Below are positions 1 through 64,000 of a stretch of DNA of 64,000 bases, one piece after another. Under the pieces are notes generated by a model that saw nothing but the letters and a program-made list of their open reading frames with translations, did no database searches and was not told the DNA's origin. The first letter of the stretch is position 1, and the number at the start of each line of letters is the position of its first letter. The position numbers were made by a program, and so were the translations under genes. The stretch comes from Hydractinia symbiolongicarpus (lineage: Eukaryota; Cnidaria; Hydrozoa; Anthoathecata; Hydractiniidae). The DNA lies in the NCBI RefSeq assembly GCF_029227915.1, contig NC_079888.1, positions 11,393,001-11,457,000 on the forward strand, read 5' to 3'.

Positions 1-926
1 AGATATCATTAACTACATTTACACATTTTGTGTCAATCAGGATAGCGCTGTATATGTATATATGCTAAGTCATTTCGTTATGTTGGTAGAACCACAAACA
101 TTTTCCATGCCTGTCAGCATAACTTCTTTAGTGAAATGTGAAAAACTTTCGTCATTTCACCCATTAATTAAAACCATGCTTTTTTCCTAATTTTTATAAT
201 TAACATTGTTCCCAGGAATTATCTTGATATAAGATTAGAGCTTTTAAACCAATCATCATCAAGTCTTGTCAAAGTCATTCTCCCAAAACTAGTCTCGACT
301 AGTGTTCTCGTCTGTGGCCTTGTGGCATTTTTAGAAATCGTTTAAAAAGTGTTTATTGCCAGAAGCTTTGAATCTACAAAGCAAACATACAAGTTGTTAT
401 GCAGCTATTCGATTTATTGTATTGTTATCAAATGTCTTGTTACTTGTGGGTACCCCAAGACAACACAAGAACTTTAAGTTTGAGACAGGCCTTTTTAGAG
501 TTGTTGAAAGTGAAACTATAAACAGTTTCATTCTCAAACTTGCTAGCACAGCAATAGAAAGCTCAAGAATCAATGGAATTAAAAGTAAACAGATGTACCT
601 GAAAACGTTGTCATTATAAAGTTAATGCTATAATTTTGTTAACTCAAAAAAGTCTGTTTATTTTGCCAAACTGCTTTCTTCTGCAATCCCAGGCAACACA
701 GAGAATAAATGTTTTCCAGTCATGCTTCTTTTTAGCAACATTGCTCAATTTCATTCCGCAATCATATATTCAAGCCTTCCATTTACTTGCTGCAAGTCAA
801 TACAAAACTTTCTTAGCCTTTAGACATGTTGAATCCTACCCTATCCAACCGACTGGCTACCGGGAGGCAATAACAATAGGTAGAGTAAATTAATTTCAAT
901 CTTTCTTTACTGTAAATTTCGACGAC

Positions 927-1057
927 TTTGGCGGGATTCTTCTTGACGTCACATATTCTTTGTTTTACAAGAGTCCAAAAGTCCACACTTCGGCGCGATT
1001 CTTCTTGGCGTCAAAATTATTTGTTTGTTTAGGAGGGTCAAAAGTCCACACTTCGGC
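927..1057. repeat. Two tandem copies of a ~63-bp unit
   Basis: The segment beginning TTTGGCGGGATTCTTCTTG is followed by a near copy beginning TTCGGCGCGATTCTTCTTGG. Both end in GTCCACACTTCGG. A third partial start runs into a GCCGCCGAAG hairpin near 1057-1070. Confidence 0.6.
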
Positions 1058-2824
1058 TGCCGCCGAAGTCGACTATTTTACGGCAGAAAACAAAGAATCG
1101 CGCAACAATCGGCAAAAAGCGGCAAAATGTAGTTAAACTACCGTGAAACCAGAGAGTTGAGCCTCGTGAAACACTCCTGAGTAGTTTAGATAAATTTTAA
1201 CTCGACTCCTGGGCGCAAGGAACCTTTTTAAACGCCAATAAAAAAATTATGCGTTGCTTTCAACCGATTACAAGTTTAGATCCACATGATATTCTCATTG
1301 GCAATTTCTACTTAGGCGATCCTACCTCACTTTAAGTTGGATTTTTTTTTAATTTTTTTTTTTTTTGCAATATGTGTCCAGTCTTTAGGATCAATTTTAT
1401 AAACATTTCACATAACTGTATTTTGAATGCTACCCAAAATTGATCGATCAGGCTATCTTTTGTGCAATTTGGAAATCTAGAAATGCTTTTATTGTCAGTG
1501 CCCTTAATTTAGAATGGTTGGGCATATAAATATGGTTATGCTTCCGATTTTATGTATTCCCTTTATATTAGGCATTTAATTAAGTGTCATTGTAGAGTGA
1601 TTAAGTACAGTACAGTCTGAATGTAATCTACCGCGTACACGCTAATATCACACCTTTGCGTGGAGGACGGCAGTCGTTTGTCTTTTGTTATAATTAAATC
1701 CCTTGAGCGTTTTGCGAGTTTATATTTGCGTGTTAAAAAACAATGCGCTTGTGAAGAAATATCGGAGCAAATAATAAAAACCTTTCGCGAAGTTTTATAA
1801 TACATTGCGCGAGAATGTATTGTTGATTTAATTACTTAAAAAAATTCCAGCGCGTTTAATCTAAGAAACATTCGAGAAGCATTGTTCACAACTATTAAAT
1901 GACGCTTTTCGTTTATAAACTTTTAAAATGCGATCTAAAAAAAAATTGCCGCTTTTTGTTTTTATGTGTTTTAATTTTACTGCAAAGCTGTTGCATAGAT
2001 TATGTATTAACATTAGGATAAGGATGAAAAAGTTACTGTGGGACATGGGTTTCAAACCTTAAAAATTTCCAGGGAGAAATTTGAAAACTAATGAATGACA
2101 AAATCCCAAAAGTTTATCTTCAAATTTTTAATTTTGTTAATGTAAAAGTAATCCACATGAAAAAAGTTTCTGTTTTTTATGAAGAAATCTTCCATATTAG
2201 CCATTATACATTTGCCCTAGAGTGATTAATAAATAAGGTCAGGCTTCTATTTTCAGAACTGCTATTTACATTTAACATCAAGGCATCCAAAACAGCTCCA
2301 TTTAGGAAAGGGCTAAGGCTGGCCCATTGTTCGTTTTATCAAATGGGGATTTTATTACCCGAATTGTAAAAGGCTAATTTATAGGCACTTGCATGTAGTT
2401 TTCTTTTCATGTCTATTTGTTAAGCCTGTTATGGCATGTTGAATTATCTCGTCGTAGTTCTCGTCAAAAATATTGCCTCATAGATAATGAATTTTCATTT
2501 GGGGAATTGGGGGTGCTGGGCTGCCCTGGGCAGCCACAAAGTGTAGAGATGTGCGTGTACCCCTGGAAGAGTATGGTGAATTAAGTACAGGTGCGAGGAG
2601 ATGAACGACGGTGCACCACGCGAACATGACAGATGACTGGGGAAATAACAGCAGGGGGATGCGGCGCTGACAGTCAGAGGTGGTGCACCAAGAGGTTAAT
2701 AACAGGTGTGAAATGCAAAAGAAGCTAGAGCTCATAAAGAGTAGGTTCTTGTGAGGTATGATAGAGGAAATGGAATCACAGGAGAGGAGCTCCGGATGTG
2801 ATTGAGAGATTGGTTAAGCCAGAA

Positions 2825-2910
2825 AACACTACTAGGAGAAGAGCTCCGGATGTAGTGGAGAAGAGCGAACACTACTAGGAGAAGAGCTCTGGATGTAGTG
2901 GAGAAAAGCG
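2825..2910. repeat. Two 43-bp direct repeats
   Basis: The unit starts AACACTACTAGGAGAAGAGC and occurs at 2825 and 2868. A more diverged third copy (GAGAGGAGCTCCGGATGTG) lies just upstream near 2783. Confidence 0.7.
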
Positions 2911-3403
2911 AATTTATTGGGAACACGCACGTGAGCTTGAGAAAATATCTTCTCTTCAGCCTAGCATCCTTACCCGATTCCGCCAAATGATCCTCAGTTT
3001 ATTCTTACAAAATTGAAATAAATTTTCTACTCCAAGTTTGTGTTTTTATTGGGAACTACAGCAATTAATTACTGTATTTTGGAAAGTTTTGTTGTGAGGC
3101 GTTAATCTGTTTGCATGTATGCAGGTGTGCAAGTGCTAACACATGTATTACCCTAATACTATTATATCCATTAAAAATGTTTCCGTATATGAAATTTAAT
3201 TTCTGTATTCTATTATCTCTGTCATAATCTAGGGCCACTAAAGCAAGTGTGTTGATAGGTTGTTAAAAAAGTGCACAATCTTGTGCAATCAGGGATTTGT
3301 AATAGATCTTGCAGAAGATGCCTTGATTTAAAAAAAAAAGTTTAAGACATATTTACAACAATTGGAATATTCCACAATTGTAGAATTTCCTGACGGTTGG
3401 AGT

Positions 3404-3874
3404 ATTAAAGGGATTCCTGCATTGAAAATGATATTTTTGTATGGTATAGAGGATGAAAAGTTGTTTGTCAAGTTTTTTGGAATTTTCAAAAAATATTTTT
3501 TCGTTCTCCAGATATTGAGCTTAAAAGATTTCCAGCTGACCTTATGACATCATCATTTATGATGTAATGAGGTATTAAGCATAAAGTAATACTTGATATA
3601 TCTTGCAAACTTACAGAATATCAAAACTTTTAACCAAGATGATATCTTGACATGTGTAAAGTTTTGTAGTTTAAGAATGATCTCATCTTTAAATACAGGT
3701 AAAATATAATGTCAGCATTTTTCAAAACTTTCTTATGACATCATAAGAACCCGGGTTTTGAATATAGCTATACTTAAAATTTTAAATAACTTCAGAACGA
3801 AAAAAGATATTCAAAAAACTTTTTATTCTCCACAACATATTAAAATATCATTTTTACTGCAGGAATTCCTTTAA
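3404..3874. repeat. Imperfect inverted repeat (foldback/MITE-like)
   Basis: The left arm (GGGATTCCTGCATTGAAAAT, about 3410-3510) matches the reverse complement of the right arm (about 3780-3874, ending TGCAGGAATTCCTTTA) over roughly 100 bases with mismatches. The arms flank about 250 bases without a gene. This shape is typical of a foldback MITE; no target duplication was identified. Confidence 0.5.
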
Positions 3875-4451
3875 GAAAATTTTAAAGACTTAATAAGATA
3901 TTTAAACACTCCTTTGTTTTGTGGTCCCTTCTGGAAACAACTGACCGGGTATGTCCCTAAAAATTATTGAGTTTAACAACTCAGCAGTTGAACATTTGTT
4001 GACCTAGCTCAGTCCAGTCTCATCATGTTGTTCTAGTTAGGCGAAGATTTCATAGATTTTTTTGTGGCCTTTGTGGTTCCTCCTAAAAACAACTGACAGG
4101 TTAGCTATATCCCTTAAAATTATAAGGTTAAAAGCTAAACCACATAAATATTATCTAGCTAGCTATATTACAGTTCTCTAGAAATAAAGACATTTCCTGT
4201 GCTCTCAACCCAGAACCTTAAAAGCACATTGTGTTTTTAATAACAACAGCGGAATCCATTACTAGTAATGAAATACAGAATACTTCTTTCTTCCGTTCTT
4301 TCGTTTTGTACTAAAACCTTTGCTTTGCGATAGACAAAATTTCTCTCACATTGAACATTTTGCGGGAAGTAATCGGTTTTCGGGGCGATACATGGGATAC
4401 GACACGGGATGTATAATCATTACGTCACTTCTAGGAAAAATAAAAATAAAC

Positions 4452-6998
4452 ATGGCGGCTGAAATGGAAGAAGGAACCTTTAAAAACTCTGATAATGACT
4501 TCATTTACGGTGTTACCGTTGCCCAATCTTCTTTACAAATACGCCTTGGTATGGATAGTGTTTTTTATATTTATTAAAATTGTTATTATGTAAAAACCTT
4601 GTTTAAAGATTTAAATAATAGGATTTGTTTTAGTTTCGTTTTGGCTATTAAAAATTCCATTGTTTATTTGTCGCTTTACTGATCTTTTATTCTGTCCTAT
4701 TATCCTTATATAACTGTTCAATTTGTAAAATAATTTATAAAGTTTAACAAAGGCTATATTTAAAAGTTGGCTGGCAGTTTTTATGTGTGATAAATCCAGG
4801 TCCTATATTCAAATTACCAAACAATACCATGCAGTATGTCACTTTATTTTACCTCAATCAGGTAAGAGGCAGCATCCATACTCAAGTTACAATAAGAAAT
4901 GTCAATTTAAAGTTTCTTTTTGAACCTACCTACTCACCACCCCAGAAACGTCAATAGATGCATAACAACTGCAATACATAAAAACCAACAATGATAGCGC
5001 TAGCGTTCCCTATGCTGCGTTGGCAGCAGTTTCTGCATCACTTAAATTTATTTACAGCTGTTTCTGGATATAAGCACCTTTAAAGTAGTGTTGTATCTGA
5101 ACGAGACACATATCACACTATTTCGGACGCCATTTTTATTTTCCTCAATCATGTATACAACTCTAATATTACGGCAGACGACATACACATAAACTGGTAG
5201 ACCAGCTACCGGGACAGACGATACTCACGAAACACAACATCCCTTTTCAACATAAATAAAGTTTCGTCAACATAAATAAACGTCTGTGAACATTAATAGA
5301 CTTTCAGCGTTCCGTTACCGTTGTTAGTCCATCACGAAATCACCAAGTCTTCGTGGTTTGTTTCGAGTTCGTTTTTTCATTTCGTTGTCAGTCTTTGCCT
5401 CGTCATCGGGCTTATCGTTGCTTCCTCTGTCGTTGTACTTTTCTGTATCAGATTCATCGTATGCTACCGTTGCATCGCTGTCAGTATCAGCGTCGTAACT
5501 GTTATCTATAATATTTTCATTGTGTATATCATTGTCGATTGATGGTAGCTCTAGTTCAAGTCGCTGTCACTATTCTCAGAGCTCGTCATTTGGTTTGCAC
5601 GATTTTGTATGGTGAATCGTGGTGTGTGATACGTCTTAACCTGTCCAGAGTTTCTTAGTGTATCCTTGCCATCTCGCTTTAAGAATATAGCACTCCCTTT
5701 TACCCCAGTGACGACGAAAGGTCTTGGGTGCCAGCGACTGGTGTACTTATTTTTGTGTTTCCAGCTGTTGGTGGCCAAAGCTGGTGTGCCAACCTTGATT
5801 TGGTGCAGTTTGGCACGTCTGGATTTGTCCATAAGGATCTTGGCTTGCGTCTTTTTTGTAGTATCTAGACGACGAATATCTGGTTGACTTGTTTTTCCAT
5901 CGCATTCACTGGGACTGGGCAGTTTGTCCCTGAGTGTCCTATTGAACAACAGTTCAGCTGGCGTGACTCCTGTGGTGGCGTGTGGATTGTTGTGATAATT
6001 AAGCAAAAAGTTTTGCATTACAACACGCCAGTCTTTAGCTTCTGCTATCGCCGTCTGAACGACTTTTTTCAGGTTGCTATTAAAACGCTCTACTTCTCCA
6101 TTGGCCTGTGGATGGTATAGTAGGTGTTACTCTTCTGTGGTGGATGTTGAATTCGTTCATTAGTTCTTTGAATGTGTTGCTGACAAATTGAGGTCCATTG
6201 TCGCTCACCAGTTCTTCGGGTGCCCCGTATCGGCTAAAAAGTTTTCGTAGTTTTGTGACGATGGCGGTCGATGTGATTTTATGCAGGATCTCTACTTCCG
6301 GAAATCTACTGAAGTAGTCGATACACACGAGAAGATTTTCTCCTGTCGGAAACGGGCCACACCGTTCGCAGCCTAACATCAGCCATGCTCCCCGGGGGAT
6401 CAGAGTTATTTCCATTGGTGATGGAGTCTGTGCAGGGCCAACCACTTGGCAAGGGTGACAATGACGTATGAAATTTTCAACGTCTGCGTTCATTGCCGGC
6501 CACCAGACCTTTGTGCGCAGACGTTGCTTAGTGCACACTATTCCCTGGTGTCCCTCATGTGCAAGGTCGATCACGCGGTGCTTCAATTCCTCTGGCACGA
6601 CAATTTTGTTGTCACACATGACAATTTCTTTCGAGACGGACAAATGCAGTCGTTGACGCTTGAAAGTGGTGACTGCTCCTTTGTCGGGAAAGTGCCCTTT
6701 GCGTAGGCACTCCTTTAGCTTCATGAGGACTGGGTCACGGTGAGTTGCTTCTTGTATGGTAGTAAGGGACAGCGCTACTGGCAGACTGGTGTTGCAAACC
6801 ATGTGTATGTATCGGTCTTCCATTTTCCTGTCTTCTCTGAGTGTTTGTACGGGGTTCGATCAAGAGAGGTAATCTGCTGGGTTGTTGACTCCGGGTCGAA
6901 ATTGAACAATGAAATCATACGGAAGCAGTTTCATTACCCAGCGTTCTATCCTTGGTGGTGGGTTAGATTTCTTCCCGAACAGTGCCACCAACGGTTTG

Positions 6999-7056
<58 letters not shown>

Positions 7057-7138
7057 GATAATAATGATAATAATGATAATAATGATAATAATGATAATAA
7101 TGATAATAATGATAATAATGATAATAATGATAATAATG

Positions 7139-7194
<56 letters not shown>

Positions 7195-10100
7195 AATAAA
7201 TATTTAAAGTGGCTAGCCCAGAAAATCACAAAAACCTTTAGTTAGTGGATTGTTTCCACTGGGGGCCACTAGAACAAAAAAGAAACAAAAAATGATAAAC
7301 CTTAGACTGCCTCAGCTCAATCAAACATAGTAACATTTATAATCTGTGAAAATTGAAAAGAAAAAGAATAAAAAACAAAAATTAAAAAGTTAAAAAGTGA
7401 TCTCCATTAGAATTTGCCAAATACATTAGAGATGGAAGTCTTAAGCGAAAGCAGATTTCCTTCACAGGTCACTTGGTCTGGAAGATTATTCCACACTTTT
7501 GCAGCTCTAAATGGGAAGGCTTTTTTGCCAAATTCCGTGTTGACCAAGGGAAGTGTGAACCTGTTTTTTGAAGCTCCTCTTGTTTGATGATTATGACAGT
7601 TTTTTGTCAAAAGGAATTTTGAGCGCATGTAATCAGGAGCAATGTGATTCATGGCTTTGAAAACTAATATGGCATCGTTTTTGATGAGTAAATTATTCAT
7701 TGAATATTCCCTCTCTTTCCCAAGAAAGGTACGGACACATTTTAATCGTTTTTCTAGTTTTCCCAATCTACCTTGGGTGGCACAAACCCATGCCGAGGAG
7801 CAGTAGTTGAAATATGGCATGACAAGTGCATTAATTAAAAGGTTTTTTGTGTGAGGTGTTAAACAGGATGCAATGGTTCTAATTTTAGAATATTTAATTA
7901 GTATTTTTCTATTTATGTCATTAATGTGCTTTTCCCATTGCATTTTTTGATCAAATGTTACCCCAAGATATTTAACTTTTTCGCTCCTCTTCAAAGGAAT
8001 ACCCATATAGTTGATAGTTTTGTTCTCAACTTTTTTTAACTGGCTGTGGTTGCCGAAAAAGATTGTTTCAGTTTTGTCCGTATTAATAGTCATTTTGTTA
8101 TTATTCAGCCAGAGGTCGACTTGCGAAAGTTCTAACTGGACCTGGGAGACAAGGGTATCCAAGTTTTTATGAGACGAAATAATTATTGTATCATCTGCAT
8201 ATAGATGGTGGTAGTTTGAATTGATGACAGATTTTAAGTCATCAATATACAAAAGAAAGAGCAGGGGGCCCAACACAGATCCCTGCAGCACCCCAAAAGC
8301 GTCTTCATGAAGCAGATCTGATCCTGTGTCGTTTACAAGAGTCAGCTGCATTCGGCCCGTTAAGTAGGACTCGAACCAGTCAAAGGCAGCATCTCTGATG
8401 CCAAAACACCATAGTTTTTTTTAACAAAATTTTATGATCAACAGTGTCAAAAGCTTTTTTAAGGTCAATGAGCACAGCACAAACAAAGTTATGTTGGTCG
8501 AGCTCAGTAAGAATAAAATCAGAGACATCGACTACTGCAGTTTCTGTGGAAAAGAGTTTTCGAAATCCGGACTGTCTGTCATTCAGGAAGTTTTGCTCAG
8601 AAATAAAATGAGACATTTGCTCATGCACTAACTTTTCAAAAATTTTCATAGGAATTGGCAAAATGGAGATAGGCCAATAATTAGTAGGATCTGTTTTATT
8701 GCCACTTTTAAAAATAGGCGAGACCCTTTTAGTCTTCCAACATTTAGGTACATAACCAGTAAATAAAGATTTGTTGAAAAGACTTAATAAATAAATACTT
8801 AAAACTGACGAAACTGCTTTTAGCTGTCGTGAACCAATTCCGTCCAAGCCTGTAGCTTTATTAAGTTTTAGTGAACTAATTATTTTTTCGACACTTTTGG
8901 TCTCACCGAAAATCGTGTCCGCTAACAGGTGGATTAACATTAGTAGTGTCAGAAGAAAATTTAGAGGCTAGTTTGGCACCAACACTGACAAAAAATGAAT
9001 TGAATGTGTTGGAAATTTCTTTTGGGTGAGAAGTTTCTGTACCATCGTTTTGGACTACTCGTTTTATCGAGGTAGTATTGCCTGACTTATCAGGAACCAG
9101 TTTTTTTAGGGTTTTCCAAAGTTGTTTTGGCCGTTTTTGAAAGTCCTGCAAAACGTCATTATAGTACTCGTTTTTAAGTCGATTTTTGAGACCTATTACC
9201 TGGTTCCTTTTTTGTTTGAAAGCTTCCCAGTCTATGATGGATTTTGTTTTTGATGCTTTCCGTTTCAAGAAGTCTCTTTCTTTGATGGCTATTATTAATT
9301 CATCAGTGACCCATGCCTCAACACGGCCAGAAAATCTATGTGTTTTGAAAGGGGCATGTTTGTCAGCCACTGTTTTAACATTTTTATTCAGTTTCTCACA
9401 TGCTTCATCAAGGTCATGATAATTATTAAAATATGACCAGTCTAAATTCCTGAGGTCCTTTAGAAAAGCCTCTTCACTGAAGTTCTTGTAGCTAAGAACC
9501 TTGCATGTTTTAGGTTCAAATTTTGGCCTTTTAAATTTTCTGATCACATAAACTAAATTGTGATCACTGATGCCTAAATCCATGACACCAGTTTTAGAAA
9601 TACAAGAACTGTTAGAAAGTATCAAGTCTATAAGAGTGCTACTATTTTCAGTAACACGAGTTGGCTCCGTAATATGTTGTTTTAGGAAAAGAGTGGAGCA
9701 TAATTCCTTTATTTTGGAGGAAAGAGCATATTTTGAAAGCATATTACAGTTAAAATCTCCCAAGATAAAAACTTCTTTTTCTTTTGGGAGCTTGATAAAA
9801 CACTGTTTAAAATTAGTACACAGGTTTTCGGTACTCTGCAAATCACTACCTCCAGGTGGCCTGTAAACCCCACACACGTAAATAGGTTTAGTTTTTTTCA
9901 GGCACACTTTCACCCATAGTGATTCAACATTTTCGAAGTAAAGGTGTTTCAAAAGGTGGCTATCCAAGTTTTCATTAACAAAAATTAGAACACCCCCACC
10001 TCGTCTATTCCGATCATTCCTATAACAAACATAGCCATCAATTTTAACGTCATTGTCAGTGAGTTTTGTTTGATGTAGCAGAAGTTTAACATAGTCTAGT

Positions 10101-13100
10101 TTGGATGACAGACCATTAATGTTGAGATGGGCCATTTTTAAGCCCTTCCCATTTCTGATTGCCTCAAAATCAAAGTTTTCATCAATAGTAATATTGATGT
10201 TGTCCGGAATTTCGTCGACTCATTTCGTTGTTGTTGGGTGAGCTACTTTTGAACGAAGCTTTTGTATTGCTCAAAAATACAACGAATACAAAAATCAGTT
10301 TTAGCGTAAATGTGGGGTTTCCTACCTGAGTAAAGTTTTTTTTAAGTCGTAGAGAGATCATTCTGTTAAATAGGAATATATATATAAGACTAACCTGTAG
10401 GTTATCTTCGCAATAGTTCTTTCTGTGTATAACGCAACGCTAAATTAGTGTGATTGATTCAACTCAACACTATTGAACACCACTCTGACTAAACACAACG
10501 AATTACCAATGATACTGGTTCAACACAATTAAAACCCCACCACCAAGTGATTCTTATTAGTAATCGCCTAGATAGAAGATCAACAATCTCCCTCTATTTT
10601 CTTTCTGTTTGGCGTTCAGTTGGTTATTCGAATGTTGAGAGGAATTTATAGCGACTCCTACTCGCTTAGTACAGTGGTCTAGGGGCAAAACTGGCTTTTC
10701 ACCAAAACCCTCTACTGTACTAGTCTTGGTTAAGTCATCACTACATGTATCTCTCTTTCTTCGTGTGATTACTTGTGTGGAATTTAAACATAAAAATTCT
10801 AAAAGATAAAAACTCAAAAAAACTTAATTTTTGAACACAATATTCAAATTTTCATAACTCAACATTTAATTGGTCACTATTATTCTTCATGACCCCTCTG
10901 TAGCACATTCATTAAGAGTGTGCTATTTGCTCCTTGTTTTGTTAACACGTCTGCTAACTGATGTTTGGTAGAAATCCACTTCAATTCAATCTCTTTCTGA
11001 TTGATACTCTGTCTAAGGGAAGCCATATCAACCCTTAACCGTTTGTCTTCCAAAGATTTTGTTGAATGGGCAGCTTCAAACAATGATTTGTTATCTGTAT
11101 GACATAAGATGCCTTCTAGATTAGTATTCAACACTTCATTTATCACATTCTTCACCCATATGCATGTATCAATACCATTAACAAGAGCTAGTGTCTCAGC
11201 AGCAAGAGTGCTACGCGCAACTCTCTTAATCTTTTTAGACTGCCATGTGATAGGTGCCATAAGATTCTCAACACCTTTCAGGAAAATAACAATTCCACTT
11301 TGAGAGCTGCCATCTTGAAGGTTCCCAAATGAAGCATCAGAATATAAGATCAGTTGTAATGGAAGCTTAAGTTTCCAAAATTTCAAGGAAATGTTGGGAT
11401 CCAATTTCAACTTCTTTACCACTTTATTGGCTCTCATGACATCATCAACTACTGCACAGTTTAGTTTTGTGCTTAGCTGGCACACATCAAATGAAATGTC
11501 AGGCCTTGATTGCGATGACATCCAGTTTAGTTGCCCACATATACATCGGAAGTTTGATTGTTCTTCATGTGATAGTTGACGATGTCTGTCTGTTGTGTTT
11601 TCAATCTTGACCAGTTCCATACCTGCCACATAGTTCTTTTGGTCATAGTTAATTGAACCATTAGATTGTTGTATATTGACACCAACATATTTGAAATTGG
11701 AGTAATCTTCAGATCCAATGAGAAAAGTTTCTCTGATAGGCGAAATGACCTTCACTTGAAAATCATGGGATCCTCCCCATAGAAAATCATCAACATGTAT
11801 TACAATCAGTCCTTGGCAGCAGTCATCTTGAATCCAATAAAATAATGCTTCATCAAATAAAGACATTCTCAACCCCAAGCCGATTAGCTCTTCCTTCACA
11901 CGTAGATACCAAGCTCTTGAAGCATCAGCAAGGCCGTATACAACTTTATTTAGTTTCCAGAGCACACCTGTTGTATTTGCTTCCTTTGGGGGCTTTATGA
12001 TAACCTCTCTGTCAATCTGGTTGCCTTGAAGAAATGCCGTCTTGACATCTAAGGTGTGACATTCCCATTCATAGGTTGCTAACATCGTAAGTACAATGCG
12101 AAGACTTTCTTTTGAAAAAGTTGGGGAGTCCTTAGTCAGATTTTTGACCTCTTCTTCTTCAAAACCTCTTATGACCAAACGAGCTTTAACTGTTTTGTAT
12201 CCCTCTATATTCTTTGTTGTGACCACCCATCTTGTGGATATTGGAGATTGACCCTTATCTTCTATGGTGGAGAAAACTTTGTTGTCTTCCCAATTGGCTA
12301 ATTCTTTATACTTTGCATTTAGGACCTCATCTGTAACAGTTGCTTGAGTCGATAATAGTACTTCTTCAGTTTCGTTTGTCTCAACAACAGGTTGCCAGTC
12401 ACTCACACATCTTTTGAAATCTAACCAATTTATTTCACCTGTGTCTTCATTTTGGACATTTAAACAGCTACCATACTGTCTGCCTTCTTTTCCTTTTCTG
12501 CTCACTTTTCCTGCTCTGCTGTGGACTAATCCCCTTGTCCATTCACTGTCGGGAGTTAGCTTGTAAATGATTTTTGTCTTCAACTTTGGTATTCCTTGGA
12601 CTGTTGACGAATTGCTAACATTTCGATTGGTTGTGATTTCATTTGTTGATATCTTGTGTGTTGTTGTTTCATTCATTGAGGCACCGTCTGATGTTGTTTC
12701 TTTTGTTGTTTGTAAATTTGTTGTTTTCTCATTTTCTGGTTCTTCTGTATTGTTACTGTCAAAATCATCTGCACCAACATATTCACCAAAAACATCATCA
12801 CGTTCAAGCGGAATGCAATTGTTCACTTGTGTAGTTGTCACTTCAGCATTCCTTTCCGTGTCTTGTAAAGGTTTTTGTGAATGCAAAACTTGGTCCAACT
12901 TCTGCAAGCGACACATGTGTACTCTAACATAACTTCCACCATGTTTTACAAGGACTTGCTTATTCTTCTGTCTAATTACAGTGCCTGGTCCATGCCATTT
13001 TTCACTGTCTTTTCTCTTATAAAAAACTCTATCTCCATTGATATATCGCTCATCATTGTAACACTGAACATTATGTCTCAATGCTCTTCGTATACGCTCA

Positions 13101-16100
13101 GAAGACTCTGCTGCTATAAAGGCTCTTCGTGATGCATGCATTACAGCAAGGTTATGGGCCACGGTTTTGCTTGAAACTGTGTCATTCATAGCTGGCAAAT
13201 GATCAGTGAGGATGCAGGGATAGTCGTGATTTTTACCATAAACAAGTTGATTTGGTGAGAATCCCTTGTTGTTTGATAAAGAATTCTTTGCACTTATAGT
13301 CCAGAATAGTGCCCGATTGTGTGTACATTTTGTGTCTTCAATAATTTTTTTCAGCATTTCCTTAATCATACCATTGTGTCGTTCACATAGTCCATTTGAC
13401 CAAGGACTTTCAGCTGCAGTTGTTGAAAACTCTATGTTAAACTGCTAACTGCTCACACATTTCTTCATACACTTTGTTAACAAATTCTCCACCATTATCA
13501 GCTAGAAACTTCCTTGGTTGACCAAATCGGGCTAACCAAATTTCAAAGATAATATCTGTTATTACATCTTTGTCTTTCGTCTTTGTCAATTTTGCTGATG
13601 AAAATCTGGTAAAAACATCTATGATATGGATAAACCATAATGATTGCGAAAGTTGCACAAGATCTAGAGCCACACACTGGTTAAATTCTGATGACATTGG
13701 TAAGCCAACAATAGGGCGCAGTCTTGGTTTTCTGTATTTGATGCACACTTCACAAGAGTTTGATACTTCATCGATGACTTTCATAACTTCACTTCGGTCA
13801 TTTAAGAAGGAATTAGATGCTTTGATGAGAGATTTTAATTTTTCAGCACTTGGATGGCAAAATTGACGATGAAGTTTGATAATCTTACTTTTTCTTGATT
13901 TTGTACTTGCACAAACAAAGGCAACCTGGGGTAACAAGTGGTCATGTTTCTTTCCATCCATCTCTATTATGTTGTTGTTCAAAGAATCCCGCTCACTGCC
14001 AGGCAGTATGTTAGTGATGAACAAAATAGTTCTTCTACAATATAAAACGTAATTACCTCAAATACTAAAATTTTACATTTCGCCGATTAAACCCCAGGAA
14101 ATTTTTATTAATCAATATCTTTGTGAAATTAAAACCGTACAAAAATGACCAAAAAAAAGAAGCTTTGCTACGGTTTTCGGCAATAACAGATTTGTTTAGC
14201 ACACATTTACAAATCGTCTTAATTTCTTTCTTGGTCTTTAATTTCGAAAAAACATCCACTTGAAAGCTAGTATTCATTCAACCTCCTTATTCCTTATACG
14301 TCTTATCGCTAAATTAGAAAGAGAATATCTTATAATATTGCGAGTTCGTAAAATACCTGGGAAATTAGCTTATAAGTTTCGTCATGACTTTCAGTCTCGA
14401 ATGGAGGCTTTCCAACTAAAAATTCGTAACATAACACACCGATACTCCACAAGTCCACCTAAAAAAATAAAAAAAAAACGATCTGAAATTTAGTTCCAAA
14501 GGCACAAAAATAACGCAAAATGCACTTGCGTAACAAAATAATGTACTTTTTCGTCGTGCATCTTTCCTTCGATCATCTCTGGTGGAAGGTAATCCAATGT
14601 CCCACAAAGTGTTGTACGTCTAGTGAAGAGATGTATCAAAGAAATGAGTAAGCAAAGAAACATATAAATAAATACGCTAGTAAATAAAGATGGTAGTTCT
14701 AACCTTGATGATGGTGTTCTCCAAACATTGTAACCGAATCGTTGATAAAATCTAAAACTGCCTCTGCTTTTTTCATGGAAGCTTGACTCAGTAACAAAGG
14801 AATTTCGTTTGGGACAATTTCTGTCTCCAGATAAACTTCTTTTGAGCCAATAATTACAGGTAAGAACACTCTTTTCATAGAACAAACTGCTTCACTATCT
14901 CCAAATTTAAATCTTATTTGGCTGGGATGCTCTTCGGGCAATCTATCATTTTCAAGATTATCAATAAAACATTGATACCAAGTATTACCACAAACGGTCT
15001 TTGTGCAACCACAGTCTAAAACTGCACATGACAGAGTTTCGCCGACCAGAGACTGCATTTCATCTTCTCTGATTTTTGCAAAAAACGTAACCTTAGAATG
15101 ACTGTCCTCTTTTCTAACATCCTCAGGTTCCTGGTTCTCATAAGAGTGTGGACAGTTTAAAGCCCAGTGATATATAGATTGGCAAATATTGCATCTTGAT
15201 GGACTTCCAAATTGATCGGATGGATTCATTCTTCTATTGTTGGGTCTGGTTTTTCTTCCTGCATATCTCTGATTTGAAGCAGTTGCAGGTCTTCCTCTTC
15301 TAAACCTTGAGCGTTGATATCCCCCTCTTTGAGTGAAGTAATTTTGCTCAATTGTATCTGCACTTGCCTGAAGAACTGGTTCTATCTTTACTTCAGTATT
15401 TGTTCCTAATGAGGCCACCGTATCCCCAAAAATTTTCTTTAACTGCCGTATCATTGCATCATACCGTAGTTCATTTAAAGTTGCTCTTGCTAACTGTTGC
15501 TGCTCTGGTGTAAGGTTGGCACTTTGTAGAACTCTATATGCCAACACTCCATCAGGAAGTACCATATTATGTCCTTGGATCTTATGGTATAACCGTTCAA
15601 ACTCTATAAGATAGTCATTCATACTCATCTCAGGCGGTCGCTTAAATTTTTCAAAGGTTTCATAAGCTAGGTAAGCAGTTTGATTCTCATCTTTTAAATA
15701 TATTTTGTCCAATCTGTTAGTAATGGCTTTTACTCCAGTTGCTGCACTTATCTGTTCAATGTCTAATTCTAGAACTGATTCTTTAGCTTTCCCTCTTAAG
15801 CCCATGAATATAGCTGGCCCTTGTTTTTCTGCCTTTAATTCTGTCAGTGCTTGCCATATTTGCACTTCTTTTTTCCAATCTTTGTAACTCGTCTCTTTGT
15901 CTAATGATGGTGGGGGGACCCAACTTTTTGACATTTCACTTTTATTCCTCTGCTACCATTTGTTAAATAGGAATATATATATAAGACTAACCTGTAGGTT
16001 ATCTTCGCAATAGTTCTTTCTGTGTATAACGCAACGCTAAATTAGTGTGATTGATTCAACTCAACACTATTGAACACCACTCTGACTAAACACAACGAAT

Positions 16101-19100
16101 TACCAATGATACTGGTTCAACACAATTAAAACCCCACCACCAAGTGATTCTTATTAGTAATCGCTTAGATAGAAGATCAACAATGTGCTCTTCCAAAACT
16201 ATGTTTGAAGGATCTGAGGCAAGCCCATTTCCTTACGATGTTACACAGAAGGAGCAGCAGGAATTTGTGATCGGTGTTGACGATAAACGTGATGCCGTAT
16301 AGATAGATCTTGAATCGTTCAATGGCAAACAATATGGCTAGAGCTTCACGTTCAATCTGACTGTATCTTTGTTCGACAGGAGACAGCGATCTGCTTGCAT
16401 AGCTGATAGGTCGATAGGTTCCACAAGGTTGTTTCTGTGAGATAACTGCGCCTAGACTGATGGGTGATGCATCAACAGTGATCTGTGTTTCCGACCCTGG
16501 GTTGTAGTAGGCTAGACACGTAAAGAATCGTGTTCATCCAGTATGGACTATCATCTACAGTTTACATGTAGCATTTTAAAATTGTTTCTCCAATGGTGAT
16601 TACTAAGCAGTGAGATTTGGGCACCAGAATCTTACAGGACTGTTGTAGGCTGATGACTTCTGCTGATGTCAGCATGGATTTTAGCTTTATAAATCTTTCT
16701 TGATGTTCATTGGTCCATTCCCAAGATACGTTTTTCTTGGTGAGAACACGTAGTAATGCTGTCAGGTCTGCTAAGTTTGGTAGGAACTTTGCACAGTAGT
16801 TGATCATGCCCAGGAATGATTGCAGTTCCTTGATGTTGGAAGGGGGTTTCAGTGTGTTCACCGCTTCGATCTTGCGGTTATCTGGCGATAATCCTTTATC
16901 CGACAGTGTGTGTCCCATGTATGTTAGCTCTTTCTAAATTTGCATTTGTCTTTGTTGACAGTGATGTTATGTCTTCTAAGTCGTTTTAGTGCGGCTTCGG
17001 TCCATTTTAGCAGCTCCTTTTCTGACTCTGCTCCAATGATTATATCATCGAAGATATTGCGGACGCGTTTCAATCCCTGTAACCGTCGTGGTTTCTGGGC
17101 AACTGGTACAACAGTATTGTCTACTTGAATTTTGATCTTGACATCTTTGAGTTGCCCAAGTCCTTTGAAGCGGTCAGAGTATTTGTTGAGGAGGGTATGT
17201 AGTTGTTCCTCTGCAGACAGGATGTTGTTGACATGGTTTGTGAGTGGTCCAAAGTGAAGCAGTTGGAGTGCCACAGCAGTTTGGTACCCCATGATATTGG
17301 TGCGTGGATTTTCCATGATGAGCCACTTTACCTGTTTGGTTATGGTATTAGCTTTGACTGTTGTCCATATGTAGCCAGTGATTGGTATTGGTTGTCCATT
17401 ATAAGCAAGTACCCTTTTTGAGTATGGGTGGATATCCGGGATGATGTGCATTTGTTTGATAATCCTGCTGTCCAGGATGTTAACAGAACTGCCGCTATTA
17501 ATCATTACTTCACATTCAGCATCGTTGATGTTTATCGTTGTGATGGTTGGATTTTACTGAAATGTCCAATTTTCCCGCACTTATTACACTTCTTTCCTTG
17601 TGTTATCTCGCATTTGTTGGCTAGATGAGTAGAGCTGCCGCACGGGTAGCATTGCTGATTTTTTCGGTTGATGCCTGATTTCAGTGGCTTGTTGAACGTT
17701 CGAGTAGTTCGGCTGATGTAGTTGTTGTTCTGGGTTTCCTCTCCGTCACTGTCACTGTATTTGCTGTCTAGAGTAAGAGGTGTGGCAGCTTGAGCACTGC
17801 TTTCATACTGCTTTGCTTGGTGGGATGTAACTTCACTGATTCTAGCAAGAGAAAGCGTGAGATTTCTAGCGTGAGATCTGGCTCCCTGAGAATTCGTTTG
17901 CGTAGTTTGTTTGAGTTGCACTTTTCAATAATCTGGTCAACTAGCTCTTCGTCAGTGTTATGAAAGACACATGTTTTGGCTAATATGCGTAAGCGGGTAA
18001 CATATGCATCAATATTCTCACCTTCGTTTTGTTTACAGCACTGGAACACATGTCGTTCAAAGTGTTTGTTTTGTTTTGGTTCGAAAAATATTTTTAATGC
18101 CGCAGCAGCATCAGCATATGTAGTTCCCACATTTGGTAATGTTTCAAAAACTTCTTGTACATCATCCCCTGCACAATGGAGGATTAGAGCCCTTTTCCGG
18201 ACGTCATCAGTAATACCAGCAGCTATAACGTAGATGTTGAAAGAGTTATGCCATTTTTTCCATCTGATTCCAAGGCTTGTACTGTCCCCTTGGACATTAA
18301 ACGGTTTGGGACAAGAAATGTCAACAGATTGAGCCATTCTTGTAGTAAATAACGTCTACTGTTTGTGTCCAGCTGTAAAATTAAAACGTAAGTATTTTCT
18401 TTTGACGTAGGATAAGACCCTACTCGCAGCGCCAAATGTTGTATGTGAATGAGACATGTATCACACTATTTCGGACGCCATTTTTATTTTCCTCCATCAT
18501 GTATACAACTCTAATATTACGGCAGACGACATACACATAAACTGGTAGACCAGCTACCGGGACAGACGATACTCACGAAACACAACAAGTAGTTTTCAAA
18601 CAACAACACAAATTTAGAATGTATATAAAATTAAGAGAAAGCATAAGAATATCTTTCAAGTTTTATTGTAGATTTTCATTTCTTCTTAAGCAGTTAATGT
18701 CAAATTGCAATGGAAGAAACATACTTGAATATCACCCATCCTCAAATATCAAATTCAAGTTTTTTGTGGCAACTTGAGTATTTGCACTGCAAACTCACTC
18801 AATCGATTGAGTCCTTAACTTCCCAAACAAGCAAGACAAAGTTGTTCCCACGACCAGTCTATAAAGGAGTGGAAGCCAGGTGGTAGTAAGGATATTTACT
18901 TAGAAGCTAAGCACCGTGTTCGTACAGCAGTATATAAGGCAAAATCAGAAGCAGAGAGAAACAGATTAGGGACCTCCCACCTCAAATAAAACTCTTTCTC
19001 ATATCGTAGATTCTTTTTTGTCATATTTAAGAAATGTGCTACCTTCAGCTGTAATGGCAACCTTCCTCTCTGAAACGGTCCAGTTTAGCAGGTGCGAGAA

Positions 19101-22100
19101 AAATGTAAACAAAAGATGTATACCCAGATAAGAAGCAAACATAAAAGCAACTGTTCTTGTGAAGAATGTTTTTGTTCAATATTTCACATTTCTATTTTTT
19201 TAGAATATAAATGATTTATAGATCAATAGTGAAATCTGTATTATAAATTTGTATACGTCTGTCAATTACGCAGAACGGTAACTGCAGTAGCAGGACACAC
19301 GAAATGTAAATAAAGGATGGGCGAACCTGGATTTATCCACCAACTAGTTTAACAGTGTTTTCCTGCACATAGGACAGCATAGATTGTGTGAAGCTTAACT
19401 TTTAAAAATTTAGAAATGATTGTTACTTGCACTACTGTAGGTTGTCAGATATCTATCTCGTTCCATGAGCCTGTTTTTTTTATATCTAGACATCGAGATA
19501 AACCTTTTCGATAAATTCCTAATTTGCTCTGAAGAGTAAGAATATTAAGATTAACCGAGAAAACATTGTTTTTGTCATGATACTAAGGAAAGTTATAATT
19601 GATCATGTAAACTGTGGTTCTGTAGGTCCAGGGGAAGCAACATTGTGGATTGAAATATTGCATATCCTCTGCTTCTTGTAAAAAGTTTGAAAAAATGCCC
19701 ATAAGAGAAAAAGATTCTTAAAACAACACGAAATATACACACATTTTTTATAAGAACCCAAACATCAAATCATTGGTTATAAAACTAAAACAACCCGAGT
19801 TAAAAATTTTCCATAAGACAAGAATATTTGATGATATAAATTCTCTTAATTGCTAATGTTTCCAGAAAAAACATAATATTAGAAAGACAAATGTATTTCA
19901 TTTAACGACTTTGTGATTTTAATATAAAGCGATATTTGGCGAAAAGGGGTGAGGATGCTGGGCAAGCAAAATTACACAAAACTCTCCTGCGCGTGTACCC
20001 AATTTAATAACACTCTCTGTGACACCTATCCTAATCTCATAAAGCGTATTTGTTTTCAACAACTATGTACCTGTTGTAACTTTCTCACAATTTTTTTACA
20101 ACTGTTGTTGTTTTCTTTTCTCTCTCTTTTGTTTCCTTTTTCTCTTTTTTATTACAACTTTTGTTTCCTTTATCTCTCTTTTTTGCAACTTTTGTATTTT
20201 CCTTTCTCTCTCTTTTTTTACAACTTTTCATTGTTGTTACGGCAACTTAGCGGTAGCGAGAGGTTACTGACACAAAGTGGCTTTAATAACATTTATTCCA
20301 CACTTTCGTGATGCTACAAACAAAAACAAAAAAACTAACTTACAAACTATGTATAAAATAACAGAAATTAAACCTATCTACAAAATGCCTGATGTCGAAC
20401 GGCCAATAAAATATAAGGAAGAAATAACACATACGAAAAAATATATACTTATATACTTACTAAAACACAAAAATCCCAATACTTCACCTTTACAATAGCA
20501 CACACACGGCACAGATACTTTACACTAATGAACAAGAAACTTATGCACACAAATTACAACCCAAGAAACAAAACGCAAGAAGAATGTTGCAAACAATAAG
20601 CAAAGGCGAAGCGAATACATAAAACAAAAAACACTAAAACGCAAAACACTAAGAAGGAGAACCAAGTGTTCCTTCGCAGAGCCTGAGGCCTACTCAAGCT
20701 CAATGCGGGAACAATTGTTTCATTTCTCTCTTTTTTTAAAACACCTCGTGTAAAATTGCCCTTATCTCATGAGTACGCACACACCACCACAAAACGAAGG
20801 CTGCGAAGGCAGCCCAGCATCCCCAAATTTCCTCAAATTCTTAAGTCCTACCACATGACATTGCTTATGTTTACAATGTTCTAAAGAACATTATTTATAG
20901 GGAAATAAAAAATTCGCATATGGGAGTGAAGATAACAGTTTTCACAAATATCAACCAGGGCACAAATAGAACCCTGTCCTAAATATATGTACAACTTCCT
21001 TACAGGTACATTATCATAACAATGACACTCAAAACGTCTAAACTACAACAGCATCATGGAAATGCCACACAAAAACAAATATATATCACAATGTTACAAG
21101 AATTGTGTGTCCCATAATTTAGTAACACCACTAAGGCATGCCATACTACTGCTCCATTCTAGCAAAGCGTCGTTCGAGACATGCAAGTATCGCAGATAAC
21201 AGTCACTATTTTAAGTAACAATAATGACTTACTTTGATTGTCTCACTTGATTACTCAGCGGTATCACAAACACAACCAGCAGGAACACAACAACACAACT
21301 TGATCCGTAACACAACAACACAACTGGATATCAACACAACTGCACAACCACTTGAGGCCCCACTAAGGACATTTATTATTGTTTATAGTCTATATTATGG
21401 AGACAACATATCAATATCAACAATCTCCCTTCTCTTTCTTCAATTAGTGAATGTTGGTGAGAATCTGTCTTCTCATTTTTATTAGTCTTTTTCATTTTCT
21501 GTAAATCAACTCAATCATATGTACACTATTTACTCACTATTTACTGCTTGCAAAAGTCGACTTGACGAATCTCCATTCTTTGTCAGTGGATCTGCCATTT
21601 GGTCTTTTGTTGTTATCCAACTAAGTTTTGAAATTTCTTTCTTTTCTATCATTTCTTTCAAGATGGCAATATCGACTCTTAATCTTCTGTCCAAAATACC
21701 CTTACTGGAATGTGCAGCATCTACCAAAGACTTGCAATCCGTATAACATTCCATCGCAATCTGGAGTCTTTTGCTATCAAAGACAACATCTCGAATAATA
21801 CTCGATAACCAGTATGACGATTCTGCAGCTTCTATAAGAGCTAACATTTCTGCTGATAGTGCTTTAGTTAGACCTAGAATAAAATCTTCAAAATATGGGC
21901 TGCAAACATTTGGATATATAGCCTCCCAATTATGGAATTCTCTTCCTGATGAAATCAAATCTGCAGAGTCTTTGGTTAAATTCTGTAGAGTTATGGGCGA
22001 ATTTTCTTCTTTCCAATGCAAATGTCGGATCTGTGCAGAATACATAATTAATTTAGGAATTATTTAGTTTTTCGTTTAAACAGTCGATTTTAATTAGTCT

Positions 22101-25100
22101 TAATAGACTAACCATCTTCTCCAGTAGAGTCTTTCATGTTTTTCAGCCAAAAAGCTTCCTGATTGATTCTACTAGAGAAATGGTATTTTATTATTATATA
22201 TTATTAGTTTTTTATTAGTATATTTTATTAGTATATTTTAAATCTTTTGTACATTATCGACTATAAATAAAGCAATCTAGTGTACTTTTGACAACTCGTC
22301 TAACTCTTTGACTGCCAAGCTAAGGGGATGGTAATTGACTTATCTTTGTTACTTAGGAAGATAACATAACATCCTTGTGAACCTCCATCACTCAAATTCC
22401 CATACGAAGCATCACTATAACAAATAAGTTTGGCTTCTTCAATATTGCCTACGCTTGGAAAGTGGAGTGCAACATCATTTTTCTTCACCTTACATACAAC
22501 TTTGTTTAAATATGTCAGGTCACCAACAGTACCTTTGCTTACAACTCCCATCAGCTGACAACAATTAAAAAATATGTCTGGTTTTGTCTGAGTAGCTACC
22601 CAATTTAATTGACCAATTAATTGCCTCATCTTTGTTTTTTCCTCATCACTTAATTGATTTGGACAATAATCTCTTTTTAGGTAGGTAAATTTCTTGGATA
22701 CTATTTACATATGATATCTGATCTAACATTATCTCGTTATCTTTACAACTGAGGTTTATACCAAGGTATTTGAACGCAACTGATTTTTCTACACCAACTT
22801 GAAAGATTTTTCTTATCTCTTCAATAACCTCTCTTTCAAAATATTCGCTCCCTCCCCAACAAAAATCATCAACATGTGTAGAAATAATGCCTGCTAGTTT
22901 ACCATTGTGGTGCCATTAAAACAAACCAGGGTCATATTTACATACTTTGACATTCAATTTGGTAAGTTCTTCATAAACCTTAAGATACCAAGCCCTTGAA
23001 GCATTGTTTAATCCATAAACACATGTCTTTAATTTCCATTTTGTTCCCTCTTTGTAGGCTTCCTTGGGTGGACGTATATATAATTCTGTGTCAATAGGCT
23101 TTCCTTGAAGAAATGCTGCTTTAATGTCGATGGAATGGCATGTCCAATTCATGACAGACATAATAACAAACATAATCCTAAGTGACTCTTTACAGCAGGT
23201 CAGAGAATCTGTTTGTACATCTGCTTTATCTTCAAATCCTCTTGCTACTAACCTTGCTTTAAGTTTGACCAGCAATAGCAATACAAAAACATGGTTCTTA
23301 CATTTAATTGATAATTTAACAAAGTATAGTGCTGCTACTGTCATACATAGCAAACGAAAAGAAGTGATTGTCAAGAAGATATTTGAAATTTGGATAAGAA
23401 AATTTGGCTGTGCAGGAAAGTTCATGGTTGACAATAGAGGGGAGTTCGACAACAGTGAATTCATTGATTTCTGTGAAAAATGTAACATTAGGGTTGTAAC
23501 CACTGCTGCAGAGAGTCTGTGGAGTAACGGAATAGTTGAAAGGCATAATGCTATTATTGGAGAGACTGTTCAAAAAATTATGAATGATCAAAACTGTGAG
23601 TTAGAAGTGGCTTTAAGTTGGGCAATTAGTGCAAAGAACTCACTTGCGAATTACAATGGCTACAGTCCAAACCAATTACTTTTTGCAAGAACCACAACAT
23701 ACCATGCATATTGACAAATAAGCCACCTGCAATGAAAAGTAAAACTGCTAGCCAAGTAGTAGCGAAAAATTTAAATCATATGCATGCAGCAAGACAGGCA
23801 TATATTGAAAACGAGTCGTCAGAAAAGATACGACGAGCTTTGAGGCATCATATTAGACCTTCTCGAAATGTGAAATACACGAATGGTGATAAAGTCTATT
23901 ATCGGAGAAAAGACGATAAACATTGGCATGGTCCAGGTACAGTTATAGGTTTTGAAAGTCAGCAAGTTTTGATAAAACATGGAAGTCGATACATTTGTGT
24001 GCATCCATGTAATTTAATGCATGAGATAGGTCAAGAGAGAAAAGCTTCTGATGACACACCGAAACCTGAAACAAACACAGAACAGTTTATGAAACATCTT
24101 GCACTAGAAGATGATGATGTATACAGTGAAAATGATGAAGATGATGTAGATGCTGTTACACTAGAAGAGGACAATGTATACTTTGAAGATACTGGAAATA
24201 CTATTGAAGAAGAAGAAATAGGGAGAAAGGATAATGACTTTGATTGTATAAATCCTATTGATGAAGTAAGCAAATTAGAAAATGTGGAACACAATAAAGA
24301 TGTAAGCGAACAGCGGAATGTCAATGCTAACAATAAAAATGATGATGATGAAAATGATGTTGTTAAGTTAAAACCAAAGATGAAAATAAGCATTGCAACA
24401 AATGAAGATTTGCAATTAAAAGGTCTTTAGGGATCGTCTCCATGGCATCATAGAAAGCAAAAACATCTCCGTAGATCGGTTAAAAATCATGAAAACAGGA
24501 TCGCATAAAGCGAAAAGATCGCTGTGGAACGTTTAAAATTCATGAAAACGGGATCGTATAAAACCAAAAGATCGCCGTAGATCGTTTAAAAATCATGAAA
24601 ACAAGATCGTAGAAAGCGAAAATATCGCCATAGATTGTTTAAAATTCATGAAAACGGGGTCGTAGAAAGCGAAAAGATCGCCGTAGATCGTTTAAAAATC
24701 ATGAAAACGGGATCATAGAAAGCAAAAAGATCGCCGTAGATCGTTTAAAAATCATGAAAACAGGATCGTAGAAAACGAAAAGATCGCTGTGGAACGTTTA
24801 AAATTCATGAAAACGGGATCGTATAAAACCAAAAGATCGCCATAGATCGTTTAAAAATCATGAAAACAAGATCGTAGAAAGCGAAAAGATCGCTGTGGAA
24901 CGTTTAACATTCATGAAAACGGGATCGTATAAAACCAAAAGATCGCTGTAGATCATTTAAAAATCATGAAAACGGCATCGTAAAAGCTAAGAGATCGCGG
25001 TAGATCTTTTAAAAATCATGAAAACAGGATCGTAGAAAACGGAAAGATCACCGTAGAGTGTTTAAAAATCATGAAAACGGGATCGTAGAAAACGAAAAGA

Positions 25101-28100
25101 TCGCCATAGATCGTTCAAAAATCATGAAAACGGGATCGTATAAAGCGAAAAGATCGCCGTAGATTGTGTAGATTGAACCTATGAATATGCAATTTTGCTA
25201 GAGGTTCGTTTCAAGATCGTATAGCAATTTACTTTGTTCAAAGTTCGTATCATTTCATTTTGTACGATAAAAAAACTTTGTTTAAGTTCGTATCATATTT
25301 TAAAAAAGTTCGTATAAACTTCCTTTACATTCTTTATTTTAAACGAAGCACTTCGTATGACATTCATTTCACGAAACGAAGTACTTCGTAGCATTCGTAA
25401 AATTGTATAAAAAAAACATACAAACATTTTGAGATGATCCCTTAAGAGTATCAATGTTCATTTCAAGAACTGCATCTCTAGCTTTACCTTCAAGTGTAAG
25501 AAAAATAGCAGCAGCCTGTTTCTTTTTATCAATATTTGTAAAGATTTGCCAAATTTTTATCTTCTTTTTTCAGTTTTCATATGAAATGTCCTCACTTAAC
25601 GTTGGCGGGGCCTTGTAATCTTTTCTTGAAACCATTATTCCTCTGCTACCATTTGTTAAGTAACAATAATGACTTACTTTGATTGTCTCACTTGGTTACT
25701 CAGCGGTATCACAAACACAACCAGCAGGAACACAACAACACAACTTTATCTGTAACACAACAACGCAACTGGACATCAACACAACTGCACAACCACTTGA
25801 GGCCCCACCAAGACATTCACTATTGTTTATAGTCTATATTATGGAGACAACATATTAATTTTAACAACTAGACCACCTACCAAGAATTTAATGATGGATT
25901 CTGATAAACCACAAGAGGCTGCTGCAGAGGCACCACTATGTGTATTCAGGGCTAAATTGTTTTTAAGGCTAATACTTAAAAAGGCTGAAGCATATTTCCT
26001 TGTCACAAAATCGCCACTGGAAAGGATGAACAAAGGACCATGTGTGCCACCCCGAAACAGTAGGTATTGTCTAATTGCATTAACAGGACATAATTTTCCT
26101 CCAATCTTGGCCAGGCGGGTTTTGATTCATTGCCTTAAGGGATCTGTTTTGGATGCTTCAATATGTAAAAATATAACTTTGCCACAGGGAGAAAAAGTAA
26201 TATCAGAAGGTGCCAGATTGATGGCTGGGTCAAGCAAGGAATTAGAGGGACAAACATATTCTGAAACACGTAAAAACCCCAAAAAGGCAACAAGGAGTGA
26301 TGGATAACCGACGACTGACTACTTGAGGGTGACAACGTCTAATACCTCGTAAGACATAGAACAATTTGTGCATGGAGACTAGTTTTTCATTGTAACAACA
26401 AATATTGCTTTGGTATTGAATACCGCACAAATACACTTTGATTGTAGAAATTTGACTCGTCCAGCAAGAAAAGTAACGAAAAGTTGCAGAGTCAGCTCTT
26501 TAAGTGGAAACATTGGTGCAGAAATTTGGTTACAAAACCCTTGAAAGCTGCGAATTCCTAATAGGTATGTAGACCTAGTATTAGGTGAAAGTGCTGAAAT
26601 CAAGTAGTGATTCATAACGTGTCCAAGAACTCTGAGATCGACTTGGGGACAATTGTAGGAGAAACTTTTGCCTCTGCGCATATGGCTTTGAACTTTGTAA
26701 CCTGTAATCGAGAAAGGAGATTAGCGTAAGTGTTGGAACTGCCAGCTATGTGACACAACAGGAGATTAATATTCCACCAGGCAGTAAAGAAAAACAATTT
26801 TCTTATCAATGACATGATGTACCTGCATTTACACGACCCTGTTTGCCAAATGTGAACAATCGCTTCATTATCTGTATGTAAAACAACTTCCTTGTTACCC
26901 CAACTTTCACCCCAGCAAAATGTGGCAACCACAATGGCTAACAGCTCGCAAAAACTGATACTATAGTCTTGCTGAAAATGAATGGGTAACGAAAACCACC
27001 AACCATCATAATATCCTCAAAGACCTAATCCTGACGCATCTGTATAGAGGTCAGCCCTATGATATGAAATGGTATCCAACTGGAATAAGGCAACCCCATT
27101 CCAGGATGGCAAAAATTCCAGCCACCAGTCAATGTCCTTCCGTGCCTCAGACGATAGAGAAATGTGATGATGCAATTGATGCAACATGGTGGACAAGTCA
27201 ATCAAGCGGCGCAGAAAAATCCGACCGCATTTTACCACTTTCCAAGCAAAGGAAAGGGACCCAATTAAGGACAACAAATCACGTTTGGTGCACTTTTTTG
27301 CCATTTCAGTAAGGTAGACATAAGGTCATTAAACTTTTCCTTAGGGAGTCTAATCATAAGATTAACGGTATCTATCTTGATGCCAAAGTAAGTAATAACT
27401 TGTACTGGACCAATGATTTCAGTGGGACTCCAAGTAATAAACTTTCATAATGGTGTCAACAAAAAATTGACAGTGTAATTTGGAAAGGTGATAAAACCAT
27501 CTAGATAGTGTTTTAAATTTCTTATGTGCACTAAGACAATAAAAATCCAGGTAAGTAAATCTGCAAAATTATTAAAAATAAATGGAGATGATCTGCCACC
27601 AAAAGGCAACACAACATCAAAATAAAATCTATTTTCCCTCTCATAGCCAAGTAAATGCCAGTCATCGGGATGAACTGGACAGAACCTAAAGGCATGCTTA
27701 ATGTCTAATTTTGGCATGTAGCAGCCTTGACCTAAGGACTTAATTAAATTAAGAGCCTCATCAAAAGAAGAATAATTGTCTTTGCTTATGCTGTCATTAA
27801 CAGAGTAACCTCTGGGGAAGGAGAGATCAAGAATCGCTCGAACAGTGTCATCCTTTTTTGGTGCAGCCCCAAGTGGTGAGCAGTGAAAATTAGAAAGGGG
27901 TTCCTGCATGAATGGCCCAACAGTATGTCCCCTGTTAAGTTCTTTTAAAATTGCTGACTTATTGTTTCTGATGGGCGAGGCTAATGTGCTGTTGTCAAAT
28001 CCTAACCTAAATCTACATGTAAAACCAGAAATAATAAAATTTACTACAGCTCTGTTAGGATGAGAGGCTAAGAAGTGGCTTAAAGCGTGAACTTTAATGG

Positions 28101-31100
28101 GTGTTGTGACCAAAGATGCAATAGGAAAAAACCTATCTGGAACCAAACTTAGAGGGCTGGGATAGACACTGCGTAGCTGGGTGTTCTTTGGAATAGTTCT
28201 GACATCTGTGGACATAGGTGCAGGGGTATCGACAAGTGAGCCATCGATTAAAGCAAATGCAGGGGTTGCCATGTGTGGGCGTCCCGGCTCTAGGAGGGGC
28301 ATTCCGAAACTTTGGGGGCGATGGCTGCGACCCAAAAGACCTATTTGGGCAATGTGAAGCATAATGTCTGGACCTTTACAAGAAAAACATTGAAGAGGTC
28401 CTACAGGGAAAACCTTCTGCGACAACACTGAGAGGGCCTTCTAAAGCTTGGTGCCCACTGTGGTTTAACTTGGGTTTAAATATAAAACCTAAAAGGTTTT
28501 AAATGTGTTTTAAAAATTAAAATAAACCCTGAGCATTCCCACTGTGTTTTAAAAGCAAAAACATGTCGCGTTTCTCTCTTGGTAGCCTTTGTGTGATTTA
28601 TCAAAAATCACTTGATATTGGCAAATAAGTACGCTAAGATTCTCTTCCTGTACCAAATTTTTTTTTTGTGCCATTTTTTATTCTCTTTTCTGTCTTAAAG
28701 TGAAAATGCACAAAATGTGCCCTAAAATCGTTGAATACTCCTTTAGCATTTGTCGGCGCCCTTGAAATTTAAACCACAATATCAAAATTTTTTGATCTAA
28801 GGTTTTATTTTATCTGTGGTTTAAACAGGTTTTATGCCGAAAATTTTAAAACGCGAACACATTCTCATTATGCTTTAACTTTATAATCTTATTTAAAACA
28901 TACTTAAAACACACTTAAACCACAATGGGAATCGAGCTTAAGGTGCATATTAAACAGTGCATCGTCAATAACATCCCACCTTTGAGAATGATTATTTGCC
29001 AGCTGCAACCGGTGAAGTTGGTCGTATGTGTAAACAGATGCAAAAGCGTACTGGCTAATGAAGGTTTGGTAGGCTAACATTTGTTGGACAAGAAGAGGGT
29101 AAAACGAAACCATGCACCTCATATAGGTTGTCCAGGCAGAAACCGAAGAATTAAAATCCTTAACCTTACCCTTCCCTGCCATTTTTTGGGATAAGGACAC
29201 CTTGGGGGCACTGTCCACATTTTGGATATTAAGATCGAACTCCCCCAGATGGTCCATGGGAAGAGAAGTACACAAAACAGAAGAGTGTGGAGATGGAGGC
29301 AAAAGAGCATCAAAATACACGTACTCACGCGACTTAATTTTGTCCTATAATCGTTTGGGAATGGGCGGCAGACATACACTAGAAATAGGATCCAGAACAG
29401 TAGCGTCATGCTGCAGAGCCTCGCTGCGAACGACATGGCCTGCTGGAAGTCAACAGTGAACCGGTGGCCGAAAAGTTAACAGGGGGAGGGTGAGGCTGCT
29501 GGCCTTGTCCTTGAGGCGAAACAAAGTTCTGGGTGCTGACTAAATATTGCAGTCACTCTCCTCCACAGTAGCTAAGCCGTGCTTTCTATTTTCTTGTCCA
29601 ACATGGCTGCTGGGACCATCTTCCACATAATGAAAACTTCCATTAGATTGATCGAGCAAACTCGTGGTGCTTGTCTCATCATCAACCGATGAAAAGGGGT
29701 TTGCTTCACGCTGAAATTTGTCAAGTAAAGCTTGGGCGAGTTGAGACAGGGTAAAACGCTTCACAGGCATGTTGTATGAGTTTGAAATTAGAACAAGGGA
29801 TTCCTTGCCAAGTTGCACACAATCTTTTAACGTGCGCAGATGAGGCTCCACAGCGGCAGCATGTTTTTCGAACAAAACGCTTTTCTTATCGCTATTTGAT
29901 GCCATTATGTTATTGAAGCCAAAGAGTTGATAGAGTTAATGATCTACTATAGGTGGCAGTGATAGACAATATAGATGCTTCTGGAAAACGTGGAGCTACC
30001 TATAGCTATAACTATAGTTAAACGGATATTGAAATCTTTAGTTGTTTTTTGAAGACAATCTTGTCAGCTTAGGTCAGAGGCCAATGTGATGTGAAATTCT
30101 TAATTTATAGGTCATTGGTAACAGAGGCTAGGCTCATTGGCCTGGTTAATTGAGACAATACCCAATGTGGGTAAACAAAACATCATGCACCAATTTTGAA
30201 GCTCAATATAGTGTTTTTATATTTTAGTTCACACAACCAACTAGCAACTTGACTGGAAACTGCAATTAACATGAGCTAAACTGTGTTTAGCTCCATTTAT
30301 AATTCTCTCTAAAGCTAATAATATTGTTTTTATACTTGCGGTCATTTCTTTTCTCATCTATACAACTGCAAAGGAATATTCATATTGACGCCATGACAGC
30401 ACTGTTTATAAACACATTTGTGCAATATCCATAAATAAAAATAAAAGAAGCTGAATTTTGAAGTAATACAACCTCGTTCCCAACACCTGTTGTTTCTTTT
30501 TTATATTGGGTGAGCGAGTGAGCATCTCTCCACCCGGAAAGAAGAGCATTCGAAGGTTTGAAGTTATGTTCTTACTACTGGGCTGAAAAAAGCTTCACAT
30601 AAAAGAATAATCCCCTGCAAAACAGATTTTTATGGCTTTTATTCAAAAAGAGTGCACTAAATTTTTGAGTATTGTGGCGAAAAATTCTAAATCAGAAAAT
30701 CATTTATATCTTTCTTAAAAGCCTTTTTTATAATACACAATCCCTGCAAGCATTGGGTATATAAGACGTGCAGTGGTATTGGAGAAAAGTTAAGAGCTGA
30801 CATTCAATTTGTATGCAAGTGTTGCAAAGGTAAGATTATAGACAATGAAGTATTTCCAGCTTTAATGAGATATAAAAGTGGCTTGTTAAATTTCTGTTAC
30901 TTAGGTGATATGTTAGGTAGTGAAGGGGGTGTTGGAAGAAGTGTTACTTTCAGGATAGGTTCTGCTTGAAAAAAGTTTGAAGAGATACTTCCTTTGTTGA
31001 CTAGAATAGTCTTGTCAATTGAGGTGAAAGTTAGGTTATATGAGGCCTGTGTAAGTAGTGTTACGTTGTACGGTAGTGAGACATGGGCAGTGAAGCATGA

Positions 31101-34100
31101 AGATCTTGACCGTAAAGAAAGGAATGATAAGAGAATGGTTAAGTGGATGGGTAATGCCAGTCTGACAGACAAAAAATGTTCAAAAGAGTTCAGAAGCATA
31201 CTAGGTATCCGTATCATTAAGGATGTTATCCGAATAATAAGATTGAGTTGGTGGAGACACTTGAAAAGTATGGAGAAGGATAATTGTGTAAGAAAGTGTA
31301 GAGACTTGATAATTTCTGGGGCAAAGCTCAGTGGCAGACCAAGAAAGACTTCGCAGGAGGTAATGAGGACAGACTTGATGCAGAGGAATTTGAGTTTAGA
31401 TCTAACACAGTCTAGATCAGTTTAAAGATCGGTCATTAATATGCTAGCATAAAAAACAGAAGTTTAGGCAAGAATGATGACAATAATGATGATATGGATG
31501 GCCACTTGATTTTGGAAGTGTTCGCTCACCTCTTATTGATAGCCCTGTTATAAATGGCTTTCAATGTTGACAAAAGTTTGCAAATTTTTGTATGCACATT
31601 CTAATGTAAGGAAAAATAAAATACAACTACATTTTTTCATTTTTATAAAATGTTTTTTCATGGATTTATTTCTGTGTTTACGCTAGATTAGTCTCCAGCA
31701 TTGATATGCAATTCAATTGTGTGGAATGCAAACTATCACTTAGAGACTGCAAAAAAAATGGTCACAGATTGCAGATTTTTTCTACAAAGTAAGGGTTGTC
31801 GACTAATTCTGGAGCACTAATATCGTTACTTTATACCGCATTAATTTTGTTCAGGGATAGAATATTATTATTAATATTATTATTTCTAGAAAATTTCAGC
31901 TTTTAAAAAAATGCCAAAAATTTCTTTAGTATACATTCTGGGTATTTCCCTTTTAATAAGGTAATTGCTGACTTCAGCATGCAATGTGTAAATTCTTGAA
32001 TCAGCAAAATTTGTTTCAGTTTAAACACAAAGTAATAACTTTTAAACAGTGTGTCTGTGACTTACAAAGTTCTGTAATTTACAGTTTTATCTATCCTTTT
32101 TTTCAGGTTTTATTCGAAAGGTGTATGGCATTTTGAGTGCACAACTTTTGTTTACAACATTGGTTGGGGCTTTTTTTATGTACAATGAATCTGCAAAAAA
32201 CTTTGTACAACAAAGGTGAGTACCTTTTTTTACTGAAGTTGCTCAAACTAGAATAGGTGAAGTCGTTTAGGTGGAAGTGTCTTAATTAATTCTTAGCATT
32301 CATTCGGGTTAGAGAATATTTGCATCTGTTTTAGCTAGACAACTTTAGTTATAGGTTGAGCTTGTGTGACTAGAACATTATCTCACCCTTTGACCTACAC
32401 TAACCCCAACCGTGAAAAAGCTAAAGTCCAAAGGGTGTAAATTTCACTGTGTTTTATTGTTCACACAAACTTGTAGAAAATATTTTAGGTTATTTTGACA
32501 TTTGAAACTAAAAGGTATATCGACAAGAAGTCACTTAACCATTACTTTTCTCGTTTTATAATATAATCAAACTTAATAATTAGAATAAGATTTAAAGACA
32601 CAAATAGAATTGTGACTGTCAGCAATGATTTGTGGTGATATCAGTATTTTTCCCAAATTTCAGTTTCCCAAGTATTCTCATTTGTAACTGTTTTTTATGA
32701 CTCTTTCAGGCAAAATTGAAAGCACTTAATGTATTTTAAATGATATAGGCTACTTTAGCTTACTTTTTATAGCCAACTTTTTTTAGTTTTAAGTTTTAAT
32801 TAAATAATTGTGGGGTGGGGAGGGAATAAGAAGAATAAAATAAGTGAAAGAATTAGCAATTTGTCGAAGGATGTAATGACCTTGGAATTAAATGGCTCGT
32901 CATCATCATCATCATCATACTCTGAAATTGTTGATCATTTTATTTAAGTCCTAACTTGTTGTTTATTGGGATGTTTGCATCCATTGGATTAATTATTGCA
33001 CTCGGCATTAAACGAAAAGATGCTCCCATGAACATGTACTTGCTGGCTGCATTCGTAAGTTTTTATTTTTTTATTTTTTTTTATTTTTATTTTTGTCATG
33101 AACTTTATATGTTTCTCTGTATTTTTGATGATTTAAAGTGTAAAGCATAAAATAAGTAAACTATCCTAAGAAATAACCTGAATAGGAGTTTTTCACTTTG
33201 TAAAAAAAGATGTAAGAAACACTAAATTTGTCTATTTAAAAGAGTATGGAGATTTCGTAGATTGTCCACTAAAGAGGAGGGAGGTTCCGTGGATTGTTTA
33301 TTTATAAGAGTAGGGTGATTTCGTGGAGGCATGCTTGTGATATGTGCATCTTGCAAAGCACAATTTATTTTCAATTCAACCAAAGATTTATAAATTTTAT
33401 ATAGCTAAAAGTTATATGTGATGGTCAGGTTTGAAATTCTAAACCTTGTACCTTATCTATACTTTTCATTTTGTTTGTTCTAGACTTTTGTTGAAGCATA
33501 CACAATCGGCACGGTGGGTAAGTATTTTGTATACAAATTTGTACTTAATTTGAGGTGGCAACAATCTAATGTATTTTCTCTTCTTTCTTGTAACTTGATA
33601 ATTTTATTACTTAGTTCAAATTTTCAAAGTTATTTGACATTTATAGAGCGCTTTTAGAAACAGTTCATAATTTTTTTTTATTTAATTTTTTTTAACTCAA
33701 TTTCATATTCCAATTCCAATGTTTTCAGTTTTACATGTTAAATTTGATTTTATTGAGTTGAGAAAGTTAAGTACTGTTTTATCTATATTTTCCTAAAAAT
33801 AGTTTTGCAATTAAAGTTTTCAGTGCTTGAATAATAGTGGTTTTATTTCAATCTTCTTTATGATGTTAACAATTTGCCTTTCTAGTAACATTCTATGATC
33901 AACTCATTGTGCTGCAAGCATTTGGTTTGACAATGGCGACAGTGATTGCCCTGACAGTATACACTTTCCAGTCAAAAAAAGATTACAGCACATGGGGAGC
34001 TGGGTATGTATTTATTTTAGTATAACACTAGCCTGCTGTTTAATATTATTAATATGGCTGCAACCCCTACATAATACATTGGAAAAGAGGGCCAAATTTT

Positions 34101-35107
34101 AAATGTTGCCAGACAAATTATTATGTTCGCTTTTCAAAAAATCACACTTTGAGCTTGTTAAAACTCACTAAAATTTTAAACAACACCAATTTTTGTTGAT
34201 TCCAGCACAAGATTTTCTGAATGTTTTTTTTTTTTGGCAGTGGCATGGATTGTTCCTTAATGTAGTCACTGTGGATATTCTGAAGTTAAATGCCCTTAGC
34301 ATCTACTAAAATAAAGATTTTGCAACCTAACTGATGTAGAGTTTTTTACTGCATACAAAAAGGTTAATAAATTTGCTTTATAGGATCTATTACGTAGAGC
34401 ATAAAATGTTGCTTAAATAATGTTAAGGGTTATGTCCATGCAGTTAAGAGGTAAAGAAAATGATATTATTCCAATCCATATATATTTTTAATATGGGACT
34501 GTCAAGGCCTTATTTGACCTCAGAAGTGCAATGCAATGATTTTACTAATATTTTAATTTTGGCATTTGTACCAAATTAAAATATTGACATTGTAGTGTGC
34601 AATTTGACATGCTCTTGTATTCGTATTTTAATGGAAAAAATAACACACATGTTCATTGCATGTGTGTTATTGTATAGATTACTATAAATTATGATCATTT
34701 TTAGGCTATTCTCAATGCTTTGGATTTTGATTCTTGGTGGAATAATGCAGGTACATTTCCTATAATTGGTTATGAATGGATACATGTTTTCCTGATAGTG
34801 CTAAATTACCATTATTTTTAAATTTGTTCCTTATATGATTGTCAGTATGTGATACCTCACACAGAATGTTCAGTGATGTTGATACTGCATTTTATTTTAG
34901 CTGTTCCTTCGCAGCGAATTGATGGAACTTGGACTAGCTATTGCGGGTGCCCTTTTGTTTTCTGGCTTCATTGTGTTTGATACACATATGTTGATTCACA
35001 AGTTATCACCAGAGGAATATATCCTTGCTGCTATCAATCTATACTTGGATATCATTAACTTGTTTCTGGAGATTTTGAAAATTTTGAATTCTGCAAAACG
35101 CAATTGA
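4452..35107 (+). CDS. TMBIM4: TMBIM4 / Lifeguard-4 (Bax-inhibitor-1 family), 7 exons
   Basis: Coding exons: 4452-4548, 32107-32215, 32949-33054, 33484-33517, 33886-34003, 34705-34750, 34901-35107. All introns are GT-AG and the phases join to 717 nt, 238 aa, the usual family length. The family comprises Golgi/ER membrane proteins that restrain apoptosis and modulate calcium leak. Visible features: short cytosolic N-terminus with the family motif around DFIYG; six to seven hydrophobic segments; the C-terminal block [19 protein letters not shown] and the paired acidic residues D197 and D220 expected for the di-aspartyl pH sensor. The start at 4452 sits in an ACATGG context and gives the normal N-terminus; an upstream in-frame ATG at 4320 would add 44 unrelated residues. 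Oddity: intron 1 is 27,558 bp and packed with transposable elements, while the other introns are 0.4-0.8 kb. TBK1 follows on the same strand. Confidence 0.93.
5089..5239 (-). repeat. Ty3/gypsy 3' LTR (left copy)
   Basis: This 151-bp copy is nearly identical to 18437-18587, differing at a handful of sites. It has TG...CA ends and is preceded by AGTAG at 5084-5088. Confidence 0.93.
5551..6998 (-). pseudogene. Ty3/gypsy RNase H C-terminus and integrase
   Basis: Minus-strand frames give the RNase H tail (6998 down to 6860, with [12 protein letters not shown] and PADYLS), then an integrase (6823-6080) and a C-terminal part (6018-5551). The integrase zinc finger is visible as the H2C2-type segment ending in RHCHPCQVV. 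The second catalytic Asp is in [10 protein letters not shown]. The position expected for the first catalytic Asp reads [10 protein letters not shown], so that residue appears lost. A stop follows LS at about 6859 and the frame changes near 6080, close to the third catalytic residue. The product would not be functional. Confidence 0.85.
6999..7200 (-). repeat. (TAA/TGATAA)n microsatellite, tail of the LINE
   Basis: A pure run of AATAATAAT and GATAATAAT-type units lies exactly between the split gypsy RNase H and the 3' end of the minus-strand LINE. Non-LTR elements of the CR1/RTE type commonly end in such microsatellite tails, so it marks the LINE 3' end and insertion point. Long poly-Asn or poly-Met/Ile frames across it are artefacts. 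Confidence 0.85.
7407..8940 (-). pseudogene. LINE reverse transcriptase
   Basis: Two overlapping minus-strand frames, 8940-8380 and 8351-7407, together cover RT fingers, palm and thumb. Visible motifs are NKATGLDGI, the [13 protein letters not shown] block, [30 protein letters not shown] and the catalytic [10 protein letters not shown]. The break between the frames is at an eight-base A-run (minus strand) near 8415, a typical slippage indel. The C-terminal block with [12 protein letters not shown] is common to cnidarian and fish CR1/Jockey-like elements. Not translatable as one protein. Confidence 0.87.
8903..10135 (-). pseudogene. LINE endonuclease (APE) domain ORF
   Basis: A 410-residue minus-strand frame has the exonuclease-endonuclease-phosphatase signatures: N-terminal [25 protein letters not shown], the catalytic GDFNCNM and SDHNLVYV. 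The linker towards RT follows ([16 protein letters not shown]). The frame stops at 8903 and the RT continues in another frame from 8940, so one small indel separates them. The domain would nick target DNA for target-primed reverse transcription. Confidence 0.85.
10364..10585 (-). repeat. copia-1 3' LTR (left copy)
   Basis: This is a 222-bp LTR with TG...CA ends. The adjoining internal sequence 10586-10602, read on the minus strand, is purine-rich (AGAGGGAGAT), as expected for a polypurine tract. Confidence 0.93.
10880..13369 (-). CDS. copia-1 reverse transcriptase-RNase H polyprotein segment
   Basis: An open 829-residue minus-strand frame. It starts within the integrase ([18 protein letters not shown]), continues through the integrase C-terminal region ([19 protein letters not shown]) and a polar linker, then RT with [23 protein letters not shown] and the catalytic HVDDFLWGG. 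RNase H follows, with [17 protein letters not shown] and the C-terminal [10 protein letters not shown]. The length and order match copia pol. It is out of frame with the upstream integrase ORF because of a 7-bp duplication near 13440, so it could only be expressed after a frame change. Confidence 0.9.
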   Translation of the reverse strand: MIKEMLKKIIEDTKCTHNRALFWTISAKNSLSNNKGFSPNQLVYGKNHDYPCILTDHLPAMNDTVSSKTVAHNLAVMHASRRAFIAAESSERIRRALRHNVQCYNDERYINGDRVFYKRKDSEKWHGPGTVIRQKNKQVLVKHGGSYVRVHMCRLQKLDQVLHSQKPLQDTERNAEVTTTQVNNCIPLERDDVFGEYVGADDFDSNNTEEPENEKTTNLQTTKETTSDGASMNETTTHKISTNEITTNRNVSNSSTVQGIPKLKTKIIYKLTPDSEWTRGLVHSRAGKVSRKGKEGRQYGSCLNVQNEDTGEINWLDFKRCVSDWQPVVETNETEEVLLSTQATVTDEVLNAKYKELANWEDNKVFSTIEDKGQSPISTRWVVTTKNIEGYKTVKARLVIRGFEEEEVKNLTKDSPTFSKESLRIVLTMLATYEWECHTLDVKTAFLQGNQIDREVIIKPPKEANTTGVLWKLNKVVYGLADASRAWYLRVKEELIGLGLRMSLFDEALFYWIQDDCCQGLIVIHVDDFLWGGSHDFQVKVISPIRETFLIGSEDYSNFKYVGVNIQQSNGSINYDQKNYVAGMELVKIENTTDRHRQLSHEEQSNFRCICGQLNWMSSQSRPDISFDVCQLSTKLNCAVVDDVMRANKVVKKLKLDPNISLKFWKLKLPLQLILYSDASFGNLQDGSSQSGIVIFLKGVENLMAPITWQSKKIKRVARSTLAAETLALVNGIDTCIWVKNVINEVLNTNLEGILCHTDNKSLFEAAHSTKSLEDKRLRVDMASLRQSINQKEIELKWISTKHQLADVLTKQGANSTLLMNVLQRGHEE
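13437..14024 (-). pseudogene. copia-1 integrase N-terminal and core
   Basis: A minus-strand frame shows the GAG-pre-integrase zinc region ([12 protein letters not shown]...[10 protein letters not shown]) and the integrase core with the first Asp in VALDLVQLS and the second in [10 protein letters not shown]. It stops right after CEQLAV, just before the block containing the catalytic Glu. Minus-strand sequence there carries AGCAGTT twice in tandem: a 7-bp duplication that shifts the frame. The rest of pol follows in another frame from about 13440. Confidence 0.88.
14357..14619 (-). pseudogene. Two exons of an Aurora kinase gene captured inside copia-1
   Basis: On the minus strand, exon A is 14547-14619 (73 nt; [19 protein letters not shown]...), the activation segment with the TTLCGT autophosphorylation-loop sequence and the PPE motif of Aurora kinases. 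Exon B is 14357-14458 (102 nt, 34 codons; [21 protein letters not shown]), the next part of the C-lobe. Both have acceptor AG and donor GT, and an 88-bp intron separates them. Reading frames are open and phases agree. No further Aurora exon was found on either side. The segment lies between the copia protease and integrase frames, same orientation. Because introns are kept, the capture was at DNA level rather than from mRNA. Confidence 0.87.
14699..15934 (-). CDS. copia-1 Gag-protease ORF
   Basis: This 411-residue minus-strand ORF starts 27 bases downstream of the LTR. The N-terminal Gag (UBN2-type; ...[16 protein letters not shown]) is followed by a basic region and a CCHC zinc knuckle, [15 protein letters not shown] protease-like segment follows with [12 protein letters not shown]; the second position of the expected Asp-Ser/Thr-Gly triad is Cys, an unusual form. 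The frame ends in HHHQG at the edge of the foreign Aurora-bearing segment, so the link to integrase is broken. Gag would form the particle and protease would cut the polyprotein. Confidence 0.88.
15961..16182 (-). repeat. copia-1 5' LTR (right copy)
   Basis: This 222-bp LTR matches 10364-10585. Promoter activity would be directed leftward, opposite to TMBIM4. The TGGTAGCAGAGG primer site follows two bases inside. Confidence 0.93.
16183..16255. other. Orphan segment between copia-1 and the gypsy RNase H
   Basis: Gypsy RNase H homology (minus strand ...FIVNTDHK) ends near 16256, and the 73 bases up to the copia LTR do not continue it. The rest of RNase H resumes at 6998. These bases may be the remaining 5' end of the LINE that the copia interrupted. 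Confidence 0.4.
16256..17505 (-). pseudogene. Ty3/gypsy protease, reverse transcriptase and RNase H N-terminus
   Basis: Minus-strand frames: 17505-16924 holds protease ([12 protein letters not shown], where Asn replaces the expected catalytic Asp of D-S-G) and the start of RT (VPVAQKPRR). It then jumps straight to [11 protein letters not shown]. About 110 residues of the RT palm, including fingers and motif A, are missing, so there is an internal deletion near 17090. 16918-16562 carries the RT thumb ([20 protein letters not shown]). 16560-16256 is a decayed RNase H with stops, ending in NTDHK. Enzymatically dead. Confidence 0.87.
17532..18337 (-). pseudogene. Ty3/gypsy Gag with zinc knuckle
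   Basis: The minus-strand frame from 18337 gives a Gag capsid region ([32 protein letters not shown]-like block). After a frame change near 17880 a second frame (17921-17532) gives the linker and two zinc-binding motifs, [14 protein letters not shown] and [10 protein letters not shown]. The start lies about 100 bases inside the right LTR, as expected. Frameshifted, so a pseudogene. Confidence 0.83.
18437..18587 (-). repeat. Ty3/gypsy 5' LTR (right copy)
   Basis: This 151-bp partner of 5089-5239 is followed by the AGTAG target duplication at 18588-18592. Confidence 0.93.
18593..21092. other. Intronic repeat-rich stretch without a gene
   Basis: No intact gene is seen. 18849-18965 (plus) reads [20 protein letters not shown], then [11 protein letters not shown]. 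This resembles the linker between endonuclease and RT of LINEs and is taken as a LINE scrap. 20110-20236 is a pyrimidine-rich tandem block. The part from about 20240 to 21092 is probably the 3' untranslated end of the Ngaro element on the minus strand. 20795-20830 resembles 2498-2545 in reverse orientation. Confidence 0.5.
20110..20236. repeat. Pyrimidine-rich imperfect tandem repeat
   Basis: Three imperfect units of the type CTTTTGTTTCCTTTNTCTC, separated by TTTTTACAACTTTT. It has no coding meaning; the overlapping Leu/Phe-rich ORF is an artefact. Confidence 0.6.
21209..21422 (-). repeat. copia-2 3' LTR (left copy)
   Basis: A 214-bp LTR that ends ATCAACA and is followed by a purine tract when read on the minus strand. 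About 10-15 differences from the right copy suggest an older insertion than copia-1. Confidence 0.88.
21530..21882 (-). pseudogene. copia-2 RNase H C-terminus
   Basis: The minus frame contains [20 protein letters not shown], then [20 protein letters not shown] and [16 protein letters not shown], the typical end of copia RNase H. It is cut at about 21882 by a plus-strand LINE fragment; the upstream RNase H continues at 22290. Confidence 0.85.
21883..22282 (+). mobile_element. 5'-truncated LINE, 3' end only
   Basis: The plus frame ends in [20 protein letters not shown]...[14 protein letters not shown] and a stop at 22067, the usual C-terminal block of CR1/Jockey-like RT proteins. A 3' untranslated stretch with AATAAA near 22266 follows. 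It interrupts copia-2 RNase H between the QSKRVRRVVK-like and LSAEML parts. The 5' truncation is typical of LINE insertion. Confidence 0.75.
22290..23262 (-). pseudogene. copia-2 reverse transcriptase and RNase H N-terminus
   Basis: Minus-strand frames show [14 protein letters not shown], the motif-A block [20 protein letters not shown], then [15 protein letters not shown]. The palm with the HVDD-type motif is around 22870 in another frame. RNase H ([17 protein letters not shown]) lies at 22300-22629. There are at least two frame breaks. RT sequence ends abruptly at about 23262, where the inverted integrase begins. Confidence 0.85.
23265..24427 (+). pseudogene. copia-2 integrase and linker, in inverted orientation
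   Basis: The plus-strand frame 23265-23714 gives the integrase core: first Asp in FLHLIDNLT, second in [10 protein letters not shown] (Arg in place of the usual first Gly after DN), Glu in [10 protein letters not shown]. It ends in [10 protein letters not shown] and a frame break. The frame 23711-24430 continues with the C-terminal region ([20 protein letters not shown]) and an acidic linker corresponding to that of copia-1. LTRs, RT and Gag read the other way, so this block has flipped. Confidence 0.88.
24430..25441. mobile_element. PIF/Harbinger-like non-autonomous element with internal 53-bp tandem repeats
   Basis: The ends are inverted: GGGATCGTCTC at 24430 and GAGATGATCCC ending at 25441. 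They are flanked by a TTA target duplication (24427-24429 and 25442-25444), the size and sequence usual for PIF/Harbinger. The interior has about 14 copies of a 53-bp unit (24432-25170), then an AT-rich part with ACTTCGTA palindromes. No transposase is encoded. It sits at the join between the inverted integrase block and the Gag remnant of copia-2. Confidence 0.75.
24432..25170. repeat. 53-bp tandem repeat array (~14 units)
   Basis: The unit reads GATCGTAGAAAGCGAAAAGA, TCGCCGTAGATCGTTTAAAA, then ATCATGAAAACGG. Variants recur in blocks (for example the type GTGGAACGTTTAAAATTCAT), indicating higher-order duplication of unit groups. Units are contiguous with no spacers. Confidence 0.9.
25445..25635 (-). 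pseudogene. copia-2 Gag N-terminal remnant
   Basis: The minus frame from the ATG at 25635 reads [20 protein letters not shown], then resembles copia-1 Gag ([20 protein letters not shown]). The Trp expected after ISYEN is a TGA stop. The fragment ends at the Harbinger-like element. It lies just inside the 5' LTR and primer site. Confidence 0.8.
25654..25866 (-). repeat. copia-2 5' LTR (right copy)
   Basis: A 213-bp LTR from TGTTAAGTAAC to TTAACA. It is followed directly by Ngaro recombinase sequence. Confidence 0.88.
25867..26681 (-). pseudogene. Ngaro tyrosine recombinase (main part)
   Basis: The minus strand gives the N-terminal SAM-like domain ([20 protein letters not shown]) and, further on, the catalytic C-terminal region with the helix [20 protein letters not shown]. 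In that helix the usual H-S-F-R-I-G pattern is corrupted (S-G in place of S-F-R-I-G). Several frames are needed between 26379 and 26000. The protein would have cut and joined the circular cDNA. The last part of the domain is at 21208-21093, beyond copia-2. Confidence 0.75.
26612..28428 (-). pseudogene. Ngaro reverse transcriptase-RNase H
   Basis: The minus frame 28428-27445 contains [27 protein letters not shown], the motif-A block [15 protein letters not shown] and [13 protein letters not shown]. The catalytic site reads HYLDGFIT: the second Asp of YLDD is Gly, so polymerase activity is lost. RNase H follows in two frames (27304-27017 with [10 protein letters not shown]; 26932-26612 with [13 protein letters not shown] and [13 protein letters not shown]). 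Frame breaks confirm decay. Confidence 0.85.
28441..28936. mobile_element. MITE with GGTTTAA-type terminal inverted repeats
   Basis: The left end AGCTTGGTGCCCACTGTGG and the right end CCACAATGGGAATCGAGCTT are near-perfect inverted repeats, continuing into TTTAA on the inside. The 0.5-kb interior is AT-rich with no ORF. It interrupts the Ngaro coding region between Gag and RT. Confidence 0.75.
28937..29905 (-). pseudogene. Ngaro Gag-like ORF
   Basis: The minus frame 29905-29540 starts [20 protein letters not shown] and encodes 121 residues of helical, polar protein. A second frame (29320-28937) continues with [20 protein letters not shown], which resembles the short Gag region seen upstream of RT in Ngaro elements. 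The identity rests mainly on position. At least one frame break separates the parts, and the 3' side runs into the MITE. Confidence 0.6.
29930..30730. other. Intronic sequence without a recognisable feature
   Basis: AT-rich sequence upstream of the Ngaro Gag ORF. The 5' terminal repeat of the element should be here but was not identified. No ORF, TIR or tandem repeat stands out. Confidence 0.5.
30770..31425 (+). pseudogene. LINE reverse transcriptase C-terminal fragment
   Basis: One plus frame with a single TGA near 30968 (Trp expected in SA-W-KKFEE). It carries [15 protein letters not shown], then [20 protein letters not shown] and WAVKHEDLD, and near the end [17 protein letters not shown]. 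These are hallmarks of the 3' RT end of non-LTR elements. The tail near 31480 has AATGATGAT repeats. A 5'-truncated plus-strand insertion. Confidence 0.82.
31490..32106. other. 3' end of TMBIM4 intron 1
   Basis: AT-rich, with no repeat or ORF of note. It ends in a T-rich tract and the acceptor AG at 32105-32106. Confidence 0.7.
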
Positions 35108-36181
35108 ACATTTATGTTATGTGACACAAAAGGATTTTATTTTATTTTTTTAATTTAATATTAGACAACATTTGAGTTGTAATGCACTGCACTGTGATGC
35201 ATTGTCTTGATAGCATCAACAATTTTTAAACAACAAAATGGTTTTTTCTCCCGTCTCTTTAGTAATGTGTTAGTTTGTAACTATTCTAATGCTTTGCACT
35301 TTTTCTTATATGTAAGTGTATTGGCAAAATTACCACATAACCATGCATATCTTTTTTATTTATCTAGCATTTGCCTAATCCTCTTCCTATTTCATACATG
35401 TAACATTAGATCAAATGAAAGTAATATTAAATTAAAGCAACAAGATAAAAATATCAAAACACAGAGAATTCTAGTCCTCTATTTTTATTTTTTATTTTTA
35501 GCTTTGCAGGTATAATGTGTGGGTTATTAGAAATTTTTTGTCGTAGCACTCAACAGTTTTCAATTTATAATATTAGTCTCTATAATAATAGCCTTAGTCT
35601 GTCTGTCTGTTTAAAATGGTTGCCCCTGCAGCTTTATTTTAAACCCTGTCTGAGTAATTTCATTATTTCATGTTAACATGAAATGGACGAAATACTGATG
35701 GAGAAAATATGCACAACAGGTGAAGCTCTGGGGACTGGCAAAACTATGGATTTTTCCATGGCCTAACGACTAGTTTATATTTGTATATATTATTATATAA
35801 GCATTTTTAAGCAAGATCCATAGATTGACTTCAAGACCATATCTTAGTATTAGTATGTTTAGATAAACACCAAAAAAGTCAGTTAGAAAAGAGAATCTTA
35901 AAAATGAAATTAAAAGTTAAAATTAATCAAAAGGGGACATTATACTGATTGTAAGACTAAACTTGACAAAACCCTAAAAATAGTACAATCAATCACATTT
36001 TTGTTAACTTTATTTTTGACCAAAAAAGTGATAGAAGGTGTTATAAAAAACTTTGAATGTTTATTCTCTCCTGAGTGTATTCTCTTTTAGATTGTAATAA
36101 ACAGTATAGATTGTGAACCTGCTTCTGAAAAATAAAAATACAATATTAATATTTTATGTAGAACATAGATAAATAAACAAT
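35108..36181. other. TMBIM4-TBK1 intergenic region
   Basis: It contains the TMBIM4 3' untranslated region (ATTAAA candidates at 35426 and 35431) and the promoter and 5' leader of TBK1. No ORF or element was recognised. Its shortness (1.07 kb between stop and start codons) contrasts with the 27.6-kb intron upstream. Confidence 0.7.
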
Positions 36182-39100
36182 ATGAATGCAATTCGTCAAA
36201 GCAATAGTTATGTATGGTCGGTACAGGAACCTGTTGGGCAGGGAGCAACGGGGACTGTTTTCCGTTGCCGTGATAAGGTATGTTGGTGTATCGCAACACT
36301 TTTTTCTTATCCGTTTAGGAAGAACTATTTAGAATTTGTTTCTTCACTGCTATTTAAATTGCATTTGTTTTTTGTTCGGAAATCATTAGATTTTCTGAGC
36401 ATATTTGTTACATTTTTTGTCATTGCTATTATCAGCAAATAATATTGCTGCATTTAGAAATATGGTGGATGCTTTGCTGCCAAAGTTTTTAACTCCCATG
36501 CTGAACGAAGACCATATGAGGTTAAAAACAGAGAAATTGCAGTCTTGGAGAAACTTTCCCACCCAAATATAGTCCAACTCATTGGTTTAGAGCAAGAGGT
36601 AGGCTGTTATGCTGAAAATACTTTTCTCTTATGCACATAAGGTTGAATTATGCTGTAGGGTGTAAATATTATTTTTCTTCTTACTTTATAAAACAAAAAT
36701 ATGATAATACACATAAAAAAAACCCTCAAATGACCTGTATGTAAAACTAAAAATAGTATCCTATAATGTTCGTTGTTGTAATATTGCAATAATCTTTACA
36801 ACTTTGGGTTGATCAGTAGCATAAATCCTAAATCCCAATACCTAGACGAGTTTCGTTTTACTAGGTTTTACTCTAATCATACTTTTTTTAGTCCACAAAA
36901 TGTAGAATTTATTTATTATTTTTTTAATGGATGTAAAAGCCTTTCAAAACCCTTGCTAGAGAACACCTTGAGATGAAATAAACAAAGACTAATATTAATT
37001 GTTCAGACTACTATAGCAAAAGTTGTGTTTTTTCTTTAAACTGACTTTTAAAAAAGGAAAAGCTATCGCATTTTACCTAACACCAACATATTAGTCATCA
37101 CAACAAATGTTTGGACACCTATTTTTTAATCTAGCATGGATCAAAAGCCACAGTGCTAATCATGGAATTGTGTGAATCAAGCTTGCATGACATTCTTGAG
37201 CAGCCTGAAAATATTTACGGTTTGAATGAGCATGACTTCAAGGATGTTATCAATGATGTCAGTAAGTACGTTTATTCGTTTTTCAAACTTTAAAAAAAAG
37301 TTGAAGAATTGCACAGGTGTGGGCGTGGAGATTAATACACACAAAAATGTATGTCGCATGGAATCTAAAGTCGTGTTTTGCTACCATTTTAAAAATTAAA
37401 TGAAAATAAGGAGTTTGTAATGCTATAATGCCTTCCACACATGGAAAATATGCTGTTTGTAGCAAAAATAACATATTTCTATTCTTTTTGTTTTGATTTT
37501 TTCAAAATCAAAATAAATATTGCTTTGTAACAAGTTTTTCTAAAAATAGTTCGTTTTTTCACAGGAAAAAAATCATCTTTGTCAAATGGGCAAATAAATT
37601 CATCTAAAAATACCTTTGGTAACAATTGAATATGAAAATATACTTTATTTTGGCTCACCAAAACACATAAAATCATGTAATAACAAGAAATCTTGGCAAA
37701 TGCACCTCAAATTTGATTGATTATTTGCAATTAAGTAGCTTAATTACATAATCATATCCAAAAGTCTAAAAACAAAGTTAAAAATAAACATGTTCTGTCC
37801 CACTCTAGAAGAAGTTGAATTGAGCGCATGCAAATTTTAATTTAACATCACACATAATTTCTATTTTGAATGTTTTTAACCAATCGAATCCTAAGACATA
37901 ATGACATAGGGGTGTTTTGCTTAAAAACGCTTTAAACAAAAAAGGCTTGATCTATGAGAATATTCTATGTGAAAATTATTTTCTATTTCTTTTTAAAGAA
38001 TTAAAATAAATATGGAAAAAAATAGTCATCTTTTCTGAAATTTTCCATGTACTGCTGCTTAAATGGAAATAAATTCTTCAATATAAATATAAATAAAGAA
38101 GTTTGAATTAATAATCATTTAACAAAAGAAGTATTCTTGCTAAACTTGGGCATATTTTAAGCAGATTCTTGAAACCTTAACTCTTTTAAGCTTTCCCTTG
38201 TAGACTTTGTAGCTTAAAATTTTTTTTAAGGTCTTGGTATGGCATATTTACAAAATTCAAATATTGTACACAGAGATGTGAAGCCAGGGAATATTCTTCG
38301 GGCAAGGAAAGGTTATGGAAGGTTAGAATAATTTTATTTCACCTTTATTTTTTTATAAAAACAGTGAGCAAACAGGATTCAGTGAATAAACACAATAGCG
38401 AATCAAAAAGAACACAAGTAATAATAAAAGCAAAGCCATGTGCTTTTATATCTTGTACTTTTTCCAGGTACATATACAAAATCACTGATTTCGGGGCTGC
38501 ACGAGAACTAAGAGAAGCTGAGCAGTTTCAATCAGTTTACGGAACTGAAGAGTACTTAGTAAGGATGTCTTAAATCTGGTTCTCTACAACAATAGCTGTT
38601 TAAAATACAAAATTTTTACCAAATAGAATTTATGATAAATTGCTTTTATTTTTTAAATTATCCTAATCTCGATTAACAGCAATGGAGTAATTAAAAAGCA
38701 TTAGTTTGTTTTAAAATATTTTGCACTTGTCTGTAACATTTTTCAATTCAATATTTCTAAAATTATGTAAAACCGATTTTCGTATTTCCACATTATTATT
38801 GCTTTTACATTTCCTCATAGCATCCAGATATTTATGAAAAAGCAGTTTTAAAGAAATGCACATTAAAAGGTTTTACAGCTGCGGTATGAGCTTTTATAAA
38901 CCTTTTAAGTTTAGGCTTGATTTTGTGATTTCCACAATGCTTCTTTTGTTATAGGTAGACTTATGGAGTTTGGGTGTGACTTATTATCATCTAGCAACTG
39001 GCGAACTTCCATTTCGTCCCATTGGTGGGCGCCAAAATAAAGATGTAATGTAAGGCTGTAGTATTTTTTATTTTATTAGAATGCATTTTATTTATAAATT

Positions 39101-42100
39101 GTCATTACTCTGTTGACAAATCCATGCAAATTCGCATGTCTCACATATTGCTGGGTTGATATTTCTTGCAAATTCGCATGTCTTTGGTGGGTTTCTTAGA
39201 ACAACTTGACTTTGCGTGAATTTGTGGTTGAACGAGAATTTGCTTTTGTATGTATTACTTAACTTCTGTCCAACTCTGTGCGATTTTCAACTATCATACA
39301 TATGTGTTTAAAACAGAGTTGTCTTTTCCGACATAATGTAGATAATAATTTTTTTTTTTAAAAATTGGTTTTTGATAGAAATGAGTGAATAATTGGACAC
39401 AGGAAAAGAGTTGTAAATATAAATAAATGATAGAAGTAGACGTGTTTGTGAACATAATTTATGAGAAAAACCTGTAGTTTAAAAGCAGGATGCATTTAAA
39501 ATTATTGCATTTCTGCTCTGTTCTTAAAGTTGTTACTTAGTCAAGGTCTCTTTAAAACATCTGGGATGTAATGAAGCCGTGCCTGCTTTAAAATTTGTCT
39601 GCTTTGGAGAAGTTTGATTTAAAATTATCTAAGGGTCATACTTGAAAGAAATTGTAGCTGTGTAGGAAGGAGAATATGTATTGTTAGTTGCGATAATTAT
39701 TACATAGAGGGCCATTGACTATATAAAAATAACTAAACTACGGCCATCGTAAACAATGTCTGGGTAAAAAATAAATAAATCAGCAAATAAAAATTATTGA
39801 TTAAAAATATTAAATTTCAGTCGAAAAAATTCATTAGAGACCTTAAACTGTGTGCACTTTACAGAGTGTCTGCTTTATGGAGTTCTCTTTTTAAAGCATG
39901 CCAACTTTAAAGGGGTTATGCTGTAAAATAATTATCTCAATGGAGATAAGCTTGCCTTAGCAAGTTTTCACTTAACCTGCTTAACTACCGTATTTTCCGG
40001 TATATAACCCGCGGGTTATAAGTTCATTTTTACGACTTCCACCGTTGATGTGGGTATAATGTGGTACGGGTTATGTGAAAAGTTTTATTATATTTTCTGT
40101 CATTTATTGTGAAATTTAAAGTTTATACATTCAATGAAGAAAATAGTACCAAGGGGATAAAATGCGTACATTAATATAACTGCGTGCGCAATCCTATATC
40201 TACGTAATCTTACTTCAACGTGGCCACTGAAAATATCAAAAATAAATGTGAAATACAATTTATAAGACACACGCAATATCTCCTCCTCATTGCCACCCTT
40301 CATTTTATCATGCACATTGTGATTGCTGAGATATAAATAGATAACGAAATTCTATAAACATTAAAAAAGAACGTTCCGTACATCGCTGTTACACACAATC
40401 CGAGATAATTATTATGTTGTTTATTTTTATGCCAAAAAAACTTAACATACATAAAAAACAGAGATTTTACTTTAGATTTATAACCTAATAGCGTGGGTTT
40501 TTTTATTTGTTTGTTTGTTTAATCGCAGGAAGCAACAGTTATTATTGGCTGAAACTAATGTGTACAAATAAAATAAAAACAGTTTTGTCTGATTCAGTAC
40601 TATCGGCATTAGCAGAAGATTGACTGGTCAAATTAATTTTAATTCATTATTATTTCGGCAATCGGAGACAAGGAAGTTAAGACTGAGAGAGTCGCTAGTT
40701 TAGACACTCGGTTCTCGTGTTTGAGGTTCACGAGTTTAAACGTCCCCCACTTGTCTCCAGCATGAAAAAAACAGAACACACGCACATGTTTATAAAATGA
40801 TTAGGGTAAGTACAAATACGCTGAATTTATTTCTTAACACGATGCGGGTTATGCAAAGGTGCGGGTAAGTAAAACACATTGATTGAAATTTTATGCGGGT
40901 TATACGAAGGTGCGGGCTATCTGATAGCATCTAGTTTATAACTCCCTAAAAAAGCTGAGCTGCGGGTTATATACCGGAAAATACGGTAGATGTGATGAAT
41001 GTTCAGCTAACTGATAATGGTTTTGCTAACTGATAATGGTTTTGCTAAATTGTGTATGCTTAATGGCTAAGCAAGGCAAATCCAGCGGCATAAACAAGCT
41101 TTTACCATGATTTATGATACAAATCAATATATAAAGGGTTGTGGAGCGGGAACAGGTTCCTATGTTCGCAAGCGAAATATTTACATCCATGACATACTCC
41201 ATGACAAATATGAAGAGAACTTTCATCTGCTCCAATAGACAGTTTAAATCAGATCTTAAATAAGTTCCCAGCGTAAAATGCAATCTTGTCCCCAGAGCTT
41301 CTTTTTTATTTTTTGACATACCCCTAGCCACTATTTAGATTGCGAAAAATAAGCCCTGAGAAAAGATATTTGCATTATGCATTCGTTTTCAAAGCGTATA
41401 AACAGCAAACATTTGGCAGCACGCATAGGTTATTTTATAAGTTTCTATAATTAAGCAAGGTGTTTTCGGGGTTTTTCTGTTTGTTTAAAAATCTAGCAAA
41501 ATCGGAGAACGAGAATAAAAATAATCTGAATACGCGCTAGTAAAAAAAACTTAAAAACATTTTTAGTCAAAGCAGAAATAAAGGTTAACTGAGCAATGTT
41601 ATGTGTATTTTCATAGAGCATTCTGGCTATTGACCTGCATCGCAATGTCTTCAAATTCGATGAATCGAACAAAACATCGATGAATCGAACAAAAGCATAA
41701 CGTAACGGACAACATTTTCAGGAGCTTTTTTCTTGTTGTTTTAATTTACAAGAACATTAAAAAAACAGTAAAAACAACATCATTATTTTTTACAGTTTAA
41801 ATAACGTAGAAACTGAATAAACACACTAAAGGGATGTTTTTACCTTTTACAATAACAAATTTAAAGTTTCTCTCCTCCTAACAACTGATGTTGCAGTTTA
41901 AAAATTTTACGAGTAATATTCTTTCCCAAAACAGCGGCCCTCATTTTGTTCAGGTTATGCAATCTGTAAAATAGATACAAAGAAAGAAAAACTAGGTTCG
42001 GACCGTTTATAGAAAACATTCCCGTCAATACGCTTTATATGTAAAGATAATCTTTACTGTTTATTCGTATCACAAAAGTCGAAAGAAAATCGTTAAAAAT

Positions 42101-45100
42101 CTCAATTCATTTATCTAGCGAATCCATACTTATCAGAAATTACAAAAAGCTGCAGACCAAGTCAAAGCTATCTTTCCTTGTTGTGTCTCTGTGCAAAGAC
42201 TAATCAAACTTTGTTTGAACTACTAACCTTATTTGACATTCATTTTAAGATGATGTTATATAATTCCAACCATTTGTTGTACTTTGTGACGTATTACATG
42301 AGCTGTTGTTACCTAACCTGACACCAACTTAACTTACCCAGCTCATATGAACAACGTAAAAACCTTTTCAATTTGTTTCATTTCTTCACAGTTTTATTTG
42401 AATGATATTTTCATTAGAACAGTGTTCTTAAAAATAACCACCTCGTTCCCAGAGCGTAGAGTACGCAGGAAAAAATTGGGATAACAGAGACTAAGGGAAT
42501 TTGACTTATCGAGTGAAAAAAGTGACACTTTCGTGTAAAAAATTTTTAAAAATTTGATTTTCTTCCGCTGTATAGTAGAAAATAGAAAAAATAACATGTG
42601 CTTAAATGCCAAATGGAATCCGCTCGCTTAGCTCCGCAATAATACGTGCTTAAAATGCCAAATTGGCTCCCATCTGCTTGCTTTGCTTAGCTCCGCAATA
42701 ATTATGTATAAACTGGGGATAACCTCATTAAAAAACCGGCCCGACTCACCACATGTAAAAAGCTTCTTCAGCATGTTTAACCGATGTTAAAAAGTAATGT
42801 CCTTTTTAACATCTGATGCATGAGATTTTTCAGTGAGTTCTCATTAAAAACAGATATTGTCTTCAAGCAAAATATTTGTTGTGTTTTAGGTTTCGTATGA
42901 TCACTGAGAAGAAACAAGGAGTAATATCTTGTCACCAAAATCCAGCCAATGGACAACTTGTATTTTCGTCAAAATTACCCGAAAATACAAGGATATCGCT
43001 AGGGCTTAAAAACTTAATCACACCCATTTTAAAAGGATTACTTGAAACGAATCCTGAATATATGATCACTCATGACGATTTTTTTCAGAAGATCAAAGAT
43101 ATCATTGATATGAAGGTAGGATGTATGTAAAAATTTTGCCAGAAACAATCATGTTCACTTTGTGTCTGCTGGACTTATTTGTTAATCCGCATATTATTTT
43201 GTTTTGATTGTACAGTTTTATTGAACATAATTTTGTTATGCCACATCTTCATGATATATAAACCGTTATTTGCCAGTCAATACCAGAGCTAAACATTATT
43301 ACCAGTAATTAGAACAGTATAGCCGTTACAACGGAATTTCCGATGTTAATAAACTGTTACTACAGTCGCATGTATTGTACTACGTCAAAATAACTAAATC
43401 TAGTTTAATGAAAATATGTGTTAGTCCATTAGTAACTAGAAAGCATTGAAATGTAGCTTTTATTGGAATGGTATTTTACTACATAATTTTTTACTTTAGG
43501 TATTTTATGTGTTTTCCACAAAAACAAGTTCAATGCATTGCATCTATTTGCGGCAAGAAGACAAGTAAGCCTGCAACATCTTTCCTTTTATTGTTCATCT
43601 TAACTCCTATTGAACCTAATCATTAACATCTGTTTGAATCCTAAAGGACTCGTTCTATCGTTAAGCAAATTGGACAGACAGATAGTTGTCTAGTTATGAT
43701 TTTTATGCAAGTAAGGAACTCTATATTTTGAACGAATACCATTGAGTAATAATATGTAAATAAGCAATTCTTATTTTTGTTATGTATTTCCATATATTTT
43801 GTAAAATCATCGTTGGGTCTGCTCAATCCAGGAAATCAAAAAATCTAAACAAAGTTATATACTTATTAAATGTCTGAACGTTTCGAGTTACCGGTTTGCT
43901 CACCATGTTCTTTTATATACTGGTTTTTAGTTTTACAGCCATTGATATTCAATGTGTCTTATTTTTCACTAAGTATTTCGAATTTACAAGACGTGTTGGC
44001 ATCACAAGTTGGGATAAATGCTTCTGAGCAGGAACTGTATCATAACAATATGGAGTTCCAACCAGACCTTATGGCGCCTGTTTTGCACTATCCAGACATT
44101 ACAGTAAGTTTCTACTATTGTTTTGTTTTTATGGCAATTTTTTAATCTTTGTTTGTCAGCGTTTTATACTTCTTTTTTAAATAAATCCAACAGATAGTTG
44201 CCTTATTCATTATTGCAAAATGCTAATAGGGAATTCCATTAAATAGAGGAATTTGTTTCGGTGATTTTCTTCTTTTATTTTCGTAAGGTTTTTTTATAAG
44301 CTGTGTCAAAAAGTATTCTACTATCAGTGTTCATGTTGAATCTCTAGGTTGACAATCCACTCATAAAAAGTATTTTACTATCAGTGTTCATGTTGAATCT
44401 GTAGATTGACAATCCACTCATAAAAAGTATTTTACTATCAGTGTTCATGTTGAATCTCTAGGTTGACAATCCACTCATAAAAAGTATTTTACTATCAGTG
44501 TTCATGTTGAATCTCTAGGTTGACAATCCACTCATAAAAAGTATTTTACTATCAGTGTTCATGTTGAATCTGTAGATTGACAATCCACTCATAAAAAGTA
44601 TTTTACTATCAGTGTTCATGTTGAATCTGTAGATTGACAATCCACTCATAAAAAGTATTTTACTATCAGTGTTCATGTTGAATCTCTAGGTTGACAATCC
44701 ACTCATAAAACGTATTTTACTATCAGTGTTCATGTTGAATCTGTAGATTGACAATCCACTCATAAAAAGTATTTTACTATCAGTGTTCATGTTGAATCTG
44801 TAGATTGACAATCCACTCATAAAAAGTATTTTACTATCAGTGTTCATGTTGAATCTGTAGATTGACAATCCACTCATAAAAAGTATTTTACTATCAGTGT
44901 TCATGTTGAATCTGTAGATTGACAATCCACTCATAAAAAGTATTTTACTATCAGTGTTCATGTTGAATCTCTAGGGTTGACAATCCACTCATAAAAAGTA
45001 TTTTACTATCAGTGTTCATGTTGAATCTCTAGGTTGACAATCCACTCATAAAAAGTATTTTACTATCAGTGTTCATGTTGAATTTCTAGGTTGACAATCC

Positions 45101-48100
45101 ACTCATAAAAAGTATTTTACTATCAGTGTTCATGTTGAATCTGTAGATTGACAATCAACTCATAAAAAGTATTTTACTATCAGTGTTTATGTTGAATCTC
45201 TAGGTTGACAATCCACTCATAAAAAGTATTTTACTATCAGTGTTCATGTTGAATCTCTAGGTTGACAATCCACTCATAAAAAGTATTTTACTATCAGTGT
45301 TCATGTTGAATCTCTAGGTTGACAATCCACTCATAAAAAGTATTTTACTATCAGTGTTCATGTTGAATCTCTAGGTTGACAATCCACTCATAAAAAGTAT
45401 TTTACTATCAGTGTTCATGTTGAATCTGTAGATTGACAATCCACTCATAAAAAGTATTTTACTATCAGTGTTCATGTTGAATCTCTAGGTTGACAATCCA
45501 CTCATAAAAAGTATTTTACTATCAGTGTTTATGTTGAATCTGTAGATTGACAATCCACTCATAAAAAGTATTTTACTATCAGTGTTCATGTTGAATCTTT
45601 AGATTGACAATCCACTCATATTAATTACAAGTGAAACAACACCATCTCAAAATTTGCAAGAAAAGAAATTCGGTATGTTATTGTCAAAAATTCAATTTTC
45701 ATGTACAAATCAGAAAATTACGATGCGATGCGAAAATATTGTCCTTTTTCTGCGTTGCTAATTGGAAGTCTAATTAGAAGTCACAAAAGTATAACAATTT
45801 TATTTTGCGTTTAAATTTTGTGTTTTTAGCTAGCCTGTCACATCTTGTCAACACGTCAATCAATCCACAAGACGACGCAAACATAGCGAAGGTATAACTT
45901 TGTATAAAAGCAATTACACTGGATGGCTTAAGTAATTAAACTAAGCATTGAAATCGTATGTGGTTTCCATCAATGACCTTCAAACTTCCGAAAAAACAGT
46001 TTAGGTAACTAGTTCCAGTCCTTTTTTCCAGAATGGGCAACATTTTCAAACTACACAATATTTGAAAATGTTTAATCCAAGGTGAGTACTTCACAAAAAA
46101 AGAAAAAAATCCATGTGATCTAGTCATGCCAGCTAGATATCATTGCTCAAAACAACCTTAAAATTACAAAAAAATGTTACGAAAATGTCATAATTTTGGC
46201 ATATAGAGCCTTACAAGAAATGCCATATCTTTATTTATAGTTGTTACTAGGAAATGTGTAGCCCCTCTTTTTTTGCAGAAAGAAAAAACCATCGTATATA
46301 AAGGTAGGATAAAGGCTATTGCTCAAAACTACCCTAAGTTTACAAATGAATTGTTACAGACAAACTCTAATTTTTCCTTCTAGAGCTTCAAAAGAAAGGT
46401 TGTATTTTTATTCATAGATGTTGACAAGAAGTGTGTAACCTAAATAGAAAGAACTTTTTGCATTTAATGATCTATACCTAGGCTATAGGCTATTGCTTGA
46501 AAGAACTTCTGCTGAGGAAATATAGGATGCTTCGAAATCAAACAATTAATAACAAGGATTTAGCAGTAAAAGATTTAGATCATAAAGCTTGGAGAACAAT
46601 TAAATTACCTATTTTAGAAAAAAGTATTTTGAAGTATCTGCGAAGCCATTGCATTGTTGATAATGTGAAATCATTGCATTGGTGATAATAATAATAGAAT
46701 GTCTAATAGAATGCAAATAGAATTTACAGAAAAAAGATGACAACGGCTTTGATGATGAAATGCTTGCTACAGCTCAGAATCAGGTCATCCAGCAAACATC
46801 AAAAGAAGTACTTCTTAAACTTGAAAATACATATCAAGTTGATGAATGGATAACTTTGCGCTTTGGGAATACTTGGTTTCCGGCTCAAGTTGTAGAGGTA
46901 CCGTGGTTTTGATGATAAGCTAATGGCCCATTGATTAAAATCCAATGATTCACCATGATTTTTCTAATTTTTTTTTACCTTTTCTTTTTTACCTTTCCTA
47001 TTGTACCTTTGATTTAATTTTAGGCAGATGATGAGGGTATTGTAGCAAGTTGTATGCATTATGCCATGGGCGATGGAAACAATGCATTTATTTTTCCAAA
47101 TCCAAAAGATCAAGGGTTCTACGATCTTGATGATATTATTTGCAAAATTTCAGCACCAACTCCAAAGAATAATAGATATTTTTGGTTAACCTCTGAAGAT
47201 TTCAAAAACGCTAGCACAGGATTTATTAATTAGTTTATCTTACATTATCTTATTACTTTTTTGTTGTTTCAAATTTATGTTGTTTTTTGATGGTTTACAA
47301 AATATAATATAATTTGTAAGTAAACAATTATATTGTATTGACTTGGTTATTATTGCAGTGATAACACCTGAAGCTTACTAACTGTTTTTAAGGAGTGTAA
47401 AGAAATAGCTTATAGCCTAGGTATAGATCATTGAATGCAAAAAGTTATTTCTACTTTATCTTAGGTTACACACTTTTGCTATGAATGGAGATTTCTTTTA
47501 AAGCTCTTGAAGGAAAAGTTAGAGCTTGTCTGTAACAATTCCTTTGTAAACTTAGGGTAGTTTTGAGCAATAGTCTTTATCCCACCTTTATATACGATGG
47601 TTTTTTTCTTTCTGCAAAAAAAGAGGGGCTACACATTTCCTAGTAACAACTATAAATAAAGATATGGCATTTCTTGTAAGGCTCTATATGCCAAAATTAT
47701 GACATTTTCGTAACATTTTTTTGTAATTTTAAGGTTGTTTTGAGCAATGATATCTAGCTAGCATGACTATAGATCACATGGATTTTTTTCTTTTTTTGTG
47801 AAGTACTCACCTTGGATTAAACATTTTCAAATATTGTGTAGTTTGAAAATGTTGCCCATTCTGGAAAAAAGGACTGGAACTAGTTACCTAAACTGTTTTT
47901 TCGAAAGTTTGAAGGTCATTGATGGAAACCACATACGATTTCAATGCTTAGTTTAATGTTTTCTTTGTACAAAAGTAAGCACTTTACCCAATGCCATTCA
48001 GATTCCCACATTGCTGTATAAGGTGTAACCAAATTTGGGCCTCAAAAGCAGGGAAAATTGGTCAATTTTTAGGAAAAAAGGTCCGAGAGGTGGTTTTGAG

Positions 48101-51100
48101 CTATAATTTTTAGCTAAATGTGAAAAAAATTCTGCAAAACTGGTACACGATCCATAGAACTTATGGACTACAACAGAATCCATATGAAATCAAAGTGACT
48201 GCTAACTAATTTTATAATTTATATAATTTCAAACATAGAACCCAGAAATTCCTTAAAAATGGCCCAAAAAGGCCCAAAAATAGCAAATATTTAATGGGCC
48301 ATAAAATCTTAACCGATAACCGAAATCGAACAAAATTTTCAAAAAATATCTAAAACCATAGTAACTTTAACATAAGTAAAAATCTAGTAATTTTGGAAAC
48401 CTTACTTCCTCTGAGTGCCTGACTGTTACAGAAAATGGCTCTTAAGTAATAGCGTTTTAGTTGACTCAGTGAAACTGATTTTAAGAAGGGTACCTGGATG
48501 GAATGGATTGATCTGCAAATTTGTTTTGTAAGAGACAACTAAAGAAAAAATGTGAAGCTGTTAACAGAGTTTTAAACAAGTAAAAATAATCTAGGCTCTC
48601 TACGAATATCAAGATTTTTATTAAAGCAAGCAACTTTAGGAAAAATATACTTTGAGTGGATAAAATCTCGCATGGATTAAATTTCGCGGTTTTCGCGGTT
48701 TTTGCAAAATTAAATCTACGCAAAATTGAATTTTGAAAAACTTATTTTTTTAAGTTTTTCTAAAGGGTAAAGTGAAACAGACGTAATTTTTAATCATTTT
48801 TTTACAATATTCTTTCTCTTTTTACATGATGACACGATAAGGACTAAAAATCAATTTTTAATCCATTTCTATTATGTTATTATAATATTAAATGTACTTT
48901 TCACAATTTACTTTTCAAAATTTTAATATCTTACAACGTGGCTCTTTCAATTGTGGGATATTAGCGGATTTCTGGCTTTTTCTCTTCGTTTTGTTGATAC
49001 TTCCCATTTCTGGCGGCGTTTGCTGTTGATTTCGAGGCCAGTATGAAGGTAGTCACATGTCGTTGGAGTGCATTTGGAATTTTAGGCGCCGTAAAAGAAG
49101 GGGCTAGAAATCTGCCTATGTTAGATCTATTTTCTGATCCTCTTGAAACCAGTGTTGAAGACATGCTTACCGTCAATTCATTCCCAGAACCCGACCACAT
49201 CGGTGTTATTGAAATAAACATTGATTATCACAGTGAGTTTGAATACCAGGACGAAGATGACGAAGACAGTGAAGATGAGAATGAGGAAGAAACTAATGAA
49301 GTTAAAAACAAGGGAAAAGACAGAAATGTTTTTGATTTTCTCATAAGTAAATGTTAAATATTACATAAATATTTGTTTTGAGACGATAAAGTAGAGCATC
49401 TCCAAATGATGTTAAAAATTTTTTTTTTTTTAAATTACATTATTTCGCTTGTCTGCGTAATTAAGTCCACGCGAAATTTTATCCACTTAAGGTATTGTCT
49501 TTGTTCGTATCAATAAATAATTTAAAATTGCCAGGTTTTTCTCAATGTTGATCTAACAATATTTATAAAAATTATTTCAAATAGCCTCAACATGGAATTG
49601 TAGTGTTGGAATTAAAGGTATTTTTATCGTTTAGGTGTATGCAAATTTAGGGTTTTCGTTGCTACGTCAAGCTGAACTTCTCGTCACTGCACGAAAAGCT
49701 ATCCATCAAACACACGAAACATTTGAGTAAGAACCACGTGCAATTATTTCTGTCTGTTTCTATTTTTTTATAACGTATCACAACCGTAAAAATATTACAT
49801 GCTAAGAATTTGTGTTGCAAGTGCAAATTATTAAAGCCAAGTTAAATCTCGTAGCGTTCAATATTTTCAAACAAGCAAAATTTTTGTTAAAAGGAACCTG
49901 AGGTATAAAATGATGTTGGACATATATTATAGAGCTTAAAAGTCGGTTAACATTTTTTTTAAATTTTTTTAGGTTTTTAAAAAATTTAAAGAAACTAGTT
50001 AGCCAACTTTTTAAGCTCTGTAAGATAAGTCCAACATCATTATATACCTCGGGTTCCATTTAAGATTTTTTTTTTATTGTACCACTATCATATAAAAATA
50101 GACTACTTCGTAAGATTTTGCGATAATTTATTTCATACAAACTACTACCAATTTTAGATGACTTTGTTATTTTTTTTTTGTTTTATTTGTTCTTGTTTTT
50201 TTTTCATATTTTTTTAAATTTAATTTTCTCTGTTTAGATTTGTTCTTGAGAGATTATTTCAAAATACAGAAGAATATGCAAGACACCTTCAAATGAGAGT
50301 AACTGATAAATATAGAAGCCTAATAAGGTACAGATTTTTGTTGTTGTTGTTGTTTGCTGTTGTTTGTTGCTTGTTGTTTGCTGTTGTTGTTATTGTTATT
50401 GTTGTTTGTTGTTATTTGTTGTTTGTTGTTGTTGTTTGCTGTTGTTTGTTGCTTGTTGTTTGTTGTTATTTGTTATTGTTATTGTTGTTGCTGTTGTTGT
50501 TATTGTTGTTGTTGTTTGTTGTTATTTGTTGTTTGTTGTTGATTTAACTTAGGGTTTAAAACCCCTGAAATGAAGGCAGACTTTTCACTTTAGTTTTGCG
50601 TCTTTACTGGAAAAGTTTCATGGCACGGGTGAAAACAAATCGCGTAAGTTTTCTTTTTATATATCTATGTTATATCTTTTAAATAAATTCCAACATTTGC
50701 TGCTGTCGTTTCAATGATGAGAAGAAAAATAGTTATTTTACACTCGTCATTTCTAAGAGGAGTATATCTGCTTACTCAGATTTTCTCTTATTCTGGAATT
50801 AAAAATGCATTTTATTTTTTTAACTAAATTTTAAGTTCCTAGTCTAGTTAAAGTAGGGCGAATAAAGAGAGTTCTACACTTTTCTCATCTTTTTTATTCC
50901 ATTTTGTACTTATACCTTTTGTATGTTTGCATTTACTTTTTTAATATACCTAGGTTCTACTTAAAACAGGTGTTCTCTTGTTTTTTTAGCACCTCCAGAA
51001 TGTCGAGAGAAGGTATGTTATTTTGTGCTTTTTCTCAAATCGAGTACTATATTCCACCAACAAATCGAGTACTATATTCCACCAACAAATCGAGTACTAT

Positions 51101-54100
51101 ATTCCACCAACAAATCGAGTACTATATTCCACCAACAAATCGAGTACTATATTCCACCAACAAATCGAGTACTATATTCCACCAACAAATCGACTACTAT
51201 ATTCCACCAACAAATCCTACGTGTTTATTAAAAAAAAAATTGTGTATGTACATACTTTAGGGATAATTTTGGACCGTGTAACTACCAAAGGTTAATGCTG
51301 TTAAAAATATGACTCGTTTTTCCTACAGATCATGATGCATGTTTTTATAGCCACTGATTATATATAAAGAAATTTTTATTTGATTTGCAGCATGTCTTTG
51401 TTATATTTACCGATGGCGTAACGCGTATTCATATTGGACTCTTTATTAACTTCCTTATTCTTATTAGTATAATGACGTCATTAAATGTTTATCAGAACTT
51501 GAAAAAGAATTTTTTGATGTGATGAAGAAAAAAATGTTAAGAGAGGAGTGGGTTTCAGATGCTGATTTTTTAAAGACGCAACCATGGTGAGTTAGCTTTG
51601 TATTTTTACTTGGTTATGGTAAAATATAAATCCTGAAGTCGGTGTCTAACATGGAATAAGATGCTAGGGGTTAATATTTGAGGTTTCAAAGCTCATCGAA
51701 TAACCCTTTCTCGACCAGCATTTGCAAACACTGCTTTTCAATAATTTTGACAAAATAACTTTAAAATTTGTTGAATGATGTTAGAGTGGTAGTAAAACGT
51801 TGATTTTGTCATAGCTTTCTTTCTCACAAAAATATCAGTACGGCCAAAAAAAAACATGTTACCATGGATAGCACTACGTTAGGCTAAAATAAAAGTTTTC
51901 TCATTAAACTTGACAAAGTGAGCAAAAGATTTTCTCATTAAACTTGACAAAGTGAGCAAAAGATTTTCTCATAAAACTTGACAAAGTGAGCATTATTATA
52001 TAAGGGTTGCGGAGCAGAAATGAGTTCGCTATGTTCGCAAGCGAAAAATTGCAAATTATTATCTACGTAGAAACCAGGCCTAAAATGGGAGCAATTTTGA
52101 TTCCATGTGGCGTTGCGGAAAACGAAGAAGTTCTGAGGACGAGATTGAGTGGAGAGAATCTCAAAAATTATCCTTCGCGTCTGGTACAAAGCGTTTGTAG
52201 CAAAGATAATCTGTCATCAAACTCAGATTTTCAAAGAAGTTTACGAAAACATGACAAAAGAAAATACCCCAATTTTTTCGAATCACTTTTGATTTTCCGT
52301 AATAAGATGTAATTTTTCTGTCATTTTTTCTGTTTGTTTAAAAAACCCACGTGTGACGGGTAATAAGAATTGAAAAAACTCTAATTCAATTATGCTGCAT
52401 CGGGCGTACAGTAATTTTCATACAATAAACCTAAGAATTGTTGCATTCAGAGCACATAAGATAATTAATATACATATATCATAGTGAGGAGAAAAGTCCG
52501 GCTTGTTCATCCCAATACGTTTTGAAGAAAAAGATTAACATGTTATCATTTATTCATATCCGCAAAGTTAAAAAACTTATCTCATCGAAAAAATAATACG
52601 CGCTTAAATGCCAAATGGGCTATGCTTCGCTCCGCAAAAAGAAGCAAGTCGAGTATATAATGACAGATTTTCTTTATAGTGAACAAGAAATAAAAAAATC
52701 ATTGTTTCAATCATTTCTGTATTGGAAAGAATTTTACCTAGCCGACTAACTTATTGATGTGTTTCACACCTGTTATCCTTTGGATATAAACTGACAAAAC
52801 GTTGCGCCCTTAACATGGATAAGCGTAACATGTCATATAGCATCTCTCCTACAACCTAAGCAAGATGCTACTCCCGGTTTAAAATTTGTTCCCATTTAAT
52901 ATGTTGCTACGCGAATGCGGTAAAAATATATGCTAGCTAAGTATTAAATTAAACCCCTACAACTCGAATCTCTCCTTAACTCGAACGATTTCCCTGACAT
53001 GGTGGGAATTTCCTCTAAACGCTCTATTACTCGAACCCTATAACTCGAATCTCTCCTTAACTCGAATTTTTTTTTTTTTTTGGTCTCCTCGGGTATTTCC
53101 TCTCTATAACTTAAACGTCCCAACATGTATCTAGAACTTTATACGACACAAGCAGTTTTTTTGCATTGTTTTGGCTATGTAAACGTAAATAGAGTCTTAA
53201 CTGATTCGAGTGTTTCATATCTACATATCATACAAGAAAGCAAACTCTAATTCGGATTTCTTTTCTTCCCAAGAAAAAATCGTCGAGATAAAATATTTTG
53301 TATTTTTATTTTTTCAGTCCGTTCTTAGCCTACAAGGACTAGATTTTACCCTGTACAAAGAAAAAATTTCGTCCCCATTCCATATAAGAGAGAAATAATC
53401 ACGCTTAATGGGCCATTTATAAAAAAATTTATACAAAAACTTGGAAAAACTCCCAACTCTCTATTATCCGAACCTCTCTATAACTCGAATGGTTTCCGAT
53501 TCCCCGTGGCTGTTTGAGTTATAGAGAGTCCGCTGTATGCTGTATGTAGTACTCTGTTAACGCTGTGCTTTACAGGATTTAGTAAGTATTAAGTATACTT
53601 AATATTTCGCCAAATATTAAAAAGAAATCATTATTTTGTTCTCATTAACATTTGAAGTTATGTCAAATCTACAACCTACAACCTTATTTAACGAAAATTT
53701 TATTCTGGTAATTAAAGTTTTTAATAAAAGTAATTTGTGTCCCTAGAATACACCATTGGCTTCCTAAGTCATGAATTGTTAGATTCAATCGAAAGATTTT
53801 TACACTTTTTTTACACTTAATTTCTTTCTTTTTGCTTTCAGGCTCGAATCGATATCTGCGGATGCGAAAGTAATTGAAAAAACATATGAAAGATTCTATA
53901 AGGATAAATTTAGACGAAGCAGTAAGTCCAAACCAAGGATTCTTTAGAGCTTTAGTAAAAAACCTTTAATAATTTAGATGTTAGGTGTAAAATAGGCTTT
54001 AAAGAAGTGATAGTGGGTTATTACTTGAAAATCCTCTACGTAGCCGCTCTACTACTTTTTGATTTGTTTATAGATGCAACAATACTGGATGATCTTGTTC

Positions 54101-55851
54101 ATAAAGCCGAAAAGTAAGTTTTACTAATTGACGCATGCGCACAGAACATGTCATTTTAATGACTACACTGAAGAGCAATTGTAGCAAAAATGTGTAGCGA
54201 GAACACTGAGCGTTCTTAGTCTTCACGGCTTCAAAAATCCTTATATAAAACCTTCCTAAAAATGTCCTAAATTATCAGGCAACGTTCATTTGTCAAATCG
54301 ATCCAAATTGTCTTCTTTGTTTAATTTTCTTTGAAGTTATAACTTTCACTAAAATTCACCTTAAACCGCCCATATGTTTGTACGTGTTTTCGCCAGTAAA
54401 ATCAAAAACTCTCATAAAAAAACAGCTAAAATCCTCGTAAATCCTCTTAAATATCCTGAAAGAATTGTTTATAAATAAGTGAGAGCCTTGCAAGGAGCAT
54501 GATGTGAATGGAGAGATAGAGTAGGTTGAAAACATGTGTCAATATATTTTAAATTTTTTTTTCTAGACTTGAAATTAATAAATGCTATCAAAGAATGCAA
54601 GATCAACTTTTGTCGTTAACCTCTCATAAAAACCAACTGCACGACCTTCTTGGCAGATGGTTAAGGTACCTAAATTCCTTATTTAATAATTTTTGATATT
54701 TCATTCTTGCTGTCTCTTCCTAGTTGGTCCTAGCTTTTCCTTAAGAAAAAAACAATAAATTACCCTATTTGCGGGGTCGACGCCCTTTTACGGGGTAGAT
54801 GAATGGATAGGGTCAAATGGGAGTGGCTCTGTGTTTCACAGTGAAAAAATATAGGACCTTATATCGTTTTAAATAGCTTACATAAAAAGAAACAAGTCAA
54901 ACACAGTTATTTACAATATAAGAAATAGTCCTGTAAATTTTGCTCACTAAAATTAAAAACGAATTTTTTTGACATTTTGCGCAACTTTTTCTTATTTAAA
55001 GAACTTGACAACAAATGCTGATTCGCCAATATGCAATACAATTTCTTCAGAACTGTGTTTGCATAAAATTGTGTATATAGCCTTGTTTTACATTTTATAA
55101 ATACTAGCTTGTCTGGGTGCTCTGTTCTCAACCAAACTACCAATTTGAAACTAGGAAGGGGACAACTACGACCTGAACTTTCTTGAACATTTTAGCATTA
55201 TTTGTTTAGGAAGGCTCAATCAAAGAAAGAGTGCTTGTTACGTCTGAAAGAAAACTTAACCCTTCTTTTTGAGGAATTTGAAGAACATTTTGAAAGACAC
55301 TTCACATTGGTGAGTATTCTGTATATAGGGAATTCGCACAACCCCATATAGAAGACGTACTACTAGATCTAGTGTAATGCAGTCTATTGTATCCCACTTT
55401 AATTATGTAACATTGGGTACTTATGAAGATGCTGATTGTCTTTAGTTCGAAACAGAAGTGAATACGCTGGAAACTGATTGTGTTTCGTTCCAGAAACTGG
55501 AAGAAAGGTAAGTGACACAATGTTAATTTCCGATTTCAATACTCTTAAGTGAGGACGCGTCGTCGTGCGTTCTTAGGTGTACTTATTTTCGCGGGTTACA
55601 TTTAAAAAATGTTTCGCTAGAGCAAGCCTGGTATCTGTAGCATTCTTTTCTGTTTCACTGTAATTTGTTTTTTTTTTATTAGCATGCAAACCTTGGAACA
55701 TCTAGTTGATGTTGCTAGACAGCAAGAATTACAACTCATCCAGTTAGAAGAATTCGATTCGGACGAACTATCAGAACTCTCGCTGACACAAACTAACGAG
55801 AACACTAACAGCTCACTAGATGCAATTGAGAAAGAAGCGATATCACATTAA
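36182..55851 (+). CDS. TBK1: TBK1/IKK-epsilon orthologue, 23 coding exons, 726 aa
   Basis: Exons: 36182-36277, 36458-36598, 37135-37261, 38231-38321, 38468-38558, 38821-38883, 38955-39049, 42890-43115, 43500-43564, 43974-44103, 45603-45672, 45830-45891, 49635-49726, 50238-50327, 50594-50643, 50990-51012, 51468-51586, 53842-53921, 54074-54113, 54567-54665, 55210-55309, 55446-55507, 55683-55851. All are GT-AG; total 2181 nt. The kinase domain has the glycine loop [10 protein letters not shown]41, HRD with D137, DFG with D159 and the activation-loop Ser174 in [10 protein letters not shown], all intact. A ubiquitin-like domain starts near residue 311 (exons 9-12), then a long helical scaffold/coiled-coil region to about 660 and a short C-terminal adaptor-binding tail. 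Vertebrate relatives phosphorylate IRF3 and autophagy receptors downstream of STING and other adaptors. Introns 7, 10, 12, 16 and 17 hold repeats, described separately. One gene ancestral to TBK1 and IKK-epsilon is equally possible. Confidence 0.94.
39988..40986. mobile_element. 999-bp TIR element in TBK1 intron 7
   Basis: The ends are inverted: CCGTATTTTCCGGTATATAA on the left, TTATATACCGGAAAATACGG on the right. The flanking dinucleotide is TA on both sides (39986-39987, 40987-40988). Several GCGGGTTAT copies lie near each end, likely transposase-binding repeats. No transposase is encoded. The TA duplication fits Tc1/mariner-type or another TA-inserting superfamily; not assigned. Confidence 0.8.
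41138..42698. mobile_element. MITE family copy A in TBK1 intron 7
   Basis: The left end is GGTTGTGGAGCGGGAACAGG, then TATGTTCGCAAGCGAAA. The right end has GCTTAGCTCCGCAATAAT, inverted relative to the left. The right-end block occurs twice (about 42595-42650 and 42650-42698). It is related to 52005-52640. No coding capacity was seen. Confidence 0.6.
44308..45620 (+). repeat. 57-bp minisatellite carrying a repeated 3' splice site (TBK1 intron 10/exon 11)
   Basis: There are 22 units of 57 bp between the first TAG|GTTGAC junction (exon-like start 44348) and the true exon 11 start at 45603: 1255 bp = 22 x 57 + 1, the extra base being a G near 44976. A 40-bp partial unit precedes. Each unit runs from GTTGACAATCCACTCATAAA through the middle CTATCAGTGTTCATGTTGAA to TCTCTAG or TCTGTAG. 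Two main types alternate: CTCTAG|GTTGAC and CTGTAG|ATTGAC. The last junction, CTTTAG|ATTGAC, is the acceptor of exon 11, and the first 18 exon bases (Ile-Asp-Asn-Pro-Leu-Ile) are part of the unit. Confidence 0.95.
45936..47957. mobile_element. Long-TIR element carrying spliced gene fragments, TBK1 intron 12
   Basis: Arms of about 550 bp (45936-46490 and 47395-47957) are inverted copies with small differences. The outer ends read TTAAACTAAGCATTGAAATC on the left and its complement on the right. The terminal TTAA can be read as a target duplication, as in piggyBac-type insertion, but the palindromic end leaves this open. The interior holds no transposase, only three exon-like coding blocks. Structure resembles foldback or gene-capturing (Pack-type) non-autonomous elements. 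Confidence 0.85.
46497..47233 (+). pseudogene. Captured gene fragment with exon-intron structure (unknown protein, Tudor-like end)
   Basis: Exon-like blocks: about 46490-46661 ([18 protein letters not shown]...), 46730-46897 ([20 protein letters not shown] ... [12 protein letters not shown]) and 47024-47233 ([20 protein letters not shown] ... [20 protein letters not shown], stop TAG). Donors GTGAAA and GTACCG and acceptors CAG and TAG fit. Phases join blocks 2 and 3. The last two blocks look like a small beta-barrel domain (W-x-P-A-x-V-V-E ... DIICKI-x-x-PTP) that I have seen at the end of large uncharacterised proteins of animals. Parent gene unknown. Whether it is expressed cannot be told. 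Confidence 0.6.
48647..49496. mobile_element. TIR element with small ORF, TBK1 intron 12
   Basis: The left end TACTTTGAGTGGATAAAAT and the right end ATTTTATCCACTTAAGGTA are inverted with two mismatches, continuing into TCGC/GCGA. A TA is possible as target duplication. The interior encodes one 104-residue ORF. Confidence 0.65.
49043..49357 (+). CDS. Small acidic hypothetical protein inside a TIR element
   Basis: A 104-residue ORF starting [20 protein letters not shown]. The middle reads [20 protein letters not shown] and the C-terminal third is very acidic ([14 protein letters not shown]), followed by a basic patch. I do not recognise it. It may be a fragment of a host protein picked up by the element or a chance ORF; the low-complexity acidic tail is weak evidence for coding. 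Confidence 0.35.
   Translation: MKVVTCRWSAFGILGAVKEGARNLPMLDLFSDPLETSVEDMLTVNSFPEPDHIGVIEINIDYHSEFEYQDEDDEDSEDENEEETNEVKNKGKDRNVFDFLISKC
50338..50546. repeat. GTT-rich microsatellite, TBK1 intron 14
   Basis: About 200 bases built of TTGTTGTTG, TTTGCTGTTG and TTATTGTTA units. Leu/Val/Cys-rich ORFs in all three frames are artefacts. It begins ten bases after the exon 14 donor. Confidence 0.9.
51037..51218. repeat. 25-bp tandem repeat, ~7 units, TBK1 intron 16
   Basis: The unit is AAATCGAGTACTATATTCCA plus CCAAC. Six copies are identical, the last has one change (CGACTACT), and a partial copy follows. The array starts 24 bases after the exon 16 donor. Near-identity implies recent expansion. 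Confidence 0.93.
51895..51991. repeat. 34-bp tandem repeat, 3 units, TBK1 intron 17
   Basis: TTTTCTCATTAAACTTGACA followed by AAGTGAGCAAAAGA occurs three times; the third has one change (CATAAAAC). It directly precedes the MITE copy at 52005. Confidence 0.85.
52005..52640. mobile_element. MITE family copy B in TBK1 intron 17
   Basis: It shares the left end (GGTTGCGGAGC, then CTATGTTCGCAAGCGAAAA) and the right end (GCTTAAATGCCAAATGG, GCTTCGCTCCGCAA) with the copy at 41138-42698. The two ends are inverted copies around TTGCGGAGC. The ORF at 52007-52312 ([20 protein letters not shown]...) has no recognisable domain. Confidence 0.6.
52948..53537. mobile_element. Pogo/mariner-like MITE with AACTCGAA repeats
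   Basis: The left part has CTACAACTCGAATCTCTCC and a second copy of the same motif at 53040. The right end, read in reverse, is TACAGCGGACTCTCTATAAC, a terminal pattern common in pogo-like elements, followed by repeated CGAGTTATAGAGAG blocks. No transposase. The left terminus is not exact. Confidence 0.5.
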
Positions 55852-57645
55852 TTCACTGGATACAGTGTAAAAAGAACGAAACGCAAAAGCAAATTGCTTA
55901 ATATCATGTGAGAGGTAATGAAATACATTCGCAGATCACTGAAATCGATATTAGAATTATGATAACACATAAGCAGCTCACTTGATACGATATTAGAATA
56001 ACGATGACACATTCACAGCTCACTGAATACGATATTGAATAACGATAACACATAATCATCTCACTGGATGCGATATTGAAATAATGATAACATGCACTGA
56101 AGCAACGAAAGGATGTTAAAAGTCACTGAATTTAGAATTTAAAATACCAGAGATTTTTTTATCCTACGTCAAAACTAATAAACATTTCAAAATTTCAAAC
56201 ATTTTAATATTTGGTAAACTCGTTATCATTTTTATTAGTTAGAAATGATAACTAGTTTAGGGGTGAGTAAAAAGAAGAACAATTATTTCATAAAATAAGC
56301 CTTTTTTTATCATAATAACATTTCAAATCTGCGAAAGGTTCGTTTAATGGCAGGTCGCCTTCTAAATTAGTTTACATTCTTTTTGCGGCTGATACAGAGA
56401 TGGTCGTAACCAAATTAGTTCATATGAAATAAAATTTATTTTAAAACGCCAAAACGTTTAGACTTTAAAAGATAAAAAGTAAATAAATACATAATAAAAT
56501 CCGAAAATTTTGACTTTTTTCTTTACACAAATTTGTTCTGTTTAAATTTTCGGGTTTTATTGTTTTCGCGAATAAAGCTTTTTCATTTGCCAGTTTTGAC
56601 TGTCGTCCAATGAAATAGTTTGTAAGATACGATGCTTTTAGATTTTGCACTTGAAAAATTTCACCATTGACACCATATTGCTAATTATACTAATATCATA
56701 ATTACTGATGGGGGGTTTCTTTTGATTAAAGATTTAATTATTTGTAAAAAAATGTTTTTAATATTATTCAAATTTTGATGTAAAATTCCTTTAGTTGTTC
56801 AAGATGGTTTTCATCTCCGTTTTTTGTGGAATATTTAAGTATTTCATAAATAGCATTATTTATACCGCGTCGCCCATTTTGCGAATAATCGTTTTCGCAG
56901 ATTTTTCATGTTAAGATATTTTGCGAAAATTTACATTTTTGCGAATAGAGCTTTTTAAGATTTTTTTGAGAGAATTGTTTTTACAAATCGCCTCCCATAG
57001 CGCAAATTAACAGACGCGGGGATTTAGTCTCCATTTTTATTTTTCAAGTTTAACCACCACAACAACAAAGGATAAATCTAAAAACTTAAATGTCAAACAA
57101 AATAACGTAGTAAACCCTAACCGCCATAAATGATGTTTAAAAGTTCGAAAAAAAAAGATTTATAGTTTAATTCAAGTTAGTCCTAATATTTCGCAAATTT
57201 GAAGAAAAAGGAATTTTTTCTCAATCTATTCCTTCTTTCAACAATTTTTTTTTGCGTAAGCAACACAACGTAAAAATATAATACAGTGATAAGCAAAGGA
57301 GAAAGTTACTGCAAATAATTTTTTTAAAAGAAAAAAAAAATCCAAATTTTGCAAATTACGCAAATAGAAAAATATTCAAGGAACTAATTTTTGCTAGAAA
57401 TTCGCGAAAATTAATCATTTTAAGGTGAGCAATTTAAAGTTATTGTTTAGCTGCAACGTAAAACATTACTGCAAATTTAAAATGTAGCTCCTTTAAATAT
57501 TTGCACAACTTTTAGGACGTCACTTTTTGTTTTTTTTGTTTCTATAGATCATAAATAATATTTGATCCTACGTATCGTTCTGTTGTAGAGATAATGATAC
57601 ACATTTCTCCCCACTCAAATCTTTGGTTCCATCATCAATTCAGTC
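55852..57645. other. 3' flank of TBK1 and AT-rich repeats
   Basis: A candidate poly(A) signal AATAAA lies at 56177-56182. An imperfect repeat, AGCTCACTGAATACGATATT-like with a period near 55-60 bp, occurs three times in 55960-56090. From 56560 to 57430 there are many TTTTGCGAA/TTCGCGAAAA motifs typical of a decayed MITE. No gene. Confidence 0.55.
56177..56182 (+). terminator. Candidate TBK1 polyadenylation signal
   Basis: AATAAA lies 326 bases after the TBK1 stop codon, followed by a T-rich stretch near 56200. It is the first perfect signal noticed downstream. Confidence 0.5.
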
Positions 57646-57648
57646 AAT

Positions 57649-58628
57649 ATGAGAGTGTATTTAACTGACTCAAAAAAGAAAAGAAGCAAGGAATATTTCC
57701 AAAAACTTCTGTCTGCTACTTACGAAGTTAGTCTGAGGAAAATTGGCCAGCTTCTTGGTATTTTCAGCTCTAGTTTTTATGCTGTGTTATTTGGAAAACT
57801 CTATTATAGAGATTTAGAACGTCTGAAATCTGAAAATAGACTCATTAAGAAAAAACTGTGGCAATTTTGATTCCTACTTTGTCTGCTAATGCAATAGCAG
57901 ATATACAGTGGTGGTGTGACAATATTACCTCATCATACAGTCCTATCCCATTTGGTAACCCCACCATGACACTAAATCACAAACTGGTAGCTTATTCTCA
58001 AAATTTGAGTCTTAGCAGCATATAAATGTATTAGAGCTGAAAGCTATTCTTTTTGGACTAAGGTCATTATGTGACTCAGTTTTCAACACCCACATCAAAG
58101 TATTGTGTGACGACACAACAACTGTATATTGCATAACCAACATGGTTAGTTGTCGTTCTGTCCCTTGTGACATTGCTGTCAAGCAAATTTAGGAATTGGC
58201 CATTAGACATGACAATTGACTTACTATCATTCTACACATTCCAGGGCTTCTCAATGTAGAAGCTGATGCAGAATCTGGGAATCATACAATCACTTTTGAT
58301 GTGGATAATGCCACCACCAAAAGAGTTATCTTTACAATTATTAACGCAACATTTAACTGTCCTGGTGTGTGTTCTTAGTGGTCAACGATCACAGAAACTC
58401 AGTGTTTTATCTTTAAATTTGCATCAGGAAAATGAAAATTGTGTTTTCTTTATTCAAAGTTTACTCAAACAAAGTAGACTGCCAAATCACCAGAAACGAT
58501 TGGAATTTCTTGCATATCCCACTAACAGGAAAGTCTGTGTTGTGCAAAACCTTACAGAATACCTTGCTAAAACTAGTGGTCTACGCAATAATGAGAAAAG
58601 GCAGCACTTTTGCAAAGTCTTACAATAA
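57649..58628 (+). pseudogene. DIRS/Ngaro-type retrotransposon relic (RT thumb, RNase H, tyrosine recombinase)
   Basis: Plus-strand frames: 57649-57870 is the RT C-terminal part (VSLRKIGQLLGIFSSSFYAV, LYYRDLERLKSE). 58030-58270 is RNase H in pieces (IKVLCDDTTTVYCITNMVS, IPGLLNVEADAESG). 58266-58628 is the tyrosine recombinase domain (LVCVLSGQRSQKLSVLSLNL, FLAYPTNRKVCVVQNLTEYL, then SGLRNNEKRQ). The active-site region beyond this is missing. Multiple stops and frame changes; non-functional. The order fits YR retrotransposons and it is diverged from the minus-strand Ngaro copy in TMBIM4. Confidence 0.75.
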
Positions 58629-58699
58629 ACCTGTTACGACCAATTTTGGACAGCATATTTTGATTGAACTTTATTTATGTATATGATATAGAGAGGTGG

Positions 58700-59570
58700 T
58701 TTAATATTTTGTGGTGAACGCATATTTTGTGTTATGATTTCACTATTTAGTCAGCCTTGTATATTGTTGTTTTTATATACCCTTTACTGGTATTTAAGCT
58801 AGCTTTAAAGTCTGATATGGATTATTCCCAGGGTGCCGGAACCGAGTGGGGAAAATAATTCACCAAATTAAACAAGCACAGTGCAGTTTGATTAGAATTA
58901 TTCTCCCCTATAGGTTACCTACCCTTGCAAGAGTTCATGTGATATGGAGGTGTTTATGATATACGCTTAAATACTATGCTTGGAAGTAGGATATTCGGGG
59001 GGGGGGGGTCGATCTACCTCAAATGTCTTAGTGCACTAGATGCTTCTCGTAAATGTTCTGTTTGTAATTTTTTAAGTACAGTCAAAACTCCTAGATTTTG
59101 AATTACCTTAAGTGTACAAATTTTCGCGAGGATTTATTTTCGCGAGTCAATGGTTTTCGAAAATTTCGGGAGGATTTATTTTTGCGAATTGAGGCTTTTT
59201 TAAAAATTTCGCGAGGGTTTATTTTCGCGTAACAGGCAAAATATGGAATCAAATATATGTCAACTGCGCCTGGAATTAATGAAACTCATCCTCGTCCCCA
59301 GGGCTTGTTGCCTATCCCAAAGCCGCTGGCGCTTATTTTGACGGCTTAGCAAGACTCTGGTCCAGGCTGATTTTTATAACCAGTATATTGGTTACTATAA
59401 ATAATTAATTGTTGTCTCGATGTTACAAATGTTCAGCCCAAAAAAACAATTTGTTCGAGTCCTCGTTTTTCCGTGTACACAGCGAGGACGATGGATCTTG
59501 GTTGTTGATGTTTTTTAGTGCTTAATTTTTGAAAGTTTTATTTTAAACCAAGTTTCAAGTTATCTGTTCA
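58700..59570. other. Non-coding repeats between elements
   Basis: No gene. A G-run lies at 58998-59007. 59100-59232 has three imperfect ~45-bp units of the type TTTCGCGAGGATTTATTTT, a known look of dispersed repeats in animal genomes. Confidence 0.55.
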
Positions 59571-59579
59571 CCTTCCCAG

Positions 59580-59800
59580 TAAACACGAGACGTCTTAAAC
59601 ACGTCTTTAAAACGTTTTTTAAAGACCAGATGAGACGTCTCTAAGACGTCTCTGACCCGTCTAAAAGCGTAACGCCTAAAGACGTCTTTAAGAAACGTAA
59701 AAAAGACGTCTTTTTGCGACGTGTTAAAGACGTTTTAAAGACGTTTTTGAGACGTTCCCGTAGGTACCAAAGCGTCTTAAAGACGTCTTTACTTAGTCTC
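59580..59800. repeat. AGACGTCTT-rich palindromic repeat cluster
   Basis: About ten GACGT cores occur within 220 bases, many as the palindrome AAGACGTCTT or GAGACGTCTC, preceded by CCCAGTAAACACGAGACGTC. Likely the subterminal repeat region of a transposon end; no matching opposite end was found. Confidence 0.6.
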
Positions 59801-60277
59801 TGTCAAACGTTATACTGCCAAGGCAGGCCTGCTTCAAACAATTTTAGCCTTTGCGTTTTGGGGTTTTAGTAATTTTAATTCTAATGGAGGTGTATGGTGG
59901 CCCATGACTGTCACTATGTATTTTGTTTTTGTTTTAAAATTTAATTTAATTTCGCTTTTAAAAATGAAATAAAAACGTTTTCAAAATAACAACTGAATTG
60001 AATATACTTTTTCGTCTTGGCCCAGGGCTGCCAACCAGAGATTAAATTAATTCTTGAAATTAAATTAAATTAAATCGACTTCGCCCCAATTAAATTGAAT
60101 TGATTTTGTGCATGGCCCATCGCTGCCAAAATTGTTGTTTATAGCAATGACCTTTAGAGTTTAGTTGGACTCGCAGCCTTTGTGAAATAGCACATTTCAT
60201 GTACCTCGATTGAAGTAATTGGCTACCACGCTTGAAATTAAAATAGCAACAGGTTCATTGCATTGCCCAGATAGGCA

Positions 60278-60709
60278 ATGGCTTACGCAGATTCGTGGAA
60301 GACTGACCTCAATCTCAAAGAAGATTTATTGAAGTATGTTACACAGAATTTGAGAAGGGAAGAAATATTAGATTTTGTAAAAAGGGACTATAACCAGTAT
60401 CCGTGGAGCTTACGTACACTCGATCGCAAGCTTCGATATTTTAGTATCAACTATACTGACACTACTGTAAGCATCTCTGAAGTCAAGAAAGCAGTGCAAA
60501 CAGAGATTGATGGACCTGGGTGTTTACTAGGTTATCGTGCTATGCAACAGAAACTAAGACAAAAGCACGGCCTGAATGTACCGAAACATCTGGTATATAA
60601 TGTCATGAGCGATTTGTGTCCACAAGAGTTAGAAGATAGACGGCCTGGCAAAAAGAAGAGAAAAAAAGGACACTTCACAACGAAAGGTCCTAATTGGGTT
60701 TGGTCTTGA
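60278..60709 (+). pseudogene. N-terminal half of integrase-core transposase
   Basis: A 143-residue ORF: helix-turn-helix-like N-terminus, then SLRTLDRKLRYFSINYTDTT, EIDGPGCLLGYRAMQQKLRQ, then VYNVMSDLCPQELEDRRPGK and KKRKKGHFTTKGPNWVWS, stop. Related proteins in fish and cnidarians continue from this point into an integrase DDE catalytic core; here the frame stops and the core is missing. It could still bind DNA and act as a repressor, but that is speculation. Confidence 0.75.
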
Positions 60710-61180
60710 TAATTGGGAAAATACTTTTGTTGACGAGATTGTTTTGCTTTGTTGACTTGTGTTATTTAAAGAATTATAACCAAAACTATTTTCCTTGATA
60801 AATCGAATGTGAACTACTTTCAGGTTCGGAAGTTGAGAAAGCTTTGTGCATGATGGTCCCCTATCAGATGCAAGGATGTCACAAGTCATTCCAGGTGGCA
60901 CTTTGTCTTTAAAATGCTCATTACAAGCATTTTTAATTGAACATATCGTCACTTCTTCCTCTAAAAATTCGACAAATTCCTGAGGCCCAGTTCGTTCATA
61001 CTTCTTAGCTTTTCCTGTAGCCTCAGATTCCAGTGGCTGAACAATAATTTCTTTACAGTTCAAAATAGTTGCTCCAATATCTGTATCGCTTTTTCGCGCT
61101 TGGTCTGGCTTGTTCGTCCTCTTTTTCTTCATATCACTTTCAAACCTTTTCCACTTTTCTACTTGTCGCTTACCCGCCAT
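60629..61180 (-). CDS. Accessory ORF of the integrase-type transposon
   Basis: An open 183-residue minus ORF starting MAGKRQVEKWKRFESDMKKK near the right end of the element. The central part reads GPQEFVEFLEEEVTICSIKN, ACNEHFKDKVPPGMTCDILA, SDRGPSCTKLSQLPNLKVVH. This pattern recurs in uncharacterised animal proteins, so I believe it is real coding sequence. The last ~55 residues overlap the 3' end of the convergent transposase frame and look non-coding. Function unknown. Confidence 0.6.
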   Translation of the reverse strand: MAGKRQVEKWKRFESDMKKKRTNKPDQARKSDTDIGATILNCKEIIVQPLESEATGKAKKYERTGPQEFVEFLEEEVTICSIKNACNEHFKDKVPPGMTCDILASDRGPSCTKLSQLPNLKVVHIRFIKENSFGYNSLNNTSQQSKTISSTKVFSQLSRPNPIRTFRCEVSFFSLLFARPSIF

Positions 61181-61464
61181 GTTTGTTTTGAATGCGCATG
61201 GCTATAACACACTCTCCTTAATACCGCAATAAAGGTTATCATTCAAAACAACATTTTTGGCAGCAATGGGCCACGTGGAACTTTTTCATTTTAAATTTAA
61301 TTTCACAAAAAAATTGAATTAGTTTGGATTGAAATGAAAAAAGGTAAATCGAATTCATTTTAATAAAAAAAACAAATTAAAATTAAATTAACTTTGATTT
61401 TGTTTTCTTATTTAATTAAAATTTCTGATTTTCTTGATGGCAGTCATGGGCCACCATAGAGGTG

Positions 61465-62718
61465 TGGCAAACCAAAACAAAAAAAAGGGTTAAGAAAACG
61501 ATGATGAAGAATTTAATAGAAAATTTATATTTCTATCATTTATATAAAAAAACAGTTTAATAAGAATAAAATAATATCACATACAAGCTTTTTTATAAGC
61601 AACAACAACGAAAACAAAATCATTACTTTCGGAAACTTTTCTTGTTCTAAAAGATGAATGTTCAATGAGCGACAGATAAGCAACAATCAAGCATTTAAAA
61701 CAGAAAAACCTAAGCTGCATTAAGCTAAACTGCTGTTTTCCTTATAAAAAAGCGTGCATTATACAAAATATACAGTGTAATACTACAAAATTAAAATTGT
61801 TGACCATAAACAATAACAGTTAGTAACTTTGAAGGTTGTCTTGAACAACAGCGTCAATTTATTTTCGCCAATCACTAACACTTCGGTCTGAGCTCTGCTT
61901 GTAAAATATATCTGTCATATTGTGCACGTTGGATGATGTGTTTATTCTTTGAAGTTATATCCAAACAACCCTTTATTAAAATGCATTTCAGTCATTACAC
62001 CAATATATAAAGTAGCTACTGCTATTTTTTTCAAGAACAAACTTTATAGGTCTAAAGCTTTAGAACATGTGTGACGTGCACTTGAAGCGGAATGGATAGT
62101 AAAGCTAAAACTAAGCATTTAAAGTATTATTTTCTCAAGTATTAATGAAAGCTCCCCTTGAAAGACCTATAATCGCAAATGTTTCTGCCCGAGAAAGTAC
62201 AAAAAAAATCTAAGATACTTACTTTTAATCAACAAAATATTTTCTTTATTGTCCATTTATATCTCGGGTAAAAACAGCCTTTTTTGCTTTGCGATTTACT
62301 TGTTGTTTTATGGAGTACATTATTCCTTTAACTTCAAAAGTAAACGTCAAATGCAACATTTGTTGAAATAGAACGATGTTCTTTACAAGTTTATTCTATG
62401 CGGTCTTTCGAACGCTGTTTTCATTGTAAAATGTATCCTTATTTGGATAAATTTAATTCGAATTTTTGGCTACCTCTGTATAAGAAATATTCTGAAATAT
62501 CAAAAACGTTTATTTCTACGCCAATTATTGCGAATGGGCAAAGAAATAACGTAGTTGTTTATTTGTTATAGCTTCCCAAGATGGCGGACGCTTTTCCGTA
62601 ACGGAATTTTAGTGCTGTTGGTGAATTTAAAATTATGATAACGCAACGAGTTGCTGAGATAATATCAAGATAGTTATTTTCAATAATAGTACTAGCTGAA
62701 AGCAGAGAAGGGCGAATA
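61465..62718. other. Region before the RT gene; no gene seen
   Basis: AT-rich, no ORF of note. The last 150 bases contain AGATGGCGGACGC (62579) and are the likely 5' untranslated part of the element that carries the RT ORF. Confidence 0.55.
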
Positions 62719-64000
62719 ATGAATGGGGGGAATGGCGATTCCATCGGAAATTCAAGACCTGCAACTGCAGCAGACGAAGTGATGGGCCAAGGCCTACCAT
62801 CGACATCAACGGAAGTTCCGTGTGTAAAGTGCAGAAAATTATTCCGTACGGCGAGAGGTGCTCTACAACATCAGAGACAATGTAAAGTAATTGTGTCAAG
62901 AGTCGATCTTCTGCCTGCAGAAGAAGAGGTTCCTATGCATGAAAACTCTAGCAACAATGCAACAGAAGTAACAACTCCTGAACAGTTTTACTGGGGTGAA
63001 GTGAAGGGAAGTGATTTTACAAAACTGATTGATTCATGCTATGAAAAAATCGTTTTCTGGAGAAAAAATCTTTTCATGCTCCCAAGTGGAGGCGCTGGCA
63101 AAGACTTTACCCGGGAAATAACTAGATTGCTTAATGCTTGGGTAGAAGATAGCCCGCTGGGATCGATATCTATGAAGGCGATTCACATCATGCCAGCCCT
63201 TTTACTCCAAAAACCAAGCAAAACCTCCAAAACCAGAGACCATGTAAAAGCTCTGGAAAGAAGACTGCGTTTATGGCATGGAGGGGAGATTAATGCGTTG
63301 GTGAATGAGGCAGAAACACTACAATCAAGACTGCCAAAAATTATGGAGAAGAAAACAATTGAAACAATCTCAAAACAGTTTAAGGAGAAAATGGAAAGAG
63401 GTGATGTGCATGGCGCAATCAAATTGCTTACAAACAATATGAGTGGAGGAGTGCTTCCATTAGACGATGCGACAATTGCAACACTGAAGGAGAAGCATCC
63501 CAAAGGGCAAAATACTAATGATTACAATCTACTGCATGGCCCTGTTCAACGCATCAATCCGATAATATTTGATGCTATTGATGAGCAAATGGTACTAAAA
63601 TCTGCATTGGCAACACAAGGTGGTTCGGGTCCTTCTGGTTTTGATGCTGATGGATGGAGAAGGCCGCTGACATCGAAAATGTACGGAGAGTGTGGCAAGG
63701 ATTTACGATCATCCATTGCAAATGTCACAAAGAAAATTTGCACCCAACAAATAAATGATCAATCGTTGCAGGGTTTTCTAGCTGCAAGGTTAGTACCACT
63801 TGACAAGCAACCAGGAGTCCGACCCATTGGGGTCGGAGAAGTGCTAAGGCGGATCTGTGGAAAGTTGGTTATGTCAATTGTTAAAGGAGATGTTATCATA
63901 TCGGGGAGCAGGGTGCAGATGTGTTCTGGTCAAAAAGGAGGAAGTGAGGCTGCAATCCACTCGATGAGGAAAGCATTTGAAAGTGAAGGAGCTGAGGCGG
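62719..64000 (+). CDS. Zinc-finger reverse transcriptase of a non-LTR element, open to the window edge
   Basis: An uninterrupted frame from ATG 62719 gives at least 427 residues and runs off the right edge. The N-terminus has a zinc-finger-like CVKCRKLFRTARGALQHQRQ plus C. Later blocks are SGPSGFDADGWRRPLTSKMY, ARLVPLDKQPGVRPIGVGEV, LRRICGKLVM and QMCSGQKGGSEAAIHSMRKA. These correspond to fingers and the start of the palm of a non-LTR-like RT; the catalytic motif lies beyond the edge. No endonuclease of the APE type precedes it, so a site-specific type with N-terminal zinc finger and C-terminal nuclease (R2/NeSL-like) is possible. Absence of stops suggests a young copy. Not a host gene, as far as can be judged. 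Confidence 0.8.
   Translation, partial: MNGGNGDSIGNSRPATAADEVMGQGLPSTSTEVPCVKCRKLFRTARGALQHQRQCKVIVSRVDLLPAEEEVPMHENSSNNATEVTTPEQFYWGEVKGSDFTKLIDSCYEKIVFWRKNLFMLPSGGAGKDFTREITRLLNAWVEDSPLGSISMKAIHIMPALLLQKPSKTSKTRDHVKALERRLRLWHGGEINALVNEAETLQSRLPKIMEKKTIETISKQFKEKMERGDVHGAIKLLTNNMSGGVLPLDDATIATLKEKHPKGQNTNDYNLLHGPVQRINPIIFDAIDEQMVLKSALATQGGSGPSGFDADGWRRPLTSKMYGECGKDLRSSIANVTKKICTQQINDQSLQGFLAARLVPLDKQPGVRPIGVGEVLRRICGKLVMSIVKGDVIISGSRVQMCSGQKGGSEAAIHSMRKAFESEGAEA

Follow-up and report, generated by a model that had tools for sequence, protein, structure and literature searches.

Intron 10 of the gene TBK1 in Hydractinia symbiolongicarpus ends in a minisatellite each unit of which contains the host gene's own intron 10/exon 11 splice junction, and the true acceptor at position 45603 is preceded by 22 upstream units, as the initial annotation of this DNA had proposed. 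Judging from the sequence, this is probably a recent, mutation-driven and tolerated array that would be mostly bypassed during splicing, mis-spliced transcripts passing to nonsense-mediated decay. Positions are those of the window, i.e. the whole stretch of 64,000 nucleotides analysed, and the features needed for the argument are the following.

43974 to 44103, plus strand: TBK1 exon 10, 130 nt, ending in phase 0 at the donor ACA/GTAAGT
44104 to 45602, plus strand: intron 10, 1499 nt, or 244 nt once the 1255 nt of extra units are subtracted
44308 to 45619, plus strand: minisatellite, 23 units of 57 bp, identified by TRF, unit cut and genome matches
44308 to 44364, plus strand: unit 1, the 5' edge of the array, C-type, its TTTAC branch-point match reading TCTAC
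44935 to 44992, plus strand: unit 12, 58 bp, with an extra G after TAG; splicing here would give a stop after residue 376
45449 to 45505, plus strand: unit 21, C-type; its acceptor (45488/45489) would give a 184-nt exon 11
45506 to 45562, plus strand: unit 22, G-type, weak by the matrix; it would give a 127-nt exon 11
45563 to 45619, plus strand: unit 23, the real acceptor unit, CTTTAG/ATTGAC
45603 to 45672, plus strand: TBK1 exon 11, 70 nt, the end of the ubiquitin-like domain

The gene, its exon numbers, the phase, the truncated product and one odd unit had all been recognised correctly beforehand. The gene product combines a kinase domain (Pkinase, 1.2e-48) with the TBK1 ubiquitin-like domain (TBK1_ULD, 4.4e-14), and among solved structures its best match is a TBK1 (5w5v, E 4.5e-105), the first other protein listed being IKK-beta (6.8e-34). 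Exons 10 and 11 join in frame in phase 0, and the exons after exon 11, modelled to exon 17, are open. A processed TBK1 copy, sought in place of cDNA through its exon 10/exon 11 join, gave 0 matches in the genome at up to 3 mismatches. A genome search with PF18396 gave no match in a setting where the controls also had none, the domain being split over exons, and is uninformative about paralogues. The host is a colonial hydroid, and TBK1 is an immune kinase.

TRF reported the array at 44308-45620, with a period of 57, 23.0 copies, 97% matches and a score of 2421. Cut at the common ACTCAT, the interval 44308-45619 yields 23 tandem units, 22 upstream and the real one, all of 57 bp except unit 12, the unit with an extra G previously noticed; unit 1 is listed as 58 bases because the cut takes in one flanking C. 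The array thus has the size expected of a minisatellite (roughly 10-100 bp, many copies, head-to-tail). Each unit consists of the last 40 nt of intron 10 and the first 17 nt of exon 11; the 18 coding bases originally counted exceed the array proper by one, an A that matches at its edge. Acceptor and context are copied in tandem, in the manner of the human CBS 844ins68, and all 23 TAG acceptors are intact. The motif TCTNTAG, described earlier as a property of the unit, is found in 21 of the 22 upstream units, unit 14 having TTTCTAG instead. A TTTAC match is present in every unit except unit 1, and in unit 23 it places the putative branch-point A at 45575 (-28).

With up to 3 mismatches allowed, a 25-base piece of the unit was matched 23 times in the window and not once in any of 100 shuffles. 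In the 480.9-Mb genome the 25-base piece gave at least 23, such genome counts being lower bounds; those found were all within the array, and no dispersed copies were found outside it. Exon 11 has 1 match in the genome, so that in this one assembly array and exon lie at one locus and no second haplotype was found. An exact 27-base piece had 0 matches among viral contigs, on which ground a viral source of the unit was rejected, and no known RNA family was found in the window at gathering scores.

The upstream units fall into two linked classes, which had not been noted before. Position -4 is C and position +1 is G in 12 of 22 (C-type), against G and A, respectively, in the other 10 (G-type); a T at -4 is found in unit 23 only, and a G at -4 in none of the 20 other acceptors compared. 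Fifteen of the 22 belong to one or other of two types without internal variation, and each of the remaining seven departs from these by a single change, units 16 and 22 sharing theirs. No higher-order block duplication is visible: the longest repeated string of types is 5, a length reached by 95% of shuffles. With a matrix built from the other acceptors in TBK1 and TMBIM4 (20 sites), the real acceptor scores 3.66, the C-type 5.31 and the G-type -0.66, and the G-type was lowest in all five matrix variants. When positions +1 to +3 are included, 11/22 upstream units equal or surpass the real site, and 10/22 fall far below it. The exon 11 acceptor is itself weak: in a leave-one-out comparison of 21 acceptors it ranked sixth from the bottom.

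Every upstream choice (22/22) leads to an early stop. Since intron 10 is in phase 0 and ends in TAG, and the unit has 3n bases, the next acceptor becomes an in-frame stop codon; all three forward frames are closed in both unit types. The product of about 393 residues anticipated for most units is indeed obtained from 21 of the 22, the exception being unit 12, with 376. The human TBK1 chain 4eut (396 residues), which we take to be a kinase-ULD construct, is matched over residues 7-386. Coding on the minus strand was rejected: one frame there stays open through G-type units (up to 94 aa) but is interrupted by a stop in C-type units, and we attribute its openness to the unit being 3n bases long.

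We propose that a 57-bp seed happened to straddle the junction and was recently expanded to 23 units, presumably by replication slippage or unequal exchange. Chance seeding across a junction is easy: over the 17.4-kb collapsed span, which has 42 junctions, the probability that a randomly placed 57-bp seed straddles one of them is 0.124, and the probability that this happens for one or more of the six arrays whose period is at least 19 is 0.325. The near-identity of the 22 upstream units supports the idea that the array looks young. AG decay was rejected as a measure of selection against decoys: the upstream TAGs are intact in 22/22, but only about 0.4 changes are expected in their 66 letters (at 7 changes per 1255 bases), which leaves no power. 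For a base rate, 19 of 20 fetched 10-kb stretches were examined: arrays with a period of 20-200 and at least 5 copies were absent from all of them, 11 consisted mostly of satellite with a 203- or 373-bp period, and from so small and satellite-rich a sample it follows only that arrays of this kind are not very common.

Under exon definition the donor of exon 11 would be paired with an acceptor close by, so that most transcripts would skip the upstream units; the last unit must be the productive one because the complete exon is reached only from there, and bypass would be helped by the G at -4 in 10/22. Residual upstream use would fall mainly on the C-type units closest to the exon (21, 19 and 18). 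Unit 21 is the predicted strongest competitor, its 184-nt exon being of a length usual for internal exons here. Such leftover splicing would be made harmless by the built-in stop, the transcripts being expected to enter nonsense-mediated decay. Since only the last few units would compete under exon definition, their type, and not repeat number, should matter. It should be noted, however, that the context from -40 to +17 is fully copied, leaving no strong sequence reason for the units to be ignored, that half of them equal or exceed the real site by the matrix, that the first units could have an advantage if splicing is co-transcriptional, and that leakage may be large given the weak exon 11 acceptor.

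The suggestion that array length or unit types set the amount of full-length TBK1, by decay or through a 393-residue kinase-ULD product without the coiled coil, seems to us unlikely. Upstream units at least as strong as the real site, each leading to an early stop, would suit such a rheostat, the truncated product would resemble 4eut in extent, and the title of Lievers 2001 reportedly associates the 31-bp VNTR of CBS (16 to 21 units) with reduced CBS activity. However, exon size tells against every unit except the last few, which argues against dependence on total length: far upstream units would produce an exon of up to 1325 nt, while the internal exons modelled in TBK1 and TMBIM4 (20 in all) measure 23-226 nt. 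Against tuning by repeat number there are also the many units far below the real site and the abundance of high-scoring AGs in TBK1 and TMBIM4 introns outside the array (62/635 reach the real acceptor's score, 4.4 per kb), and an array that looks young is unlikely to be a long-standing adaptation. It is more doubtful still, on this evidence, that alleles varying in decoy number and C/G order would set TBK1 dose between Hydractinia individuals or colonies, as a living rheostat of innate immunity acting by leaky splicing, decay or truncated kinase.

Those same AGs, presumably ignored, could be taken to mean that the array is entirely silent and that exon definition or other context directs all splicing to 45603; they lack, however, the copied branch-point, tract and exon context of the units, and units 20-23 folded together with exon 11 are no more stable than shuffles (z -0.64; 50 of 200 shuffles match or surpass their fold), so that RNA structure concealing the decoys was rejected and complete silence appears rather improbable. 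Serial micro-introns or recursive splicing would find a starting point in the acceptor abutting GT (AG/GT in 11/22 upstream units, TAG/GTTGAC in 11/12 C-type units, all but unit 12) or in a GTATTT donor, and a boundary duplication in potato RdRp did make a new intron (PMC4974935). Yet by the matrix the copied piece lacks a usable donor: in units 2-3 the three highest GT scores are 2.32, 2.02 and 1.65, the last being that of AG/GT, against 4.27 to 10.08 for 21 genuine donors, each left out in turn (a 21-site matrix is not an assay). A micro-intron would moreover measure 35 nt, compared with 71 for the shortest of 20 introns here, and this reading was set aside as very improbable. Near-identical tandem units are generally hard to assemble, but HSymV2.0, the assembly of this species, was made from HiFi reads (66x) with an N50 of 13.2 kb (PMC10411563), ten times the array length; this makes an artefact or a collapsed or expanded repeat unlikely, and with an order of unit types that lacks block duplication we give it hardly any credence.

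To place the array we considered related systems. The initial annotation knew of no described case, and this holds for this gene as far as we looked, but the kind is known from human CBS (PMC2630376). There, c.844_845ins68 is a 68-bp tandem duplication over the intron 7/exon 8 junction creating two competing sites, of which the distal is strongly favoured, giving normal mRNA; the text of that source speaks of a 'splice donor', though the junction is intron 7/exon 8. It resembles the TBK1 array in its duplicated intron/exon junction and is a precedent for distal choice; it differs in being a human polymorphism with one extra copy instead of 22. The title of Romano 2002 on 844ins68 is said to name the 3' splice site. 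The polymorphic CBS VNTR c.1444_1467+7(16_21), with 16-21 units of 31 bp (PMC2630376), has coordinates that span an exon/intron boundary, each unit presumably repeating the splice site. It is likewise a minisatellite over such a boundary, but it repeats a donor, in another gene and with 31 bp instead of 57. In potato RdRp, an intron was gained by tandem duplication of an intron-exon boundary, a GTAAG donor in the copied exon giving a new intron confirmed by RNA reads (PMC4974935). Putative branch site (TTTAC in both), tract, 3' splice site and exon start are copied in both cases; the potato gene has one copy, and the copied TBK1 exon piece has no comparable donor. In Drosophila, nonsense-mediated decay has been proposed as a back-up for weak new introns (PMC2809761); there too early stops would protect the gene when newly acquired sequence is badly spliced, although this is a general model of intron gain without a repeat array.

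Twenty-three near-identical acceptors in a row amount to a natural experiment on spliceosomal choice between sites of nearly equal quality. The last units are those expected from exon definition, the first those expected from first-come co-transcriptional choice. Ordinary RNA reads can tell the classes apart by the +1 base, which is G in C-type units and A in G-type units and the real site, together with exon bases from 19 onward, where a unit reads ATTAATT and exon 11 AAAAAGT. The case also suggests a rule, namely that a 3n repeat over a phase-0 TAG acceptor brings its own stop codon, and this may let such arrays escape selection.

The gene in which the array resides is TBK1, and its model was built by joining 14 exons into an open product of 479 residues that contains a kinase domain and, at residues 310-392, the TBK1 ubiquitin-like domain; exons 15-17, with which the modelled part of the gene ends, continue as further open sequence. 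A search of the PDB with this product gave TBK1 as the best match (E 4.5e-105), far above IKK-beta (6.8e-34). Codon 375 completes exon 10, giving a phase-0 junction, and an 11-residue peptide of exon 11 aligns to ENPIFVVSRE of human TBK1, so that, judged by homology, the real acceptor is 45603. The features considered are the following:

44308-45619, minisatellite, 57-bp units, 23 in number (TRF: 23.0 copies, 97% matches)
45563-45619, last unit of the minisatellite, continuing into the complete exon 45603-45672
32949-35106, same strand as TBK1 and directly upstream of it, probable TMBIM4 (LFG4)-like gene

Each unit comprises the 40 final bases of the intron and the 17 initial bases of the next exon. 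The initial annotation had described a 57-bp unit with intron end and exon start, present in 22 copies before the true acceptor, and also one unit with an extra G; TRF, the unit listing and the matches to the unit core confirm the former, and the additional G is found in unit 12. A 25-base core, allowing at most three mismatches, matched 23 times in the window versus 0 in each of 100 shuffles, and a search of the 480.9-Mb genome (480,894,487 bases, 76 contigs) returned the identical 23 matches and none elsewhere. A 35-base piece of exon 11 matched once in the genome, which indicates a single locus, without a second haplotype in the assembly. The published HSymV2.0 assembly of Hydractinia symbiolongicarpus is described as made from PacBio HiFi reads (N50 13.2 kb, 66x) plus Hi-C, with 482,928,323 bases in 84 sequences, slightly above the number searched here (PMC10411563). 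Since such reads are tenfold the size of the array, an assembly artefact is unlikely.

Conceptual splicing of exon 10 to units 1-11 or 13-22 adds 18 residues and ends at 393: with a phase-0 intron that terminates in TAG and a unit length of 19 codons, translation meets the next acceptor's TAG as an in-frame stop; splicing to unit 12 ends at 376, and the remaining two forward frames of the units are closed as well. The product of about 393 residues proposed earlier was thus recovered for all these units except unit 12: it is native to residue 375, shares about six further residues with exon 11, and would retain its kinase domain along with most of its ubiquitin-like domain. In animals, nonsense-mediated decay targets early stops with junctions downstream; as further junctions follow the early stop here, transcripts using upstream units are expected targets.

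The 22 upstream units fall into two types, 12 with C at -4 and G at +1 (C-type) and 10 with G at -4 and A at +1 (G-type), with no mixed units; T at -4 is found, among the 23, only at the real site. Using an admittedly rough acceptor matrix, derived from 20 other sites of TBK1 and the neighbouring TMBIM4, the real site scored 3.66 (sixth weakest among 21), C-type units 5.31 (except units 12, 14 and 16, with 1.44, 6.54 and 4.50) and G-type units -0.66 (except unit 22, with -1.47). The 20 other acceptors carry T (14), C (4) or A (2) at -4, and never G. When one unit of each type was scored with five matrix versions, G-type was lowest in all five, while C-type exceeded the real site in the three including +1 and fell slightly below it in the two without. 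The matrix cuts both ways: half of the decoys appear no worse than the real site. TTTAC is present in all units except unit 1, which has TCTAC, and in the real unit its A lies 28 bases upstream of the exon, a usual position for a branch point.

If the first transcribed acceptor won, unit 1 would dominate and full TBK1 would be scarce. Under exon definition, competition would instead be limited to the last few acceptors, with unit 21 (C-type) a stronger competitor than unit 22 (G-type). The 20 internal exons modelled in TBK1 and TMBIM4 measure 23-226 nt; exon 11 would measure 70 nt from the real acceptor, and with units 22, 21, 20, 19 and 1 as acceptors its length would be 127, 184, 241, 298 and 1325 nt, respectively. 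In the human CBS 844ins68 allele, the distal of two duplicated splice sites is reported as strongly preferred (PMC2630376), the same direction as the exon-definition reading. We favour exon definition over choice of the first transcribed site, which is the less favoured explanation. Under exon definition the outcome should depend on the type of the last units and not on how many units there are in all, the reverse of the earlier proposal that repeat number tunes TBK1 output.

Of the 635 AGs that these genes have in their introns, array excluded, 62 equal or exceed the real acceptor in score, a density of 4.4 per kb, and 27 attain the C-type value, or 1.9 per kb. Within the 1.3 kb of the array the corresponding upstream units number 11 and 10, a density about two and four times that of other intron, respectively, and besides the score the units copy the entire acceptor context. 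A random 57-bp seed in the collapsed 17.4-kb span would straddle one of 42 junctions with P = 0.124, and the probability that at least one of six arrays does so by chance is 0.325. Among ten arrays checked in the span, this one alone contains a junction. The placement therefore requires no special cause. The interest lies in the copy number and in the apparent survival of the gene, not in the placement. Near a junction, and not across one, is a 25-bp array of 7.2 copies (51036-51216, 99% matches), starting 24 bases past the end of TBK1 exon 16; a TTG-rich microsatellite (50338-50541) starts 11 bases past the end of exon 14.

Other features were observed in the region. TBK1 intron 12 holds a 2.0-kb element (45935-47957) whose inverted arms, each about 460 bp, are 99% complementary in their outer 354 bp and 89% deeper; reading frames lie between the arms, and the element looks like a recent foldback-type transposon. 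A possible first exon of the TMBIM4-like gene sits around 4.4 kb, on the far side of about 28 kb in which retroelement-like frames abound. A 53-bp array of 13.6 copies (24447-25164) starts about 17 bases past the stop codon that closes a retroelement-like frame, which by eye appears copia-like. In samples of 10 kb taken at 2.0 Mb in contigs C1-C15, satellite was found in 11 of 15 (203-bp in seven, 373-bp in four); it fills almost the whole sample in ten of these and 7.8 kb of it in the eleventh. Large satellite blocks are common to most chromosomes at a similar place.

Relatives of this arrangement are known. Human CBS is also reported to have an exon/intron boundary spanned by a 31-bp VNTR with 16-21 units (PMC2630376), tandem duplication of an intron-exon boundary is described as the origin of a new intron in a potato RdRp gene (PMC4974935), and Farlow and others propose that decay conceals poorly spliced new introns from selection (PMC2809761). 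An acceptor array of comparable size was not found among the best-ranked papers of the literature searched, which leaves out most subscription papers and gives only a weak basis for calling such arrays absent. Accidents of this kind are known; the array is a true and tidy case, whose novelty lies in its degree and in the gene concerned. Public Hydractinia RNA-seq is listed with accessions in PMC10411563, and the array would serve best as a naturally occurring test of how splice sites are chosen.
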